Of a stretch of DNA of 64,000 nucleotides, positions 1 to 64,000 are shown one piece after another. Origin of the DNA: Aromatoleum anaerobium. Lineage in GTDB: Bacteria > Pseudomonadota > Gammaproteobacteria > Burkholderiales > Rhodocyclaceae. A model generated the notes under the pieces. The model saw nothing but the letters and a program-made list of their open reading frames with translations, made no database searches and was not told the origin of the DNA. The DNA is taken from NCBI RefSeq assembly GCF_012910705.2, contig NZ_WTVG02000040.1:992001-1056000 (forward strand). Reading direction: 5' to 3'. The position numbers were made by a program, and so were the translations under genes. How positions within the stretch are numbered: position 1 is the first letter of the stretch; each line of letters begins with the position of its first letter.

Positions 1-2
1 AC

Positions 3-293
3 GCGCCGCCCGCCGCCGGACTGCACGGCTTGCCGCCCGAGGCGATCGCGACGCTGCAGCTGATCGAGCGCGGCGGCCCGTTTCCTTATCGCCGCGACGG
101 TGTCGTGTTCCAGAACCGCGAGCGGCTCTTGCCGCAGCGCCCGCGCGGCTACTATCGTGAATATACCGTGCCGACACCGGGTTCCCGGGATCGTGGCGCA
201 CGGCGTCTCGTCACCGGCGGGGACCCGCCCGCCGTGTTCTACTATACGGATGACCATTACCGCAGTTTCCGGAGAATCCAGCCTCAGCCATGA
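3..293 (+). CDS. Barnase-type guanyl-specific ribonuclease (5' end outside window)
   Basis: Extracellular-type microbial ribonuclease of the barnase/N1-T1 family, cleaving RNA after guanine. The readable part carries the family landmarks in order: a hydrophobic helix with TLQLIERGGPFPY, the substrate loop RDGVVFQNRE, the catalytic Glu in GYYREYTVPTPG, the catalytic Arg in RGARR, and the catalytic His in YYTDDHYRSF. The frame stays open to the first base, so the signal peptide and true start lie upstream of the window; an internal TTG at 30 is probably not the start. The stop overlaps the barstar start by ATGA, so enzyme and inhibitor are translationally coupled. Confidence 0.88.
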   Translation, partial: APPAAGLHGLPPEAIATLQLIERGGPFPYRRDGVVFQNRERLLPQRPRGYYREYTVPTPGSRDRGARRLVTGGDPPAVFYYTDDHYRSFRRIQPQP

Positions 294-733
294 TCGCCGA
301 AAACGAACTCGCATCCGTCCTGCAGCAGCCCGACCGCGCCGGCGTCTACCACCTGCCGCAGCGCGGCGCCGAGGCGATCACCCGCGCCGCGCGCGAGCTT
401 GATTTCCCGGTGTTGCAGGTCGATCTCTCCGGCTGCGCGGACAAGGGAGATTTTCTCGCCCGGGTCGCGGCCGGCCTCGAGTTTCCGGACTGGTTCGGGC
501 AGAACTGGGACGCGCTTGCCGACTGCCTTGCCGACATGGCGTGGCTCCCGGCGGACGGCTACGTGATCATCCTCGAACATGCGGATCGTTTCCGCGTCGC
601 GGCCGAAGCCGACTTCATCGCCGCACTGGAAACCTTCGACGAAGCTGCGCGCGAACGGGCTGCGGACGGCATCCCGATGTGGATTTTCGTCGGGCTCACG
701 GCAAACGGCATCGTGCACCTGCGCACGCTGTGA
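290..733 (+). CDS. Barstar-family ribonuclease inhibitor
   Basis: A 147-residue barstar-like protein expected to bind and block the preceding ribonuclease in the cytoplasm. The centre has the signature FPDWFGQNWDALADCLADM, whose acidic and aromatic residues form the barstar helix that plugs the RNase active site. It is longer than Bacillus barstar (about 90 residues) because of an N-terminal extension, which is common in proteobacterial homologues. It starts at the ATGA overlap with the ribonuclease, and its stop shares bases with the next start (TGATG), so the three genes form one transcription unit. Confidence 0.9.
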   Translation: MIAENELASVLQQPDRAGVYHLPQRGAEAITRAARELDFPVLQVDLSGCADKGDFLARVAAGLEFPDWFGQNWDALADCLADMAWLPADGYVIILEHADRFRVAAEADFIAALETFDEAARERAADGIPMWIFVGLTANGIVHLRTL

Positions 734-1203
734 TGGCGGGACTGCCGTACAAACGGCCGATCTCGGTCCTCGTCGTCATCCACACTGCGACGCTCCAGGT
801 GTTGCTGCTCGAACGGGTGGTTCCCCCCGGCTTCTGGCAATCGGTGACCGGCAGCCTCGAAGCGGACGAATCGCCACTGCAGGCGGCGATTCGGGAAGTG
901 AACGAGGAAACCGGCCTCACAGTGTCTTCGGACCAGCTGCGTGACTGGCACCTCACCAACCGTTTCGAAATCCTCAAGGACTGGCGCGCGCGCTACGCGC
1001 CGGGCGTCACGCACAACACCGAACACGTGTTCAGCCTCTGCGTCCCCGCGCCGCGACCGGTCAGGCTCGCGTCCGCCGAACACCGCATGCAGCTGTGGCT
1101 GCCGCTCGCGGAAGCCGCCGGGAAAGCGTCGTCGTGGACCAACCGCGACGCGATCCTGATGCTGCCGCGCCTCACTGCGCAGCAACCGGACGCTCCCGGC
1201 TAA
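733..1203 (+). CDS. nudB: Dihydroneopterin triphosphate diphosphatase (Nudix)
   Basis: A 156-residue Nudix hydrolase resembling NudB, which removes pyrophosphate from dihydroneopterin triphosphate in folate synthesis. The Nudix box is complete: GSLEADESPLQAAIREV followed by NEETGL. The N-terminal YKRPISVLVVIHT and the VPPGFWQSVTGSLE segment are typical of NudB. The frame is open further upstream, but the ATG at 733 overlaps the barstar stop and gives the family's normal length. The gene ends in a tail-to-tail overlap with the CWC protein on the other strand. Confidence 0.88.
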   Translation: MAGLPYKRPISVLVVIHTATLQVLLLERVVPPGFWQSVTGSLEADESPLQAAIREVNEETGLTVSSDQLRDWHLTNRFEILKDWRARYAPGVTHNTEHVFSLCVPAPRPVRLASAEHRMQLWLPLAEAAGKASSWTNRDAILMLPRLTAQQPDAPG

Positions 1204-1424
1204 AGGGCTGCGGGCCGCTCGCCCGCCGCGCGCAGCAGCGTCTTCAGGCAGTTCGGACAGTAGCACCCGATCCCCGCGTCCGGAATCGCCTCCATTGACG
1301 GCAGCGCGGCGCACCAGCACGCCGGCAAGCCGGCCTCCATGCCGCAGGTAAAGGCGGCGCCGCAACGCGGACAATTGTTGGTGGCCACGTCGTTCGCGAT
1401 CGTGCTCTCGATGATGTCGCTCAT
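1200..1424 (-). CDS. Cysteine-rich CWC family protein
   Basis: A small protein (74 residues) of the cysteine-rich CWC family. It has NNCPRCGAAFTCGM, then a CWC tripeptide (PACWCAALP), and a final CYCPNC, together suggesting a zinc-binding ribbon. Function is unknown for the family. The ATG at 1424 was chosen because GGAG lies about 8 bases upstream; a GTG at 1448 would add eight residues. Its stop overlaps the nudB stop on the opposite strand. Confidence 0.75.
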   Translation of the reverse strand: MSDIIESTIANDVATNNCPRCGAAFTCGMEAGLPACWCAALPSMEAIPDAGIGCYCPNCLKTLLRAAGERPAAL

Positions 1425-1478
1425 GTGGAAATGCTCCGGACAGGACACGAGATATTACGTTCTTCGCGCTGGCAGAAG

Positions 1479-1506
1479 CTTGAAAAGCCCCCTCCCACCC
1501 CTATAT
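1479..1506 (+). promoter_or_regulatory. Putative sigma-32 (heat-shock) promoter of the Hsp20 gene
   Basis: CTTGAAA at 1479-1485 and CCCCTATAT at 1498-1506 are separated by 12 bases. They closely match the sigma-32 consensus (CTTGAAA and CCCCATnT). The element lies about 48 bases upstream of an Hsp20 start codon, which is what a heat-shock promoter should control. Confidence 0.7.
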
Positions 1507-1553
1507 TGGCTACGTAAGCGGTTCAAACCCATGATGACGCACAGGAGGAAAAC

Positions 1554-1973
1554 ATGAGCAATCTCATCCGTCGCGACCCGTTCGACGATCTGCTGCGCGG
1601 GTTTTTCGTTCGTCCCGTCGACATGACCGCCGGCCTCCAGGGCGAAGCGCCGCAGATGCGTGTCGACGTCAAGGAAGACGAGAATGCGTACCAGGTGCAC
1701 GCCGAGCTGCCGGGCATCAAGAAGGAGGACATTCACGTCCACATCGACGGCCCGGTCGTGTCGATCAGCGCCGAGCGCAAGCAGGAAAAGGAAGTCAAGG
1801 AAGGCGAGCGCATCCTGCGCACCGAGCGTTATTTCGGCAAGGTGTCGCGCAGCTTCCAGCTCGGCCAGGAGATCGACGAAGGCAAGTCGAGCGCGAAGTT
1901 CAATGACGGCGTGCTCGAACTGAGCCTGCCGAAGAAAGCGCCCGAACAGGCCAAGCGCCTGACGATCGACTGA
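1554..1973 (+). CDS. Small heat shock protein, Hsp20/alpha-crystallin family
   Basis: A 139-residue ATP-independent holdase chaperone that binds unfolding proteins. The alpha-crystallin domain runs from about residue 35 (MRVDVKEDENAYQVHAELPG) to the conserved GVLELSLPKK near residue 125, with a short N-terminal arm beginning MSNLIRRDPFDDLL. A very strong ribosome binding site (AGGAGG) precedes the ATG. Upstream is a good sigma-32-type promoter and downstream a rho-independent-like terminator, so the gene is probably a monocistronic heat-shock unit. Confidence 0.93.
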   Translation: MSNLIRRDPFDDLLRGFFVRPVDMTAGLQGEAPQMRVDVKEDENAYQVHAELPGIKKEDIHVHIDGPVVSISAERKQEKEVKEGERILRTERYFGKVSRSFQLGQEIDEGKSSAKFNDGVLELSLPKKAPEQAKRLTID

Positions 1974-1995
1974 TCCCCGGCCCTCCCTCGCGCGT

Positions 1996-2036
1996 GAAGC
2001 CGCACTCCCTCGTCGAGGGGCTGCGGCTTCTGCTTT
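1996..2036 (+). terminator. Hairpin terminator after the Hsp20 gene
   Basis: GAAGCCGCA (1996-2004) pairs perfectly with TGCGGCTTC (2022-2030), and an inner CCCTC/GAGGG stem closes a GTC loop. The hairpin is followed by TGCTTT. It sits 23 bases after the Hsp20 stop. Confidence 0.75.
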
Positions 2037-2053
2037 GTGGCCCGACTCTTTAG

Positions 2054-2986
<933 letters not shown>

Positions 2987-2994
2987 CGCCTTCT

Positions 2995-3032
2995 GGCGGA
3001 CTGCGTGGCGGGAACATCCACGGCAGTCCGCC
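2995..3032 (+). terminator. Strong hairpin after argB without a T-run
   Basis: GGCGGACTGCGTGG (2995-3008) pairs with CCACGGCAGTCCGCC (3018-3032) with a single bulged base and a 9-base loop, starting 8 bases after the argB stop. No run of T follows, so it may be a processing or pausing structure or a rho-assisted terminator rather than a classical intrinsic one. Confidence 0.5.
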
Positions 3033-3112
3033 GGCAGCGCTGCACTCAACCGTGCCGGCAGGGGCACCGCTCGACGACCCGCCTGCCGATCACCTCGCCT
3101 CGGCCTCCTTCC

Positions 3113-4279
3113 ATGCGCCTGCGCGCTGTAGTCGTCAGCTTGCTGTGGCTGGTCCTTGCTGGTACTGCGCATTCCGCGACGCTTCGTGTGGGTCCGGACG
3201 AGGCAATCACCTCCATCGCAGAGGCTGCACGTCTCGCCCGGGACGGGGACATCGTCGAAATCCAGCCGGGCGAGTATCGCGGCGCCGTTGCCTCATGGAC
3301 GCAACGGCGACTGACGATCCGCGGCGTCGGCGAGCGGCCGGTACTGATCGCCGACGGCAGGAGCGCCGAGGACAAGGCGATCTGGGTGATCCGCAATGGC
3401 GACTTCGTCATCGACAACATCGAGTTTCAGGGCGCCCGCGTCCCCGACGGCAACGGCGCGGGCATCCGTTTCGAGCGGGGTAAGCTGCACGTCCGCAACT
3501 GCGCATTCGTCGACAACCAGACGGGGATCCTCACCAGCAACTTCATCGACGCCGAATTGCGCATCGACGACAGCCTGTTCACCGACGCGCCGCGCCAGGA
3601 GCACTCCCTGCCCCATCTGCTCTACGCCGGGCGGATTGCGCGACTCGAGATCTTCGGCAGCCGCTTCCATAACGGATACCGCGGCCACTTGATCAAGTCG
3701 CGTGCACGACGCACTGACCTCCGGTACAACCTGATCTATGACGGGCGCGCCGGCGAAGCCTCATACGAAATCGACCTGCCCAATGGTGGCGACGCGACGC
3801 TCGTCGGCAATGTGATCGGTCAAAGCGCGAGGACGCACAATCCCGTCGTTGTCGCCTACGGTGCCGAAGGGCATGCCTGGCCGGAAAACGCGCTTGTACT
3901 GTCGCATAACACCTTGACGAGCGCCCACACCTTCGGCGCCTGGTTCCTGCGCGTATGGAGGGATCGTATCGGCGCGGATGTCCGCGTGCGGGGCGTCAAT
4001 AACCTGGTGGTTGGGCTCGGCGCCTTCACGCTCGGCGCCAGCGGCGAATTCCGAGGCAACTTCCCGGCGCTGAGCGGGATGCTGAACGATATCGAAGCTC
4101 TCGACTTTTCGCTCGCACCCGGCTCGCTGCTGCGTGGACGTGGCGAAAACGTCCCGACCAGCCCGGACGGCGACGTCGTTCCCGACGCCGAATTCCAGCT
4201 CCCGATCGGCCGGCGGCCGCTCACCGCCCCCGCGCACTGGACACCCGGAGCCTTCCAGCGCGCTGGCGATGCGCGATAG
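3113..4279 (+). CDS. Secreted right-handed beta-helix protein
   Basis: A 388-residue exported protein. Residues 1-21 (MRLRAVVVSLLWLVLAGTAHS) form a signal peptide cut before ATLRVGPDE. The rest has the stacked-coil pattern of a parallel beta-helix: ITSIAEAARLARDGDIVEIQPGEY at the N-cap, then repeated short strands such as FVIDNIEFQGA, LHVRNCAFVDN, LRIDDSLFTD and ATLVGNVIGQS. This fold is common in polysaccharide lyases and carbohydrate-binding surface proteins. No catalytic site can be assigned. The frame is open upstream, but ATG 3113 begins the signal peptide. It faces the acylation operon tail to tail. Confidence 0.75.
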   Translation: MRLRAVVVSLLWLVLAGTAHSATLRVGPDEAITSIAEAARLARDGDIVEIQPGEYRGAVASWTQRRLTIRGVGERPVLIADGRSAEDKAIWVIRNGDFVIDNIEFQGARVPDGNGAGIRFERGKLHVRNCAFVDNQTGILTSNFIDAELRIDDSLFTDAPRQEHSLPHLLYAGRIARLEIFGSRFHNGYRGHLIKSRARRTDLRYNLIYDGRAGEASYEIDLPNGGDATLVGNVIGQSARTHNPVVVAYGAEGHAWPENALVLSHNTLTSAHTFGAWFLRVWRDRIGADVRVRGVNNLVVGLGAFTLGASGEFRGNFPALSGMLNDIEALDFSLAPGSLLRGRGENVPTSPDGDVVPDAEFQLPIGRRPLTAPAHWTPGAFQRAGDAR

Positions 4280-4299
4280 CTACAACAGGTTGAACGAGC

Positions 4300-5448
4300 C
4301 TACAGCCCGAGCCAGCGTCCGATGATGTTGCGCTGCATCTCGGAGGTGCCCGAATAGATGGTGCTGCCGACCGCGTCACGCAACGCGCGCTCGACCTCGT
4401 ACTCGACCATATAGCCATAGCCGCCGTGCAGATGGACCGTGTCGAGGGCGGTCCGGAGCAGGGACTCGCTGACCATCAGCTTTGCCATTGCGGCATCCAG
4501 CGACGCATTGCGCAGGTTCTCGAGCCGCCACGCGGCGCGGTAGGCGAGTAGCCGCGCGGCTTCGAGCTGGACCTTCATGTCGGCGATCTTGTGCGCCACG
4601 GCCTGAAACTTTCCGATCGCCTGGCCGAACTGGTTGCGCGTGCGCGCATAGGAGATTGACGTCTCGAGGAGCCGCTCGATGGTTCCGACATGGCTCGCGA
4701 CCAACAGGCAGCGCTCCCAGTCCATCGCCGTGGAGAACACAGCGGAACCGCCCCCGACCTGACCGAGCACGGCCGACGGTGAAACATACATGTCGGTGAA
4801 CACCAGTTCTCCCACCGGCGACGTCCGCAGCCCGAGCTTCTCGAACTTCTGTCCCGCGGAAAAACCGGGGGTATCGCTTTCGACGAGAAACGCGGTCACT
4901 CCGCCGTGAAAACCCTTGGCCGGTTCGGTGACCGCGAACACCACCGCAACGTCGGCGACCGGACCGTTGGAGATGAACGTCTTGGTGCCGTTGATGCGCC
5001 AGCCGTCGCGGTCGCGCTCGGCATGGGTGCGCATCGAAAAGGAATCCGAACCGGAATCGGGTTCGGTGATCGCGTGGGCGCCGACCAGGGTGCCGTCGCA
5101 CAGCCCCGGCAGATAACGACGCTTCTGTTCCTCGCTGCCATGCCGCCATACCGGCACCACACAGGCGAGCAGGTGGGCGCACAGCGAAAACACGAGTCCA
5201 CCGTCCCTGCACCCATAGCCCAGCGCCTCCAGCACCATCGCGCATGACAAGGCATCGAGGCCGGTCCCGCCATACGCTTCGGGAACCGGCAGGCCCTGAA
5301 TGCCGACGTTGGCACATTCTCGCCACAGGTCGCGGGAAAAGACCTGCTCGCGATCGCGCTCAACAACGTACGCATTGAGCGAGCCTCGGGCGAATTTGAT
5401 GATGTTGTCGCGCAGGAGTTTCTGCTCTTCGGAATAGGCGAAGTCCAT
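4300..5448 (-). CDS. PltE-like acyl-CoA dehydrogenase (probable aminoacyl-carrier oxidase)
   Basis: A 382-residue FAD-dependent acyl-CoA dehydrogenase with the family segments EAYGGTGLDAL, AITEPDSGSDSF, ARTRNQFGQAIGKFQA and HGGYGY. The position that holds the catalytic Glu in most members (Y-E-G-T) is Ser366 in IYSGTSEMQ; a Glu is present instead at 245 in MDWERCLL, where isovaleryl-CoA dehydrogenase keeps its base. From memory, prolyl-carrier dehydrogenases such as PltE share both features and also the GLVF...AH..AC..P stretch. It is the last gene of the operon, overlapping the adenylation gene by ATGA, so the substrate is probably the aminoacyl group on the neighbouring carrier. A fatty acyl-CoA substrate is the less likely alternative. 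Confidence 0.82.
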   Translation of the reverse strand: MDFAYSEEQKLLRDNIIKFARGSLNAYVVERDREQVFSRDLWRECANVGIQGLPVPEAYGGTGLDALSCAMVLEALGYGCRDGGLVFSLCAHLLACVVPVWRHGSEEQKRRYLPGLCDGTLVGAHAITEPDSGSDSFSMRTHAERDRDGWRINGTKTFISNGPVADVAVVFAVTEPAKGFHGGVTAFLVESDTPGFSAGQKFEKLGLRTSPVGELVFTDMYVSPSAVLGQVGGGSAVFSTAMDWERCLLVASHVGTIERLLETSISYARTRNQFGQAIGKFQAVAHKIADMKVQLEAARLLAYRAAWRLENLRNASLDAAMAKLMVSESLLRTALDTVHLHGGYGYMVEYEVERALRDAVGSTIYSGTSEMQRNIIGRWLGL

Positions 5449-7016
5449 CAGCCCAGCTCCTTGAGTCGCTGGTAGTCCGTCTTGTCCGTCGACGTCTTCG
5501 GCAGGGCATCGAGCCACTTGAAATGGTCGGGGATCATGTACAGCGGTATCCGCTCCGCGCAGAAGCGCTTGAGTTCGATCAGGGAGGCCTTGTCCGTCCC
5601 CTTGCTGCTCAGGAATGCGCTGATCCGCACACCCGCTTCGGCATCCGGCACGGCGACGACGGCAACCTCCTTGACCAGCGGATGCTGATACAGCCCCGCC
5701 TCGATTTCACCGAGCTCGACCCGGTAGCCGCGCCGCTTGACCATGCGGTCGCGCCGGCCGCGGTAGATATGGTTTCCGTCGGCTGCTTCGACGACGATGT
5801 CGCCGGTCCGGTACCAGCGCGTTCCGTCGTCATCGACGAGGAAGCTTTCCGCGGTGCGCTCCGGCAACGACCAGTAACCCTGCATCACGCCGCTGCCGGT
5901 AATGCACAGTTCGCCCTCTTCTCCCGGCTTCACCGGCGCGTTGTGCTCGTCGACGACCTTGCCACGCAGGTGCTCGCACACCTTGCCGATGGGATAGGGC
6001 GACGTACGCTCGTCAGGCACCGGCGGAACAACTTCGTAGTAGGTGCAGACGTTGGTTTCGGTCGGGCCGTAGAGGTTGAAATAGCGGGGTTGCGGCAACT
6101 GCGAACACAGCGTCCGGAGATGCTTGACCGGGAACACCTCGCCCGCGAACAGGACGAGGCGCAGCGAAGAGCAGTCCTGGCTGCGGAGATCGCCGAACTG
6201 CGCCATCAGGCTGAGGATCGACGGCGCGGAGTACCAGATGCTGATCCTTTCCTCGGCAATCAGCCTGGCCAGATGCAGCGCGTCCTTGCCCCGTTCCTCC
6301 GGGATCAGCACGAGGGCCGCGCCATGTTTGAGGGCGACATGGATGTCGAGGATCGAGAGGTCGAAATGCAGCGGCGCGTGAGACGAGAAGCGGTCATCCG
6401 GCTGCGGTTCGAACACCGCGGAACACCAGTCGACGAAACTCACGGCGTTGTCGTGCGAGAGCATCACGCCTTTCGGCTTTCCGGTCGAGCCCGACGTGTA
6501 GAGGATGTAGGCGAGATCTTCGGGCGGCGACATCGCGTTCTTCGCCGCCGCGGCCGGCCGCTGCGCGTCCGCTTCGTCCAGCAGGCGGGCGAGCGGACCG
6601 CCACCGCCGGCTCCGTCGAGCAGCAGCAACGGCGGCAGCTCTCCGAGCTCGAAAAATTCCGTGGAAAAACGGTCCTCGAGGCGCCTCTCCATGACGACCG
6701 CCCGCACGGCGCAGTTGTGCATGATGTAGGCATTGCGAGGGGGCGGCGCGTCGGGATCGACCGGCACGTAGGCGGCACCTGCCTTGAGAATGCCGTAGAT
6801 CGCAGCGATGGCGTCGATCGACTTGCGCAGGTAGAGACCCACCCGGTCGCCGGGGCGCACGCCGAGGGTGACGAGCCGGTCACGCAACCGGTCGGACAAC
6901 GCGTCGAGCGCGGCATAGCTGATCGCCCCCCGCTCAGGCTCGACGACTGCGATGCGCGACGGATGGAGGGCGGCCGCGTCGCAGAGGAATTGATGCAGCG
7001 GGCGTGGATTCGACAT
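5448..7016 (-). CDS. Amino acid adenylation enzyme, PltF/DltA-like
   Basis: A stand-alone 522-residue adenylate-forming ligase that should activate a carboxylic acid with ATP and load it on the carrier encoded next to it. Core motifs: ILYTSGSTGKPKG (171-183), HFDLSILDIH (217-226), YGPTETNVC (316-324), YRTGD (402-406), and the C-terminal catalytic Lys512 in TSTDKTDYQ. It lacks condensation and carrier domains. The HAPLHFDLS, ISIWYSAPS and NLYGPTETNVCT segments resemble proline-activating PltF-type enzymes as I remember them; DltA (D-alanine) is the other close model. The start has GAGGT 8 bases upstream, 6 bases after the carrier gene. Substrate specificity is inferred, not shown. Confidence 0.85.
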   Translation of the reverse strand: MSNPRPLHQFLCDAAALHPSRIAVVEPERGAISYAALDALSDRLRDRLVTLGVRPGDRVGLYLRKSIDAIAAIYGILKAGAAYVPVDPDAPPPRNAYIMHNCAVRAVVMERRLEDRFSTEFFELGELPPLLLLDGAGGGGPLARLLDEADAQRPAAAAKNAMSPPEDLAYILYTSGSTGKPKGVMLSHDNAVSFVDWCSAVFEPQPDDRFSSHAPLHFDLSILDIHVALKHGAALVLIPEERGKDALHLARLIAEERISIWYSAPSILSLMAQFGDLRSQDCSSLRLVLFAGEVFPVKHLRTLCSQLPQPRYFNLYGPTETNVCTYYEVVPPVPDERTSPYPIGKVCEHLRGKVVDEHNAPVKPGEEGELCITGSGVMQGYWSLPERTAESFLVDDDGTRWYRTGDIVVEAADGNHIYRGRRDRMVKRRGYRVELGEIEAGLYQHPLVKEVAVVAVPDAEAGVRISAFLSSKGTDKASLIELKRFCAERIPLYMIPDHFKWLDALPKTSTDKTDYQRLKELG

Positions 7017-7022
7017 ATCGCG

Positions 7023-7280
7023 CTACCTCGCCTTGGAGGTGAGGAGACTGGCGATGCTGCGGATCGTGTCGAGGTGTTCCTTGTCCGCTTCGTGGGCCTC
7101 GAGCACGATGCCGTACTGCTCCTCGAAATGCAGAACCAGTTTGAGCGTGGCGATCGAATCGAGGATCCCGCCGCTGATCAGCGGCAGGTCATCGGTCAGT
7201 TCATCCGGATTCTCGCCCGGTAGAAACTCTTCGAGGATGTAATCCTTGACGATCCTGCGGAAGTCGATGCTGGTCTCCAT
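7023..7280 (-). CDS. Phosphopantetheinyl carrier protein (DltC/PltL-like)
   Basis: An 85-residue carrier protein. Ser42 in SGGILDSIATLKLV is the predicted attachment site for phosphopantetheine; the flanking acidic helices (FEEQYGIVLEAHEADKEHLDTI) are typical. It lies 22 bases after the acyltransferase gene and 6 bases before the adenylation gene. It therefore probably receives the activated amino acid, presents it to the dehydrogenase, and hands the product to the membrane acyltransferase, as DltC does in D-alanylation. Confidence 0.88.
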   Translation of the reverse strand: METSIDFRRIVKDYILEEFLPGENPDELTDDLPLISGGILDSIATLKLVLHFEEQYGIVLEAHEADKEHLDTIRSIASLLTSKAR

Positions 7281-7302
7281 CGCTGCCTCACTATCAAATC
7301 AA

Positions 7303-9840
7303 TCAGCGCCCGGCTGGTTGGAAAATGACCTCGCGCTTTTCCGCCAGGCCATCGAAGAGTCGTTCCGCGATCAACTGGTGACCGCGCACGTTCGGATGAT
7401 CATCCCACTCGGCGAGCCGAATTTCGTCGATGTTCCGCCCCTTGTAGACGTCCTCCTGGTTAATCACGACGAAGCCCGCCGCGTCGGCGACGGCGACCGC
7501 CTCGGCCGTCTCTTCCTGCCAGCTACCTTCCCGCACCTGGGGCAGGAAGATCCACACCGGCACGCTGCCGTGTTTGCGCGACTCCTCAGCAATGCGGCCA
7601 TAGACATAGGTAAGCACCTCCCGACGATAGGGCGTTAGTCGCTTGCGAGCCTCTCCCTCGTCCATCCCGACCGTGACACCCGCTTTGCTCGCAATGTCCC
7701 GCAGACCGTCATAGGGAATGTCGATGCCCTTATTGACAGCTTCGGCAAGGTAGGCCGCCGCACGGGAAATCTCGTGCCCGGTTGCAATATAGAAGATTGC
7801 ATGCGGCTGGAATTCGAAGGCCTTCTCTGCCATGACCAACTGCTGCGGCGGTTGATAACCGGGCACGCCCATGTTGAGCAGTTCGTACTTGTCGAACGCT
7901 CCACCGGCCCATTCCCGGTTCAACCGGTCCTCCACCACCGCCTCGAAAGTCTGGCCGTCACCCACACCCCAGCCCATCACCGACGACGCCCCCAGGACGA
8001 CTCCCCGGAAGGTGCCGGCGGCAGGCAGGGCTTCGTAATCCCGATCGCGCATACCGAAACGGTTGATGCTGATCGTGCCGTGCTTGGTGGTCTGAACAAA
8101 GGACGGAATCAGTTCGGTCTGCGCGAATCCTCCGACAAAGTGCTTCAAGTTCGTGCTCTCGACATCCAGCCAGTTCTTCGGCTTGTTCATATAGACCTCC
8201 CACAACTGGGAGTTGAAGCGATCGACCGACAGCAAGTTCTCGTAGTAGCCCCGCTCCAGTTGCGCGGTATCGAGTCGGCTCAGTTGCCCCGAACGCAGCG
8301 AATGCACGAAGGTGCCGAAATCCTTGCCGAGCTGCAGGTGCAGCGCTTCGACGCTCACGGTGAGGAGCGCGAACAGTGATGCAACGGTGACAAGGCGGCT
8401 CCGCATCCAGGTGCGATCATCCTGAGCGGAGGCACGCACATTGCGCAGGGACTCGCGCGGGATGCTGCCGGCAATGATGACCGCCAGCACCACGGACGGA
8501 TACAGCAGCATCCGGGCGGTGTACTCCCCACCCAGCGCAGCCCACAACGAGACCCACGCACCGAGCGACTCGGTCGTCCAGAATGACCACAGCACGCAAA
8601 TGAACCAGAACGTGGCGTAGGTCTTGAACACCAGCACAGCGGTCGTGCGCCACGTTCGGGTCGGCGTCCCGAGGCTGCGGGCACGACCATGCCGCATCTC
8701 GTAAAGCGAATTGGCCACCACCAGCAAGCCGAGGATGCCCCAGAACAGCATGTCCTGCGCGACGAGCAGCATCGTCCCACGCAGCCAGAACCACTGGTAG
8801 GCGTGCAGGAACCACGTCATGAGAAAGACGTACAGCGTGGCAAGCACCAAGGCCTTCTCCGTACCCAGCTTGCGCAGTTTGAATACCGCCGGGTAATAGA
8901 AGACCTTCTGCATGAACTCCTTCCAGTAGATATTGATGCGCCGCCAGAAGTCCGTAAAGCTCGACGCCAGCAAGTAGCGGTTGTGCGTCTCGGGCAGACG
9001 AAAGCCGAACAGATAGAGCATTCCGACAATCAGATGGAATAGACCGGAAACACGCAGGTAGAGGAGGAAATTCGATACGAGGTACTGGATCAACTCGGCC
9101 GGATTGGCGACCTCGTGCGGCGCCAGCGTCAGGTAGTAATAGACGATGCGGTAGAGGATCAGATGCATCACGCCACGCACCATCCAGTCGATGCCGACCT
9201 GGTAGATACGATACGCATCGTCGTCGAAGTAGTTGCGCCGAAAGGTCTTGAAATCGATTACGGGGAAAAGCGGAAAGCAGGCATTCGGCAACATGAAGAA
9301 GTAGGCCAGCGACTGCGCAGGCGACGGGGGGGTCTTGTCATGGCGCAGATCATAGAAATAGCCGATCAGCCGGAACATGAACATCGCGCCGAGGATCGGC
9401 CAGATCGCGTCCGACCACGGAAACGGCAGGTGGCCGGCACGTTGCAGTGCAAGGATGCCCGCTGCGCCCAACAAGAGCGCCCCGCGCCACGCGAAGGACA
9501 CCGGAAGATGACAGATACCGACCAGAGCGAGGCTGATCGTCACGAGCCATGCCGCATTCACACCGCCCATGACGACGCCGATCCCGGCCAGGCTCAGCAT
9601 CACAAAAAACGGCAACCGCATGCGCAATGGCAGCCAGGCGTGGATTGCGAAACCTGCGAAGGCGAGCATGGCAAGCCGCAGAAACGCGGCGGATTCGATC
9701 TGGAACTGGCGCAGAAGCAGCAGCAGCAGTGCGAGCTGTGCGACGACAAGAAAATAATTGACCAGGCTGATCTGTCCCTTTTCTGCCGCTTCACCGGCAA
9801 TCTGGCCGGGCGCCCGCGCAAGAACGGCCGTCAAGGTCAT
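7303..9840 (-). CDS. MBOAT membrane acyltransferase fused to SGNH domain
   Basis: An 845-residue protein. Residues 25-500 contain many membrane helices and the MBOAT core: SSFTDFWRRINIYWKEFM (294-310) and the presumed catalytic His346 in TWFLHAYQWFW. Residues about 505-845 form a soluble SGNH-like domain with LGASSVMGWG (616-625), NMGVPGYQ (656-663), TGHE (687-690) and a terminal DDHPN (813-817). MBOATs pass acyl groups across the membrane, and SGNH partners usually complete transfer onto a glycan. It is the first gene of the operon, so the acyl group made by the downstream genes is probably its donor. The start was set by GGAG 7 bases upstream of ATG 9840; the frame stays open upstream. Confidence 0.85.
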   Translation of the reverse strand: MTLTAVLARAPGQIAGEAAEKGQISLVNYFLVVAQLALLLLLLRQFQIESAAFLRLAMLAFAGFAIHAWLPLRMRLPFFVMLSLAGIGVVMGGVNAAWLVTISLALVGICHLPVSFAWRGALLLGAAGILALQRAGHLPFPWSDAIWPILGAMFMFRLIGYFYDLRHDKTPPSPAQSLAYFFMLPNACFPLFPVIDFKTFRRNYFDDDAYRIYQVGIDWMVRGVMHLILYRIVYYYLTLAPHEVANPAELIQYLVSNFLLYLRVSGLFHLIVGMLYLFGFRLPETHNRYLLASSFTDFWRRINIYWKEFMQKVFYYPAVFKLRKLGTEKALVLATLYVFLMTWFLHAYQWFWLRGTMLLVAQDMLFWGILGLLVVANSLYEMRHGRARSLGTPTRTWRTTAVLVFKTYATFWFICVLWSFWTTESLGAWVSLWAALGGEYTARMLLYPSVVLAVIIAGSIPRESLRNVRASAQDDRTWMRSRLVTVASLFALLTVSVEALHLQLGKDFGTFVHSLRSGQLSRLDTAQLERGYYENLLSVDRFNSQLWEVYMNKPKNWLDVESTNLKHFVGGFAQTELIPSFVQTTKHGTISINRFGMRDRDYEALPAAGTFRGVVLGASSVMGWGVGDGQTFEAVVEDRLNREWAGGAFDKYELLNMGVPGYQPPQQLVMAEKAFEFQPHAIFYIATGHEISRAAAYLAEAVNKGIDIPYDGLRDIASKAGVTVGMDEGEARKRLTPYRREVLTYVYGRIAEESRKHGSVPVWIFLPQVREGSWQEETAEAVAVADAAGFVVINQEDVYKGRNIDEIRLAEWDDHPNVRGHQLIAERLFDGLAEKREVIFQPAGR

Positions 9841-9942
9841 CGCAGTCTCCAATTCAAAGATTGGCTCCAGACGGCGCTGTCGGCGTGGCCCTGATACCAA
9901 TGCGCGCCGCAGTGTCAGGTCAGGTCTTTTTTCCCCTTTGTC

Positions 9943-9972
9943 ATTCTAGGAACAGCCGCTTGAATTGCTCAA
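9943..9972 (-). promoter_or_regulatory. Putative sigma-70 promoter of the acylation operon
   Basis: Read on the minus strand, TTGAGC (9972-9967) and TAGAAT (9948-9943) are separated by 18 bases. This places transcription start about 95 bases upstream of the acyltransferase gene. The -35 hexamer lies inside a palindrome (9959-9973), so a regulator bound there could block or assist polymerase. Confidence 0.45.
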
Positions 9973-9973
9973 G
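9959..9973. promoter_or_regulatory. Palindrome CTTGA-N5-TCAAG, candidate operator
   Basis: A perfect 5-base inverted repeat with a 5-base centre overlaps the predicted -35 element of the acylation operon. The rest of the 9841-10106 gap holds no gene that I can support. Confidence 0.4.
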
Positions 9974-10106
9974 AATTTTCTGGCGCAATTTCCTTCCGTT
10001 ACATCTTTAGCATAGAAGCTGCCATGAGCCGGATAGACGTCGCCCCCCGCTGCTGCGCCGAGCCCGTCTTGCGCTTGACATGCTCCATGTCGCCTGTTCG
10101 CACCCG

Positions 10107-12014
10107 TCACGCCGACAGCGCTCCACGCCGCTGCAGCTCGAGCACCAGATACTCGGCCGCATCGTCCGGGCCAAGGCGCGTCGTGTCGATACGGATCTCC
10201 GGGTTCTCCGGCGCTTCATACGGCGAGTCGATGCCAGTGAAGTTCTTCAGTTCGCCGCGCCTTGCCTTCTTGTAGAGGCCTTTCACGTCGCGCTGCTCGG
10301 CAACATCGAGCGGCGTGTCGATGAACACCTCAAGGAACTCGCCCTCCTTGAGCAGCGCGCGCGCCATCTGCCGCTCGGCGCGGAACGGCGAGATGAACGC
10401 GGTGATGACGATCAGCCCTGCATCGACCATCAGCCGCGCGACTTCACCGACGCGCCGGATGTTCTCGACCCGGTCCGCGTCGGTGAAGCCCAGATCCTTG
10501 TTCAGCCCGTGCCGCACGTTGTCGCCGTCGAGAAGGTAGGTGTGGCGGCCGAGCGCATGCAGCTTCTTCTCGACGAGGTTCGCGATCGTCGACTTGCCCG
10601 CGCCCGACAGGCCGGTGAACCACAGCACGCACGGCCTCTGGTGCTTCAGGCGGGCCCGCGCCGCGCGGTTGACGTCGACGTGCTGCATGTGGATGTTCTG
10701 GCTGCGGCGCAGCGCGAAGTGCAGCAGGCCGGCGCCGACCGTGTCGTTGCTGAGGCGATCGATGAGGATGAAGCCGCCGGTGTCGCGGTTTTCGGCATAG
10801 GGGTCGAACGCGACCAGGCGGTCGAGACTGAGGTTGCAGACGCCGATTGCATTCAGCTCGAGCGTCCTCGCGGCGATGTGCTCGAGCGTGTTGACGTTCA
10901 CCTGGTACTTGATGTGTGTCACTGCCGCGGTGACGGTCTTCGCACCGATTTTCATCAGATATGGCCGACCGGGCAGCAACGGTTCGTCGCGCATCCACAC
11001 CAGCGTGGCTTCGAACTGGTCGGCCGATCCGGCGGGCGCGGCGGCGGCCGAAATCACGTCGCCGCGGGAGATGTCGATCTCGTCCGCGAGCGTCAGCGTG
11101 ATCGACTGGCCGGCGACCGCGCAGTCGAGATCGCCGTCGCGCGTGACGATGCGCGCGACCGTGCTCTCCTTGCCGGACGGCTGCACGCGGATGCGGTCAC
11201 CCGGCTTGACGATGCCACCGGCGATCGTGCCGGCGAAACCGCGGAAATCGAGGCTCGGCCGGCTCACCCACTGCACCGGCAGCCGGAAAGGCTGCTTTTG
11301 CAGGCGGTTCTCGTCGATTTCGACGGTTTCGAGATAACCCATCAGCGTCGTGCCGTGGTGCCACGGCATGTGCTCGCTCGGCGCGGTGATGTTGTCGCCC
11401 CTGAAAGCCGACATCGGGACGAAGGTCACGTTCTTCAGCCCGATTTGCTCGGCAAATGCGCGGTAATTCTCGACGATACGATGGAAGACGGCCTCGGAAT
11501 AATCGACGAGATCCATCTTGTTGATCGCAACGATGATGTGGCGGATGCCGAGCAGCGACACGAGGTAGCTGTGCCGGCGCGTCTGCGTCAGCACGCCGCG
11601 GCGCGCATCGACCATCAGCACGGCGGCGTCGGCGGTCGAGGCGCCGGTCACCATGTTGCGCGTGTATTGCTCGTGCCCGGGCGTGTCGGCGACGATGAAC
11701 TTGCGCTTGTCGGTCGAGAAGAAACGGTAGGCGACGTCGATCGTGATGCCCTGCTCGCGCTCCGCCGCGAGCCCGTCGACGAGCAGCGCGAAATCGAGCG
11801 CCTCGCCCTGCGTGCCGTATTTCTTCGAATCGGCCTCGATCGCCGCGAGCTGATCCTCGAACAGCATTTTCGATTCAAACAGCAGGCGGCCGATCAAGGT
11901 GCTCTTGCCGTCATCGACGCTGCCGCAGGTGATGAAGCGCAGCAGGCTTTTCTTCTCATGTGCCCGCAGGTATTGCTCGATGTCGGTGGCGATGAGATCG
12001 GAGCTATGAGACAT
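10107..12014 (-). CDS. cysNC: Bifunctional sulfate adenylyltransferase subunit 1 / adenylylsulfate kinase
   Basis: A 635-residue fusion. The N-terminal two thirds is the CysN GTPase: [14 protein letters not shown] (P-loop), DTPGHEQY (G3), NKMD (G4), then beta-barrel domains. The C-terminal third is APS kinase CysC with its own P-loop [14 protein letters not shown] and [17 protein letters not shown]. With CysD it converts sulfate to APS, and the kinase makes PAPS, the universal sulfate donor. The start overlaps the cysD stop by ATGA. This NodQ-like architecture is typical where PAPS serves sulfotransferases; no cysH or sulfite reductase gene is present in the window, while sulfotransferase genes are. 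Confidence 0.95.
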
Positions 12015-12913
12015 CAGAAGTACCCCTCCTGCTTCTTCTTTTCCATCGACGCGGCCGAATCGTGGTCGATGACCCGGCCCTGGCGCTCGGACGTTTTGGT
12101 CAGCAGCATTTCCTGGATGATCGCCGGCAGGGTGTCGGCGTCGGACTCGACCGCGCCCGTCAGCGGATAGCAGCCGAGCGTGCGAAAGCGCACCTTCTTC
12201 ATCATCGGCACCTCGCCGGGTTTGAGCGGCATGCGCTCGTCGTCGACCATGATCAATGCACCGTCGCGCATCACCACCGGCCGCTCGGCCGCGTAGTACA
12301 GCGGCACGATCGGCACGCGCTCGAGATGGATGTACTGCCAGATGTCGAGCTCGGTCCAGTTCGACAGCGGAAACACCCGCATCGACTCGCCCTTGTGCTT
12401 CCTGGCGTTGTAGAGCTTCCACAGCTCCGGGCGCTGGTTCTTCGGGTCCCAGCGGTGCTGCACGGTGCGGAACGAGAAGATGCGCTCCTTGGCGCGGGAT
12501 TTCTCCTCGTCGCGCCGTGCGCCGCCGAACGCAGCGTCGAAGCCGTATTTGTCGAGCGCCTGCTTGAGCCCCTCGGTTTTCATGATGTCGGTGTGGATCG
12601 CCGAGCCGTGCGTGAATGGGTTGATGCCCTTCTCGACGCCTTCGGGATTGACATGGACGATCAGGTCGAGCCCGAGTTGGCTGACCATGCGGTCGCGAAA
12701 CGCATACATGTCGCGGAATTTCCAGCGCGTATCGACGTGCAGCAGCGGGAACGGTGGCTTTGCCGGATGGAAGGCCTTCACCGCGAGATGCAGCATCACC
12801 GCGCTGTCCTTGCCGATCGAGTAGAGCATCACCGGGTTTTCCACCTCGGCGACGACCTCCCGCATGATGTGGATGCTTTCGGCTTCGAGCCGCTGCAGAT
12901 GGGTAAGTGACAT
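12014..12913 (-). CDS. cysD: Sulfate adenylyltransferase subunit 2
   Basis: A 299-residue ATP sulfurylase catalytic subunit that forms APS from sulfate and ATP, driven by the CysN GTPase. The PP-loop [17 protein letters not shown], the HVDTRWKF segment, [16 protein letters not shown] and [16 protein letters not shown] are all present, and the length is normal. It starts [20 protein letters not shown] as expected for CysD. It is first in the cysD-cysNC operon and divergent from cysQ, so the shared gap at 12914-13030 probably holds both promoters. Confidence 0.96.
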
Positions 12914-12984
12914 CGTCGTCCTCTTGATGACGCAGGATTACATTTTGCGCGTCCGCGGCACGAACCGGCCCGATGAAAACTGCC

Positions 12985-12990
12985 TACAAT
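12985..12990 (+). promoter_or_regulatory. Possible -10 element of the cysQ-permease operon
   Basis: TACAAT matches the sigma-70 -10 hexamer in five of six bases and lies about 40 bases upstream of the preferred cysQ start, but no convincing -35 accompanies it. Confidence 0.25.
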
Positions 12991-13024
12991 GGCCGTGGTA
13001 CCGAGTTTAGCAACTGTCCGGAGT

Positions 13025-13060
13025 GCCTTTGTGACCGATTCCGCCTTTGTGACCGATTCC
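13025..13060 (+). repeat. Perfect 18-bp tandem duplication at the cysQ start
   Basis: The 18-base unit beginning GCCTTTGTGACC occurs twice head to tail (13025-13042 and 13043-13060). Each copy contains an in-frame GTG (13031 and 13049), so the duplication creates two possible cysQ start codons. Confidence 0.95.
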
Positions 13061-13834
13061 CATTCCCGCGGCAAGCTGCTCGAAACGCTCGTTCCGCTCG
13101 CGAGACGCGCCGGCGACGTGATCATGTCCGTTTATGCGACGGACTTCGAGATCCGCGGCAAGGACGATGCATCGCCGGTCACCGAAGCCGACGAGCGGGC
13201 CGAGGCGGTGATCCTCGCCGGCCTCGCGGCGCTCGCGCCGCAAATCCCGGTGATCGCCGAGGAGGCGGTCGCGGCCGGCTGCATCCCGGAAATCGGCGAG
13301 CGCTTCTGGCTCGTCGATCCGCTCGACGGGACGAAGGAATTCATTCGGCGCAACGGCGAATTCACCGTGAACATCGCGCTGATCGAAGCCGGGCAGCCGG
13401 TACTCGGCGTCGTGCTGGCGCCGGCGCTCGGACGGCTTTACGCGGGGGCCGTCGGCGCCGGCGCCTTCGTCGAGGACGATCGCGGTCGCCGCCCGATCCG
13501 CTGCCGCCTGCCGCCGGACGAGGGACTCACCGTCGTCGCCAGCCGCTCGCACGGCGACGCCGCGGCGCTCGACGCGTTCCTTGCCGGACGCAAGGTCGCG
13601 AGCCGCGCCAGCGCCGGCTCGTCGCTGAAGCTCTGCCTCATCGCGGCCGGCGAAGCCGATCTCTATCCGCGGCTCGGGCGGACGATGGAATGGGACATCG
13701 CCGCCGGTCACGCCGTGCTCGAGGCGGCGGGCGGCCGCGTCAGCCAGATCGACGGCCGCCCGCTGCACTACGGCAAACCCGACTTCGCCAATCCGCATTT
13801 CGTCGCCTCCGGATTCGCCGACCCAACCGTCTGA
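13031..13834 (+). CDS. cysQ: 3'(2'),5'-bisphosphate nucleotidase
   Basis: CysQ-type phosphatase of the inositol monophosphatase superfamily; it hydrolyses PAP, the product left after PAPS-dependent sulfation, and can also hydrolyse PAPS. Metal-site motifs: IAEEAV, WLVDPLDGTKEFIRRNGEF, and EWDIAAGHAVLEAAGG. GTG 13031 is preferred because CGGAG lies 8 bases upstream; an ATG at 12989 (in-frame, 14 residues longer) and GTG 13049 are alternatives created partly by a local duplication. It is divergent from cysD and co-transcribed with the permease gene. Confidence 0.92.
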   Translation: MTDSAFVTDSHSRGKLLETLVPLARRAGDVIMSVYATDFEIRGKDDASPVTEADERAEAVILAGLAALAPQIPVIAEEAVAAGCIPEIGERFWLVDPLDGTKEFIRRNGEFTVNIALIEAGQPVLGVVLAPALGRLYAGAVGAGAFVEDDRGRRPIRCRLPPDEGLTVVASRSHGDAAALDAFLAGRKVASRASAGSSLKLCLIAAGEADLYPRLGRTMEWDIAAGHAVLEAAGGRVSQIDGRPLHYGKPDFANPHFVASGFADPTV

Positions 13835-13868
13835 CCCCACTGCTGCGCCCGCCCGGCGCGGATACCGC

Positions 13869-15596
13869 ATGACTGCCTATGTCGTCCTGCTGTCGATCGT
13901 CGTCCTGCTCGCCTTGCTGATACGCGGACGGACCTCGCCCGCCGTACTGTTCACCGCGTGGGCGGCCGGCTACTATCTGGCGGGCCTCGTCGACGAGCGC
14001 AAGTGGCTGACGAGTTATTCGAACCCGGCGCTGGTAACACTGATCGTGCTGCTGCTGGTTTCGCTCGCGCTCGAGCGATCGCCACTGCTCGACCGCTTTG
14101 CCGGCGTAGTCCTCAAGGGCCGGCCGTCGATGGCGGTCCTGCGGCTGTCAGTCGTCACCGCGCTGGTGTCGGCCTTCCTGAACAACACCGCGGTCGTCGG
14201 CGCGCTGCTGGGCGTGATCTCCCGGCAGCGCCATCTTCCCGCGTCGAAACTGCTGATTCCGCTGTCGTACGCCGCGATTCTCGGTGGCATCACGACACTG
14301 GTCGGCACTTCGACGAACCTGGTCATCAATTCGTTCGTCATCGGCGCCGGTCTGCCGCCCCTCGGGATGTTCCAGTTCACCGCCGTCGGCGTGCCTGTCG
14401 CACTCGCCTGCATCGCAGTGATGGCGCTCGGTTCGCGGCTGTTGCCGGCCCATGAGACGGCATCGAAGGAGAACCGCCAGGCGTATTTTCTCGAAGCACA
14501 AGTCACCCCCGGCTCGCCGTTGGCAGGCAAGAGCATCGAGCAGAACCGCCTGCGCAGCCTCGACGGGCTGTTCCTGCTCGAGATCGAACGCGACGGCCGG
14601 CTGATTTCGCCGGTCGGGCCGGATGAAACATTGCGCGAAGGCGACGTCCTCGTGTTCACCGGCGAGATCGGCAAAGTCCAGGCGCTGCAGCAGTTTTCCG
14701 GCCTGCACGTGTTTGGCACCCGCGCCGATACGCTGCTCGGCTCGAACCTTGTCGAGGTCGTCATCTCGAACGAGTCGATGCTGCCGAACCGCACATTGCG
14801 CGACGTCGATTTCCGCTCGCAGTTCGACGCCGGCGTCGTCGGCATCCGCCGCGGCGACAAACGCCTGACCGGCCAGCTCGGGCGCATCCCGCTGCGCGTC
14901 GGCGACTGCCTGCTGCTCGCCGTCGGCGCCGACTTCGCCCAGCACCGCAACATCGACCGCAACTTCCACCTGCTCGATGGCGGCCTGCTGCGACCAAAAC
15001 TCACCAGCCATCAGAGCCGGATCGCGCTGTCGGGCTTTGCACTGGCGATCGCGCTGTCGGCATTCGACGTCTGGCCGCTGCTCAATGGCCTGCTCGCGCT
15101 GCTCGCGGCGCTGCTCGCCACCCGCATGCTGACGATCGACGAGATGCGCCGGCGGTTTCCGTTCGAACTGCTGCTGATCATCGGCTCGGCGCTGACGATC
15201 GCCACCGCGCTGGAATCCTCCGGCGCCGCGCAACTGGTTGCCAATTCGATGCGCAGCGCCTTCGACGGCTACGGGGTGACCGGCGCCTTCATCGGCGTCT
15301 ATCTGATCACGCTGGCACTGACCGAGGTGATCACGAACAACGCCGCCGCAGCACTCGCCTTTCCGATCGCGATATCGACCGCACGCGCTTTCGGCGTCGA
15401 CCCGATGCCCTTCGTGATGGCGGTGGCCTACGGGGCCAGCGCCGGTTTCCTGATTCCGTTCGGCTATCAGACGCACCTGATGGTGATGTCGCCCGGAAGC
15501 TACCGCATCACCGACTTCTTCAAGGCTGGCGTGCCGGTCAGCCTGACCTATTCGGCCGTCGTGCTGCTGCTGGTGCCGGTGTTCTTTCCGTTCTGA
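13869..15596 (+). CDS. SLC13/DASS-type anion permease with TrkA-C domains (probable sulfate importer)
   Basis: A 575-residue membrane protein with two blocks of helices (about residues 1-195 and 385-575) around a cytoplasmic insert. The insert carries two TrkA-C (RCK_C) regulatory repeats, seen as QVTPGSPLAGKSI...LREGDVLVFTGE and VVISNESMLPNRTL...LRVGDCLLLAVG. Transport-site motifs are NNTAVVG, GTSTNLVINS in the first half and NNAAAALAFPIA, PFGYQTHLMV in the second, an inverted-repeat arrangement. Family members of this layout transport sulfate or other anions. It lies 34 bases after cysQ, which supports sulfate as substrate. Confidence 0.85.
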   Translation: MTAYVVLLSIVVLLALLIRGRTSPAVLFTAWAAGYYLAGLVDERKWLTSYSNPALVTLIVLLLVSLALERSPLLDRFAGVVLKGRPSMAVLRLSVVTALVSAFLNNTAVVGALLGVISRQRHLPASKLLIPLSYAAILGGITTLVGTSTNLVINSFVIGAGLPPLGMFQFTAVGVPVALACIAVMALGSRLLPAHETASKENRQAYFLEAQVTPGSPLAGKSIEQNRLRSLDGLFLLEIERDGRLISPVGPDETLREGDVLVFTGEIGKVQALQQFSGLHVFGTRADTLLGSNLVEVVISNESMLPNRTLRDVDFRSQFDAGVVGIRRGDKRLTGQLGRIPLRVGDCLLLAVGADFAQHRNIDRNFHLLDGGLLRPKLTSHQSRIALSGFALAIALSAFDVWPLLNGLLALLAALLATRMLTIDEMRRRFPFELLLIIGSALTIATALESSGAAQLVANSMRSAFDGYGVTGAFIGVYLITLALTEVITNNAAAALAFPIAISTARAFGVDPMPFVMAVAYGASAGFLIPFGYQTHLMVMSPGSYRITDFFKAGVPVSLTYSAVVLLLVPVFFPF

Positions 15597-15853
15597 TCCT
15601 CCAGGCGGGCAGACAGACGGGTCACGAACTCGACCACCGTTCCGACGGTTGCAAACGAACTGCCGTCGATCTCGTCATCCGGCACCTCGATCGCGAAACG
15701 TTCCTCGATCGTGTGAATCACCGCGAGCACCGCCATCGAATCGAGCTCCGGCACACTCCCCAGCAGGGGCGTTTCGGCATCGAACTGCAATCCGCGGCCA
15801 TTGAGATTCAACACCTCATCGAGCAGCGACAAGACTTCTTCCTGGATATTCAA
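15548..15853 (-). CDS. Acyl carrier protein, exosortase A system-associated
   Basis: A carrier protein of about 101 residues with the phosphopantetheine Ser in LGSVPELDSMAVLAVIHTIEERF and the acidic helix EVPDDEIDG. TTG at 15853 is preferred because AAAGGAG ends 8 bases upstream; ATG 15877 would add eight residues but has no ribosome binding site. Divergent from the acyl-CoA ligase with which it is expected to work, and its 3' end overlaps the permease gene by 49 bases tail to tail. In XrtA genomes this carrier, a ligase and a PLP decarboxylase recur together; the product is not known. Confidence 0.85.
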   Translation of the reverse strand: MNIQEEVLSLLDEVLNLNGRGLQFDAETPLLGSVPELDSMAVLAVIHTIEERFAIEVPDDEIDGSSFATVGTVVEFVTRLSARLEDQNGKNTGTSSSTTAE

Positions 15854-15903
15854 GGCACTTACTCCTTTGCGCGCCATTACATGCCGGCGATCCGAGCGAT
15901 CGG

Positions 15904-15931
15904 TCGACAGCGCTAAACTGCGCATTATACT
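15904..15931 (+). promoter_or_regulatory. Divergent promoter region between carrier and ligase genes
   Basis: On the plus strand TCGACA (15904-15909) and TATACT (15926-15931) are spaced by 16 bases, each matching consensus in five of six positions. On the minus strand the same bases give a perfect TATAAT (15929-15924), though without a clear -35. The region would drive the ligase to the right and the carrier to the left. Confidence 0.4.
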
Positions 15932-16036
15932 TGCCGCCTCACTGTTCCCTGTGCGATCCCTGCGGGCCGCGACGAGCACGAACCGCTGCTTTCAGGCGCG
16001 CGCCACACCCCCGATGCCGACCGGACGCCGAGCACG

Positions 16037-17632
16037 ATGACTTCCGCCCACCTGCTTCACGAGCTGATTTTCGCCTCGGCCGGACGCGCCGGCGATGATC
16101 CCGCCTTGACCAGCGGCAAGCGCAGCGTCTCCTATGCCGACCTCGACGAACGCTGCCGGGCGTTCGCATCCGGCCTCGTCGAGCTTGGCCTCGCGCGCGC
16201 GGAACGAGTCGGCGTCTATCTGGACAAGCGCATCGAATTCGTCGTCGCGGCCTTCGGCAGCGCTGCCGCCGGAGGGGCGTTCGTCCCGCTGAATCCATTG
16301 CTGAAGCCCGACCAGGTGGGCCACATCCTGCGCGACTGCAACGTCCGCGTGCTGGTCACCAGCATCGAGCGGCTCGCGCTGCTGCAAGCGGTGCTTGCGC
16401 AGTGTCACGACCTGCGCCAGGTCGTCATCGTCGATGATCCCGCCGAACTGCCCGCGGTGAGCGGCGCCAGTGCCCATCGCTGGAGCGAGCTCGAGGACGT
16501 TGCGCGACGGGCCGGCCATCGCGTCATCGACACCGACATTGCCGCGATCCTCTACACTTCCGGCAGCACCGGCCGGCCCAAAGGCGTCGTGCTGTCGCAC
16601 CGCAACCTCGTCGTTGGCGCACGCAGCGTCGCGCAGTACCTCGGCAATCAGGCCGGCGACACCCTGCTCGCTGCGCTGCCATTGTCCTTCGACGCCGGGT
16701 TTTCGCAGCTCACGACCGCGTTCCACGCCGGCGCGCGCGCGGTGCTGATCAACTACCTGCTGCCGCGCGACGTGCTGAACGCGGTCGTGCGCGAACGGGT
16801 CACCGGCCTGACCGCGGTGCCGCCGCTGTGGATCCAGCTGGCCGGACTCGACTGGCCGGAAACGACCGGCGAGCATCTGCGCTACATCGCGAACACCGGC
16901 GGCCGCCTGCCGCTCGACACGCTGAAGACCCTGCGCGCAAAGCTGCCGCGCGCCCGCCCCTTCCTGATGTACGGCCTGACCGAGGCGTTCCGCGCAACCT
17001 ATCTGCCGCCCGAGGAGGCCGAGCGCCGCCCCGACTCGATCGGCAAGGCGATCCCGAATACCGAAGTGCTCGTGCTGCGCGAGGACGGCAGCGAATGCGC
17101 ACCGAACGAACCCGGCGAACTGGTACAGCGCGGCGCGCTGGTCGCGCTGGGCTACTGGAACGATCCGGAAAAGACGGCCGAACGCTACCGGCCGTTGCCG
17201 GCGGGCGTCGCGGGGCGCGAAGGCGGCCTGGTGATTCCCGAAATCGCGGTGTTCTCCGGCGACACCGTGCGCCGCGACGAGGAAGGTTTCCTGTACTTCA
17301 TCGGCCGGCGCGACGAGATGATCAAGACCTCCGGCTACCGCGTCAGCCCGACCGAAGTCGAGGAGATCGTTTACTCGACGGCGCTGGTCGGCGAGTGCGC
17401 CGCCTTCGGCCTGCCCCACCCGACGCTCGGCCAGACGATCGGCGTCGTCGCGACACCGGCGCACGGCACCACGCTCGACACCGCGGCGCTGCTCGCCGAG
17501 TGCCGCCGGCGCATGCCGGCCTACATGGTGCCGGCCCGCATCGAACTGCGCGACGGCGCGCTGCCGCGCAACCCGAACGGCAAGATCGACCGCAAGGGGT
17601 TGGCAGCAGAATACCCGGCCTATAATTCATAA
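16037..17632 (+). CDS. Acyl-CoA ligase (AMP-forming), exosortase A system-associated
   Basis: A 531-residue adenylate-forming enzyme resembling the XrtA-associated ligase family (TIGR03098 as remembered). Motifs: ILYTSGSTGRPKGVVLSHRN, YGLTEAFRATYLPPEE, FSGDTVRRDEEGFLYFIGRRDEMIKTSGYRVSP and the C-terminal NPNGKIDRKG catalytic Lys. It should activate a carboxylic acid and load it on the divergently encoded carrier. The start follows a 160-base divergent promoter gap. Next comes a toxin-antitoxin pair, then the PLP decarboxylase that normally sits beside this gene. Confidence 0.9.
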   Translation: MTSAHLLHELIFASAGRAGDDPALTSGKRSVSYADLDERCRAFASGLVELGLARAERVGVYLDKRIEFVVAAFGSAAAGGAFVPLNPLLKPDQVGHILRDCNVRVLVTSIERLALLQAVLAQCHDLRQVVIVDDPAELPAVSGASAHRWSELEDVARRAGHRVIDTDIAAILYTSGSTGRPKGVVLSHRNLVVGARSVAQYLGNQAGDTLLAALPLSFDAGFSQLTTAFHAGARAVLINYLLPRDVLNAVVRERVTGLTAVPPLWIQLAGLDWPETTGEHLRYIANTGGRLPLDTLKTLRAKLPRARPFLMYGLTEAFRATYLPPEEAERRPDSIGKAIPNTEVLVLREDGSECAPNEPGELVQRGALVALGYWNDPEKTAERYRPLPAGVAGREGGLVIPEIAVFSGDTVRRDEEGFLYFIGRRDEMIKTSGYRVSPTEVEEIVYSTALVGECAAFGLPHPTLGQTIGVVATPAHGTTLDTAALLAECRRRMPAYMVPARIELRDGALPRNPNGKIDRKGLAAEYPAYNS

Positions 17633-17677
17633 TTGATTGTGCGTTTCCACCGCCGAAAAAACAGGAAAAGGCCTTTC

Positions 17678-17992
17678 ATGGTCAGCGAAGACATGCTGAA
17701 AGAGATTTCACGGCGCATTACCGCGCAACTGCATCCGGACAAGATCATTTTGTTCGGCTCATACGCATGGGGTAATCCGTCGGATGACAGCGACCTCGAT
17801 CTGCTCGTCGTGGTGCCCGATTCCGCCGAATCGGCGCACGCCAGGGCCGCTCGCGTTCATCGCGCGCTGCGCGGGATACCGGTCCCGTGCGACGTGATGG
17901 TGCGCACGCGCGCGGAGATTTCGCGGGTCAATCCGGCACGAAGCTCCTTGCTGTATCGCGCGCTCCACGAAGGACGAGTGCTGCATGCCTGA
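17678..17992 (+). CDS. MNT-type nucleotidyltransferase antitoxin
   Basis: A 104-residue minimal nucleotidyltransferase. The active-site signature is intact: LFGSYAWG (25-32), then DDSDLDLLVV with Asp39 and Asp41, and a third acidic residue Asp72 in PCDVMV. In HEPN/MNT modules such proteins neutralise the HEPN toxin, in characterised cases by AMPylating it. An AGGAAAAGG sequence supports ATG 17678. It overlaps the HEPN gene by 8 bases. Confidence 0.88.
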   Translation: MVSEDMLKEISRRITAQLHPDKIILFGSYAWGNPSDDSDLDLLVVVPDSAESAHARAARVHRALRGIPVPCDVMVRTRAEISRVNPARSSLLYRALHEGRVLHA

Positions 17993-18413
17993 GCCGGGGC
18001 TCATTGAGGCGCAGCTTTGGCTCAATCGCGCGCGCGACGATCTGGGAGCAGCTGCGAAGCTGTTGCGCGGAAACGACGCATACCCAGCGACGGCCTCCTA
18101 TCATTGCCAACAAGCCGCGGAAAAGGCGCTCAAAGCCGTGCTTGCTACCGGCGATCAACCAATTCCGAAAACTCATGACCTGCGGGTTCTGGTAGAACGC
18201 GCCGCCGGAATTGACCCGGATCTGCTGATGCTACAGGACATCGCCGAGCAACTGACGCCGCTCGCAACCGAGTTCCGCTATCCAAGCGATGTTCCGGACC
18301 CGACCCGGGATGAGGCTCGGCGCGCACTGAACATGGCGCGCGAGTTGTTCAGGGTGATTGCGGAACATATGGGCGCACGCATGGACTCCCCGGATAACAC
18401 CAATACCGCCTGA
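17985..18413 (+). CDS. HEPN domain toxin (ribonuclease)
   Basis: A 142-residue helical HEPN protein. The characteristic YHCQQAAEKALKAVL helix lies at 39-53 and the predicted RNase motif R-x4-H is Arg123-His128 (RVIAEH) in the last helix. Partner of the preceding MNT antitoxin, with overlapping genes in the order usual for this module. The pair interrupts two genes of the XrtA carrier system and probably arrived as a mobile cassette. Confidence 0.87.
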   Translation: MPEPGLIEAQLWLNRARDDLGAAAKLLRGNDAYPATASYHCQQAAEKALKAVLATGDQPIPKTHDLRVLVERAAGIDPDLLMLQDIAEQLTPLATEFRYPSDVPDPTRDEARRALNMARELFRVIAEHMGARMDSPDNTNTA

Positions 18414-18436
18414 ATCAGTGACGGGGAAGGCACAAC

Positions 18437-19717
18437 GTGCCGACCGGAACAGGCAAACACATGAACAATTCCATGACTGCCCCCCAAAGAACTCCCCCTG
18501 TGCACGCCCCGATGAGCCAGTTCCCGGTCGAGAACGGCGAACTCGTCGTCGGCGGCGTGCCGCTCACGCGGCTCGCCGCGCGCGTCGGGCAAACCCCGTT
18601 CTACGCTTACGACCGCGCGCTGCTGTCCGCCCGCGTCGCCGAACTGCGGCAGGCGCTGCCGGCGGCGATCCAGCTCCACTATGCGGTGAAGGCCAATCCG
18701 ATGCCGGCGCTGGTCGGACACATGGCCGGATTGGTCGACGGGCTGGACGTCGCCTCGGCGGGCGAGCTTGCGATCGCGCTCGACGCCGGCTGTGCGCCCG
18801 CCGACATCAGCTTCGCCGGCCCCGGCAAGCGCGACGCGGAGCTCGCCCAGGCGGTCGCGGCCGGCGTGCTGCTGAACGTCGAATCCTTCCGCGAGGCGCG
18901 CGCGCTTGCCGAAATCTCCACGCGACTCGGCTGGCCGGCGCGCGTTGCCGTGCGCGTCAATCCGGATTTCGAGCTGAAGAGTTCGGGCATGAAGATGGGC
19001 GGCGGACCGAAGCCGTTCGGTGTCGACGCCGAGGAGGTGCCTGCGCTGCTCGCCGAAGTCGGCCGGCTGGGACTCGCGTTCGAGGGCTTCCATCTCTTCG
19101 CCGGCTCGCAGAACCTTCGCGCCGAAGCGATCGTCGAGGCGCAGCAGAAGAGCTTCGAGCTCGCGCTGCGCCTGGCCGATTCCGCCCCGGCTCCGGTTCG
19201 CGTGCTGAATCTCGGCGGCGGCTTCGGCATTCCGTATTTCCCCGGTGAGACGCACCTCGATCTCGCCCCGATCGGCGCGAACCTCGCCGGGATCGCAACT
19301 GCCGCGGCGACCCGGCTGCCGGGCGCCGCGCTGGTCATCGAACTCGGACGCTTTCTCGTCGGCGAAGCCGGCATCTATGTCTGCCGCGTGATCGATCGCA
19401 AGGTGTCGCGCGGTCAGGTGTTCCTCGTCTGCGACGGCGGACTGCACCATCACCTGTCCGCGTCCGGCAACTTCGGCCAGGTGCTGCGCAAGAACTATCC
19501 GGCCGCGATCGGCAATCGCCTCGAAGCGCCGGGCACCACGCCCACCTCGGTCGTCGGCCCGCTGTGCACGCCGCTCGATCTGCTCGCCGATCGCATGGCG
19601 CTGCCCGACGCCGGGCCGGGTGACCTCGTCGTGATCTTCCAGTCCGGCGCCTACGGCGCGAGCGCGAGTCCGCAAGCCTTCCTGGGCCATCCCGCCGCGA
19701 TCGAAGCGCTGGTTTGA
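18437..19717 (+). CDS. Pyridoxal-dependent decarboxylase, exosortase A system-associated
   Basis: A fold-type III PLP enzyme of the diaminopimelate/ornithine decarboxylase family, matching the XrtA-associated subgroup (TIGR03099 as remembered). The PLP lysine is in LHYAVKANPMPAL, the phosphate loop is LNLGGGFGIPYFPG, and the dimer-face catalytic region includes VCDGGLHHH and GPLCTPLDLL. About 425 residues. GTG 18437 is preferred for its GGGGAAGG ribosome site; ATG 18461 and ATG 18473 are alternatives. It probably decarboxylates an amino acid used with the nearby ligase and carrier; the substrate is unknown. Confidence 0.88.
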   Translation: MPTGTGKHMNNSMTAPQRTPPVHAPMSQFPVENGELVVGGVPLTRLAARVGQTPFYAYDRALLSARVAELRQALPAAIQLHYAVKANPMPALVGHMAGLVDGLDVASAGELAIALDAGCAPADISFAGPGKRDAELAQAVAAGVLLNVESFREARALAEISTRLGWPARVAVRVNPDFELKSSGMKMGGGPKPFGVDAEEVPALLAEVGRLGLAFEGFHLFAGSQNLRAEAIVEAQQKSFELALRLADSAPAPVRVLNLGGGFGIPYFPGETHLDLAPIGANLAGIATAAATRLPGAALVIELGRFLVGEAGIYVCRVIDRKVSRGQVFLVCDGGLHHHLSASGNFGQVLRKNYPAAIGNRLEAPGTTPTSVVGPLCTPLDLLADRMALPDAGPGDLVVIFQSGAYGASASPQAFLGHPAAIEALV

Positions 19718-19719
19718 GC

Positions 19720-19743
19720 AAGACCTCCCGCCGGCGCGGTCTT
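19720..19743 (+). terminator. Possible terminator after the PLP decarboxylase
   Basis: AAGACC (19720-19725) pairs with GGTCTT (19738-19743) around a GC-rich loop containing GCCGGC, followed by the pyrimidine-rich CTATCTTCTATT. The stem is short and the T-run imperfect. Confidence 0.4.
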
Positions 19744-19766
19744 CTATCTTCTATTCATACTCCGCT

Positions 19767-19822
19767 CGTCCGGAAGCCTTCGCGCACTCCGGCGTGCAAA
19801 ACGGATGCTTCCGGACGTCCGG
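19767..19822. repeat. 11-bp perfect inverted repeat with nested palindrome
   Basis: CGTCCGGAAGC (19767-19777) and GCTTCCGGACG (19807-19817) are perfect inverted copies separated by 29 bases, which themselves contain GCAC/GTGC. The right arm also forms a 12-base palindrome CCGGACGTCCGG (19811-19822). It could be a terminator-like structure, an operator, or a small intergenic repeat. The 19718-19913 gap has no supported gene. Confidence 0.6.
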
Positions 19823-19913
19823 CCAATAACCGGACATCTCCGGCACGGCCATGACGCAAGCTTTGCTATGCTTGGCGCTGCCGTTTGCCCGAACCGAATT
19901 GGGAGGCTTTCTG

Positions 19914-21104
19914 ATGCGCACCGTCATCGATGCCGTACGTCCAGCCTGTCACGTCGTCGCCTGTGCCGCCCTCGCGTTCGGCATGTCCGTGCGGGCGCAG
20001 GCCGCCGACCTCAACACTGCGCTCCTCGACATCTCCCCGAATCGCTGGGTGCGGCTTCATACGCCGGCCGTCAAGGAATGGTCGCGCCAGGCGCACGCCG
20101 GCATGGCGTACGACAGCAAGCGCGGCACCCTGCTGATATTCGGATCGAACACGCACGGCCTGGACTGGGACAACACGGTGCATGAGTTCGACCCCGTCAC
20201 GGCACGCTGGGTCACGCATTACCCCGAGGCGCCCCAGGCGAGCTATCGGGCCGACGACAAGGAGCGCGCGATTGCCGGCGGGCAACGACGCCTGCCCTGG
20301 GCGATGCACACCTTCGCCGGGGTGGCCTACGATCCGCAGCGCGACGGCCTGATCGTTGCCGCACGCCCCGAGCACAACCCGATCGGCAAGAAGACCCCGG
20401 CAGCAAAAATCCACCCCTCGTGGTTCTATAGTCAGACTCGCCGCGAATGGCAGATGCTGCCGGACAGCGATCAGGCAGCTCCAAAATTCTTCGGCGCCGC
20501 GGCGGCGTATGACGAGCGGCGCAGGGTCGCCGTTGCCTATCGCTGGGGGATTTGGGAACTCCTGCCCCAACGCGGAACCACGAACGGCCCCGAAACTGCG
20601 TGGGTGAAGGTGAGCAGGGAAAACCACCACCAGATGCATCACAGCATGGTGTACGACAGCCGCCGCGGCAACTTCGCCGTGTTCGGGGATTACCGCAGCA
20701 CCAATGACGTCTGGATTTACAAGCCTGGCGCGCGGCGCGGCGAAGAAGGCCGCTGGGAAAAGCGCACGCCGGGCGGCGACGCTTGCCCCCGAGCCCAGCA
20801 TTTTCCGGTCGCCTTCGACCGCGATCAGGGTGTCTTCCTGCTGGTGCCGGGGAACACGGAATTCGAGTCGCTTCCGAACGGCCGCGAACGCGCGCGCCGG
20901 CCGAAATCGAACAGTACTTTCGTGTACGACCCCGACGCCAACCGCTACCTCCGTCTGCCCGGCGCCGACATGCCGGCGCTCGGAATGAATTTCATGATGG
21001 CCTACGACCCTCGCCACAAGGTCTTCCTGCTGGTCAGCGGAGGCCCCTCCGAAGCGCCGACGGTGTGGGCGCTGAAGCTCGATCTCGCCGGCCTGAAGCG
21101 ATGA
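19914..21104 (+). CDS. Exported Kelch-like beta-propeller protein
   Basis: A 396-residue protein with a signal peptide ending near VRAQA-ADLN. The mature part has repeated blades with the pattern AYDSKRGTLLIFGS, AYDPQRDGLIVAA, AYDERRRVAVAY, VYDSRRGNFAVFG, AFDRDQGVFLLVPG and AYDPRHKVFLLVSGG, each followed by an aromatic-rich strand, as in Kelch/galactose-oxidase propellers. No copper-oxidase or hydrolase residues could be assigned. GGGAGG precedes ATG 19914. It is first in a long plus-strand polysaccharide gene run. Confidence 0.75.
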   Translation: MRTVIDAVRPACHVVACAALAFGMSVRAQAADLNTALLDISPNRWVRLHTPAVKEWSRQAHAGMAYDSKRGTLLIFGSNTHGLDWDNTVHEFDPVTARWVTHYPEAPQASYRADDKERAIAGGQRRLPWAMHTFAGVAYDPQRDGLIVAARPEHNPIGKKTPAAKIHPSWFYSQTRREWQMLPDSDQAAPKFFGAAAAYDERRRVAVAYRWGIWELLPQRGTTNGPETAWVKVSRENHHQMHHSMVYDSRRGNFAVFGDYRSTNDVWIYKPGARRGEEGRWEKRTPGGDACPRAQHFPVAFDRDQGVFLLVPGNTEFESLPNGRERARRPKSNSTFVYDPDANRYLRLPGADMPALGMNFMMAYDPRHKVFLLVSGGPSEAPTVWALKLDLAGLKR

Positions 21105-21170
21105 CGCCGGGCCGCGATCTGCCCGCGCACGATCTGCGAGCACCGATCGGCGGCATCGGACGGAGCGCAC

Positions 21171-22640
21171 ATGTCCCTCGGTGACAGCATTCGGCGCGGG
21201 GCGCTCTGGCTCTTCGTCGGCAACACCGGCAGCCAGGTGCTGACCTTCGCATTCGGGATCATCCTCGCGCGGCTGCTGACGCCCGAGGACTTCGGCATGC
21301 TGGTCACGATCCAGGTATTCACCGGTCTGGCCGGTTTCGTCGCCGGTGGCGGCATGGGCCAGGCACTGGTCCGCGCCAGCGAAGCGACGAAACAGGATTA
21401 CGACATCGTGTTCACCCTGCAGCTCGCGATCGGCTGCGCGATCTACGCGGTTTTCTATTTCGCCGCCCCCTGGTTCGCGAGCTGGTACGACACGCCGCTG
21501 TACGCGAATCTGCTACGCGTCTCCGCGCTGTCCTTCATCATCCGGCCCTTCGTCAACCTGCCTGGCAGCGTCCTGCATCGGGAAATGCGCTACAAGGCGC
21601 AAGCCGCCGTGAGGATCACGACGCTGGTGGTGTCCAGCACGGTCAGCATCGGCATGGCGTACCGGGAACAAGGGGTGTGGAGCCTGATCATCGGCGGATT
21701 TGCCGGTTCGATGTGCAGCATGGCGATGCTGATCCGGCTCTCGGGATGGCGCCCGGGGTTTTCCCTCGACATCCGGCGCGGAAGGAAGGTCGCACGTTAT
21801 GGCCTCCTCGTTTCCATCAACGACATCGTGACCTATCTGCGCAACCAGGCGACGAATTTCCTGCTCGGGAGGACACTGGGCGCCGCGCCGGTCGGACTGT
21901 TCAACAAGGCTGACAGCCTCGCGCGAATGCCGCACGGCATGATCACCGGCCCCGTCTATCAGGTCCTTTTCAGGGCATTGGCGAAAGAGCAGGCCAATTG
22001 GGACAAATCGCGCTATCTGTTCTTCCGCAGCCTGAGCCTCGTCGCCGTATACGTCACCCCACTTTATGTCGGCGTTTACTGGACCGCCGAGCCGATGATT
22101 GCCCTGCTCTATGGTGCGAAATGGGCCGAGGCTGCCGCCCCCCTCGCCATACTCGCGCTCGCGGGGCCGTTTCTGACGATCGCCAACCTGTCCGGCTGCG
22201 TCCTCGCGGCCCGCAACCAGCTGGGCCGCGAACTCGTGGTACAGCTCATCGTGCTCGCACTGACCGTCGCCGCAACCCTCGCCGGACTGCGATACGGACT
22301 GCGCGGCATCGCCGGCGCACTCGTGCTCGTGACAATCTACAACGCCCTGCACATGTACCGACTCGCCTCGCAGTGTCTGAACGCGACGTGGAAGCAGTTG
22401 CCGGTGTCGATGCTCCCCGCCGCAACGCTGAACGCCATTCTCGCAAGCGTCCTGTTCGTCCTCGACCATTACATGCCCGGCACGGTTCGCGACAACAATC
22501 CGGCCTATCTCGCAGTCGTGATGGTGACCGGCGCCCTCACCTACGCGCTCTGCTTTCTCTATTTGCCCATTGCGTCACTGGGCTCCGAGCAGCACCGCTG
22601 GAAACAGAAGTTGCGACTGGTATCAAGCACCGTTCCATAA
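21171..22640 (+). CDS. Polysaccharide flippase (Wzx/MATE-like)
   Basis: A 489-residue protein of the polysaccharide-transport flippase family with about 12-14 hydrophobic helices. It begins with the family pattern GALWLFVGNTGSQVLTFAFG followed by ARLLTPEDFGM. It would move lipid-linked repeat units across the inner membrane. CGGAG lies close upstream of the ATG. The neighbours supply the glycosyltransferases and acyltransferases for the repeat unit. Confidence 0.88.
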   Translation: MSLGDSIRRGALWLFVGNTGSQVLTFAFGIILARLLTPEDFGMLVTIQVFTGLAGFVAGGGMGQALVRASEATKQDYDIVFTLQLAIGCAIYAVFYFAAPWFASWYDTPLYANLLRVSALSFIIRPFVNLPGSVLHREMRYKAQAAVRITTLVVSSTVSIGMAYREQGVWSLIIGGFAGSMCSMAMLIRLSGWRPGFSLDIRRGRKVARYGLLVSINDIVTYLRNQATNFLLGRTLGAAPVGLFNKADSLARMPHGMITGPVYQVLFRALAKEQANWDKSRYLFFRSLSLVAVYVTPLYVGVYWTAEPMIALLYGAKWAEAAAPLAILALAGPFLTIANLSGCVLAARNQLGRELVVQLIVLALTVAATLAGLRYGLRGIAGALVLVTIYNALHMYRLASQCLNATWKQLPVSMLPAATLNAILASVLFVLDHYMPGTVRDNNPAYLAVVMVTGALTYALCFLYLPIASLGSEQHRWKQKLRLVSSTVP

Positions 22641-22802
22641 TCAATCACGCAAGTCGGGTATTGCATCTTTCGCCGCTTCGTGAAGAATCGATGTAACCCG
22701 GTCTGTCGCGCCAGTGGCCGGATGGCTGCGAGCGCTTGTGTCTGCCATACGAACGCTCAGGCCGGGGAAGACCGGTCATTCGCGATCGATGAGGATTACG
22801 GG

Positions 22803-23666
22803 ATGGAACAACACCTTGCGCGCAGCCTGCTCCTCGGCGTCGGCGCTGCCGCTGCGGGAGGCTCGATCACCGCAGCCGGCGCGGCCCTCGGGCTCACATC
22901 CTTCGAAGCGGTGTGGCCGGTGCTCACAACCTGCGCCGTCGCCGCCGCTCTCGTCCACAACACCAAGCAGGCTGTCACCGGCCTCGTCGACAACCGGACG
23001 CATACACTGCGCAACCGGATCGAGCGTATCCGTCGTGACGTCGGCGACGTACACGGGCTGGTTCGCCTCGCCCCCTACACGCTTGAACTTCCGCTGCCCG
23101 TCGGCGGCGGATGGGCTTTGACGGGCGATTCCGCGGCTTTGCTGGCGCGCGAAACGCTGGAGCGCAAACCGGCCGCCGTCCTCGAACTCGGCTCCGGCGC
23201 CTCGACGTTGATCCTTGGGCAGATCCTGCGAAAAAACGGACGCGGACGGCTGCTGTCGATCGATCACGATCCGATGTGGGCCGACCAGACCCGCCGTTAC
23301 GTCGATCTCCTCGGGTTGGGCGATGTCGTCACCGTCGTCGATGCGCCGCTGAAGTCGGTCACGCTGGGCAACCAGAGCTACGACTGGTACGACATCCCGA
23401 CACACCGCCTCGACGAGTTGGGGCCGATCGACCTGCTGCTGGTCGATGGTCCGCCCCAGATGCGGGCCAACCCGGCGCACGCCCGATATCCCGCGTTTCC
23501 GCTGCTCCGCGAACGCCTGTCCGCCAACGCAGTGATATTCGTCGACGACGCCAGCCGGGCGACCGAATCGAGAATGGTCGAGACCTGGACCGACGAGGAG
23601 GCCGGATGGATATCTCGCTGGTTCGACACGATCGACGGGATGTGCATGCTGACCAGGAAAGCCTGA
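22803..23666 (+). CDS. Class I SAM-dependent methyltransferase-like protein with membrane anchor
   Basis: A 287-residue protein. The N-terminus (LLLGVGAAAAGGSITAAGAALGL...VWPVLTTCAVAAALV) suggests one or two membrane segments. The rest has the Rossmann-type SAM-binding motif VLELGSGASTLILGQIL, an acidic LLSIDHDPMWA and IDLLLVDGPPQ. It may methylate a sugar of the polysaccharide; no target can be deduced. ATG 22803 follows GAGG; the frame is open further upstream in the 160-base gap, where I see no gene. Confidence 0.7.
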   Translation: MEQHLARSLLLGVGAAAAGGSITAAGAALGLTSFEAVWPVLTTCAVAAALVHNTKQAVTGLVDNRTHTLRNRIERIRRDVGDVHGLVRLAPYTLELPLPVGGGWALTGDSAALLARETLERKPAAVLELGSGASTLILGQILRKNGRGRLLSIDHDPMWADQTRRYVDLLGLGDVVTVVDAPLKSVTLGNQSYDWYDIPTHRLDELGPIDLLLVDGPPQMRANPAHARYPAFPLLRERLSANAVIFVDDASRATESRMVETWTDEEAGWISRWFDTIDGMCMLTRKA

Positions 23667-23794
23667 TCTCCGGCGACGGACGGATACGGTGATACCGGTC
23701 CCGCAAAGGCATGCAAGGCCCCGACGAAGCCGCGTTCGGGGGCAAGCGGCGGACTCTCAAGCAGTGGGACACGACCACGGCGGGATTCATAGCG

Positions 23795-25354
23795 ATGTTA
23801 TTTAACTCTTACGAGTTCATCTTCTTTTTTCTGCCGATCGCGTTCGCGGCGTTCTTCTGGATTGCGCGATACAGCCGCCCGCTTGCTGCGCTCTGGCTGT
23901 TTGCGGCATCGCTGTTCTTCTATGGCTGGTGGAATCCGGTTTACGTCGGCCTGCTGGTCGGCTCGATATTTTTCAACTTCGCGATCGGCACCGCGATTTC
24001 GAGGGAGCACAGACGCGGTGCCCACGTCCGGAGGAGACTGCTTGTATGGATCGGAGTTTCTTCAGATCTCGCGCTGCTCGCGTATTACAAATACGCGAAT
24101 TTCTTCGTCAGTAACGCGAATCAGCTTCTCGGTACAGCGTGGCACACCGAAGCCATCCTCCTGCCCCTCGGTATTTCGTTTTTTACCTTCACACAGATCG
24201 CCTTCCTCGTCGATGCATATCGCGGCGAAGTGAAGGAAAGCAACTTCGTCCACTACGGACTCTTCGTAACGTATTTTCCCCACCTTATTGCAGGACCAGT
24301 GCTGCATCACAAGGAGATGATGCCGCAGTTCTCGCTGGATCGGACCTATCGTCTGCAATGGGACAACCTTTCCATCGGACTGACCGTATTCGCGATCGGA
24401 CTATTCAAGAAAGTGGTCCTCGCCGACGGCGTTGCCCCGTTCGCGTCCCCGGTTTTCAGCGCCGCCGCCAACGGCGCTTCGATCACATTGCTGGAAGCCT
24501 GGTGCGGTGCGCTCGCGTATACGCTGCAGTTGTATTTCGACTTTTCCGGCTACTCGGATATGGCCATCGGCCTGTCGCGCATATTCGGAATCCGTTTGCC
24601 GCTCAATTTCGATTCGCCGTATAAAGCTACCAGCATCATCGACTTCTGGCGGCGCTGGCACATGACGCTGTCACGATTCCTGCGCGACTATCTGTACTTC
24701 GCTCTCGGCGGTAACCGCAAGGGTGCGGTGATGCGCCACGCCAATCTCATGATCACGATGCTGCTCGGCGGGCTATGGCATGGCGCAGGGTGGACATTCG
24801 TCATCTGGGGCGGTCTACACGGCATCTATCTTGTACTCAACCACGCGTGGCGGCGGTTTCGCTTCGTCGTATTCGGCACGCGCCCGGCGGGAAGCATCGA
24901 GCGCTTCGTAGGCCGGTTTCTGACATTTCTGGCGGTCGTACTTGGCTGGGTTTTTTTCCGCGCCAGCGATGCCGGAGCGGCGTTATCCGTCATCGGGGCG
25001 ATGGCGGGAGCGAACGGTTTGATGATCCCGAGCAACTGGCCCGGGGCTTGGTACGCCAACGCGCTGCTGGAACGGTTCGGGTTCGACCCGGCGCTTGGTG
25101 TAGCGGTAAATCAGTTCGACCCTTCCGGCACCGGTCCATACTGGATCGCGGCATTGCTCGCAATCGCGTGGTTCATGCCCAATACCCAGGAATTCATGGC
25201 TCGCTTCGCCCCGACCCTCGAGCGGCCCGCGAGCCCGCAAGGATTGCCTTCATGGTCGCCTCATGCGGGCTGGGCGGTTGCTACCGGGACCCTCGGCGCG
25301 CTGGCCCTGCTTAATATGTCCCACGTCAGTGAATTTCTGTATTTTCAGTTCTGA
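23795..25354 (+). CDS. AlgI-like MBOAT O-acyltransferase
   Basis: A 519-residue multi-helix acyltransferase beginning MLFNSYEFIFFFLPIAF, a typical AlgI-type start. The MBOAT motifs are LQLYFDFSGYSDMAIGLSR, IIDFWRRWHMTLSRFLRDYLY and the catalytic His329 in LLGGLWHGAGW. It should pass an acetyl group across the inner membrane for polysaccharide O-acetylation. The next gene, overlapping by TGATG, encodes an SGNH-like partner, as in AlgI-AlgJ pairs. It is distinct from the MBOAT-SGNH fusion at 7303-9840. Confidence 0.92.
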   Translation: MLFNSYEFIFFFLPIAFAAFFWIARYSRPLAALWLFAASLFFYGWWNPVYVGLLVGSIFFNFAIGTAISREHRRGAHVRRRLLVWIGVSSDLALLAYYKYANFFVSNANQLLGTAWHTEAILLPLGISFFTFTQIAFLVDAYRGEVKESNFVHYGLFVTYFPHLIAGPVLHHKEMMPQFSLDRTYRLQWDNLSIGLTVFAIGLFKKVVLADGVAPFASPVFSAAANGASITLLEAWCGALAYTLQLYFDFSGYSDMAIGLSRIFGIRLPLNFDSPYKATSIIDFWRRWHMTLSRFLRDYLYFALGGNRKGAVMRHANLMITMLLGGLWHGAGWTFVIWGGLHGIYLVLNHAWRRFRFVVFGTRPAGSIERFVGRFLTFLAVVLGWVFFRASDAGAALSVIGAMAGANGLMIPSNWPGAWYANALLERFGFDPALGVAVNQFDPSGTGPYWIAALLAIAWFMPNTQEFMARFAPTLERPASPQGLPSWSPHAGWAVATGTLGALALLNMSHVSEFLYFQF

Positions 25355-26421
25355 TGAAATACGAAACCGACTCCCGCCGCCACATGATTTATGTCATATG
25401 TATGATTCTCGCATGGGGGCTGTCGAGCCTGCTCGTGCTCGCTGCAAACATTATTATTGACCCGCTCTGGTATCACCGGGGCAACCTCATCACCGGCAAG
25501 AATTTCGGATATGACGAACGCCAAGCCAAATTGAACCGGCTGTTGCGCGAGCCTTCGGAATACGACTGCCTGATTTTCGGAAGCTCGCGGACGACGCTGC
25601 TCCCAGGGTCGGCTTTCGCACCCTATCGCTGTTTCAATCTCTCGTTTTCCGGGGGCCTGATCGAGGAATTCATCGCGTTCTCGGAGTATCTCCGTGAGTT
25701 CGGAGTGCGCCCCAAGCTGATCGTCGTCGGCGTCGATGGATTCAACTTCATGGTGAATGATAGAGACCCGCCAAGCATTCCAGACTATGTGATCCGCAAA
25801 CAACCGGCGCCGGCTTTGCTGCGCACCTACCTGTCTATCGACAGCCTCTCGATGTCATGGCGCACGCTACGGGGGGACACCGGGCGTCCGCGCTACTATG
25901 ACCGGAACTTCGACGCGGTGATCCGCGCAGATGCTCCTGTGTTTCGCCCACGGCGGAGCCTTGACGCGGAGGGTCTCCGCCGCGTCGACACCGAAGCATG
26001 GCGCAAACGGGGTTACAGCCCCGACAACGCAATCCTGTTCGGAAAACTGGTGACCGTTTTTCCAGGCGCGCAGAGCATCGCGTATGTCCCACCGATCAGC
26101 GCCTGGCATGTTCGAGCGATGGAACAAAATGGCACGCTCGAGAGTTATCTTGACGCCCTTCACGCTACAGCCCGGAATTTTCCGGTCTTCGTGGACTTCT
26201 CGATTCCGTCACCGGTCACTTGGCGCACGGATAATACTTACGACGGTTCTCACTATGCGCCTTCGGTCAATCGCCGGATCGCGCACGTCATTCTGACGGC
26301 GGACGAGCCGGAATGGGGGCTCAACGTAAACCAGGTCGACAGGGCAAGCTACGTAAACCGATACCGAAGCGCACTGGCCGAATTCGAAACTGTCAACGCG
26401 ATGCTGAAGGTATCGCAATGA
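25354..26421 (+). CDS. Membrane-anchored SGNH-like protein, MBOAT partner
   Basis: A 355-residue protein with an N-terminal anchor (YVICMILAWGLSSLLVLAANIII). The periplasmic part has a Ser loop, DCLIFGSSRTTLLPGS, and a C-terminal Asp-His segment, NTYDGSHYAPSVN, matching the first and last blocks of SGNH hydrolases. It is read directly from the MBOAT stop codon. By analogy with AlgJ/X and PatB it probably takes the acyl group from the MBOAT and places it on the glycan. Confidence 0.72.
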   Translation: MKYETDSRRHMIYVICMILAWGLSSLLVLAANIIIDPLWYHRGNLITGKNFGYDERQAKLNRLLREPSEYDCLIFGSSRTTLLPGSAFAPYRCFNLSFSGGLIEEFIAFSEYLREFGVRPKLIVVGVDGFNFMVNDRDPPSIPDYVIRKQPAPALLRTYLSIDSLSMSWRTLRGDTGRPRYYDRNFDAVIRADAPVFRPRRSLDAEGLRRVDTEAWRKRGYSPDNAILFGKLVTVFPGAQSIAYVPPISAWHVRAMEQNGTLESYLDALHATARNFPVFVDFSIPSPVTWRTDNTYDGSHYAPSVNRRIAHVILTADEPEWGLNVNQVDRASYVNRYRSALAEFETVNAMLKVSQ

Positions 26422-26488
26422 CCATATCGTCCGTGAACGACCGCATAGGCTGCCGCGTCGCGAACCCGTCTCCGGTGCCGATCCGGAA

Positions 26489-27319
26489 GTGTCAGGAATG
26501 CATGGTCCCATGATCGATCCGTTGTCCCGTTTCTTCGAGCGCGCGGCCGGTATGCATGGTCCCGTGATGCTGATGTACCACTCCGTCACGGACGGCGGTG
26601 GCACTCCGGAATGGCCGTGGGCGGTTTCGCGGCGTCGCTTTCGGGGGCAACTAGATTATCTCGCCAACGAGGGCTGGGCCACGCCGACGATGAGCGAACT
26701 GCTCGCGGCGCCGACGAGTTGGCCGCAGCGTACGGCGGCTATCACCTTCGATGACGGCTACGCAAACAACCTTGCTGCATGCGCAGAACTAGAGAAACGC
26801 GGCATGTGCGCGACCTGGTTTATTGTCTCGGGCTCGATCGGGCAAGCTCCGTCATGGCCGGCGACGGGCCGCCCCGAGGGTCGACTGCTCAACGCGGTCG
26901 AATTGCGCGAGATGCGGTCCGCGGGGATGGAGATCGGCTCGCACACGGTCAACCATGTTCGCCTCACCGAACTCGACGAAGATCGCCAACGCTTCGAACT
27001 CGAATGCTCCCGGCGCCAGATCGAGGACGTCCTGGGTGGCACGGTACGCAGCTTCGCCTATCCTTACGGCGCATGGGACGACGCCTGCGTGACTGAGGTT
27101 CGCGAGGCCGGCTATCAAAGCGCCTGTACGACGCGCACCGGTTGGGCGCTGCGCGACGGCAATCCGTTCCTGCTGCGCCGCCTGACGGTGTTCAATACGG
27201 ACACCGTGGGGAGCCTGATCCGCAAGCTTTGTTTCGGGAGTAACGATGTTTCATGGACAAGCCTTACGAACCAGACGCTGCGAAGCGCGCTAGCGTGGCT
27301 CCGCCGCAGTCCGCGATGA
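26489..27319 (+). CDS. Polysaccharide deacetylase (CE4, NodB-like)
   Basis: A 276-residue NodB-fold deacetylase. Motif 1 is AAITFDDGYANN (catalytic base and metal Asp), motif 2 is IGSHTVNHVRL (two metal His), motif 3 is SFAYPYGAWDD. It begins with LMYHSVTDGG, as in PgaB/IcaB-type members that act on N-acetyl groups of sugars. No signal peptide is evident. The start is uncertain between GTG 26489 and ATG 26498. It ends in an ATGA overlap with the next glycosyltransferase. Confidence 0.88.
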   Translation: MSGMHGPMIDPLSRFFERAAGMHGPVMLMYHSVTDGGGTPEWPWAVSRRRFRGQLDYLANEGWATPTMSELLAAPTSWPQRTAAITFDDGYANNLAACAELEKRGMCATWFIVSGSIGQAPSWPATGRPEGRLLNAVELREMRSAGMEIGSHTVNHVRLTELDEDRQRFELECSRRQIEDVLGGTVRSFAYPYGAWDDACVTEVREAGYQSACTTRTGWALRDGNPFLLRRLTVFNTDTVGSLIRKLCFGSNDVSWTSLTNQTLRSALAWLRRSPR

Positions 27320-28269
27320 ACCCCCTCCTTTCCATCGTCATGCCCTGCTACAACGCCGCGCCACACCTCGCGCGCAGTGTCGGCAGCGTGGTCGCACAAA
27401 CCCTCGGCGACTGGGAACTGGTCGTCGTCGATGACGGCTCCACGGACGATTCATGGCTCGAACTGGAGCGGCTGGCCGGCTCGGATGGCCGCATCCACCC
27501 ATTCCGCCAGGCAAATAGCGGGGCTGCCGCCGCGCGCAACCATGCGCTGCGTGAGGCGCGCGGCGACTACGTCGCGTTTCTCGACGCCGACGATACCTGG
27601 CATCCGGAATTCCTCGAATCCATGCAGGCCGCGCTGCACGACGCATCGGGCCCCGTCCTTGCGTATTGCGGCTGGCAGAACCTCGGCCTCGGCGGCGGGC
27701 GCGACGTGCCGTTCGTGCCGCCCGACTATGAGGACGGCAACAAGGTCGAGGCGCTGCTCGGCGGCTGCCGCTGGCCCATCCACGCGGCGCTGGTGTCGGC
27801 GGACGCGATCCGCACAAGTGGAGGCTTCGACGAAAAACTCAGTTCGTGCATGGACTATGACCTGTGGCTGCGCCTCGGGACGGTCCATCGCCTGATCCGG
27901 GTACCGCGTGTGCTGGCCTACTATCACCACCATGGCGGCGAGCAGATCACGAAGAACCGCGCACGGATCGCGCTCAATCACTGGCGCGCACAGCAGAAGT
28001 TCCTGGCTGCCAACCCGGCAGTCGCGGCCGGCCTGGGCGCGCGCAGGGTACGCGAACTGACCGGCGGCGAATTGCTGCGGCGGGGCTTTGAGTGCTACTG
28101 GAAAAGCGATCTTCCGGCGGCCCGTCAAATATTTCGCGCCGCGATGAAAGAGGGCTATGGCAGCCTGGGCGAATGGAAATACATGCTTCCCGCCTTGCTG
28201 CCGGAATCCTGGCATCGCCGGCTAATCAATCATAAGGATCAGACCAGCCCAAAACCTACCCCTGATTGA
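27316..28269 (+). CDS. Glycosyltransferase family 2
   Basis: A 317-residue GT-A glycosyltransferase. It starts with LLSIVMPCYNAAPHLARSV and has VVVDDGSTDDSW, the metal-binding DADD in YVAFLDADDTWHPEF, and a downstream SCMDYDLWLRL acceptor-site ED-like segment. The start is the ATG overlapping the deacetylase stop. The sugar it transfers cannot be predicted. Confidence 0.88.
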   Translation: MNPLLSIVMPCYNAAPHLARSVGSVVAQTLGDWELVVVDDGSTDDSWLELERLAGSDGRIHPFRQANSGAAAARNHALREARGDYVAFLDADDTWHPEFLESMQAALHDASGPVLAYCGWQNLGLGGGRDVPFVPPDYEDGNKVEALLGGCRWPIHAALVSADAIRTSGGFDEKLSSCMDYDLWLRLGTVHRLIRVPRVLAYYHHHGGEQITKNRARIALNHWRAQQKFLAANPAVAAGLGARRVRELTGGELLRRGFECYWKSDLPAARQIFRAAMKEGYGSLGEWKYMLPALLPESWHRRLINHKDQTSPKPTPD

Positions 28270-28318
28270 ATACGATGGGTTGTCGAAGTGTTGTAGAACA
28301 GTGACAGGAGTAGAAACC

Positions 28319-28354
28319 ATGTCAATATCTCATCGTCAAACAGTGAATGTTTAG
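28319..28354 (+). other. Mini reading frame with strong ribosome binding site
   Basis: An 11-codon frame (MSISHRQTVNV, then TAG) follows ACAGGAG at ideal spacing in the low-GC gap 28270-28460. It may be a leader peptide or the broken start of a lost gene. The remaining gap contains no other supported feature. Confidence 0.2.
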
Positions 28355-28460
28355 AGGTCTATGCGTCAATGGTCAAATAATTTGCGATTCAGAGCGGTGG
28401 TAGCATCAGCACCAAGCTTTGCGCCAATGATTTTTATGAGCCAACTCTCGAGTACCTTTC

Positions 28461-29354
28461 ATGCCTAATAGGAAACCAGATTTCATCATCATCGGCGCTG
28501 CCAAAGCCGGCACCACTTCGCTATATCATTATCTGGCGCGGCACCCGAATATTTTCATGTCAGAGCCAAAGGAACCGACCTATTTTGCGCGAGACGAGCG
28601 ATACCGAAAAGGTGAGATCTGGTACCTTTCCCTGTTCAACGACGCCAAACCGCACCAGCTGTGTGGCGAAGCCTCGACCAACTACACCAACTGGCCGCTA
28701 TACCCCGCCACAGTCGCACGCATGGCGGAACTGGCGCCGGATGCGAAGCTCATCTACATCCTGCGCCATCCCGTAGACCGTACCTACTCGCATTACATAC
28801 AACTGATTCAGAATATCCGGACCGATGACCCAGACTACAAGTTTAATAAAACTTTTGAAGAACACATCGCTGGAGACGACAGTGTCATCCAGAGCAGTAA
28901 CTACATGTTACAGATCAATCAGTATCTGACGCGATTTACCTGCAACCAGATGCTGTTTCTCGTTTTCGAGGACTTCGTCCGAGATCCACGAACGTCATTG
29001 ATCCATGTGGCAGATTTTTTGGGGATAGACCCGAGTTTCGATTTCATGAACGAAGGTGTAGTTAAAGAAAACGTCAACCAGAATAAGGAAACTTGGCTGG
29101 TTCGCTCACGACTCACTGCACCGCTCAAGGCCCTGCCCGGTGGGCAGTTCATTTCCGATCATCTGCCGTTGTCGGTGCGGGATCGCATCTATTCGTGGCT
29201 GAGGCACTTGCCACAGCGCAAGCAGATAGAACTTGAATATATCCCACCGAAAATGCATCCGGACACCCGAGCGAGGCTGCTCGATTATTTTAAAGCTCCT
29301 AATGCGCAACTTATGCAATTCCTGGATAGGGATCTCGGCATCTGGGCTAATTAA
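28461..29354 (+). CDS. PAPS-dependent sulfotransferase
   Basis: A 297-residue sulfotransferase. The PAPS phosphosulfate loop is FIIIGAAKAGTTSLYHYL near the N-terminus, and the 3'-phosphate site is YILRHPVDRTYSHY. Family members of this type (heparan-sulfate-sulfotransferase-like) sulfate sugars. Base composition is clearly lower in GC than in the neighbours and the gene is flanked by gaps of about 190 and 220 bases, suggesting acquisition by transfer. The PAPS supply is encoded at 10.1-15.6 kb. Confidence 0.92.
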   Translation: MPNRKPDFIIIGAAKAGTTSLYHYLARHPNIFMSEPKEPTYFARDERYRKGEIWYLSLFNDAKPHQLCGEASTNYTNWPLYPATVARMAELAPDAKLIYILRHPVDRTYSHYIQLIQNIRTDDPDYKFNKTFEEHIAGDDSVIQSSNYMLQINQYLTRFTCNQMLFLVFEDFVRDPRTSLIHVADFLGIDPSFDFMNEGVVKENVNQNKETWLVRSRLTAPLKALPGGQFISDHLPLSVRDRIYSWLRHLPQRKQIELEYIPPKMHPDTRARLLDYFKAPNAQLMQFLDRDLGIWAN

Positions 29355-29574
29355 TATCCGACATAACCGATTCGCATTCATTATTTTTACGTCACGATGC
29401 CAAACCGAAGCGCGAAAGGTCAACAATAGTGAGGGCTCCTTCGAGCGGCCATGCCCCTGACTGATTGATTCCCTTCAATATCATGCTGCCTCCGATCCAA
29501 AGCAACATTTATCGTCCAGTGCATTGAATCAACGAGCACCTCAATAATTCAAACCCGCCGCCTGAGCAACCACC

Positions 29575-30501
29575 ATGCAGCGACTCACATTCGCTTTCTG
29601 CACCTTCAACCGCGCCGACCGCCTCGACAAGCTCGTCGGCGCGATGCGCGAGCAAGCCTGCCCGGTTTCGTTTGAGATTCTCGCCGTCAATAACAACAGC
29701 AGCGATGCAACGCCGGAGGTGCTCGCCCGGCTCGCGAACCAGCCCGGCCCGCCGCTGCGCTGGGTAACCGAGACGACCCAAGGTATCGTTCCGGCTCGAA
29801 ATCGCGCAATCAGGGAGGCGATTGACAGTTCGATCTTGGTATTCATTGATGACGATGAGCTCCCCCAACCCGGACTATTGAACGCTGTTACTGACGCGAT
29901 ACTGAATGAAGGGGCCGACTGCGTTGGGGGCCCTATCGCAATCGATTTCGCCCCGTTCGCCCCCCCCTCTTGGCTTGATAATGAGCTATCCGGATTTCTC
30001 GGAGCTCTTTATCACGGTCCATCTCCATTCTGGATCACGAGCGACCATGCGCCCATCTGGAGCGGTAATGTCGCCTATAGGATGCAACTATTTCGGGAGA
30101 ACTCTGTGCTGCGCTTCGATCTCCGGTACAACCGGGAAGGCATTGGCATTGGGGGTGGATCAGACGCGATTATGTTTCGTACGCTGCTCGCACTCGATTT
30201 CAAGATTCGTTACAGACCCGATATGGCGATTACCCATTCGGTTGATCGATGGAAACTCACACGCCGGTATTTCCTCAAGCTGCATTACCGCGCCGGATTG
30301 CGCCGCGGCCGCTATCAACTGCCAGACTATCCTCGCACGGTGTTCGGTATTCCGCCGTTCCTTGCGTCGCACTTTCTGCGCCAGGCAGCCGACGCACTGT
30401 GGATGCAGGTGGCTCAGCGTCCCGGCGCGCTGCGCCAGGCAATGAACGCGACGAATGCCCTCGGCTGCCTGGTCGGTTACGGCCAGCGCGGCAAGCCCTG
30501 A
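29575..30501 (+). CDS. Glycosyltransferase family 2
   Basis: A 308-residue GT-A enzyme with TFAFCTFNRADRL, ILAVNNNSSDAT, GIVPARNRAI and the metal motif VFIDDDELPQPG. The second half contains GSDAIMFRTLLA and a hydrophobic C-terminus. The upstream 220-base gap (29355-29574) is low in GC and shows no gene or clear promoter. The donor sugar is unknown. Confidence 0.87.
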   Translation: MQRLTFAFCTFNRADRLDKLVGAMREQACPVSFEILAVNNNSSDATPEVLARLANQPGPPLRWVTETTQGIVPARNRAIREAIDSSILVFIDDDELPQPGLLNAVTDAILNEGADCVGGPIAIDFAPFAPPSWLDNELSGFLGALYHGPSPFWITSDHAPIWSGNVAYRMQLFRENSVLRFDLRYNREGIGIGGGSDAIMFRTLLALDFKIRYRPDMAITHSVDRWKLTRRYFLKLHYRAGLRRGRYQLPDYPRTVFGIPPFLASHFLRQAADALWMQVAQRPGALRQAMNATNALGCLVGYGQRGKP

Positions 30502-30535
30502 TCCCCCTACGACCACGACTGCAGGAGTCCGGATA

Positions 30536-31291
30536 ATGCTCAGATCCCACGTCAAACAGGTATTGCGCAGATTCGGCTACAAGATCGAAAAAATTGATGC
30601 GCTCGAAGAAAGCATTCCGGCAGCCTACAATCGCTCGCCGTTCCTGCCGCGGGTTTATCGCGGCGCGCTCGACCGCTATCTGTATTTCAAGGAGATGCTC
30701 GAATCGGTCCGCGATGTCGAAGGCGACATCGTCGAATGTGGTGTATCGATCGGCCATGGCGCTTTGCTGTTCAGCCTGCTCGGCGAATATATCGGCGTCA
30801 ATCGCACCTATTATGGATTCGATTCGTTCGAAGGCTTTCCCGATCCGGTCGAAAAAGACGAGAAAACCCCGATCAAGGGGCGGGGTTTCTGGGCGAATCC
30901 GCCAGACACTGTAATGAAGGTGCTGCGCGACGGCCGCCTTTCCGACGAAGTCATCCGCAATCGCATCCGGCTGATGAAGGGCTGGTTCCACGAAACCCTG
31001 CCCCGCTATGACGGCAGGATCGCTCTGCTGCATCTCGATTGCGATCTGTACGAATCCTACAAGCTGTCTCTCGAAGAACTGTACGAAAAGGTGCGGCCCG
31101 GTGGCGTCATCATGTTTGATGAATACAATGATGACCGCTGGCCCGGCGCAACGAAGGCGATCGACGAATTCTTCGCCGGCAAACCCGAAAGCGTCCAGGC
31201 GCACCCGAAATGCCACTGGAAATACCATGTGCGCAAGGCCGCTGACGGGTCCGCGATGGCGCTGCGGAGCAGTGCGGATGCACTGGAATGA
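30536..31291 (+). CDS. TylF/MycF-type sugar O-methyltransferase
   Basis: A 251-residue methyltransferase of the macrocin O-methyltransferase family. SAM loop: GDIVECGVSIGHGALLFSLL; then YYGFDSFEGFP, a family hallmark, and LLHLDCDLYESYKLSLE with the metal-binding Asp residues, followed by GGVIMFDEYND. Relatives methylate hydroxyls of sugars, so an O-methylated residue in the polysaccharide is likely. AGGAG lies 8-9 bases upstream of the ATG. Confidence 0.88.
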   Translation: MLRSHVKQVLRRFGYKIEKIDALEESIPAAYNRSPFLPRVYRGALDRYLYFKEMLESVRDVEGDIVECGVSIGHGALLFSLLGEYIGVNRTYYGFDSFEGFPDPVEKDEKTPIKGRGFWANPPDTVMKVLRDGRLSDEVIRNRIRLMKGWFHETLPRYDGRIALLHLDCDLYESYKLSLEELYEKVRPGGVIMFDEYNDDRWPGATKAIDEFFAGKPESVQAHPKCHWKYHVRKAADGSAMALRSSADALE

Positions 31292-31333
31292 AATTCGGAC
31301 TGAAGCGGGCGGGGCATGTCGCTGCCGCACCGC

Positions 31334-32431
31334 TCAGCCGCTGCAGTATCTCAACAGCAGGTCCTCGAACTGGCGCACGGGCAAGGTCGTGAATTCGGCC
31401 TCAATACGGCGTCGGCCGGCTTCCCCCATTTTCTGTCGTAACGCGGCGTCGCCAATCAACGATTCGACCCGCTCCGCCAGCGCTGCGACATCCCCGGCTT
31501 CGACGAGGAAGCCGTTGACGCCGTCGTGCACCGCTTCCGGAATGCCGCCGACTCGCGTCGCAACCACCGGCTTCCGGCAAGCCCCGGCTTCGAGACTGAT
31601 CAGCCCGAGCGGTTCCTGCCAACGCGACGGCATCACGATCACATCGGACGTGCAGTAGACGTCCTCGACCCTCGCCACATAACCGAGATAACCGATGCGC
31701 TCGTCGTCGCCGATCATCGCCCGCAGATCTTCCCGGCTGTACGAGCCGGCGAATTTCTTCGGGTCGCGACACTCGCCGGCGATCAGGAAATGCGCATTCG
31801 GCGTAAGGATGCGCTTGGCCATCGCGATGAAATCATGAACACCCTTGACCTCGCGAATCTGGCCGAGAAAACTCACGACGACGACCTCATTGGACAGCCC
31901 GAGCTCTGCGCGCAAGCTGCGCCCCGCGTCAAAGCGATCCAGGTTGATCGGATTGTAGATCACCGGCCGTTCAAGCCCCGCCGGCAGGGAGTGGTCCGCC
32001 GTGTAGTGCGACACACTGACCGCCGCGCGGCACAACCGCATGAATGGTCCCGGCCGTGCATTGATGACGTGGTAGTGCGCGACGATCGGAATGCGCAGCA
32101 CCCAGGCCGCGAGCAACTCGGCCGGGCGCCAGAAGTTCGAATGATTGACGTGGATCACCGCAACGCGCTCGCGGCGGAAAAAGGCCAGCGCCCGGAAAAA
32201 TGCCCTCAGGTACGCGAGGGGATTGCCAGGCTCGGTGAGTTGGCCCCAGACCAGGTGGCGCAAGCCGCATTGTTCCAGCTCGTTGACGATGGGTCCATTA
32301 CCCGGGAGGAGCAGCAACGGCTCAAGGCGAGTCGTGTCAATCAGTCGGAGGTTGGTGTACAGCACGCGACTCGCGCCGCCCCAGTCTCCATGGCTGCCGG
32401 TGATGAAGCAGATGACGGGCCTGGTATTCAT
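31334..32431 (-). CDS. Glycosyltransferase family 4 (GT-B)
   Basis: A GT-B retaining glycosyltransferase of about 365 residues. It has the N-terminal ITGSHGDWGGASRVLYTNL loop and, in the donor domain, SFLGQIREVKGVHDFI and the E-x7-E region SRWQEPLGLISLEAGACRKPVVAT. It is the only minus-strand gene between 19.9 and 37.6 kb and faces the upstream methyltransferase. ATG 32431 is preferred; an in-frame ATG at 32473 has no ribosome binding site. Confidence 0.86.
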   Translation of the reverse strand: MNTRPVICFITGSHGDWGGASRVLYTNLRLIDTTRLEPLLLLPGNGPIVNELEQCGLRHLVWGQLTEPGNPLAYLRAFFRALAFFRRERVAVIHVNHSNFWRPAELLAAWVLRIPIVAHYHVINARPGPFMRLCRAAVSVSHYTADHSLPAGLERPVIYNPINLDRFDAGRSLRAELGLSNEVVVVSFLGQIREVKGVHDFIAMAKRILTPNAHFLIAGECRDPKKFAGSYSREDLRAMIGDDERIGYLGYVARVEDVYCTSDVIVMPSRWQEPLGLISLEAGACRKPVVATRVGGIPEAVHDGVNGFLVEAGDVAALAERVESLIGDAALRQKMGEAGRRRIEAEFTTLPVRQFEDLLLRYCSG

Positions 32432-32598
32432 CGCGAAATGACCCCCGGGTCTGAAAGAGGTTGTTACGGACATGACAGCACAGGAGGCAGCAGATGGCGT
32501 TCGTGTAACATTCTATGCGCCAACGCAGGCGATTATTCGAGTTTGACACTTACGCTTACCTGTAACGATCCCGCGCCAAACTGAACCAGGAGTTCCCG

Positions 32599-33558
32599 AT
32601 GCCGCCGAGTCTGACCAGTCTGCCGAAACTGCTCGACCGCGAGGTGCGCGAGAAGAACCTGCGCCTGCTCGGCTGGCGCGCGAAGGAGCTCGCCTGGTCG
32701 ATGATCCGTCCGGCGATGCCGGACCCGGTTTTTGTCATCGGCTGCTCGCGCTCGGGAACTACGGTGACCTTCGAGACGATCGCCGCCTCGGGCCACTTCC
32801 TGCATTTCGATTACGAGATCCCGCAGTTCTGGAACGCCCTGCACGGCCCGCTGACGAACGGCTGGGAGTCGGAGGCCGCCGACGCGAAGGACGCGCGCCC
32901 CGAGCACCGCGACCGCGCGCTCGCGCATTTCTATGCGCGGCTCGGCGCCGGGCCGGTACTCGACAAGACCTGCATCAATACGCTGCGGGTCGGGTATCTG
33001 CATGCACTGTTCCCGCATGCGAAGTTCGTGTTCATCCAGCGCGACGGCCGCGACAACGTCAGCTCGATGATCGACGGCTGGCGCCTCGGCCGCAGTGACG
33101 GGGGTTTTGGCCTGGATCAGTTTTTCGGCCCCTCGCCGGTACCCGTCGCGATCAACGCTGGCGAGTTTCGCGAATGGCACTTCTTCCTTCCGCCGGGCTG
33201 GCGCGACTACAACCGCGCGAGCCTCGAGGAAGTGTGTGCATATCAATGGCTCACGGCGAACCGCCTTGCGCTCGATGCGGCACGGACGATTCCGGCTCAG
33301 CAGTGGATACGCCTGCGCTATGAAGACATCTTCGAGCACCCCGTCGAGATGTTTCGCGAAGCTTTCGAGCGCCTCGAAGTACCGTTCGACGCGCACATGG
33401 AAATGCGCTGTGCCAGTCTTGCCGAGCGGCCGACGAGTATCGTCAAAGGGACGCCGATGAAGCAGAAGTGGAAGGAGCACAATCCCGCGGCGGTCGAGCG
33501 GATCTTGCCACTGATCGCGCCTCTGATGCGTGAAATGGGGTACGACCCCGATGACTGA
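32599..33558 (+). CDS. Sulfotransferase (Sulfotransfer_3 type)
   Basis: A 319-residue sulfotransferase with the PAPS loop PVFVIGCSRSGTTVTFETI (43-61) and the 3'-phosphate segment FVFIQRDGRDNVSSMIDGW. It is only distantly similar to the one at 28461-29354, so the two probably modify different positions. A good AGGAG precedes the ATG. It overlaps the following glycosyltransferase by 8 bases. Confidence 0.9.
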   Translation: MPPSLTSLPKLLDREVREKNLRLLGWRAKELAWSMIRPAMPDPVFVIGCSRSGTTVTFETIAASGHFLHFDYEIPQFWNALHGPLTNGWESEAADAKDARPEHRDRALAHFYARLGAGPVLDKTCINTLRVGYLHALFPHAKFVFIQRDGRDNVSSMIDGWRLGRSDGGFGLDQFFGPSPVPVAINAGEFREWHFFLPPGWRDYNRASLEEVCAYQWLTANRLALDAARTIPAQQWIRLRYEDIFEHPVEMFREAFERLEVPFDAHMEMRCASLAERPTSIVKGTPMKQKWKEHNPAAVERILPLIAPLMREMGYDPDD

Positions 33559-34447
33559 CACTCCAAGGGTCAGCGTGGTGATACCGGCCTACAACGCAGC
33601 TTGGTGCCTGACTCGCGCGATCGGCAGCGTTCTGACACAAAGTTTCCGGGATTTTGAACTGATCGTCGTTGACGACGGCAGCACAGATGAAACGGCCGAG
33701 ATGCTGTCACGTTACGGGGACGTGTTACGAATAGTCTCGAAGGAGAACGGCGGCATGGGCAGCGCCCGAAATGCCGGCATCCGCACAGCTCGAGGTCGCT
33801 ATGTCGCCTTTCTCGATGCAGATGATTGCTGGCTACCAGAAAAGCTCGCGCGACAGGTCGCGCTACTCGAGGCACATCCTGACTTGGCATTTTGCGCCGT
33901 CGTCGCGACGCTCGAAGACCCCGCCGGCCTGAAGATCGGCGAATGGCGTGGACACAGCGGCTCATGCGCGGGCATCAGCGAAGTCTTCGCCAATCACGCA
34001 GCGGTCGCGGGCGGTGCCTCGGCTGTCGTCGCGCACCGGCAACTGGTCGTGGAACTCGGGGGGTTCGACGAAACACTCGCCGGCGCAGAGGACACCGATT
34101 TGTGGATACGCCTTGCCGGTCGCGGCGATTTCGCCTGCATCGACGAACCGCTCGTCGTTGTGCTGCGACGGCCGGGAAGCGCAAGTCGTAGCCTGGACGC
34201 AATGCGGCGCGGTGCGCTGGAGATGACGCGCAAGAACCGAAATCTGCTCCCCCCCGGGAAGCGGCACGCATTCTGGCGCAAGACCTACGCCGGATTGCTG
34301 TGCGACTACGCCAAATGGGCGTACCGGGAGGGGCGACATGGAGCGGCCATGAAAGATCTGCTCACGGCGTTGTGCATGTCCCCGTTCGGCCGCGGCCGCC
34401 TGGCATTGGGCCTGATGGCCGCCGTCCTGAGAGGGCAGCGTGTCTAA
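33551..34447 (+). CDS. Glycosyltransferase family 2
   Basis: A 298-residue GT-A enzyme: VSVVIPAYNAAWCLTRAI, LIVVDDGSTDETAEM, metal-binding DADD in YVAFLDADDCWLPEK and GAEDTDLWIRLAG as the catalytic ED motif. The ATG at 33551 lies inside the end of the sulfotransferase gene, and its own end overlaps the next gene by 8 bases, so the three genes are translated as one unit. Confidence 0.88.
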   Translation: MTDTPRVSVVIPAYNAAWCLTRAIGSVLTQSFRDFELIVVDDGSTDETAEMLSRYGDVLRIVSKENGGMGSARNAGIRTARGRYVAFLDADDCWLPEKLARQVALLEAHPDLAFCAVVATLEDPAGLKIGEWRGHSGSCAGISEVFANHAAVAGGASAVVAHRQLVVELGGFDETLAGAEDTDLWIRLAGRGDFACIDEPLVVVLRRPGSASRSLDAMRRGALEMTRKNRNLLPPGKRHAFWRKTYAGLLCDYAKWAYREGRHGAAMKDLLTALCMSPFGRGRLALGLMAAVLRGQRV

Positions 34448-37400
34448 CCCCCAGGAACTGAGGATGCATGGAAACGGAATGCCGGACGGTAGCGCCGCCG
34501 CCGATCCCGCAGCTTCGCTCACTGTACTGATATGCACGCACAACCGTGTAGAACTGCTGTCGCGCGTTATTGCGTCGCTCAACGCAGCGCAACGGCCGCT
34601 GGATACACGAGTGCGTCTCTTCGTCGTCGCGAACGCATGTACCGACGGCACCCATGAGTTTCTCGCCCAATATAGCGAGACGAACGAGATGTCCCACAGC
34701 CTTCCTCTCGAATGGATCGCCGAACCGACGCCAGGCAAGTCGCAGGCACTCAACCGTGCGTTGCCAATGCTCAGTGATTCATTGATTGCATTCGTCGATG
34801 ATGACCATCGCGTCGATTCGGGGTATCTGAAATCGATTGTCGATGCCGCCCGGGCCTGGCCCGAGGCGGGCCTTATCTGTGGTCGCATCCTGCCAGACTG
34901 GGACGGCACGGAACCCCCATGGGTACATGACGACGGACCATACCGGATCTATCCGCTGCCGGTGCCGCGCTATGATCAGGGCGACAAGCCGATGCGCGTG
35001 GACCTCGACGGCGGAATTCCAGGTGGGGGCAACCTCGTCGTCAGGTTGGGAGTGGTGCGCACGACGGGACCGTTTCTTACCGAACTTGGCCCTACGGGCC
35101 ATGACCTGGGCGGCTCGGAAGATGTTGAGTGGATCCGCAGGACGTTGCGAAACGGCGCAGTACTGCACTACGCCCCTCAGATCGTCCAGTATCACTATGT
35201 CGACGGCGAGCGATTGAAATTTTCGTATTTGATAAGAAAGGGCTTCCACCGTTCCAAGTCCGTGATGCGCTTCCGGCATGCCGAAGGAGGAGTACCGCTC
35301 TACATGTGGCGCAAGGTCGGCGGCTATGCGCTACGTAGCGGCCTGGCGCTCGACGCGCAGGCACGGCGCTTTTACCTGGTGCGGCTCGCATCCTCGCTCG
35401 GCGAAATGAGCGGCATGTACGAGGCAGGGCTGCGACGGGGACGACGCACCAGGCTCTCACGGCTACCGTCTCAGAACCAGTTGGGACTTGCAGCTGCGCT
35501 CGGCGCGGGCGGGTTCGCGCTTGCCGGCCTGCTGGCCGGACAGCGCTTCGACGATGCCGTCATGCCCGCCATTGGCGTCGCCCTCGTGCTGTCGATCGCG
35601 CTGATGCTGAAATCGATGCTCGACTTTTCGCAGACCGGTCCGCGGATGCGCGACGAGATCACGCGTCGTTACCGATTCCATGTTCCATTTGCGATGGCCC
35701 GCCTGGGCTTCTGGACGTTTGCGGTCGGCCTTTTCTTCGCGCTGCCCGGCTCGCTTCTCGCGGTGGCCGCAGCGGACGCCCTCGTAGTGCGCGACAATTC
35801 ATATTTCACCACGGTGGCTGCCGCGCTCAGCTTGGCGCTCGCCACCGGCTACGTCGTCTGCCATACGCTCATCCACAATCCGGGACTGATCGTCGCCTCG
35901 TGGCAGTATCGCGGCGCCCGGCTGCACCGAGTATGGGGCCTGTTGTCGGTGCGCGGGTTGCGCTGGACCGCGATCATTGGAGTCGGCGGCGTCAGCCTGC
36001 TCTGCGGTCTGCTCGCGGCGTCGCTCGCGATCGGCGATGCGGCCAGAATGGCTACCGCGCTCCTTTGCATGATGGTCGGCTATCTGGGCGTACTGGCGTT
36101 CGCACTTAAGGAACCCGATTCGCCCGTGCCGGCGCCGCGCCGCAATGGCGCTCCCAACGTGCTGATGATCGGATCGGACACGCTGCGCGCCGATCGTGTC
36201 GGCGCGCAGCGGAACGGCCAGCCCCTTACCCCCAACATCGATGCGCTTGCCCGGCTCGGCACCCGCTTCGGCGCCTGCTATGTGCCCTGCGCGCGCACGG
36301 CGCCGAGCCTGATCTCGCTGTTGACCGGCACTTGGCCGCATACGCACGGGATTCGCGACAACTTTGTCCCCGACGAGGAAACCAAACTCGACCTGCCCGC
36401 CTTGCCGAGCATCCTCGGCGCGCTCGGCTATCGCACCGCCGCGGTGTCGGATTGGTGCGGCGCTGACCTCGGCAAGTTCTCGCTCGGCTTCGACATCCTC
36501 GATCTGCCGGATGACCAGTGGAACCTGAAGTACCTCATCCGTCAGGGGCCGAAGGACATCCGACTGTTTCTTTCGCTTTTTCTGCATAACCGCATCGGCC
36601 GGCTGCTGCTCCCCGAGTTGTATTATCTCGGCGGCGTTCCGCAGACGGAGCAGCTCGGAAGGCGCGGGCGGCGGATGATTTCGCGCCTCGCGGCGACCGG
36701 TGAGCCGTTCCTGCTGAACCTGTTCTATTCGACCACCCATCCACCGTTCGCATCCGAATTTCCTTACTACGTCCGCCACGCGAATCCCGCCTACGCCGGA
36801 GAATCAAAGTTCGCCATGGCGCGGCTGACCGAGCCGTTCGAAATCATCCGCCGCCAGGGAGAGCCACGCGAGGAGTTCGACCTCGACCAGATCCTCGATC
36901 TTTACGACGGTTGCGTCGCACAGTTCGACGACGAAGTCGGCCGGACGATGCGCCATCTGGAGGCCAGCGGCCTCACTGAGAACACCATCGTCGTCCTGTA
37001 CAGCGATCACGGCATGGAGTTTTTCGAACACGGCACATGGGGCCAGGGCAATTCCGCGCTCGGCGACTTCAGCGCGCGCATTCCGCTGATCATCGCCGAC
37101 CCGCGCCAACCGGGCGGGCAACGGGTCGATCAGGTGGTACGCACGATCGACCTCGTCCCGACGCTGCTCGAGTTGCTGCAGGCGCCGTCGGTCAAATGTG
37201 ACGGTTCGTCGCTCGTCCCGGCGATGCTCGATCCGGCGTTCGACCTGAAACTGAAGGCATACAACGAGACCGGCATCTGGATCACGCCGGTGCCGGGCCT
37301 GCCGCCCCGGCACCTGAGCTACCCTGACCTGCTGCAACTGCTCGACGTGCCTGACGATGCCAGCGGGACGCTCGCGATCAAGTCCGAGTACCACGACATC

Positions 37401-37625
37401 GTCTTGCTCGCTAAGGACCGCATGGTGCGCGACGGGCGCTGGAAGCTGGTGTATCAACCGCTCGAGTCGGGCATGCTGCTGGCGCTCTACGATGTTGAAG
37501 CGGATCCGGGATGCACGCGCGACCTTGCCGAAGATCACCCGATGGAGGTCGCGCGCTTGTGGGCGGAACTGCGCAAGTGGATGGAGAAGGATCCGGTGCT
37601 GCGGCGGCACGGGCACGCGACCTGA
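34440..37625 (+). CDS. Glycosyltransferase-membrane-alkaline phosphatase superfamily fusion
   Basis: A 1061-residue three-part protein. Residues 27-270 are a GT2 domain (LTVLICTHNRVELL, IAFVDDDHRVDSGYL, GSEDVEWIRR). Residues about 347-560 hold several membrane helices. Residues 572-1050 are a sulfatase-like domain of the alkaline phosphatase superfamily: VLMIGSDTLRADRVG, CARTAPSLISLLTGTWPHTHG and YSDHGMEFFEHGTWGQG. The sulfatase nucleophile position, normally Cys or Ser in C/S-x-P-x-R, is Thr620 and the Arg is Leu624, so formylglycine chemistry is unlikely. A Thr nucleophile suggests a phospho-group transferase, as in LtaS or EptA. It might therefore both add a sugar and place a phospho-substituent. 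Confidence 0.85.
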   Translation: MSNPQELRMHGNGMPDGSAAADPAASLTVLICTHNRVELLSRVIASLNAAQRPLDTRVRLFVVANACTDGTHEFLAQYSETNEMSHSLPLEWIAEPTPGKSQALNRALPMLSDSLIAFVDDDHRVDSGYLKSIVDAARAWPEAGLICGRILPDWDGTEPPWVHDDGPYRIYPLPVPRYDQGDKPMRVDLDGGIPGGGNLVVRLGVVRTTGPFLTELGPTGHDLGGSEDVEWIRRTLRNGAVLHYAPQIVQYHYVDGERLKFSYLIRKGFHRSKSVMRFRHAEGGVPLYMWRKVGGYALRSGLALDAQARRFYLVRLASSLGEMSGMYEAGLRRGRRTRLSRLPSQNQLGLAAALGAGGFALAGLLAGQRFDDAVMPAIGVALVLSIALMLKSMLDFSQTGPRMRDEITRRYRFHVPFAMARLGFWTFAVGLFFALPGSLLAVAAADALVVRDNSYFTTVAAALSLALATGYVVCHTLIHNPGLIVASWQYRGARLHRVWGLLSVRGLRWTAIIGVGGVSLLCGLLAASLAIGDAARMATALLCMMVGYLGVLAFALKEPDSPVPAPRRNGAPNVLMIGSDTLRADRVGAQRNGQPLTPNIDALARLGTRFGACYVPCARTAPSLISLLTGTWPHTHGIRDNFVPDEETKLDLPALPSILGALGYRTAAVSDWCGADLGKFSLGFDILDLPDDQWNLKYLIRQGPKDIRLFLSLFLHNRIGRLLLPELYYLGGVPQTEQLGRRGRRMISRLAATGEPFLLNLFYSTTHPPFASEFPYYVRHANPAYAGESKFAMARLTEPFEIIRRQGEPREEFDLDQILDLYDGCVAQFDDEVGRTMRHLEASGLTENTIVVLYSDHGMEFFEHGTWGQGNSALGDFSARIPLIIADPRQPGGQRVDQVVRTIDLVPTLLELLQAPSVKCDGSSLVPAMLDPAFDLKLKAYNETGIWITPVPGLPPRHLSYPDLLQLLDVPDDASGTLAIKSEYHDIVLLAKDRMVRDGRWKLVYQPLESGMLLALYDVEADPGCTRDLAEDHPMEVARLWAELRKWMEKDPVLRRHGHAT

Positions 37626-37670
37626 ACGTTCTTCGCCAAGGCTGCGTTCGCGGCAAAGGCCGCACGGGCA

Positions 37671-40600
37671 TTACTTCAATTCGAACTTGACGACGTTCGA
37701 CGGGCGACTGAGGTTGCGGTCGGTATCCCAGGAGCAGATCGCCACATAGTAGGTACCCGGCTTCAGGCTATCGAGCGTCGGCTGGCTCGGGGCGCCGAAC
37801 GCCTCATGTGGCAGGAGTTCCCGGATGATGAAGGTCTCGGCGCTGCCGGCCGCAGCAGGGACCGGCTCACCGGCAACGTGCTCGGCCATCCAGAACGCAT
37901 TCACCTTGTCCCAGTTCGGATCCTGCCGCGGCGTCCCCTCGCTCTCGGCGGTGAATTCGCTGCGGTCGATGCGCGCCTCGAGCTTTGCCTTTTTCTGCCG
38001 CGCGAGGATCACCGATTCCACTTGGGACACTATGCGCTGCTTCTCGGCCTCGCGCTGCGGGTTATCCGTCGGGGCGAATTCGACGATCGGCTTGTCGCTG
38101 TACTTGACGAAGTAACGCGCCGGCCGACCGGTCGGCCCGTCATCTCGCGGAGCAGTCCATGCGAGCGTGACGCCACCGCGGCCGGCCTGGACGACCCGCA
38201 GATCCGTGATCGGCTCCGGCGGCGTCGTCGAACGCTTGGCAACATTGGCGCGCTCCCATGCGATGACCTGCTCGAAGCGCGCATCTGTCCACTTGTCACC
38301 CGGCCCATTGACGATGCCTTCGTAACGCCGCCGCATCTCCGGCCAGCCGGTGTAATGGTAAAGATACGGGAACGCCTGCAACAGGTGGTCGTGGCGGCCC
38401 GGAGTCACGGACTTTTCACCCGCCCCGAAGTATTGCGAAGGCATGGTCGTCCAGTTGTTGATCATCCCGAGCCGGGGGTAGAAGAGCACGTGATGCGAGA
38501 AGTAGTCGGCCTGCCCCCACAGGCCGTCGAGGATGCGCTCGTCGTCGTAGGTCTTGTAAGCTTCATGCAGCGCCAGCACGCCTTGCGCCTCCATCCAGGT
38601 TTTCGCGCTGGAGATCTCCATGGGGCTGTCCCTGAGGAATTCGAGCATTTTCCCCATGACCTGCTCCTCGCGCTTGATGCTCGTTAGCTGCCCATGGCGA
38701 TGGCGCAGCACGCCGAGCATGCGGCGCACCTGCCAGCGCGCGAACTCGTCGAAAACCGGGCTGCCGGTGGCATGGAAACCGGCGAGATTCGTGTACAGCA
38801 TCCACGTGTAGACGCGGGCATAATGCCCCCGCCACAGTGCGCCGGGATCCTTGTCGAAGAAACCCGTATTGCTCAGCGGCTGCATCCGCCCCTTGAAAAG
38901 ATGCACTTGCTGGAAATTGATGTCCCAGTTCACGAAACCATGGATTGCGTCGAGCGTGCGGCGATCGCCAGTGAGGTAGTAGTACTCGAACAGGCGGAAC
39001 AGCGCGTAATGCTCCATGTCGGGCAGGATCTTGTAGCCGTTCAGGTAGCTCCACCCGCCGGCCTGCCTCGTAACCGGGCCGCGCGGCGTCTTCACCACCT
39101 TCTGTCGCTCGCTCTGCCAGGTGTAGAAATCCTTCGGGCCGAAACCGGCGAGAACATTCCAGTCGGCCAGCGCGCGATCGACGGCCGTGAGGCGCTGCGC
39201 GCCCTCGCCGAAGCGGATCACGTTGTCGCGATAGGCCCAACCCGGATTCTGGGAGATGCTCCAGCGACCGTACGCCAGGTTCTTTTCCAGTTCCGACAAC
39301 AGGCCGGTGCTCAGGAAGGCGAGCCAGCCGGAGCTCAGGCTGTCGTGGTGGCCTCCCGAGTTGTAGCTGCTGTTCTGACCATGCGCGCGGAGGCCGGCCC
39401 CGTCGGGCGTCCAATGCCCGTCACTCATCCTGTTTCGCGGCGGGTCGGCCCGATCTCGCGCGATCTCGAAATACCAGGTCTCTGAATCGGAATACCAGGC
39501 CGGCGGCGCATGCGCGAACAACGGGTACTCGAACGCCTCGGCAACTTCCGCGACCCGTGCTGTGCGCGCGTCGGCGCGGTGAAAGTAGTACAGGATGTCA
39601 TGGACATTGCGGCGGCCGAAGTCGAGGTCGTATTCCGGGCGCAATCCGTCGCGGGGTTCCGCATGGCCGGGGCTGTCGGCCTGCAGCACGACCCGCAGGC
39701 GCCCGGACGACGCGGCGATCGCCCGCGGCGCGTGTTCCCACAGATAGCGCATCGCGACCGCCAAGCCGCGGGTCGAGTCCGAGATATCGAGAAAACGTCC
39801 GCGCTTGCCGGCGGCGAGCGGTTTTTCGATCTGCCCGTCGCGACCAATGCCGATCTGATAATTCCCCTCGCTGACGACAACGCGCCCGTGCTTTTTCTCG
39901 GATTCCGCGGCGCCTTGATAGAGCCAGGCCTCTTCGGTGCCGGCGAGGCGGGCCGAGACGGTGGCCGGCAGGCCCGATTCGGCCCCAAGCCCGCCCCCGG
40001 TAACGGTCGGCTCGCCTTCCAGACGCAGCGCATGTGCAAGCCCGGCTTCGCGGAACATGTGGTTATACAGCGGCGGCGTGCGATCGGAGTTCTCGACGGC
40101 ATGCTCCACCTTGACGAAACTGTGGCCGCGGAAGAAATGCAGGCGCGTCGTGTAGTTGTACATACCGTCGCGGAGGATCCCCTTGCCGGACTTCCCAGGC
40201 AGATGGCGCCCGCGGATCAGCACCACGGTGCGCAGCGGACCGCTGGTCTCGACCACCACTTCCTTCGGCGGGCCTGACCGGTACACATGCTCGGCGATGT
40301 CCACCTCTTCGACGCTGCGTGTCTTGTCCCAGCCGTGCGTGTTCCACGCCGAACCGGTGTTGCGCTCCATGCGCCCGACCTCACCGGAGCGCAGCCACGG
40401 ACCATCGTCCGGCTGTGCGCGCAGGATCTCGCGATCGTCGATGCTCACCGACTTGAACAGCGAACCGTCCTTGGTCGAGACGCGCGCGGTCAAAGGTCCT
40501 GATTGAACGGTGATGGCGTCGCCCTCCTCGCGCAGGCGGAGCGGATCGGCGATTGCATGCTCCGGGCGGCGGTTCTGAAGATATACGACAGCCTTGCCGC

Positions 40601-40949
40601 CGGCCGCCAGGCTGACCTGGAAGTCGAGCAAGACCCAGCGAATCGACTTGTCGCGCGCCCAATGCCGGCTGAGCACCTCCGCCTGGAGCGGAAGCTCCCG
40701 TCCGCTCTCATCGACCAGGCGCAAACCGGCGACGTCCTGAACCACGCCATAAGGCAGCGGAACACCGGTCGTGACCGGCCAATTACGACGCTCGACACCT
40801 GAGTTGTCCTTGATCGTCAGCGGCACCGAAAATTGCCCGTCGCGCGACTCGTAAGCGCGCCCGGGCGCCCCGGGCAACGCCGCAGAGCTATGCCCGGAAA
40901 GCACAACGCTCAACAGCAGACCCGCCACAAACCGCAATAAAGGGATCAT
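37671..40949 (-). CDS. Exported PcRGLX/YetA-like protein, candidate polysaccharide lyase, with Fn3 end
   Basis: A 1092-residue exported protein with a signal peptide (LLRFVAGLLLSVVLSGHSSA). The N-terminal third has the pattern of the exo-rhamnogalacturonan lyase (PL26/YetA) family: WPVTTGVPLPYGVVQD, LRLVDESGRELPLQAEVL and DKSIRWVLLDFQ. The middle (about 470-900) is an all-helical barrel-like region rich in Trp, Tyr and His. The C-terminus from about 930 is fibronectin type III-like. It probably cuts or trims the polysaccharide made by this locus, or helps its release. The substrate is inferred from location only. It is last in a six-gene minus operon, with an ATGA overlap to the next gene. 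Confidence 0.7.
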   Translation of the reverse strand: MIPLLRFVAGLLLSVVLSGHSSAALPGAPGRAYESRDGQFSVPLTIKDNSGVERRNWPVTTGVPLPYGVVQDVAGLRLVDESGRELPLQAEVLSRHWARDKSIRWVLLDFQVSLAAGGKAVVYLQNRRPEHAIADPLRLREEGDAITVQSGPLTARVSTKDGSLFKSVSIDDREILRAQPDDGPWLRSGEVGRMERNTGSAWNTHGWDKTRSVEEVDIAEHVYRSGPPKEVVVETSGPLRTVVLIRGRHLPGKSGKGILRDGMYNYTTRLHFFRGHSFVKVEHAVENSDRTPPLYNHMFREAGLAHALRLEGEPTVTGGGLGAESGLPATVSARLAGTEEAWLYQGAAESEKKHGRVVVSEGNYQIGIGRDGQIEKPLAAGKRGRFLDISDSTRGLAVAMRYLWEHAPRAIAASSGRLRVVLQADSPGHAEPRDGLRPEYDLDFGRRNVHDILYYFHRADARTARVAEVAEAFEYPLFAHAPPAWYSDSETWYFEIARDRADPPRNRMSDGHWTPDGAGLRAHGQNSSYNSGGHHDSLSSGWLAFLSTGLLSELEKNLAYGRWSISQNPGWAYRDNVIRFGEGAQRLTAVDRALADWNVLAGFGPKDFYTWQSERQKVVKTPRGPVTRQAGGWSYLNGYKILPDMEHYALFRLFEYYYLTGDRRTLDAIHGFVNWDINFQQVHLFKGRMQPLSNTGFFDKDPGALWRGHYARVYTWMLYTNLAGFHATGSPVFDEFARWQVRRMLGVLRHRHGQLTSIKREEQVMGKMLEFLRDSPMEISSAKTWMEAQGVLALHEAYKTYDDERILDGLWGQADYFSHHVLFYPRLGMINNWTTMPSQYFGAGEKSVTPGRHDHLLQAFPYLYHYTGWPEMRRRYEGIVNGPGDKWTDARFEQVIAWERANVAKRSTTPPEPITDLRVVQAGRGGVTLAWTAPRDDGPTGRPARYFVKYSDKPIVEFAPTDNPQREAEKQRIVSQVESVILARQKKAKLEARIDRSEFTAESEGTPRQDPNWDKVNAFWMAEHVAGEPVPAAAGSAETFIIRELLPHEAFGAPSQPTLDSLKPGTYYVAICSWDTDRNLSRPSNVVKFELK

Positions 40950-42220
40950 CGCAACCTCACACTTTTCGCAACCAGCCGCTGGTTTCCGGGTCCGTCGTCC
41001 TGTTCGAACACGAGCACGAATCCGTCCGGCCCGGCGGCCAGCGCGGGATTCGCGACCGACGAGTCAGTCTCGTGCAGCAACAGCAGCTTGTCGGGATCAT
41101 CGAGACGCACCCCCGCAGGCGACAGGCGCGAACCCAGGATGCGGCTTCGATACGGCGGCCTAGCGGCCCCCGTCTGCCGGGCGGCCACCAGAAACGCGCC
41201 GTCGCCGAATGCCGCAACGACTGGCCCGTCGATCTGGATACGGGTCGAAAACAGAGTCATTACCTGGCGGGGATTCCAGCTGGACGATTGCAATTCCGGT
41301 TCGGTATTCGGATTTGCAAGCGCGGCAGCTGATTTTGCGCCAAAAACCGCTCCAACCGATATGCGGTGGCCCCGACCAATATCGCCCCACGCAGTGTAGA
41401 GGGCGCTCCCCGCCAGATCGCTTGCGAAACGCCCCCCTTCCCTGCCGAGCGAAGCGGCAGGCGCACGCTCGACGTCCACTACTTCGGGATCAGGCCCGTT
41501 CAGGCGGAGACTGGCAAAGTAAAGGGTGATGGTGCTACCCGATTCACTGCGGCTCCACTTGCGTTCGTCCTTCCACGACATCACCCAGCGATCACCGAAG
41601 CTGGCGATCGACAGATCGCCGCCGTGCAGGGTTTCGCCGTGGAATGCCAGCGCTCGCGCCGGCCCGCGCTTGCCTGACGCGCCGATGAACGCGCCATGAA
41701 CCTCGTAGTAGCGACCCGCGTAATGTTGCCAGAGTGCGAGCGCGCCGGTCGGGGCTGCGGCGATTGCAGGACTGGCCTGATTCGCCGCACCGCCGGCGAC
41801 GAGAAAGCCGTCCTCATCGCGCACCGTCCCGTCGACGCCGACGCGTGCGGCATAGACGTCCCAGTCGCGTCCGTTGCGCAGATCGTGCCACGCGATGATG
41901 AATACGCCGTCCGAAAAGATGACTTTCGGGCGCTCCTGGCTCCCCTTCGCGACGCATACCGGAATCGGCTGTCCCAACGGACGTCCGGCCCCGTCGAGCC
42001 GCAGCGCGAAAATGTCTGATTCCTGCTGCTCGAAGTAGTTTCTGCCCTGTTGCCAGACGAGCAGGAAGTTTCCGCGCCCGTCGGATGCGAGCTCCGGATT
42101 CACTGCGGGCCTCGCGTCGGGGGCCGGCAGCGGAAGCGATTCCGGGGTCGCCGCGCCATGCGCTGCGGGGGCGCAACAGAGCACGGTGGTCAGCACCCAC
42201 GAACAGGCCCTGGCATTCAT
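40946..42220 (-). CDS. Exported beta-propeller protein
   Basis: A 424-residue exported protein with signal peptide (SWVLTTVLCCAPAAHGA). The mature part repeats a blade motif such as NFLLVWQQGR...IFALRL, VFIIAWHDLRNGRDWDVYAARV and ALALWQHYAGRYYEVHGAFI, characteristic of 6-7-bladed propellers of unknown enzymatic role. Overlaps both neighbours by ATGA, so it is strictly co-expressed with the NHL protein and the candidate lyase. Confidence 0.72.
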   Translation of the reverse strand: MNARACSWVLTTVLCCAPAAHGAATPESLPLPAPDARPAVNPELASDGRGNFLLVWQQGRNYFEQQESDIFALRLDGAGRPLGQPIPVCVAKGSQERPKVIFSDGVFIIAWHDLRNGRDWDVYAARVGVDGTVRDEDGFLVAGGAANQASPAIAAAPTGALALWQHYAGRYYEVHGAFIGASGKRGPARALAFHGETLHGGDLSIASFGDRWVMSWKDERKWSRSESGSTITLYFASLRLNGPDPEVVDVERAPAASLGREGGRFASDLAGSALYTAWGDIGRGHRISVGAVFGAKSAAALANPNTEPELQSSSWNPRQVMTLFSTRIQIDGPVVAAFGDGAFLVAARQTGAARPPYRSRILGSRLSPAGVRLDDPDKLLLLHETDSSVANPALAAGPDGFVLVFEQDDGPGNQRLVAKSVRLR

Positions 42221-43452
42221 GGCGCCCCCCGTGCGGGCGCACGCCGCAGGCGAAAGAGCCGCGTCCCGAGCAGACCGTGGCCTTCGACGAACTGCGTCAT
42301 GCCGGTCCAGAAATTGATCGAGCCATACAGGTTTCCGTCGGCATCTCGACCGATGAGATGGCTCACCATCAGATCGGTGAGTTCTCCGTCGGGTCGCAGG
42401 CGGCCGCTCGCCGATGGCTTCACGACGGCCGGCCCGCGGCTGCGATTCGGATGCACCGAGGCGATGCCCCAGCGGCCGTTGTTCATCAGCGTCGCCGTCG
42501 TCCCGCTGCCGTCGGCCGGCACACGGCGGATGTCGTACTCGTCGCCACCACATACATAGACGGCGGAACCGTCAGGCTGCACGGCCAGGCTGGTCGGCGT
42601 ATCGAAGAATGCCTCGCGCGGCGGACCGTCGCCGATTGTCACCTGTGTCCGGGTTTCGGCGAAACGTCCCGCCAGATGCACCACCGTGTCGTCAGGATCG
42701 ATACGCACGACAAAGTTCGGCGTGCGCGAAACGAAATACACGAAGCCGCGCGAATCGGCATCACCCATCATGACATTGAGTTTGGGCGCGCGATCCGGGC
42801 CGCGTGACATCGTCATCGACCAGGACCCGACATAGCGGATCGTCCTGCCGTCCGGGCTGACCCTATAGTAGCCGGCGTCGTCGGCAATGGTCACCTCTCC
42901 ATTGACGGTTACGGCGACCGAAAACGTGCCGCGGAACGTCACGTCCCGCGCCCCGGCGGTGTCGCCAGGGTTCAGCCGGCGCGAACCGCCGCCGGCCCAG
43001 GTATCGACCTGCCACTTGCCGTCGCTCTTGTGGATGCGCCGAATCCGCCGATTGCCGCCATCGGGCACGAACACGCCGTTCGGGCCGCAGGCGAGGTTGT
43101 GAGCGCCGTAATAGGACCTGAAACCGAGCCGAAACTGCGCCTGGTGCGCGGGGCCGTCGCGGTACCCCGGCTCGCCGGTGCCGGCAAGGCGGCTGCGCAT
43201 GCCATCGCGGCTGACGACGTCGATGAACTGTCCGCTGCTCAGAAACAGGCGGCCGGACTCGTCGCCGCACAGTGCATGGACGCCACCGCCCGCCTGAGCG
43301 AGCGGCCCGCCGTCGGGACCGTTGCCGAGAACGTTGGTGAAGTCCTCGACGATCCAGCGCTCGTCCCGCCAGTCGGCAACGGCAGGCGTCGCCTGCAACA
43401 CGATCCCGGTCAGCGTCAGTCGCACCAGCCAAGCCATCGTCATGGGAGACAT
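42217..43452 (-). CDS. Exported NHL-repeat beta-propeller protein
   Basis: A 411-residue exported protein; MSPMTMAWLVRLTLTGIVLQATPAVA is the signal peptide. NHL-type blades are visible: SRLAGTGEPGYRDGPAHQAQFRL, NLACGPNGVFVPDGGNRRIRRI, VTIADDAGYYRVSP and SLAVQPDGSAVYVCGG. Propellers of this type bind ligands or partners. GGAG 7 bases before ATG 43452 supports that start; ATG 43467 would add five residues. The 108 bases to the TPR gene hold nothing recognisable. Confidence 0.78.
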   Translation of the reverse strand: MSPMTMAWLVRLTLTGIVLQATPAVADWRDERWIVEDFTNVLGNGPDGGPLAQAGGGVHALCGDESGRLFLSSGQFIDVVSRDGMRSRLAGTGEPGYRDGPAHQAQFRLGFRSYYGAHNLACGPNGVFVPDGGNRRIRRIHKSDGKWQVDTWAGGGSRRLNPGDTAGARDVTFRGTFSVAVTVNGEVTIADDAGYYRVSPDGRTIRYVGSWSMTMSRGPDRAPKLNVMMGDADSRGFVYFVSRTPNFVVRIDPDDTVVHLAGRFAETRTQVTIGDGPPREAFFDTPTSLAVQPDGSAVYVCGGDEYDIRRVPADGSGTTATLMNNGRWGIASVHPNRSRGPAVVKPSASGRLRPDGELTDLMVSHLIGRDADGNLYGSINFWTGMTQFVEGHGLLGTRLFRLRRAPARGAP

Positions 43453-43560
43453 TCGCGCGCTCCGCATCTGAATTCCGGCAAGATTCAGCCAATACCGGAC
43501 AGTGACATCATCGAGGCTGCTTGCCGCCAGCCATTCCCTTTACGCGGCATTCTGCGCCGC

Positions 43561-44379
43561 CTATTCCTGCCCGCCCTTGAACGATTTCTCCCACTTGCGC
43601 TGAATCTCTTCAGGCGGGCAGAAACGGCAGCCGCTCGTCGGCGCCGGCGCCGATCCGCCTGGCGCCTCGAGACCGGATGTCACGGCGGCCCCTTCGGCTG
43701 TGGTAACCGCAGCGCCGGCGGGCGTCCCGGCTGGGTCCGGCTCAGGTGTCGAGGACGTCTCCGGCGGAACCGGCGCGGCTTTCACGACGGGTTCCGGGAA
43801 CGGCTCCTTGCCGCCCAGTTCGAGATAAGCCTTCTTCAAGGACCGCGAGTCCGGAATGCGCTGCAGTCCCGCCGTCGCCACCTCGAGGCCGTCCTTGGCA
43901 CGCCCGCTCTGCCGCTGCAAGTCGATCAACGCATGGTAGGCAGGTTCATATGCAGGATTGAACGTGATCGCCTCGTTGAACAGGCGTACCGCGTCGCCGG
44001 CCTCTTTCAACTGGAGAAGGACCTTCCCGAGTTCGACGTAAATCTGCGGGCGCATCCAGAACCGGGGCTCGGTCGCGTTGATGACGTACAGATAGTTGTT
44101 CTTCGCGAGCCCGAGGTTATACAAACGATTTTTCTTCTCGTGCGCGCGCGTCGCGCGATTGACGAAATTCACCGCGAAGCAGTAATGATGGATATGCAGA
44201 TAGTTCGCCTTGCCGAGCCGCGCGGCCGAGGCGACGTTTTTCCCGCCCGACCCCTTTTCAAGTCGGTCGGTGCAGAACGGCGGCAGCATCCGCAGTTCGG
44301 CAGCGCTGGGTGAAAATTGCTCGACGGCGGTGGCGCACAGCGGGCAGGCCAGCAGGCCCGCGATCAGCAAGCGTTTCAT
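43561..44379 (-). CDS. Exported TPR-repeat protein
   Basis: A 272-residue protein with a signal peptide (MKRLLIAGLLACPLCATA). Helical TPR-like repeats are visible around GKVLLQLKEAGDAVRLFNEAITFNPAYEPAYHALIDLQRQSGRAKDGLEVATAGL. The C-terminal 70 residues are a Pro/Ala-rich linker ending in GCRFCPPEEIQRKW, a CxxC pair. TPR proteins commonly scaffold secreted polysaccharide machinery. GGAG precedes the ATG. It is 10 bases after the glycosyltransferase gene. Confidence 0.75.
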   Translation of the reverse strand: MKRLLIAGLLACPLCATAVEQFSPSAAELRMLPPFCTDRLEKGSGGKNVASAARLGKANYLHIHHYCFAVNFVNRATRAHEKKNRLYNLGLAKNNYLYVINATEPRFWMRPQIYVELGKVLLQLKEAGDAVRLFNEAITFNPAYEPAYHALIDLQRQSGRAKDGLEVATAGLQRIPDSRSLKKAYLELGGKEPFPEPVVKAAPVPPETSSTPEPDPAGTPAGAAVTTAEGAAVTSGLEAPGGSAPAPTSGCRFCPPEEIQRKWEKSFKGGQE

Positions 44380-44389
44380 TGCACTCTCC

Positions 44390-45541
44390 TCAGCTTTGGT
44401 TCTGCCCCAGGGCCAGCGTACGGGCCGCAACCGCGTCCCAGCTCAGCGACTCGCGGGCGCGCACAAGCCCCGCAGCGCCCAGTGCCTCGCGTCGGCCGTC
44501 ATCACGCAAAATGGCCGCCAGCGCCGCGGTCACCGCCAATTGCGAGTCGCCATCGATGCGCAGACCGGTAATGCCTTCCAGCACCGCGGACCCGGTTCCC
44601 CCCGCCCGCCCCGCGACGACAGCCTTGCCACAAGCCGCAGCCTCGATGAAGACGATGCCGAAGCCCTCGGTGTCGCCGGCGATATCGCGATTCGCGAGCA
44701 CGAACAGGTCGCACGCGTTGTACCAGCGCGGCAAATCCTCCAGCGGCACGTGGCCGAGGTGATGCACCCGAGCGCCGACGCCGAGTTGCTGCGCGAGACC
44801 GGCAAGGTAGTCGTTGTCTTCACCGATTCCGATAATCGCGTAATGCACGTCGAGCCCGGCCGCGACGAGTTCCGGCAGGCAGCGGATCACGGTATCGAAG
44901 CCCTTGCGGCGCTGCAGCCGACCTACCGACAGCAGCAGCTTCGCGTGGGGCGACAGACCCAGGCCGCTGCGCAGGTCCCGCGATGGCAGCCCGGGACGGA
45001 AGCGGCCGGTGTCGACGCCGGGATGGATGATCGAGATCCGCCGCGCCGCGACCCCCATGTCGGTCAGCACCTGGCGCGTGAAGTCGCTGTTCGCGATGAC
45101 CCGGTCCGCGTGGCGCAGGACGAAGCGCATCGCCCGGTATTTGTTGCCGCGGCCCCAGCCGGTCAGTTCCTCGCCATGCGCATAGATCGCGACCGGGCGG
45201 CCGGTGAGTCGCGCAACCAACCAGGCCACCAGCCCCTCAGGCAGCGCCCGGCCGGCGTGGACGGCGTCGAAGCGGTGGCGTAGCGCCAGCGCCAGCGACC
45301 GGACGAAGAGCTTGAGGTACATCCCGAGCGATTCCGGCCGCAGCCAGGTGACGCGGCGCAGATCGAGGCGATGCACGCTGTTCGGGTGCGCGGCGTCATG
45401 CGCCGCGGCGCCCGGCACGGCGGCGGTGACGATATGGATCTCCTTGCCGCCGAGACGCCGATAGACTTCATCGAACCACACGGCAGTACCGCCCTTGGTG
45501 GGCAGGAACAATTCGGTGATCACAAGGTAGCGTTGGGTCAT
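44390..45541 (-). CDS. Glycosyltransferase family 4 (GT-B)
   Basis: A 383-residue GT-B enzyme: LVITELFLPTKGGTAVWFDEVYRRL at the N-terminus, HAGRALPEGLVAWL and HGEELTGWGRGNK in the acceptor domain, then SVGRLQRRKGFDTVIRCL and the donor-site E-x7-E motif EGFGIVFIEAAACGKAVVAG. The frame is open far upstream, but ATG 45541 overlaps the preceding stop and begins the conserved fold. Confidence 0.9.
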   Translation of the reverse strand: MTQRYLVITELFLPTKGGTAVWFDEVYRRLGGKEIHIVTAAVPGAAAHDAAHPNSVHRLDLRRVTWLRPESLGMYLKLFVRSLALALRHRFDAVHAGRALPEGLVAWLVARLTGRPVAIYAHGEELTGWGRGNKYRAMRFVLRHADRVIANSDFTRQVLTDMGVAARRISIIHPGVDTGRFRPGLPSRDLRSGLGLSPHAKLLLSVGRLQRRKGFDTVIRCLPELVAAGLDVHYAIIGIGEDNDYLAGLAQQLGVGARVHHLGHVPLEDLPRWYNACDLFVLANRDIAGDTEGFGIVFIEAAACGKAVVAGRAGGTGSAVLEGITGLRIDGDSQLAVTAALAAILRDDGRREALGAAGLVRARESLSWDAVAARTLALGQNQS

Positions 45542-46821
45542 CGATCGGTGCGCCCGCTCAGGGGAGTCGACGAACTCTGGCCAGTCCTGGCGGCAGGAGT
45601 CCCGTTCCGCGCCCGCATGCCGAGCAGCCACCCGGCAAACCGCAGCGGCCAAGCCAGACCGGTTGTCTTCAGCAGTCGGGCACACGGCGGCTCTGCCTGC
45701 AGGCGGCGCAGCCAGACGCGCAGCCGCATCGGCAGCCCGCACGCGAGCAGCGGCGACGCCGGATCACCGAAGTGGCAGGCGAGCTCGGCGGTGCGCATGA
45801 AGCACAGCGCCGGGTGGCGCGCGACCGCGCCGCGCAATGCGCGCTCGAGTTCGCTCAACGCCGCCCGCGCATCGCCGGGCGCGGCGATGAAGCTCTCGCG
45901 ATGCATCTCCAGCAGCGTCGGCCGGCCCTGCGCCGTTCGTGTCGCAACCGCCTGCCACACCCGCTCCGCGCGGTGCCCGCGAATCGGCTCGAAATAGTCG
46001 TTGCGCACCACGTAGCGCAGCCCGCCGACACCGCATTCGCCATTCCGGATGCGGCGCGTCGGCGGCCCGAGATTGCCCGCCGCATCGCGCCCCTCGTAAC
46101 GGCAGCCGGGCGTCACCACGCAGCGCACGCCGTGCGCCGCCCAGGCCCGCTCGAGCGCATCGTCCCAGACGAAGGTATTCGGCACCGCAACCTCCGGCAG
46201 TTCACCGAAAACCTGCTTGAAAAGCGCGGCCTCCTCACGCACCGCGGCTTCGATCGCGGGCGGCGCAAGCGGCGTGCTGGGCAGGCGTGCCGAATCGACC
46301 CAGCGGCTCTGCAGCGCCGCCGGCAGCGCTTCGCTGCGCGTCGACGGGTCGGCAAGCCATTCGCGTAGCGCCTCGTCGTCGGCGAGGCGCGCGAGCAACG
46401 CAGCCGGCCAGAAATGCTCCAGACCGTGCCGCTGCAATGCGAACACCCGCGTCGCACAGCCGTCGCGGATTGCCGCGACGATCGGCGCGAATTCGGGTTC
46501 TGCGAGGCTGCGCCGCGCATAGACTTTCCCCTTGCCGGCGAGGATCGCCGCTCCGTCGGGCACCCCCAGCACTATGCCGAGCGTCATCACCGCCGGCCGG
46601 CCGGATCGGTCGCGGATCGCGTCGAGACTGGCGGCGATCGCGCGCAGGATCCCGGCGTCCGTCCCAGGGCCCGGGCCCCAGTCGTCGCTCTCGACGATCA
46701 CGACCGGCCGCGTCAGCACCGGCTCGCGCCATAGGGCCCGCAGCAACCGTCCATGCATCGCCGTGAGCAGGCCGGCCGAAACGACGACCCACAGCAGCAG
46801 CAAGGTCAGAACCGTACTCAT
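45538..46821 (-). CDS. Membrane-anchored polysaccharide deacetylase-like protein
   Basis: A 427-residue protein with an N-terminal membrane helix (VLTLLLLWVVVSAGLLTA) and a large domain starting RPVVIVESDDWGPGPGTD. The Asp-Asp pair at a strand end, HGLEHFWP and the late FVWDDALERAW and EMHRESF segments suggest a (beta/alpha) barrel like NodB deacetylases or glycoside hydrolases acting on polysaccharide, but the canonical CE4 motifs are not all present. It is first in the minus operon, divergent from the asparagine synthetase homologue across a 160-base gap with no convincing promoter. Confidence 0.6.
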   Translation of the reverse strand: MSTVLTLLLLWVVVSAGLLTAMHGRLLRALWREPVLTRPVVIVESDDWGPGPGTDAGILRAIAASLDAIRDRSGRPAVMTLGIVLGVPDGAAILAGKGKVYARRSLAEPEFAPIVAAIRDGCATRVFALQRHGLEHFWPAALLARLADDEALREWLADPSTRSEALPAALQSRWVDSARLPSTPLAPPAIEAAVREEAALFKQVFGELPEVAVPNTFVWDDALERAWAAHGVRCVVTPGCRYEGRDAAGNLGPPTRRIRNGECGVGGLRYVVRNDYFEPIRGHRAERVWQAVATRTAQGRPTLLEMHRESFIAAPGDARAALSELERALRGAVARHPALCFMRTAELACHFGDPASPLLACGLPMRLRVWLRRLQAEPPCARLLKTTGLAWPLRFAGWLLGMRARNGTPAARTGQSSSTPLSGRTDR

Positions 46822-46981
46822 CGCCGGGTTGCTCCACAGCCCGCGCCACGGCCGTCTTTCGCGATCATGCCGCCCTCCCCGCACGCGCGCACACGCACGC
46901 AGCCCGGGTCGCGCTGCACTTTCCTCGCATATCATCGGCTACCATGGCAGCAGCCCCGATCAACCAGAAGGAGCCGAAGCG

Positions 46982-48841
46982 ATGAAAACCTCCCGAATCC
47001 TGTGCGGCTGGGCAAATCTCGGCGGGGGCAACGACATCGCGCCCGCTGCACTGGAAGCGATGCTCGGCGCCGAAGGCATCGCCAGGCCCGCCCACGCGCT
47101 GGAGCTGCCCGGCGCAAGCCGGATCGCGGCGGGTCCGACTGCGGCCTGGACCGACTACGACGCCGCGGCGCAGTGCGCTGTGGCGATCCTCGGCAGGCCA
47201 CGCTGGGGCGACCGCGCGACTGCGACCCTCGCGAACGACCGCGGCCACGCCACCGCTGCGATGGCGCGTTACCGCGCGCACGGCGATCGCATGCTCGCGG
47301 ACCTGTTCGGGAGCTTTGCGCTGGTGCTGATCGACTTTGCTCAGGGGCGCGTCGTGCTGGCCGTGGACCGCACGGGCGTGGAGCGGATGTGTTTCGCGCG
47401 CGTCGGTCCGCTGCTGGTCTTCTCGACCAGCGCCCGCGCCGTCGCACGGCACCCGGCTGTCGGTGCGCGGGTGAGCCGCCAGGCGCTGTATGACTATCTC
47501 TACTGCCACATGGTACCGAGTCCCGGTACGGCATTCGCCGGCGTCGAGAAGCTGCTGCCGGCGCAACAGCTTGTCGCGACCCCGCACCACGCGACGCGCA
47601 GCTTCTACTGGGCGATGCGCTTCGAGCCTGCCGCCACGGCGTCCGCGAATGGACAGCAAGAATCCTTCAGGGACCTGCTGCGGCAATCCGTGCGACGCCA
47701 GATTGATGAGAGGCCGACCGGTGCGTTTCTTTCCGGCGGTACCGACAGCTCGACGGTGACCGGGCTGCTCGGCGAGATCAGCGGTCGCCCTGCACGCACC
47801 TTTTCGATCGGCTTCGACGCGGAAGGCTTCGACGAGCTGGAGTATGCACGCGTCACCGCGCGGCACTTCCGCGCCGAAGCCCGAGAGTTCTACGTCACCC
47901 CGGAGCACGTCGCCGAGGCCGTGCCGCTGATCGCCAGTGCCTATGACGAACCGTTCGGCAATGCGTCGGCGGTACCGACATACTTCTGTGCCCGGCTCGC
48001 GCGGCAACACGGCGTCGAGGTGATGCTCGCCGGCGACGGCGGCGACGAGTTCTTCGGCGGCAACGTGCGCTACGCGAAACAGGGAATATTCGAACACTAT
48101 CAGGCGCTGGGCCCCGCGCTGCGCCGCTTGATCGAACCGGTCGTGCTCAACTTCCCGCGCGGGGCGTCGCTGCCGCCGGTGCGCAAGGCGCAAAGCTATG
48201 TGCGCCAGGCACGGATCCCGCTGCCCGACCGCCTCGAAACCTATAATTTCCTGCACCGGGACCCGCTCCACGAGATCCTCGAACCCGAGTTCCTCGCCGC
48301 GGTGGATACCGGAAGGCCGCTCGATCTGATGCGGGACGCCTATTCGAGGACGGAGTCGGAAGACCCGGTGGACCGGATGATGCACCTCGATCACAAGTTC
48401 ACGCTCGCCGACAATGACCTGCGCAAGGTCGGCCGGGTGTGCGAACTGGCGGGCATCGATGTGCGTTACCCATTCCTCGACGACGATCTGGTCGAATTCT
48501 CCGGCACGCTGCGCGTCGCGCAGAAGGTGAGTGGCAACAGGCTGCGGGTGTTCTTCAAGGACGCGCTGCGCGATTTTCTGCCGGGCGAGACGATCGCGAA
48601 GTCCAAGCACGGGTTCGGCCTGCCGTTCGGGCTTTGGCTCGGCACCAGCGAGCCGCTGCAGACGCAGGCGAGGCAGGCGCTCGGGCGCCTCGGGGAACGC
48701 GGCATCGTGCGCCCGGATTATCTGCAACGCCTGTGGCGGGAACATTCGAGCAGTCATGCGACTTATTATGGCGTCATGATCTGGGTGCTCACCCAGCTCG
48801 AGCTCTGGCTGCAGCAGAACGATCGGGCACAGGGCCGATAG
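46982..48841 (+). CDS. Asparagine synthetase-like amidotransferase lacking the glutaminase Cys
   Basis: A 619-residue homologue of class B asparagine synthetases. The synthetase half has the PP-loop SGGTDSSTVTGLL (251-263), YDEPFGNASAVPTYF and DGGDEFFGG. The N-terminal half keeps the general fold (FGSFALVLID, VLAVDRTGVERMCF, LLVFSTSARAV) but begins MKTSRILCGW with no Cys at position 2, so glutamine hydrolysis is not expected. AAGGAG precedes the ATG. It probably uses free ammonia or forms another amide or ester bond. A second, complete paralogue lies at 55856-57784. Its end overlaps the O-ligase gene by 53 bases tail to tail. Confidence 0.85.
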   Translation: MKTSRILCGWANLGGGNDIAPAALEAMLGAEGIARPAHALELPGASRIAAGPTAAWTDYDAAAQCAVAILGRPRWGDRATATLANDRGHATAAMARYRAHGDRMLADLFGSFALVLIDFAQGRVVLAVDRTGVERMCFARVGPLLVFSTSARAVARHPAVGARVSRQALYDYLYCHMVPSPGTAFAGVEKLLPAQQLVATPHHATRSFYWAMRFEPAATASANGQQESFRDLLRQSVRRQIDERPTGAFLSGGTDSSTVTGLLGEISGRPARTFSIGFDAEGFDELEYARVTARHFRAEAREFYVTPEHVAEAVPLIASAYDEPFGNASAVPTYFCARLARQHGVEVMLAGDGGDEFFGGNVRYAKQGIFEHYQALGPALRRLIEPVVLNFPRGASLPPVRKAQSYVRQARIPLPDRLETYNFLHRDPLHEILEPEFLAAVDTGRPLDLMRDAYSRTESEDPVDRMMHLDHKFTLADNDLRKVGRVCELAGIDVRYPFLDDDLVEFSGTLRVAQKVSGNRLRVFFKDALRDFLPGETIAKSKHGFGLPFGLWLGTSEPLQTQARQALGRLGERGIVRPDYLQRLWREHSSSHATYYGVMIWVLTQLELWLQQNDRAQGR

Positions 48842-50135
48842 GCATGGAGCATCCCGGCGCCGGCGATGCGTCCCGCGCTCGCCTGACCTTCGCGTCGCCG
48901 AGCACCCCCTCCCGGCGCAGAATCGCCTTCATGATCACGACGATCAGCACCAGGTTGTAGTAATAGTCGAAATACGCCATGCCGAGAAAGGCGCCGGCCG
49001 AGAGGTAGGCGATCAGGCTGGCCTGGACCATCTTGGCCAGATCTCCCATCCAGGCGCGTTCCGGGACTGTCCTCACCGCGTGCGCCACGGCGTCCGCCGA
49101 GCGCCACGTCAAGACCGCGAGCAGCAGGAACAGCCCCAGGCCGACGAATCCGTGCTCTCCGAGCACCTCGAAATATACGCTATGGACGTCCCGGGCGTTC
49201 GTGGGATCGGGCGCATAGAGCGCGAACATTCCGCGCTGAAAGGTTTCGAACCCGCCGCCGAGCGGGCGGTCCTTGGCGAGATTGAAGGCCATCCACCACG
49301 CATTGACGCGCCCCATCGCCGACTTGTCTTCCTCGTAGCTCTGGATCGTGTGCATGCGCTCATACCATGCTTCGGGCATGATCTGCACGACGGCGAGGGC
49401 CGACGCCGCAGCGAGCAGCGCAACGAGGAACTTCTGTCGCGACTTGAGCCAGAACATCAGGCTCATCGCGGCCATGCCGAGCAACGCGCCGCGCGACTGC
49501 GTCCCGATCGCGCCGAGCGCGGTGAGGACCGTCGCGGCATAGATTCCGCTACGCAGCCATTTTCGGTCGATGCTCCGGGCGAGGAAATAAAGCAGCGGGA
49601 TCGTCATCGCCAGTGCGAGTCCGATCTCGTTGTTGCCGCCGATGAAGGTCCCGGGCGGCCCCTGTACCCGAAAGACGCCGCCGTGCAGGATCGTGAAGAT
49701 GCCGCCCTTGACACCATAGAACGCCAGTGACAGGGCGATCGTCCATACCAGCAGCTTCAGCCGTCCGGGGGTCGTAATGAGCATCATCGCGACGAGGATC
49801 ATCAACTGGATCTTGATGACCTTGTCGAACTGCACCCATGCCAGCCCAGGGTAGACGGCGAAGATCGTCGTGATGAACATCCACCCGACGAAGAGCACCA
49901 GGATCACCGTCTCGCGCTCCCACGGAATGCGTTTCTCCTCTTTCGAGAACAGCATCGCGAGCAGCGTCGTCAGCGCCACGATCAACGCGAACGGCATCGT
50001 CGTGCTGAACCCCCATGCCATCCGGTGCGGATTCATGAAACCCAGCCACGTCCACACCAGGATGCCGATCCACGGCCGTCTGAGGATAAAGGGCAGCGAC
50101 CCGAACACCGCCAGTGTTACCGCTATGTCGCGCAT
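48789..50135 (-). CDS. O-antigen ligase-like protein, exosortase A system-associated
   Basis: A 448-residue polytopic membrane protein of the Wzy/WaaL ligase family, matching the putative O-glycosylation ligase of XrtA systems (TIGR03097 as remembered). About 10-12 helices surround a large periplasmic region including QGPPGTFIGGNNEIGLALAM and the Wzy_C segment RPLGGGFETF...VHSVYFEVLGEHGFVGL. It likely joins or polymerises glycan chains outside the membrane. GGGAG precedes ATG 50135, which overlaps the PaaK-like gene by 13 bases. Confidence 0.88.
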   Translation of the reverse strand: MRDIAVTLAVFGSLPFILRRPWIGILVWTWLGFMNPHRMAWGFSTTMPFALIVALTTLLAMLFSKEEKRIPWERETVILVLFVGWMFITTIFAVYPGLAWVQFDKVIKIQLMILVAMMLITTPGRLKLLVWTIALSLAFYGVKGGIFTILHGGVFRVQGPPGTFIGGNNEIGLALAMTIPLLYFLARSIDRKWLRSGIYAATVLTALGAIGTQSRGALLGMAAMSLMFWLKSRQKFLVALLAAASALAVVQIMPEAWYERMHTIQSYEEDKSAMGRVNAWWMAFNLAKDRPLGGGFETFQRGMFALYAPDPTNARDVHSVYFEVLGEHGFVGLGLFLLLAVLTWRSADAVAHAVRTVPERAWMGDLAKMVQASLIAYLSAGAFLGMAYFDYYYNLVLIVVIMKAILRREGVLGDAKVRRARDASPAPGCSMPIGPVPDRSAAARARAG

Positions 50136-51511
50136 CGAGAGGCTCCCTGGACATTCACGCGGCTCACGACGTAACGATACTTGCCGGATTTTTCCGGCGT
50201 AACGGCGGGCACGCGTTCGACCTCGACGCTGACGCCCTGGCCGAGGCGGCTGCCGACGCCGTGGCGGATCCTGTCCTCGGTTTGGCTGCTGAAACCAGGC
50301 CCGGGCACGACCATCACGCGGGTCAGTTCGGTGCTCTCCTGCACGATCTTGAACGCCGTGACCTCGGGCAGGTCGCGCAGGACGTAGATCAGCGCGAGGC
50401 CGTGCATCACGGTCCCGTCGCGCGCGACGACGAAGTCCGTCGTCCGGCCCTGGATTTCCTTGAGCAGCGGCAGGCCGCGCCCGCAGGCGCACGGAGCCGG
50501 ATCGATCGCCGCGACGTCGCCGGTGCGATAGCGGATGAACGGAAAGTCCCGCGTCGCCAGGTGCGTGACGACGATCTCGCCCGACTGCCCGGCCGGCACC
50601 GGCCGGCCCTGCGTGTCGACGATCTCGACGACCATGTCCTCGGCGGTGAGGTGCATCCCGCCCGACGGGCATTGATGCGCGATGAAACCGGCGTCGCGCG
50701 CGCCGTAGCCGTCCGCCACCCGGCAGCCGAAGACGCGCTCGAGCTTCGTGCGCTGTTCATCGTAGAGCCGCTCGGACGTGCAGAACGCGACCTTCACGCC
50801 GAGATCGTCCATGCGCTGTCCGCGCGCTTCGGCGTGCCGTGCGATCAGCGACAGCGCCGACGGGTATCCGAAAAGCATTTTCGGGCGACGCCTGCGGATG
50901 CGCTCGACGAACGCATCGAGCCGGCTCTCCGACATCTCGAACGCCGGCAGAAGTTCAGTGCGCATCAGCGCGTCGCGCCACTGACGGATGCGATCCTGCG
51001 TGCCCAGTTCGATCGGCGAGCCCCACACGACGATTTCCGGGTCGCCGATATCCACGCCCCACCAGCGCGTCGCGCGCCATTTGGCTGCGACGTCGTGACT
51101 CACCCGTTCGCCGCCGATGAAGAAGATCAGCGGCTCGCCGCTCGAGCCGCCCGTATTGAAGCGGGCGAGATCGCGCGCCTGGTCCGACTTGAGCGCGTCC
51201 ACATTCGCGCGAATCTCGGCCTTGCCGAGGAACGGCAGCCGCTCGAGGTCGCGAACATCCGTCAGGGCGTCGGCATCGAATCTGGAGCGGGAAAATAGCT
51301 CGCGATAGTATGGAACGTGGCGCTGCGCATGCGCGAGCAGAGCATGCAGGCGGTCGAACTGCAGGCGCTCGATGCGCAAACGGTCCCACCACTGGGTCTC
51401 GTCGAGCTGCCTGCGCAGCCGCAGCGTGTCGTGCCGCTTCGCGCGCTCCTGTGCCGGGAACAGCAGCTTCGAAACGAAGACGGTATACATATCGTTGATC
51501 ACGTCGTTCAT
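50123..51511 (-). CDS. PaaK/CapK-like AMP-forming ligase
   Basis: A 462-residue phenylacetate-CoA ligase-like protein. It has the nucleotide loop RFNTGGSSGEPLIFF, YGARDAGFIAHQC, RYRTGDVAAIDPAPCACGRGLPLLKEI and the C-terminal Lys in TPEKSGKYRYVV. CapK-type relatives recur in capsule clusters, where the role is unproven; activation of an acid used to decorate the glycan is plausible. It starts in an ATGA overlap with the sulfotransferase remnant. Confidence 0.85.
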   Translation of the reverse strand: MNDVINDMYTVFVSKLLFPAQERAKRHDTLRLRRQLDETQWWDRLRIERLQFDRLHALLAHAQRHVPYYRELFSRSRFDADALTDVRDLERLPFLGKAEIRANVDALKSDQARDLARFNTGGSSGEPLIFFIGGERVSHDVAAKWRATRWWGVDIGDPEIVVWGSPIELGTQDRIRQWRDALMRTELLPAFEMSESRLDAFVERIRRRRPKMLFGYPSALSLIARHAEARGQRMDDLGVKVAFCTSERLYDEQRTKLERVFGCRVADGYGARDAGFIAHQCPSGGMHLTAEDMVVEIVDTQGRPVPAGQSGEIVVTHLATRDFPFIRYRTGDVAAIDPAPCACGRGLPLLKEIQGRTTDFVVARDGTVMHGLALIYVLRDLPEVTAFKIVQESTELTRVMVVPGPGFSSQTEDRIRHGVGSRLGQGVSVEVERVPAVTPEKSGKYRYVVSRVNVQGASRCAT

Positions 51512-51807
51512 GGCCGGGCATCCAGTGCATGGCAAGAACCGAACCGCTGCGCGAGATCCTGGCACAGTTGCGCGGCTGCCGGCTCGATCCCGGACACCGG
51601 TTTGTGCCGGATCGAACTCGCGAAGACGCCGCGGGTGATCTCCTTCGAATACGGGACCCCGAGGAAACCGAAAATCGAAGCGCACTCCCGCTCCGGCTGC
51701 TGCGCGGGCGAACTGCGCCGCACCCATTGATACGCCGACTTCGACGCAACGAACATCTTGTACTCGAGCCGCTCGCGAACGTGGCTCACGCTCAGGCGTT
51801 CAACCAT
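51508..51807 (-). pseudogene. Sulfotransferase remnant (99 codons)
   Basis: A 99-residue frame whose first part (MVERLSVSHVRERLEYKMF) and last part (ERECASIFGFLGVPYSKEI...SSIRHKPVSGIE) resemble pieces of a sulfotransferase; the latter looks like the C-terminal region after the 3'-phosphate motif. The PAPS-binding loops are missing. The two pieces meet around residue 33-37, suggesting an internal deletion of several hundred bases. It still overlaps both neighbours as an intact frame, so a short product may be translated. Assignment rests on the C-terminal pattern and is moderate. Confidence 0.5.
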
Positions 51808-53053
51808 GCGTCTGCCCCTCCGCTTGCGCGTGCCGCCGCGAAGCTCCGGTACGCGGCGCGAGCGCGGCGAACTCCTCGATCAACTCGGCGACGCGTCTGG
51901 ACCATTCGTTTTCCCGCGCGTACGCGCGCAGCGCGTCGCGATCCCAGACTTTCTCCAACGCGGCTTCGGTCGCGCGCAGCAGCGCCGCGCGGTCGCCGAA
52001 CGCGACGACAGTCCCCAGCTCCGGCCGGCTCACGACTTCGCGATTGCCGCCGACATCGGTCGTCACGACCGGCAGCCCGCATGCCATCGCCTCGAGGAAT
52101 ACATTCGCCCACCCCTCGTTGCGGGTCGCAAGCACGAAGACATCGGCCGCCGACAGTGGCAGCTTCAGATCGTCCGGTTCGACGACGCCAAGAAAGCGGA
52201 CAGCGTCCGCCAGTCCGAGCTCCTGCACCGACTGCTCCAGCCGCGCGCGCCAGTCGCCTTCGGCACTCGCGCCGCCGACGATCAGATAGACGAGCCCGGG
52301 AAATCGCTTGCGCAAGTCGGGCAGCAACTCGATCACCCGGTGAAAGCCCTTGCGCTCGGTGAGCCCGCCGACCGAGATCAGCACCCGCGCGCCGGCGGGT
52401 ATACCGAGGGCAGCACGCGCCTGCAACTGCGGCAGCGGCCGAAACCTGGACGTATCGACGCCATTGCCGACGACGCGGACCTTGTCCGCAGCGACGCCCA
52501 GCCGCAGCGCGAGCGCGCGCAGCGATCCGGAGACGGAAAAGATGCGGTCGGCACGCCCGAAGGTGCGACCGATCCGACGCGCCAGAATGGGCGTTGCCGC
52601 ATGTCGAACCTCGGTGCCGCGCAACGTGACCGTCACCGGCCTCCGCAGCCAGCGCCCGATCAGGGTCGCGGCATAGCCGTCGGGGTACGCGAAATGCGCG
52701 TCGAGGACGTCCAGCCGTCCGGCGCGTTTCAGCCGCCACAGCGCGGGCAGACAGCCAAGCGCCAGGAAAATCCCGTCGAGTCCCTTGAAAAAGCCGGGAA
52801 AGCTGAAGAATCGCGGATGAATCACTTCGACGCCGCTCTGCATCTCGCGCCGGGGCACCGCCGGACGGAAATGGGGTCGCCACCAGCGGACAAGGGACTG
52901 GAACGGAAACCAGGCCACCGGCGCAATGACGGTCAGAGGCAGGAATTGACCGACCCGGAACATTCGCTCGCGGATGAACAAGCCGGCATGGGGCTGGGCG
53001 ACGTTCGGGAACAGCGTGGAGAAGACCACGACATGCACCTTGTCGGTCCGCAT
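51800..53053 (-). CDS. Glycosyltransferase family 4 (GT-B)
   Basis: A 417-residue GT-B enzyme: VVFSTLFPNVAQPHAGLFIRERM, DAHFAYPDGYAATLIG and TLRGTEVR in the acceptor domain; ISVGGLTERKGFHRVIELL and the donor-site E-x7-E motif NEGWANVFLEAMACGLPVVTTDVGGNREVV in the second. It lies directly after the exosortase gene (1-base gap), in the position of an XrtA-associated transferase. The sugar specificity is unknown. Confidence 0.9.
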   Translation of the reverse strand: MRTDKVHVVVFSTLFPNVAQPHAGLFIRERMFRVGQFLPLTVIAPVAWFPFQSLVRWWRPHFRPAVPRREMQSGVEVIHPRFFSFPGFFKGLDGIFLALGCLPALWRLKRAGRLDVLDAHFAYPDGYAATLIGRWLRRPVTVTLRGTEVRHAATPILARRIGRTFGRADRIFSVSGSLRALALRLGVAADKVRVVGNGVDTSRFRPLPQLQARAALGIPAGARVLISVGGLTERKGFHRVIELLPDLRKRFPGLVYLIVGGASAEGDWRARLEQSVQELGLADAVRFLGVVEPDDLKLPLSAADVFVLATRNEGWANVFLEAMACGLPVVTTDVGGNREVVSRPELGTVVAFGDRAALLRATEAALEKVWDRDALRAYARENEWSRRVAELIEEFAALAPRTGASRRHAQAEGQTHG

Positions 53054-53054
53054 G

Positions 53055-54650
53055 CTAGCGCTCCATCGCGGTCGTCAGCATTTCGTCCACCGCCGGCCCC
53101 ATTTCGCGCATGAAGGATTCCAGCGCCGCCTCGGCCCTGCCGCGTTCTTCGACAGCGAACGGGGCATAGACCATCACTGCGGCAGAATCGTCACCGCTGC
53201 CGCCGAGCCTCGACGCCACGAGATAGAGCTTCGCGACGTAATCGTTCGTCGTCCATCGGCCTCCGATCCAGTACCCGTGCCACACGAGCAGCCGCCCGTC
53301 CGCACTCGCCATCTCGATGCTGCCGACCTTCACGCCGCGCGCGCCGACTTGCGCTTCGTGTTCGCCATAGGCCTTCATCATCCACACCGGATCCTTGCTC
53401 TGCAATACCCGGTTCTCGGAATTGATCAGTTCCTCGCCCGGCATCTGGTCGCGGTAGTAAGCGATATAGAGCCCGACGGGCTGCCCGTCGGCCTCCCACG
53501 CCGCACGCGATTCGCTGCGCATCCCCGAATAGCGCGGTGACCACACGGGCAGGCGATCGGCTGCCGCCGGCTGCCACGCTCCCTGAGGCTGCAGAGCGGA
53601 AAGCCGGACCGAACCATGTTGCCCCTGCTCATTGAGCATCCCGAGCGCCGGTTTCCAGCCCAAGACTGCCGCGAGCGCGACGAAGAGAAAGCCGGCGACC
53701 ATCCACGGGGCGGCAGCCGGACGCACGCCACCTGCCGTTGCGCTTGCGGCGGGCGGGGCGACCGGCACCTCGTCCTCGCGCCATCGTCCCCCGATCCAGA
53801 ACAGCATGAGCATGACGACACCGAAGAACACCCAGCCGTAGACCAGATGATCAACTCCCGCCGCGATCCGGTTGTTACTGAAGTGGGCGAGCATGACGAT
53901 GCCGTAGGCGCGCAGCCAGTTCGCGAGGATCGGCAGGAGCACCGAGAGTCCGATGAAGATCAGCCGGCGGCGCAGCGAGCGGTAAGTCAGATAGGCGTAC
54001 AGGCTGCCGACGACCACCGACGCGATCAGGTAACGCACGCCGCTGCAACCTTCGACGATCGCCCAGTGGCCGGAGGGGATCACCAGGTCTCGCCCTTCCG
54101 CATACACCGGCACACCGGACAGGCGCAACCCCCAGACAACGAAATCCGCCGTGCGATCCATCATCGACGGGAACAGAAATTCACCGAATGGCACGGAGAA
54201 GAACAGGAATCCCAGCGGGAAGGCCAGCGAGCGGGCGATCGCGGTGCCGGCGATCGCCCACACCAGCGCGATGATCATGCCGACGAACGCAAACTGCGAC
54301 ACGCTCGCGACACTCGCGAGTTCGCCCAGCATCCAGGCGAAACCGGCGGCGGCGGCGGCGAGCGCGCCGGGCAGCGAAGGCGCCAGCGGCAGGCCGCGCA
54401 GCCGGGCGCGATTTCGCCATATGAGCCAGCAGGTGATCGGCGCGACGATGAAGCCGTGCGCGTAGGTATCCGAGCGGCTCCAGATGGCCAGGAGGGAGCC
54501 GACCGTATCCCGATACCAGAACAACAATAAGGCGAGTGCGGCGACCAGCACAGCCAGATGAAACGAGCGGCCGAACGCATTGCGGCCATCTTCGCCCGCC
54601 GGTACGGCGGAATCGTGCGAGAGTCTCACATCGTGCTCAGGGGCGCTCAT
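53055..54650 (-). CDS. xrtA: Exosortase A fused to EpsI domain
   Basis: A 531-residue exosortase. Eight or so helices in residues 28-290 carry the catalytic triad: Cys202 in IVEGCSGVRYLIAS, Arg247 in ANWLRAYGIV and His268 in GVDHLVYGWVFF. Residues about 310-531 form an EpsI-family periplasmic domain. The enzyme cleaves PEP-CTERM tails of exported proteins after the PEP motif and is thought to link the protein onward. ATG 54650 overlaps the preceding glycosyltransferase stop. No PEP-CTERM substrate was found in this window. Confidence 0.95.
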   Translation of the reverse strand: MSAPEHDVRLSHDSAVPAGEDGRNAFGRSFHLAVLVAALALLLFWYRDTVGSLLAIWSRSDTYAHGFIVAPITCWLIWRNRARLRGLPLAPSLPGALAAAAAGFAWMLGELASVASVSQFAFVGMIIALVWAIAGTAIARSLAFPLGFLFFSVPFGEFLFPSMMDRTADFVVWGLRLSGVPVYAEGRDLVIPSGHWAIVEGCSGVRYLIASVVVGSLYAYLTYRSLRRRLIFIGLSVLLPILANWLRAYGIVMLAHFSNNRIAAGVDHLVYGWVFFGVVMLMLFWIGGRWREDEVPVAPPAASATAGGVRPAAAPWMVAGFLFVALAAVLGWKPALGMLNEQGQHGSVRLSALQPQGAWQPAAADRLPVWSPRYSGMRSESRAAWEADGQPVGLYIAYYRDQMPGEELINSENRVLQSKDPVWMMKAYGEHEAQVGARGVKVGSIEMASADGRLLVWHGYWIGGRWTTNDYVAKLYLVASRLGGSGDDSAAVMVYAPFAVEERGRAEAALESFMREMGPAVDEMLTTAMER

Positions 54651-55852
54651 GGGGTGATCTCCGGTGCCAGTCTGCTGTAAGGGATGCGGTAAGCCTCGAC
54701 GCTGTTGCGCCAGTTGCGCTCCGACTCGACGAAGCGCCGGCCGGCTGCGCGGTAGTCGCGCCATCGCCCGCGCTGCGCAAGCATCTCGCCGACCACGGCA
54801 GTCAGCGCCGAGGCGCTGCCGGCGCGGAACAGCCGTCCGGTTTCGCCGTCGCGGATCAGTTCCTGGTGGCCACCGACGTCGGAGGCCACGAACACCCGCC
54901 CCTGCGCCATTGCTTCGAGCGGCTTGAGCGGCGTCACGAGTTCGGTCAGGCGCATCGAATGACGCGGGTAGGCGAGCAGATCGATGAGGTCGTAGTAACG
55001 GCTGACCTCATCGTGCGGCACCCGCCCGGTGAAGATGACACGGTCGCCGATGCCGAGCCGGGCCGCCTGTGCCTTCAGGTTCGCCTCCTGCGGACCGCCG
55101 CCGACCAGCAGCACGCGCAGGTCGGGTTGGCGGACAAGAATCCCGGGAACAGCGTCGAGCAGCAGGTCCAGGCCCTCGTAGGCATAGAACGAACCGACAA
55201 AGCCGATCACCGTCGTGGCATCGAGTCCGAGGCGCGCCCTCAGCGCGGCGTCCGGAGCACCCGACAACTGGAAGGACTCGATATCGACGGCATTCGGGAT
55301 CACGGTAACGCGGTCGGCGCGGATTCCGCGCGCCAGGATGTCGGCCCGCAGCCCGGCGCAGATCGTGAACGCATGGTCGACGCGGCGCAGCGCGTATGTC
55401 TCCAGCGCACGCGTGAGCCGGTAGCGCAAACTGCCCTCGTTCGTCGTGCCGTGGTCGACCGCCGCATCTTCCCAGAAGGCCCGGATCTCATATACGACCG
55501 GGATCCCGAGGCGCCGCCCGGCCCGCAGCGCCGGCAGGGCGTTGAGGACCGGCGAATGGGCGTGGATCAGGGCCGGACGCAGCCTTGCGGCGATCTCGCT
55601 GATGCGCGCCTCGAGCGCGCGCATCAGCGCGACCTCGCCGATCACCGGGGGTGCGGGCGCCTGCTGCGGGGTCCGGAAGAAGCGCAAGCCATCGACCTCC
55701 TCCTCGGCCGCAGCCACCTTACCCTGCTTCGGCGACGTCAGATGGAAGGTCTCCCACCCGAGCGCCCGCTGCTCGCGCAGGATCGCTGCGGAACGGAAGG
55801 TGTATCCGCTGTGCAGCGGGATCGAGTGGTCGAAGACGTGCAGGATGCGCAT
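54647..55852 (-). CDS. Exosortase A-associated glycosyltransferase (GT4)
   Basis: A 401-residue GT-B enzyme starting MRILHVFDHSIPLHSGYTFR, the hallmark of the XrtA-associated Daro_2409-like family (TIGR04063 as remembered). AHSPVLNALPALRAGR, IGFVGSFYAYEGLDLLLDA and LTELVTPLKPLEAMAQGRVFVASDVGG follow. It lies 3 bases after the asparagine synthetase gene and overlaps xrtA by ATGA. Confidence 0.93.
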   Translation of the reverse strand: MRILHVFDHSIPLHSGYTFRSAAILREQRALGWETFHLTSPKQGKVAAAEEEVDGLRFFRTPQQAPAPPVIGEVALMRALEARISEIAARLRPALIHAHSPVLNALPALRAGRRLGIPVVYEIRAFWEDAAVDHGTTNEGSLRYRLTRALETYALRRVDHAFTICAGLRADILARGIRADRVTVIPNAVDIESFQLSGAPDAALRARLGLDATTVIGFVGSFYAYEGLDLLLDAVPGILVRQPDLRVLLVGGGPQEANLKAQAARLGIGDRVIFTGRVPHDEVSRYYDLIDLLAYPRHSMRLTELVTPLKPLEAMAQGRVFVASDVGGHQELIRDGETGRLFRAGSASALTAVVGEMLAQRGRWRDYRAAGRRFVESERNWRNSVEAYRIPYSRLAPEITP

Positions 55853-55855
55853 GAG

Positions 55856-57784
55856 TCATCCCGCCAGTCGCACAGGCTCGGCCGGCGCTGCGAACGCGTC
55901 GTTGTGGCGCAGGAAGGCCTCGAACATCAGCAGCGACCACAACGACGCACTGTAGTCACGCACGCCGGCCTGGTGGGCATCCACCAGATGGCGCAGATAG
56001 TCGGGATTGAAGAGGCCGGTGCCGACCAGGGTTTCGCCGAGCATCGCGTCCCTGACGCGTTGCTTCAATGGCCCGCGGAACCAGCGCGCGAGCGGCACTG
56101 AAAACCCCATCTTCGACCGGTACAGCACGTCGTGGGGCAGCAGGGGCTCCATCGCCTTCTTGAGCAGGTATTTACCCTCCTGCCCCTTCACCTTGAGGCC
56201 GGACGGCAGCGTCGCGAGCCATTCGACGAGCGGATGATCCATCAGCGGCTCGCGCACTTCGAGCGAATGGGCCATGCTCGCGCGATCGACCTTGGTGTTG
56301 ATGTCGCCGACGAGATAGGTCTTGAGGTCGAGATACTGCACGAGGGCGAGCGGATCGTCGGTCTGTGCGGCCGCGCCGTGGCGGCGAAACACCTCCAGAG
56401 CGCTGTAGCCGCCGAGCTGCGCCTTGAAGCCGCTCGAATAGAGCCGCCTGCGCATGTCGTCGCGCAGGATCGACACCGAATGGAAATACGCCTGCACGGA
56501 ATCGCGCGCGAGCGCCTGAAACGTCGTCTTCGCGCGGAACACCCGCGGCGCCCAGTCCGCCTTGGGGTAGAGACGGCCGAGCATGCCGAACATCGGCCGG
56601 CGTACGCCGAGCGGCAGGCTCGCGCGCAGCTTCTCCTCCAACATGTGCAGGCGGTAGCGGCGGTAACCGCCGAAGCTCTCGTCGCCGCCGTCACCCGACA
56701 GCGCCACGGTGACCTTCTTGCGCGCGAGCTGACAGACGCGGTAGGTCGGGATCGCGGAGCTGTCGGCGTAGGGTTCGTCATACAGCGCGGCGAGCGTGTC
56801 GATGAGGTCGATGTCGTCGGACTGGACCGTCTCGACGTAGTGGCTCGTCCGGTAGCGCTCCGCGACCTTCCGCGCGAATTCCGATTCGTCGAAGAGCGCG
56901 TCGTCGAACGCGATCGAACAGGTGTTGACGGGCTCGGCCGACAGACCCGCCATCGTCGCGACAACTGCGCTGGAATCGACGCCGCCGGAGAGAAACGCGC
57001 CAAGCGGCACGTCCGAGATCATTCGCAGACGCACCGATTCACGCAGCCGCCCGGTGAGCTCGGCGAGCGCGTCGGTCAGGCTGATCGGGTTGTCGAGCGT
57101 GAAGCGAACGTCCCAATAGCTTTTCGGTGCCGGCATCGGCTCGCCGCGACGGATCGTGAGGGTCTGCGCAGGGCCGAGCTTCTTCGCTCCCTCGAAGATC
57201 GTGCGCGGTTCGGCGATGTAGCCGAGCGCGAAGTATTCTTCGACCGCGCACGGGTCGATGCGGCGATCCAGCGCCGGGTGCTGCGTCAGCACCTTGAGTT
57301 CGGAACCGAAAATGACAGTGCCGTCGGCCAGCACGGCATAATGCAGCGGCTTCACCCCGAGGCGGTCGCGCGCGAGGAACAGCGTGTCGCGGCTGCGATC
57401 CCACAGCGCAAACGCGAACATGCCGCGAAAACGCCGCACGCAGTCTTCACCCCATTGCTCCCAGGCGTGGACGATGACCTCGGTGTCGCTGCGGGTATGA
57501 AACCGGTGGCCGCACCGTTCCAGTTCGGGCACCAGTTCGCGGTAGTTGTAGATTTCGCCGTTGAACACGACCGCAACCGAGCCGTCCTCGTTGAACAGCG
57601 GTTGCTGGCCCGTCGACAGATCGATGATCGACAGGCGCCGGTGGGCGAGCGCGACGCCGGGCTCGAAATGCATCCCCCCTTCGTCCGGCCCCCTGTGAAG
57701 CTGGATGTCGTTCATCCGCTGCAGCAGATCGCGCGGAAACTCACGTTTGTCGCGGGTGTGAAACAATCCGGCAATTCCGCACAT
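55856..57784 (-). CDS. XrtA-associated asparagine synthetase-type amidotransferase
   Basis: A 642-residue class B asparagine synthetase homologue (TIGR03108-like as remembered). It has the N-terminal glutaminase with Cys2 (MCGIAGLFH), RGPDEGG, FNGEIYNYREL, and the synthetase PP-loop SGGVDSSAVV (266-275) with GDGGDESFGG. In XrtA loci it is presumed to amidate or aminoacylate a sugar-linked carboxylate rather than make free asparagine. The frame remains open upstream, but Cys2 must follow the initiator Met, fixing the start at 57784. Confidence 0.94.
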   Translation of the reverse strand: MCGIAGLFHTRDKREFPRDLLQRMNDIQLHRGPDEGGMHFEPGVALAHRRLSIIDLSTGQQPLFNEDGSVAVVFNGEIYNYRELVPELERCGHRFHTRSDTEVIVHAWEQWGEDCVRRFRGMFAFALWDRSRDTLFLARDRLGVKPLHYAVLADGTVIFGSELKVLTQHPALDRRIDPCAVEEYFALGYIAEPRTIFEGAKKLGPAQTLTIRRGEPMPAPKSYWDVRFTLDNPISLTDALAELTGRLRESVRLRMISDVPLGAFLSGGVDSSAVVATMAGLSAEPVNTCSIAFDDALFDESEFARKVAERYRTSHYVETVQSDDIDLIDTLAALYDEPYADSSAIPTYRVCQLARKKVTVALSGDGGDESFGGYRRYRLHMLEEKLRASLPLGVRRPMFGMLGRLYPKADWAPRVFRAKTTFQALARDSVQAYFHSVSILRDDMRRRLYSSGFKAQLGGYSALEVFRRHGAAAQTDDPLALVQYLDLKTYLVGDINTKVDRASMAHSLEVREPLMDHPLVEWLATLPSGLKVKGQEGKYLLKKAMEPLLPHDVLYRSKMGFSVPLARWFRGPLKQRVRDAMLGETLVGTGLFNPDYLRHLVDAHQAGVRDYSASLWSLLMFEAFLRHNDAFAAPAEPVRLAG

Positions 57785-57800
57785 CGACGCCCCTCCCCGC

Positions 57801-60218
57801 TCAGGTTGCGAGCACCGGAAGCCCGGCCGCACCCAGAAGCGATTCGTAAAGATCGGCGTAACGCCCGACCATACCATCGATACTGAACTCACCCTCGACG
57901 CGCCGACGCGCCGACCGCCCGCGCGCCGCGGCCATCGCCTCGTCAGTCGCATAATACGCCAGCGTATCGGCGAGGGCTGCGGCGTCGCCGGGCGGGACCA
58001 GCGAGCCGGTTTCGTCGGCAAGCACGAGTTCGGGATTTCCTCCCACGTGCGTCGCGATCACCGGCAGTCCGCTGGCCATCGCTTCGAGGATCGTGTTCGA
58101 GATCCCTTCCGCCCGCGACGGCAGCACGAAGATATCCATCGCCCGCATCAGCTCCGGCACATCGTCGCGTTCGCCGGCCAGCCACACCCGATCGCCGATG
58201 CCCGCAGCGGCGATTTCCGCTTCGACCTCGCCCCGCAATGGCCCATCGCCGACGATCATGAGACGCAGCCGCTGCGCCAGCGCGGGGTCACGCGCCGCGA
58301 GCAGCGCAAACGCATGCACCAGATTGAGCGGATCCTTGATCGCCTGAAGCCTGCCGACCGTGCCGACGACCCGCAAGCCGGATTCATTGAATGACGAGCC
58401 GTCGAGCTGATGCCGGCCTGCGGTCGCGGGGCGAAAACGCGCGGTATCGACGCCATTGCAGATCCGTGTGACACGGTCCGGCGCCACCCCGATATTCTCT
58501 GTCAAGTACGTCCGCAGGTGGTTCGACAGGGCGACGTAGTGCGTGACGAAGCGCCGGTATGCCTGACGAATCAGGCGAAACCGCGGGCGGAGGCCATGCG
58601 GATCGGAGACATCCCAGCCGTGTTCGCCATGAATCCGCACCGGCACGCCGGCCGCCCACGCCGGCACAACCGCTTCGAGCGCGGCGAGGTTGCGCGTATG
58701 CACGATCGCCGGACGCAGCGCCCGAAACAAGCGGTACAGTGCCGGATACAGCCTGATGCCATGCCCCGGCTCCTTGTGCAGCGAGATGAACTGCACGTCC
58801 TCATGCACCACGCGAGCGCAGAAATCCGGTGAACAGTCGGTCAGTGCGACAACCGCGTGGCGGAAACGCGCCGCGGGCAGATGATTGATCAGGTTCGCGA
58901 CCCCGTTTTCCAGCCCGCCGACGTGGAACGCATACACGACATGGACGATCAACGGGCGAGCGTCGGTGTCGGACCACGCCCGGCGCGCGCGCTCCCGCGG
59001 CCGCCCGGCGTCGGGACGCTCGCCCAGCAGCCGATCGAGCCGGGCCAGGTGGGCGTCCCAACTGTAGTCGGCCAGCACGCGCGCGCGCGCGGCCTGCCCC
59101 ATTTTCCTGCGCCGTGCCGCATCGCCAAGCAGTATATCGGCGCGCTCGGCAAACTCGGCGGCGCCGCTGGCAATGTCGAAATCCAGCCCCGGACGGCCCT
59201 CGAGGCCCGCGGCGGAAGCCGTGGATATGACAACCGGTTTGCCCATCGCCATCGCTTCGAGAACCTTGTTCTGGAGGCCGCGTGCAATGCGAAGCGGCGC
59301 CGCGACGAGATCGGCGTGCGCGAGCCAGGGGCGCACATCGGGCACACTGCCGGTGATGACAACTGCCGGTCCGGCCAGCGCGACAACCGCCGGCACGGGA
59401 TTCATGCCGACGACGTAAAAACGCAGCGCAGGCCGCGTGCGGTGAAGCACCGGCAGAATGTCGCGCACAAACCATGTCACCGCGTCGATATTCGGCCAGT
59501 AGTCCATCGCGCCGGTAAACACCACCGCTTGCCCGCGGTCGGGATAAGGGTTGGGATATTCCCGTCCGGGCGAAAAAAACTCCGCATCGACGCCATTCGG
59601 CATCGACACGACGCGATCGGCCAAGCCCGGCACCGCACGGCAAAAAAGCGCGGCCTCGGCGTCGGTCACGAACAGGCTCGCCGCCGCGGCGCGCGCCGCC
59701 GTGCGCTCGAACACCAGCAGGCGTTCGCCCTCACGCCGGTATAACCAGGACATCGGCCAAGGCCGCTGGGCCGCGTACTGGGTCCACTTGGCCGAATCGA
59801 GATCGCAGAAATCGACGATGCACCGCTCCAGATCGGGCGCATCAAGGTATTGCGCCATCGGACCGGAAAACGCCACCGCCCGCCGGATGCCATGGCTCCG
59901 GACGGTGTCGCGCACCCATGCCCGCAAGCCGTCGTCACGGTAATACGGCAAACTCAGGGCTTCTCCGGTGCATAGCCCGCGGAGGCTGGCAAGCCGTGCG
60001 CGTCGTGGCTTGAGTTCGACGACATGCATGCCGGCACACCACTGGCCGAGTCGCTCGATGTATTGCCGGTCATCGGGATGATCGACGAAAGTGCCGAGGT
60101 AGACGTGATGGCTGCGCGCAAGATGGCGCAGGATGTTGAACGAACGAACCTTGTCGCCCTTGTTCGGCGGATAGGGGATGCGGTGCACGAGGTAGAGCAG
60201 CCCAGGCCGGGAATCCAT
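57801..60218 (-). CDS. Fused XrtA-associated glycosyltransferases (Stp1-Stp2 type)
   Basis: An 805-residue protein containing two complete GT-B enzymes. Residues 1-400 match the first XrtA transferase (MDSRPGLLYLVHRIPYPPNKGDKVRSFNIL...VFTGAMDYWPNIDAV...GLQNKVLEAMAMGKPVV). Residues about 425-805 match the second (IVHVVYAFHVGGLENGVANLI...GEHGWDVSDP...VGRLQAIKDPLNLVHAF...GISNTILEAMASGLPVIATHVGG). As remembered, these are usually two adjacent genes (TIGR03087 and TIGR03088). The linker near residues 400-425 is Arg/Pro-rich. Fusion should couple two successive sugar transfers. Confidence 0.92.
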   Translation of the reverse strand: MDSRPGLLYLVHRIPYPPNKGDKVRSFNILRHLARSHHVYLGTFVDHPDDRQYIERLGQWCAGMHVVELKPRRARLASLRGLCTGEALSLPYYRDDGLRAWVRDTVRSHGIRRAVAFSGPMAQYLDAPDLERCIVDFCDLDSAKWTQYAAQRPWPMSWLYRREGERLLVFERTAARAAAASLFVTDAEAALFCRAVPGLADRVVSMPNGVDAEFFSPGREYPNPYPDRGQAVVFTGAMDYWPNIDAVTWFVRDILPVLHRTRPALRFYVVGMNPVPAVVALAGPAVVITGSVPDVRPWLAHADLVAAPLRIARGLQNKVLEAMAMGKPVVISTASAAGLEGRPGLDFDIASGAAEFAERADILLGDAARRRKMGQAARARVLADYSWDAHLARLDRLLGERPDAGRPRERARRAWSDTDARPLIVHVVYAFHVGGLENGVANLINHLPAARFRHAVVALTDCSPDFCARVVHEDVQFISLHKEPGHGIRLYPALYRLFRALRPAIVHTRNLAALEAVVPAWAAGVPVRIHGEHGWDVSDPHGLRPRFRLIRQAYRRFVTHYVALSNHLRTYLTENIGVAPDRVTRICNGVDTARFRPATAGRHQLDGSSFNESGLRVVGTVGRLQAIKDPLNLVHAFALLAARDPALAQRLRLMIVGDGPLRGEVEAEIAAAGIGDRVWLAGERDDVPELMRAMDIFVLPSRAEGISNTILEAMASGLPVIATHVGGNPELVLADETGSLVPPGDAAALADTLAYYATDEAMAAARGRSARRRVEGEFSIDGMVGRYADLYESLLGAAGLPVLAT

Positions 60219-60220
60219 GA

Positions 60221-61258
60221 TCAGCCGAGATTGCGCACGATATGCGGCCCGATCGCGTTCGCCACGCGTATCGGCAGCCGGCGCCACAGCGCGATGAAGG
60301 CGCGGTATTTCGGATTCATCGGATTGTTCTGCGGCACCGAGTCGCGCCTGTAGAGGCGATATTCGTACGACAGCGGCTGCGGCTCGAAGCCCCAGTTCTT
60401 CTTGAAGCTGAACGGCCCGGTGCCGATCTTGCTGCGGCCGAAATCGAACAACCGGCAGCCGCGCGCGCACGCGCGGCGCAGCAGTTCCCAGTATTTGAAA
60501 TCGTTGGCCGCAACGTCGCGCGCCATCACGGCATCGCCGGCGTAATACGGCAGCACTTCGTCGCGAAAATAGAAACTCAGCACGCTCGACAGCGCATTTC
60601 CGTCCGGATCGCTCACCGTGAGCACTTCGCAGTCCGGCCCGAAGTCCTTCATCAGGCGTGCGAAAAATGCTTTCGGCAACGCCGGCGTACCATGCCGCAA
60701 GACGTTGTCGGCATACAGCGAGAAAAAGCGCTCAACGTCCGGATCGGCCCGGCTCGTCAGTCCGTGCCGGATGCCCTTGCGCACCATCGCCCGCTGCTTG
60801 CGCGGGATCGCGAGCAGGTTCGCGTCGTCATCCGCCTGGATCTCCTTGCGGAACGTCACGTACAGGTCCTGCCGCGGCCAGTCCGCGTGGCGAGGCGCGA
60901 GGTTGCGCAACTCCAGGTGCTGGACGCGCAAGCGGCGCGCGAGCGTTTCGGCCTCGGCTTCGACGAGCGCAACGCCTTCGGGATCGCCGGCCGGGCCGCC
61001 ATAGACGCAGAAAGGCAGGGACGTCAGGGCGTGGCCGAACAGCCGGCTATTGACCTCGGCGAGCGGCAGCACGGCGATGATGTCGCCGGCGCGTTCCGCG
61101 TACAGGAAGAAGGTCCGGTGGCGGAAAATTTCGCGGATGATCCCTTGCCATGCCGACAGGTGGAAGAACGTCGCCTCCGGGCAGCCGCCGACGAATGCGT
61201 CCCAACGGTCGAGATCCGTGTCGGTGAGCTGCCTGACGACCACCGGAACCCGATCCAT
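60221..61258 (-). CDS. FemAB-family protein, XrtA/PEP-CTERM system-associated
   Basis: A 345-residue double-GNAT-fold protein. It opens VPVVVRQLTDTDLDRWDAFV, then SAWQGIIREIF, and in the second half has the acceptor segment RRACARGCRLFDFGRSKIGTGPFSFKKNWGFEPQPL. FemAB relatives transfer amino acids from aminoacyl-tRNA, and this subgroup (TIGR03019-like) recurs in XrtA loci with unknown acceptor. It follows the deacetylase gene by 2 bases. Confidence 0.92.
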   Translation of the reverse strand: MDRVPVVVRQLTDTDLDRWDAFVGGCPEATFFHLSAWQGIIREIFRHRTFFLYAERAGDIIAVLPLAEVNSRLFGHALTSLPFCVYGGPAGDPEGVALVEAEAETLARRLRVQHLELRNLAPRHADWPRQDLYVTFRKEIQADDDANLLAIPRKQRAMVRKGIRHGLTSRADPDVERFFSLYADNVLRHGTPALPKAFFARLMKDFGPDCEVLTVSDPDGNALSSVLSFYFRDEVLPYYAGDAVMARDVAANDFKYWELLRRACARGCRLFDFGRSKIGTGPFSFKKNWGFEPQPLSYEYRLYRRDSVPQNNPMNPKYRAFIALWRRLPIRVANAIGPHIVRNLG

Positions 61259-61260
61259 CG

Positions 61261-62124
61261 TCAGTGCTCCCGGGACGACGGGCTTCCGGCACCGGAGCAG
61301 AACACGTGGTCGGCCCGCCCCCAGGAAAAGTCACCCAGCAGATGACGCAGGCGCTCCTCGGTGCGGCCGAGGTTGAGGTAATGGCGAAAACGCGTCCGCG
61401 CCGACGCCGCCGCGACCCGCGGCTGGCCGGGATCGATCTCCCACGGGTGGAAGTAGAAGATCGCCGCGCGGTGGTCGTCGCGATTGACCTTGCCGATCTG
61501 CCAGCGCGACACCGCGTAGGGCAGCAGGCGGAAGTACCCGCCTCCCCCGGCGGGCCAGTTGCGCCCCAGCCAGTGCATCGTCGTGAGCGGGACTTCGAGC
61601 AGGCCGTTGTCCAGCCGGTACGGGAAGCGCGGCGCGTCCGGCATGCCGTAGTGATCGTGCCGCACCGGATACACGCTCGAACTGTAGGCGTATCCGGCCT
61701 GCGCGATGCAGTCGTGCGCCCACAGGTTGGTCTTGCCGATCGAGAAGCTCGGCGCCCGATAGCCGGTGACCGGCTGGCCGGTGAGGTCCTCGAGCACGCT
61801 CCTCGCCCGCACGATGTCGGCGAGGAAGGTTTCGGGCGACTGGGCGCTGGCGCGCTCGTGCGCGTAGCCGTGGCTCGCCACTTCATGACCGGCTGCCGCG
61901 ATGCGCTGCACGAGCAACGGATAGCGCTCCGCGACCCAGCCGAGCGTGAAAAACGTCGCCCTCGTCCTGTGTCGATCGAGGAGTTCGAGGATCAGTTCGA
62001 CGTTGCGCTCGACCCGGCACGGTATCCGCTCCCACTCGCTGCGCGGGAAATGCGGGGCGAGCGCGGACACCTGGAAATAGTCTTCGACATCGATCGTCAG
62101 CGCGTTCACGATCGCCGTGCTCAT
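61261..62124 (-). CDS. XrtA-associated polysaccharide deacetylase
   Basis: A 287-residue NodB-type deacetylase of the XrtA-associated group (TIGR03006-like). Motifs: LTIDVEDYFQV (D12, E14, D15), EVASHGYAHERA with metal His, YRAPSFSIG and IFYFHPWEID. It probably de-N-acetylates a sugar of the secreted polysaccharide. No signal peptide is evident. ATG 62124 overlaps the epimerase stop. Confidence 0.94.
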   Translation of the reverse strand: MSTAIVNALTIDVEDYFQVSALAPHFPRSEWERIPCRVERNVELILELLDRHRTRATFFTLGWVAERYPLLVQRIAAAGHEVASHGYAHERASAQSPETFLADIVRARSVLEDLTGQPVTGYRAPSFSIGKTNLWAHDCIAQAGYAYSSSVYPVRHDHYGMPDAPRFPYRLDNGLLEVPLTTMHWLGRNWPAGGGGYFRLLPYAVSRWQIGKVNRDDHRAAIFYFHPWEIDPGQPRVAAASARTRFRHYLNLGRTEERLRHLLGDFSWGRADHVFCSGAGSPSSREH

Positions 62125-63275
62125 GCCGGCTGCGCCTGTTTTTCATGCGCGTCGAGCCACGCCGCGAGGTGCGCGGCGATACGCTGCGCCGCCCGGCCGT
62201 CCCAGTATTCCGGTATGCGCCCGCGCTTGCCCCCGCCCTCGAGAACCGTGTCGACTGCCGCCCGCAGCGCCGCCGGATCGACGCCGACCAGCGTGTTCGT
62301 GCCCTGCTCGACGGTGATCGGGCGTTCGGTGTTCTCGCGGATCGTCAGGCACGGCACGCCGAGCGCGGTCGTCTCCTCCTGGATGCCGCCCGAATCAGTC
62401 AGCACGACCGTCGCCCCCGCCATCAGGCCGAGCATCTCGAGATAGCCCTGTGGCGGCAGGATGACGAAACCCGGCGCGCCGAGCCGGTCGAGCATGCCGA
62501 ACCGTTCGAGGTTGTTGCGCGTGCGCGGATGCAGCGCGATCACCAGCGGCAGGCGCGTGCTGATCTCGCGCAGCGCCTCGATGATCGGCCCGAGCGTTTG
62601 CGGATGATCGACGTTCGACGGGCGGTGCAGCGTCACGACGCCGTAGCCGCCGGCGAGCCGTTCCGACGGATACCCCACGGCCCCGAGCAACGCGGCTGGT
62701 GGCGCGGCCTTCGGCAGATTGGCGAGCAGGCTGTCGATCATGACGTTGCCGACGAACACCATGCGCTCGGGCGCAATCCCTTCGCGCGCGAGGTTGTCGT
62801 GGGCGCTGCGTTCGGTCGTATACAGAAGGTCCGATATCTGGTCCGTCAGGACGCGATTGATCTCTTCCGGCATCCTGCGGTCATGGCTGCGCAGGCCGGA
62901 TTCGACGTGCGCCACCGGCACGTGGCGCTTGACCGCGACCAGCGCGCACGCCAGCGTCGAGTTCACGTCGCCGACCACCAGCACTGCACGGGCGCCGTGT
63001 TCGTCGATCACCGGTTCAAAACGCCTCATCACCTCGGCGGTCTGCACCGCATGGCTGGCCGAACCCACTTCGAGGTTCACCTCCGGGTGCGGCAGATCGA
63101 GGTCGGCGAACAGGCGCTCGTTCATCGCGCTGTCGTAGTGCTGGCCGGTATGCACGAGCAGCGTCCGCAGCGGCGGCCGATGCGCCGCGAGGGCGCGGAT
63201 GATCGGCGCCATTTTCATGTAGTTCGGGCGCGCCCCGACGACGCAGATCACCGGCGCCGCCCCTGGCTCAATCAT
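62121..63275 (-). CDS. wecB: UDP-N-acetylglucosamine 2-epimerase (non-hydrolysing)
   Basis: A 384-residue epimerase that interconverts UDP-GlcNAc and UDP-ManNAc. It starts with VICVVGARPNYMKMAPIIRAL and has VVGDVNSTLA, AHVESGLRSHDRRMPEEINR (catalytic acidic residues), VTLHRPSNVD and LTDSGGIQEETTALGVPCLTIRENTERP (UDP-binding). It supplies ManNAc-type sugar to the repeat unit. ATG 63275 lies inside the end of the ATPase gene. Confidence 0.96.
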   Translation of the reverse strand: MIEPGAAPVICVVGARPNYMKMAPIIRALAAHRPPLRTLLVHTGQHYDSAMNERLFADLDLPHPEVNLEVGSASHAVQTAEVMRRFEPVIDEHGARAVLVVGDVNSTLACALVAVKRHVPVAHVESGLRSHDRRMPEEINRVLTDQISDLLYTTERSAHDNLAREGIAPERMVFVGNVMIDSLLANLPKAAPPAALLGAVGYPSERLAGGYGVVTLHRPSNVDHPQTLGPIIEALREISTRLPLVIALHPRTRNNLERFGMLDRLGAPGFVILPPQGYLEMLGLMAGATVVLTDSGGIQEETTALGVPCLTIRENTERPITVEQGTNTLVGVDPAALRAAVDTVLEGGGKRGRIPEYWDGRAAQRIAAHLAAWLDAHEKQAQPA

Positions 63276-64000
63276 GAGGCGAATCCTCCGTCGTGCCGTC
63301 GCGCCGCACCGCCGCCAGGAGCTGGTTAAGGACGTCGAGAGTGGCCGACAGCGAATGTTCGAGCCCGGCAATGCGCGCCTCGATGCGCTGCACGTCGAAG
63401 CTGGCCGCCATGCCGGCGACCTGCCCGGCCAGCCCGTGGGGAACCACCAGGCGAGCCGGATCGATCGATCCCGGGGCAAAGGCGCCGCCCTGGAACGGAA
63501 CCGGTTTTCCGTTCGTGCCCTTCCGCGGCGCGGGGTCGAACTCTTCCTTCAGTTCGGCGACGATTTCGCGCACGTCTTCACCGGACACTTCGTGACGCTC
63601 GGCGAGGAACGCGGACAGCATCAGCCTGTCGCACAGCGCGTTGATGCGCCGCGGGATGCCGCCGGTGTAGCCATAGATCGCATCGAACGCCGCGGGGGCA
63701 AAAACCGGGTCGCTCTCCCAGCCGACGTGATGCAGGCGATGCTCGATATAGGCGCGCGTCTCCTCAGCGTCCATCGGACCGAGATGATACGAAGCGATCA
63801 CCCGCTGCCGCAGCTGCTGCATCTGCGGACTCTGCATGACCTCCCTGAACTCGGGCTGGCCGACGAGGAAGCTCTGCAACAGCGCGTGATCTTCGAGCTG
63901 GAAGTTCGACAGCATGCGAAGTTCCTCGACCGCTTCCTCGTAGAGGTTCTGCGCCTCATCGACGATCAGCAGCGCCCGCTTGCCGGCGGCGGCGAGCGAC
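63268..64000 (-). CDS. XrtA-associated AAA ATPase (ExeA-like), N-terminus outside window
   Basis: The C-terminal 244 residues of a general-secretion/ExeA-type ATPase (TIGR03015-like). The Walker B is at the window edge (RALLIVDEAQNLYEEAVEELR), followed by LLQSFLVGQPEFREVM, GPMDAEETRAYIEHRLHH, YTGGIPRRINALCDRLML and a coiled-coil-like tail. The Walker A lies beyond base 64000. In XrtA systems it is encoded with chain-length and export proteins, which are expected further upstream. Confidence 0.92.
   Translation of the reverse strand, partial: SLAAAGKRALLIVDEAQNLYEEAVEELRMLSNFQLEDHALLQSFLVGQPEFREVMQSPQMQQLRQRVIASYHLGPMDAEETRAYIEHRLHHVGWESDPVFAPAAFDAIYGYTGGIPRRINALCDRLMLSAFLAERHEVSGEDVREIVAELKEEFDPAPRKGTNGKPVPFQGGAFAPGSIDPARLVVPHGLAGQVAGMAASFDVQRIEARIAGLEHSLSATLDVLNQLLAAVRRDGTTEDSPHD

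Follow-up and report, generated by a model that had tools for sequence, protein, structure and literature searches.

In thiotemplated pyrrole biosynthesis, PltF, PltL and PltE, joined in some cases by PltA, and their counterparts in the Pig, Red, Clo and Bmp systems supply assembly lines for polyketides, peptides or bipyrroles. In the Dlt system (DltA, DltC, DltB, DltX and DltD), which comprises an adenylation enzyme, a carrier, an MBOAT and an SGNH transferase, the acyl donor is a carrier thioester, in contrast to the acyl-CoA used by PatA (PMC12148441). The same source gives PatA a separate SGNH partner and a C-terminal FXYXXF shuttle motif. MBOAT and SGNH partners also occur together in AlgI/AlgJ acetylation, as they do in PatA/PatB. 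Finally, in clorobiocin a proline-derived pyrrole-2-carboxyl group ends up esterified to a hydroxyl of the sugar, in steps assigned to CloN1, CloN2 and CloN7 (PMC11218499).

Here we describe a four-gene locus that we read, with a probability of roughly two in three, as a carrier-fed surface acylation cassette that would pass an L-proline-derived acyl group to an envelope acceptor. It lies in a window of 64,000 nucleotides, the whole stretch of DNA that was analysed. The genes run on the minus strand from 9840 to 4300, with a gap of 22 bases between fusion and carrier, a gap of 6 bases between carrier and adenylation enzyme, and a one-base overlap (TGATG) between adenylation enzyme and dehydrogenase. 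These coordinates bear out the near-gapless operon of an MBOAT–SGNH fusion, a carrier with Ser42, an adenylation enzyme and a dehydrogenase that had been proposed from the letters alone (hereafter the sequence-only reading). A scan for promoters and terminators gave a single promoter-like site, located ahead of the fusion gene, and shuffled sequence gives as many. The cassette is directly flanked by argB, with a beta-helix-like gene, and by cysNC; the polysaccharide genes of the window are ~6 kb away. The features are as follows, with residue conservation in the fusion counted in an alignment of 80 fusion sequences (A4).

7303..9840, minus strand: MBOAT–SGNH fusion protein, 845 aa (P0004)
8938..8940, minus strand: Arg301 of the fusion, in FWRRINIYWK, taken as an MBOAT signature (80/80 in A4)
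8803..8805, minus strand: His346 of the fusion, putative MBOAT catalytic histidine (80/80 in A4)
8233..8250, minus strand: linker motif G531-Y532-Y533-E534-N535-L536 (GYYENL) of the fusion, proposed internal acyl shuttle at Y533
7984..7986, minus strand: Ser619 of the fusion, putative SGNH nucleophile (80/80 in A4)
7396..7404, minus strand: Asp813-x-His815 of the SGNH part (D 76/80; H 79/80, one gap)
7023..7280, minus strand: stand-alone carrier protein, 85 aa, with a Pfam match to PF00550
7155-7157, minus strand: carrier Ser42 codon, within GGILDS
5448..7016, minus strand: stand-alone adenylation enzyme, predicted L-proline–carrier ligase, 522 aa, TIGR01733 over cut-off
4300..5448, minus strand: predicted prolyl-[carrier protein] dehydrogenase of the acyl-CoA-dehydrogenase type, 382 aa
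4714-4716, minus strand: dehydrogenase Glu245 codon
4351-4353, minus strand: dehydrogenase Ser366 codon
3137..4279, plus strand: beta-helix-like protein, weak PF13229 match under cut-off, and synteny

With the thiotemplated pyrrole systems the cassette shares an L-Pro code, a stand-alone carrier and a dehydrogenase of the prolyl-carrier clade. The pocket residues strongly predict that the adenylation enzyme activates L-proline for carrier loading. The code DLLYLALVCK (D219, L220, L223, Y262, L289, A291, L315, V323, C324 and K512) falls inside the published consensus for stand-alone L-Pro enzymes, L(L/F)YLALVC (PMC3874040), flanked by D and K. The same consensus is fitted by 49 of 58 cassette adenylation enzymes (two of which end before the last residue), and the other nine differ at one site; the window's other ligase has the code DASTATMRAK. 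Proline had been put forward as the most likely substrate, and the pocket comparison agrees, pointing to a code of the stand-alone L-proline type. When the adenylation core is searched against the PDB, the best match is 6o6e (PltF), whereas in the full-length search multi-domain gramicidin synthetase chains stand above PltF by summed score. Ser42 of the carrier is conserved in 69 of 69 sequences.

Two other labels for these proteins were considered and set aside. The adenylation enzyme (P0002) scores 276.1 of 592.35 against the exosortase A-associated ligase model TIGR03098, under the cut-off; a true member of that family, scoring 792.9, is encoded in the window at 16037-17632. NCBIfam matches the carrier to "ornithine lipid biosynthesis acyl carrier protein" at 121.2 bits (cut-off 130), a label not adopted because OlsH works without an acyl carrier protein, according to the OlsH/OlsI paper (PMC12493201).

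The models that best match the dehydrogenase are PigA and RedW, although it remains under both equivalog cut-offs (444.8 of 500 and 431.4 of 650); all 51 cassette dehydrogenases match these two models and, at the same E-value limit, more general dehydrogenase models as well. All 48 full-length cassette copies have an active-site pair consisting of the helix-G Glu and a Ser that replaces the usual Glu. The two solved prolyl-carrier dehydrogenases share this pair, which none of ten relatives from the same genome has. Phylogeny, which the sequence-only reading had offered as a check, unites the cassette dehydrogenases with the two solved enzymes, 4irn and 5zw0, in one clade (support 100/100), apart from the ten own-genome relatives. 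By these marks the cassette enzyme is a predicted prolyl-carrier dehydrogenase, and oxidation of the prolyl thioester is strongly predicted; four-electron oxidation through to pyrrole-2-carboxyl is likely.

The fusion is assigned by its predicted structure. Pfam recognised the other three cassette proteins and no family in the fusion, and NCBIfam returned for it a weak SGNH-type match alone, far below cut-off. In a PDB fold search with the AlphaFold model (mean pLDDT 88.3), DltB ranks first (8jem, E 1.2e-7, TMt 0.66, unaccompanied by a DltB or MBOAT profile match), followed by PORCN and HHAT. Because these are the best matches of the model, and because the MBOAT histidine and arginine are invariant, we take the fusion to be an MBOAT. 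SGNH enzymes are among the further matches, at E values of 1e-3 to 1e-2, and include PatB as a weak one (E about 0.01), in a table that gives no aligned ranges. The modelled fold is thus DltB-like, joined in all likelihood to an SGNH enzyme half. Two features of MBOAT–SGNH envelope acyltransferases are present, namely a predicted MBOAT fold with its invariant His, and the SGNH Ser and His; the His and Ser of the PatA/PatB and AlgI/AlgJ partners are conserved in the fusion.

In PatA/PatB, however, the SGNH protein is separate and FXYXXF is present, whereas the fusion is a single chain from which the canonical FXYXXF is absent, including at the C terminus. The window's other MBOAT has a shuttle motif of the FXYXXF type at its C terminus (FLYFQF). 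Beside the cassette, inspection by eye found neither a DltX-like ORF of at least 20 aa nor FXYXXF. The linker motif of the fusion has the nearly invariant consensus G-Y-Y-E/D-x-L/I (in A4, Y533 80/80, Y532 79/80, G531 79/80 and L/I at 536 80/80). By likeness to FXYXXF, as described for PatA (PMC12148441), we propose that Tyr533 may be a built-in acyl-shuttle tyrosine, with GYYENL as a candidate stand-in for DltX. The region of the motif is the least confident part of the model, with low confidence at residues 534-541.

The cassette recurs in bacteria of many phyla. One scan fetched 79 relatives of the fusion, and the 44 of these that have 5 kb or more of sequence to either side form the well-flanked set. 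At the chosen score thresholds, carrier, adenylation enzyme and dehydrogenase all lie beside the fusion in 37 of the 44 loci, a linkage that exceeds chance, and one or more parts are missing in the other 7. Among the 82 loci examined, 47 hold complete cassettes, and these show 12 different arrangements when gene order, strand and the addition of halogenase-like genes are taken into account. A PltA-type halogenase joins the cassette in two species of a related genus (g145), a further likeness to the thiotemplated pyrrole systems. The best matches of the halogenase at one locus (L039) are 5buk and PltA, and G256 carries the same halogenase-bearing set; another eight loci also have halogenase-like genes close to the gene for the fusion. 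Halogenases of the pyrrolyl-carrier type were not foreseen by the sequence-only reading and add support to it. The L039 ligase scores 302.6 against the DltA subfamily model (cut-off 476), close behind its 322.7 against TIGR01733, and in the G256 ligase, judged by eye, Val replaces the Cys of the code.

Could the locus belong wholly to one of the two parent systems? Its four activities equal those of DltA, DltC, DltB and DltD, and the best fold match of the fusion is DltB, as would be expected of ordinary D-alanylation with an unrelated beta-oxidation dehydrogenase alongside. But no Dlt model cut-off is reached: the adenylation enzyme scores 272.5 bits against the DltA model TIGR01734 (cut-off 559.85), the carrier 25.6 of 52.35 and 30.8 of 68 against the DltC models TIGR01688 and PRK05087, and the fusion has no DltB model match. 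Moreover, the proline code is conserved among the cassette enzymes, and the dehydrogenase, present in 39 of the 44 well-flanked loci, is placed with prolyl-carrier enzymes. Model scores, pocket code, tree and linkage together leave D-alanylation with a stray dehydrogenase almost no probability. Very unlikely, too, is a conventional starter unit, as in prodigiosin or pyoluteorin synthesis, that has an MBOAT nearby by accident. Carrier, adenylation enzyme and dehydrogenase do make up a thiotemplated pyrrole set, and on a different contig G143 encodes very large adenylating proteins with many modules. Against this, polyketide- and peptide-synthetase families are absent from the first 25 of the 129 Pfam families among 128 cassette neighbours, and the MBOAT–SGNH protein stays as a constant partner across the varied gene orders.

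The other alternatives keep prolyl loading but alter the product or its destination. The dehydrogenase might yield a two-electron product alone, so that a pyrroline carboxyl or an unoxidised prolyl group is transferred. The anatoxin-pathway enzyme AnaB (4irn), in which oxidation stops at pyrroline, nests inside the cassette clade, and such a product is therefore possible where a halogenase is absent. Halogenases of the pyrrolyl-carrier type should, however, require an aromatic ring, so their presence in the g145 cassettes favours the pyrrole, and we consider the shorter oxidation improbable. Alternatively, after the same loading and oxidation, the acceptor could be a lipid, a glycolipid or a small secreted metabolite rather than a polysaccharide. 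No neighbour gene cluster is common to more than 9 of 82 loci, so the cassette is not regularly accompanied by any one glycan gene, and glycosyltransferases, the commonest Pfam families among the 128 neighbours, are yet a minority (top family 13/128, raw tally). MBOATs acylate lipids and proteins too, as in the roles of LPCAT3, PORCN and HHAT, all three of which are among the fold matches of the fusion. The clorobiocin ester, moreover, is on the sugar of a small molecule (PMC11218499). On the other hand, MBOAT–SGNH pairs are described in envelope-polymer acylation (PMC12148441), both halogenase-bearing g145 cassettes sit among glycosyltransferase-like genes, and in another genome from the genus to which the window belongs (G275) the cassette directly adjoins a polysaccharide locus of the exosortase type, at its exosortase-associated carrier/ligase. 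We regard a non-polysaccharide acceptor as unlikely, though with appreciable weight; the gene neighbourhoods suggest that the acceptor is most likely an exopolysaccharide or other envelope glycan.

In the surface acylation pathway that we favour, the adenylation enzyme would activate L-proline and load it on the carrier, and the dehydrogenase would oxidise the loaded prolyl group, most likely with removal of four electrons to give pyrrole-2-carboxyl, which in the g145 species a flavin halogenase would probably halogenate ahead of transfer. The DltB-like MBOAT half would then move the acyl group from the carrier across the membrane to Ser619 of the SGNH half, perhaps with Tyr533 as an intermediate acyl carrier, a handover suggested by the modelled fold and the invariant residues. 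The SGNH half would esterify an acceptor outside the cytoplasm, for which an exopolysaccharide or other envelope glycan is the most likely candidate. Such a cassette would differ from Dlt in its proline code, its extra dehydrogenase and the joining of MBOAT and SGNH in one chain, from the pyrrole systems in feeding a membrane MBOAT–SGNH protein, and from clorobiocin in using a membrane transferase where CloN7 acts with a second carrier on a small antibiotic. The joining of Plt and Dlt logics claimed by the sequence-only reading is supported, and the Dlt side appears closer than was stated, the fusion covering DltB, DltD and perhaps the DltX shuttle. The fullest form of this reading, a mobile cassette of many phyla that places pyrrole-2-carboxyl esters, halogenated in some lineages, on surface polysaccharides through a one-chain DltB–DltX–DltD counterpart with a linker-tyrosine shuttle, is tentative, at somewhat less than even odds.

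If correct, this would be a second carrier-fed MBOAT–SGNH pathway besides Dlt, with an acyl group rebuilt on the carrier before export and secondary-metabolite chemistry incorporated in envelope biogenesis. The envelope would gain an aromatic, in some species halogenated, group with possible consequences for adhesion, for phage receptors and for the chemistry of biofilms; many genes for ligases, carriers and dehydrogenases now only generally named would acquire a function; and the fusion would offer a single-polypeptide model for studies of transmembrane acyl transfer. Among the matches listed from titles and abstract openings of open-licence PubMed Central papers, subscription journals being mostly outside, there was no such operon and no pyrrole-decorated polysaccharide. 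The beta-helix-like gene adjoins the cassette both in the genome of the window and in G274, and its membership of the module is uncertain.

We predict from sequence that the cassette is a new combination, which operates similarly to Dlt yet is not a Dlt member, and which uses the chemistry of Plt but would end in a membrane transferase. The sequence-only reading had described a four-gene operon; its positions are correct, and the gene calls agree.

9840-7303, minus strand, putative MBOAT-SGNH membrane protein, 845 aa
7280-7023, minus strand, carrier, 85 aa
7016-5448, minus strand, adenylation enzyme, 522 aa
5448-4300, minus strand, acyl-CoA-dehydrogenase-type enzyme, 382 aa

Intergenic gaps measure 22 bases, then 6, and the last two genes share a TGATG overlap. 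Pfam detects carrier, AMP-binding, and dehydrogenase domains and finds no family in the 845-aa membrane protein. The carrier scores 121.2 bits, just under the cut-off of 130, against an NCBIfam model named "ornithine lipid biosynthesis acyl carrier protein," a name that may reflect genomic context.

The membrane protein is in all likelihood an MBOAT-SGNH fusion, as had been proposed, because fold matches and invariant residues both point this way, despite profile libraries missing the MBOAT half. Its AlphaFold model, made with 77 of 80 aligned fusion relatives, has a mean pLDDT of 88.3 and best matches DltB in the PDB (8jem, E 1.2e-7, TM 0.66 by target length), followed by PORCN and HHAT, all of them MBOATs. 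Lower matches (E 1e-3 to 1e-2) are to SGNH-type enzymes ∼180-220 residues in size, including TesA and PatB, the latter named as a peptidoglycan O-acetyltransferase; the match table carries no aligned ranges, and size and motifs suggest that these matches cover the C-terminal part. In the full alignment (window-protein numbering), Arg301, His346, and Ser619 are invariant (80/80 each), and Asn303 (78/80), Asn656 (79/80), Asp813 (76/80), and His815 (79/80) are nearly so.

Between the two halves sits the motif G531-Y532-Y533-E534-N535-L536, where Tyr533 and a Leu or Ile at 536 occur in 80/80 sequences and Tyr532 and Gly531 in 79/80. PatA, and DltB with DltX, are described as handing the acyl group on to the SGNH serine by way of the tyrosine of an FXYXXF motif at the C terminus (PMC12148441). 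FXYXXF is absent from the fusion, and no DltX-like small ORF was seen beside the cassette when ORFs were read by eye. We propose, as an inference, that GYYExL is the shuttle of the fused MBOAT-SGNH family; residues 534-541, which overlap the motif, are the lowest-confidence inner stretch of the model. The window's other MBOAT (23711-25354), which matches the DltB model, has FLYFQF as its exact C-terminal end; the next protein, which has no Pfam family, was taken by eye for its DltD-like partner (the pair spanning 23711-26421).

The adenylation enzyme scores 393.1 bits against TIGR01733 (amino-acid adenylation), above the 317.4 cut-off. Motif positions, located through the alignment to PltF (6o6e) and what we take to be the corresponding PheA segments, defined the columns of the pocket. 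The ten residues so read, DLLYLALVCK, bear out the earlier expectation of a prolyl substrate, in that they fit the consensus of stand-alone L-proline enzymes, published as L(L/F)YLALVC between an invariant Asp and Lys (PMC3874040). Among 58 cassette enzymes, the window's included, 41 carry DLLYLALVCK, 6 carry DLFYLALVCK, and 2 carry DLLYLALVC, the final position being a gap; the remaining 9 deviate at a single site. In the PDB, the enzyme core is matched best by 6o6e, named as PltF, the L-prolyl-carrier ligase of pyoluteorin synthesis (PMC11253843); in a full-length search, multi-domain gramicidin synthetase chains lead by summed score. Counting against the proline reading are two ligases of a related genus, that of genome G256, where by eye Val replaces the Cys of the code, and that of locus L039 (genome G143), which scores 302.6 (cut-off 476) with a DltA subfamily model versus 322.7 with TIGR01733. 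The window's other ligase has the code DASTATMRAK. Two other identities tried for the cassette enzyme failed, namely DltA (272.5 bits versus a cut-off of 559.85) and exosortase-A ligase (276.1 versus 592.35).

The dehydrogenase is matched best by the NCBIfam models PigA (444.8 bits) and RedW (431.4), below their curated cut-offs of 500 and 650; the next best reaches 316.8. Both match 51/51 scanned cassette dehydrogenases, but models for dehydrogenases in general also match them within that E-value limit; best E-values over the 51 are 2.4e-142 and 6e-131 for PigA/RedW versus 4e-102 for the next. Among solved structures, 4irn (prolyl-ACP dehydrogenase) and 5zw0 (L-prolyl-carrier dehydrogenase) match best. 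These share with all 48 full-length cassette copies (three truncated ones excluded) a pair formed by Glu245 in helix G and a Ser, the latter presumably at the position where many family members carry Glu. Among ten own-genome relatives (>300 aa; 12 loci of 32 genome matches, minus the window gene and one too short), the helix-G Glu occurs in one and the Ser in none, with a gap at the Ser site in two. From the 4irn alignment, we take Glu245 to align with the essential glutamate of AnaB and Bmp3. In those two enzymes, a conserved catalytic glutamate is described as indispensable (PMC10849742). In a tree, the 48 copies and the two references form one clade (100/100), with the references nested within and the ten paralogues outside; a grouping with beta-oxidation enzymes, which the sequence-only reading had set against itself, was not seen with these two references and ten paralogues.

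Additional enzymes at related loci bear on the product. L039 is ordered carrier, ligase, dehydrogenase, flavin halogenase, MBOAT-SGNH, amid genes that read from sequence as undecaprenyl-phosphate sugar transferase-like and glycosyltransferase-like; its halogenase best matches PltA and 5buk, which we take to be Mpy16. In G256, a carrier-ligase-dehydrogenase-halogenase block (the last of the tryptophan-halogenase family by Pfam) lies ∼7 kb from the fusion gene, likewise amid glycosyltransferase-like genes. Halogenase-like genes (at least 80 bits to the L039 enzyme) also occur in the fetched stretches of L056, L085, L091, L095, L103, L111, L117, and L120; the Pro of the WxWxIP motif is missing in L103, L111, and one of two in L095. 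PltA-type halogenases use the aromatic pyrrole as substrate, and thus these loci favor pyrrole over pyrroline as the cassette product. The window's own cassette contains no halogenase.

MBOAT-SGNH pathways besides Dlt are described as being without a comparable carrier protein (PMC12148441). The clorobiocin sugar bears a pyrrole-2-carboxyl ester made by CloN4, CloN5, and CloN3, with CloN7 involved in transfer (PMC11218499). The joined system has no description among the open-licence literature matches listed, an absence that is no proof.

Scanning 84,980 species genomes once with an alignment of three sequences gave 237 fusion relatives, from which 79 distinct loci were retained, many on MAG contigs. 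By our own score thresholds, all four genes are present in 47 of 82 loci (the 79 plus L039, L040, and L041), the rest being contig-cut or lacking parts. Where at least 5 kb flanks the fusion on both sides (44/79), 37 loci are complete and seven are not (L057, L095, L096, L099, L103, L114, L119); the L057 ligase is broken up, and the L114 carrier lies right at threshold. Gene order, strand, and added halogenase-like genes combine into 12 patterns among the 47 complete cassettes, whose record titles place them in Pseudomonadota, Acidobacteria, Gemmatimonadetes, Planctomycetota, Verrucomicrobia, Myxococcota, Hydrogenedentota, Calditrichia, and Rhodothermaceae. Strong matches (E < 1e-100) occur in 3 of 274 genomes sampled from the window's class, and the gene is found at ≥86% identity in 3 of 17 genomes of its genus, its own included in both. 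Two to four MBOAT-SGNH copies, some contig-cut, occur at L064, L067, L081, L082, L086, and L095, perhaps serving different acceptor positions.

No gene cluster outside the cassette is shared by more than 9/82 loci, and thus the cassette looks self-contained. Among 128 neighbors (147 from 30 four-gene loci, minus 19 of ≥700 aa; five close Mesorhizobium loci and plasmid L041 left out), the commonest Pfam families are Glyco_trans_1_4 (13), Glycos_transf_1 (12), and Glycos_transf_2 (5), families that overlap; in this raw tally of the best 25 of 129 families, glycosyltransferases are a minority. From gene neighborhoods, our best guess for the acceptor is a polysaccharide. The window cassette is flanked by argB with a beta-helix-like gene and by cysNC, and a polysaccharide locus begins at ∼15.5 kb, with an exosortase-A-associated ligase (beside a second carrier, 15548-17632), a flippase-like protein, a sulfotransferase (28461-29354), and glycosyltransferases. 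Within the genus, the cassette of G274 adjoins a beta-helix-like gene and argB; that of G275 lies between the transporter/cysQ genes and the exosortase-associated carrier and ligase, the protein matches of its dehydrogenase and of this carrier lying ∼6 bases apart; and in G277, an argB-cysNC junction of ∼70 bases lacks the cassette. Given this cassette-free junction and two positions in one genus (L126, L127, L128), the module has been gained, lost, or moved at the locus edge.

Because a CysNC fusion, CysD- and CysQ-like genes (by eye), and a CitMHS/TrkA-C transporter (10107-15596) accompany the sulfotransferase, the window polysaccharide may be sulfated. The beta-helix-like protein beside the cassette recurs (window 3137-4279, G274, L047:15616-16806), on the cassette strand in L047 and the opposite strand in the window and G274. 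In a further window protein, of 1061 aa (34440-37625), a sulfatase domain comes after a glycosyltransferase 2 domain, and a barstar-family protein is encoded at 290-733.
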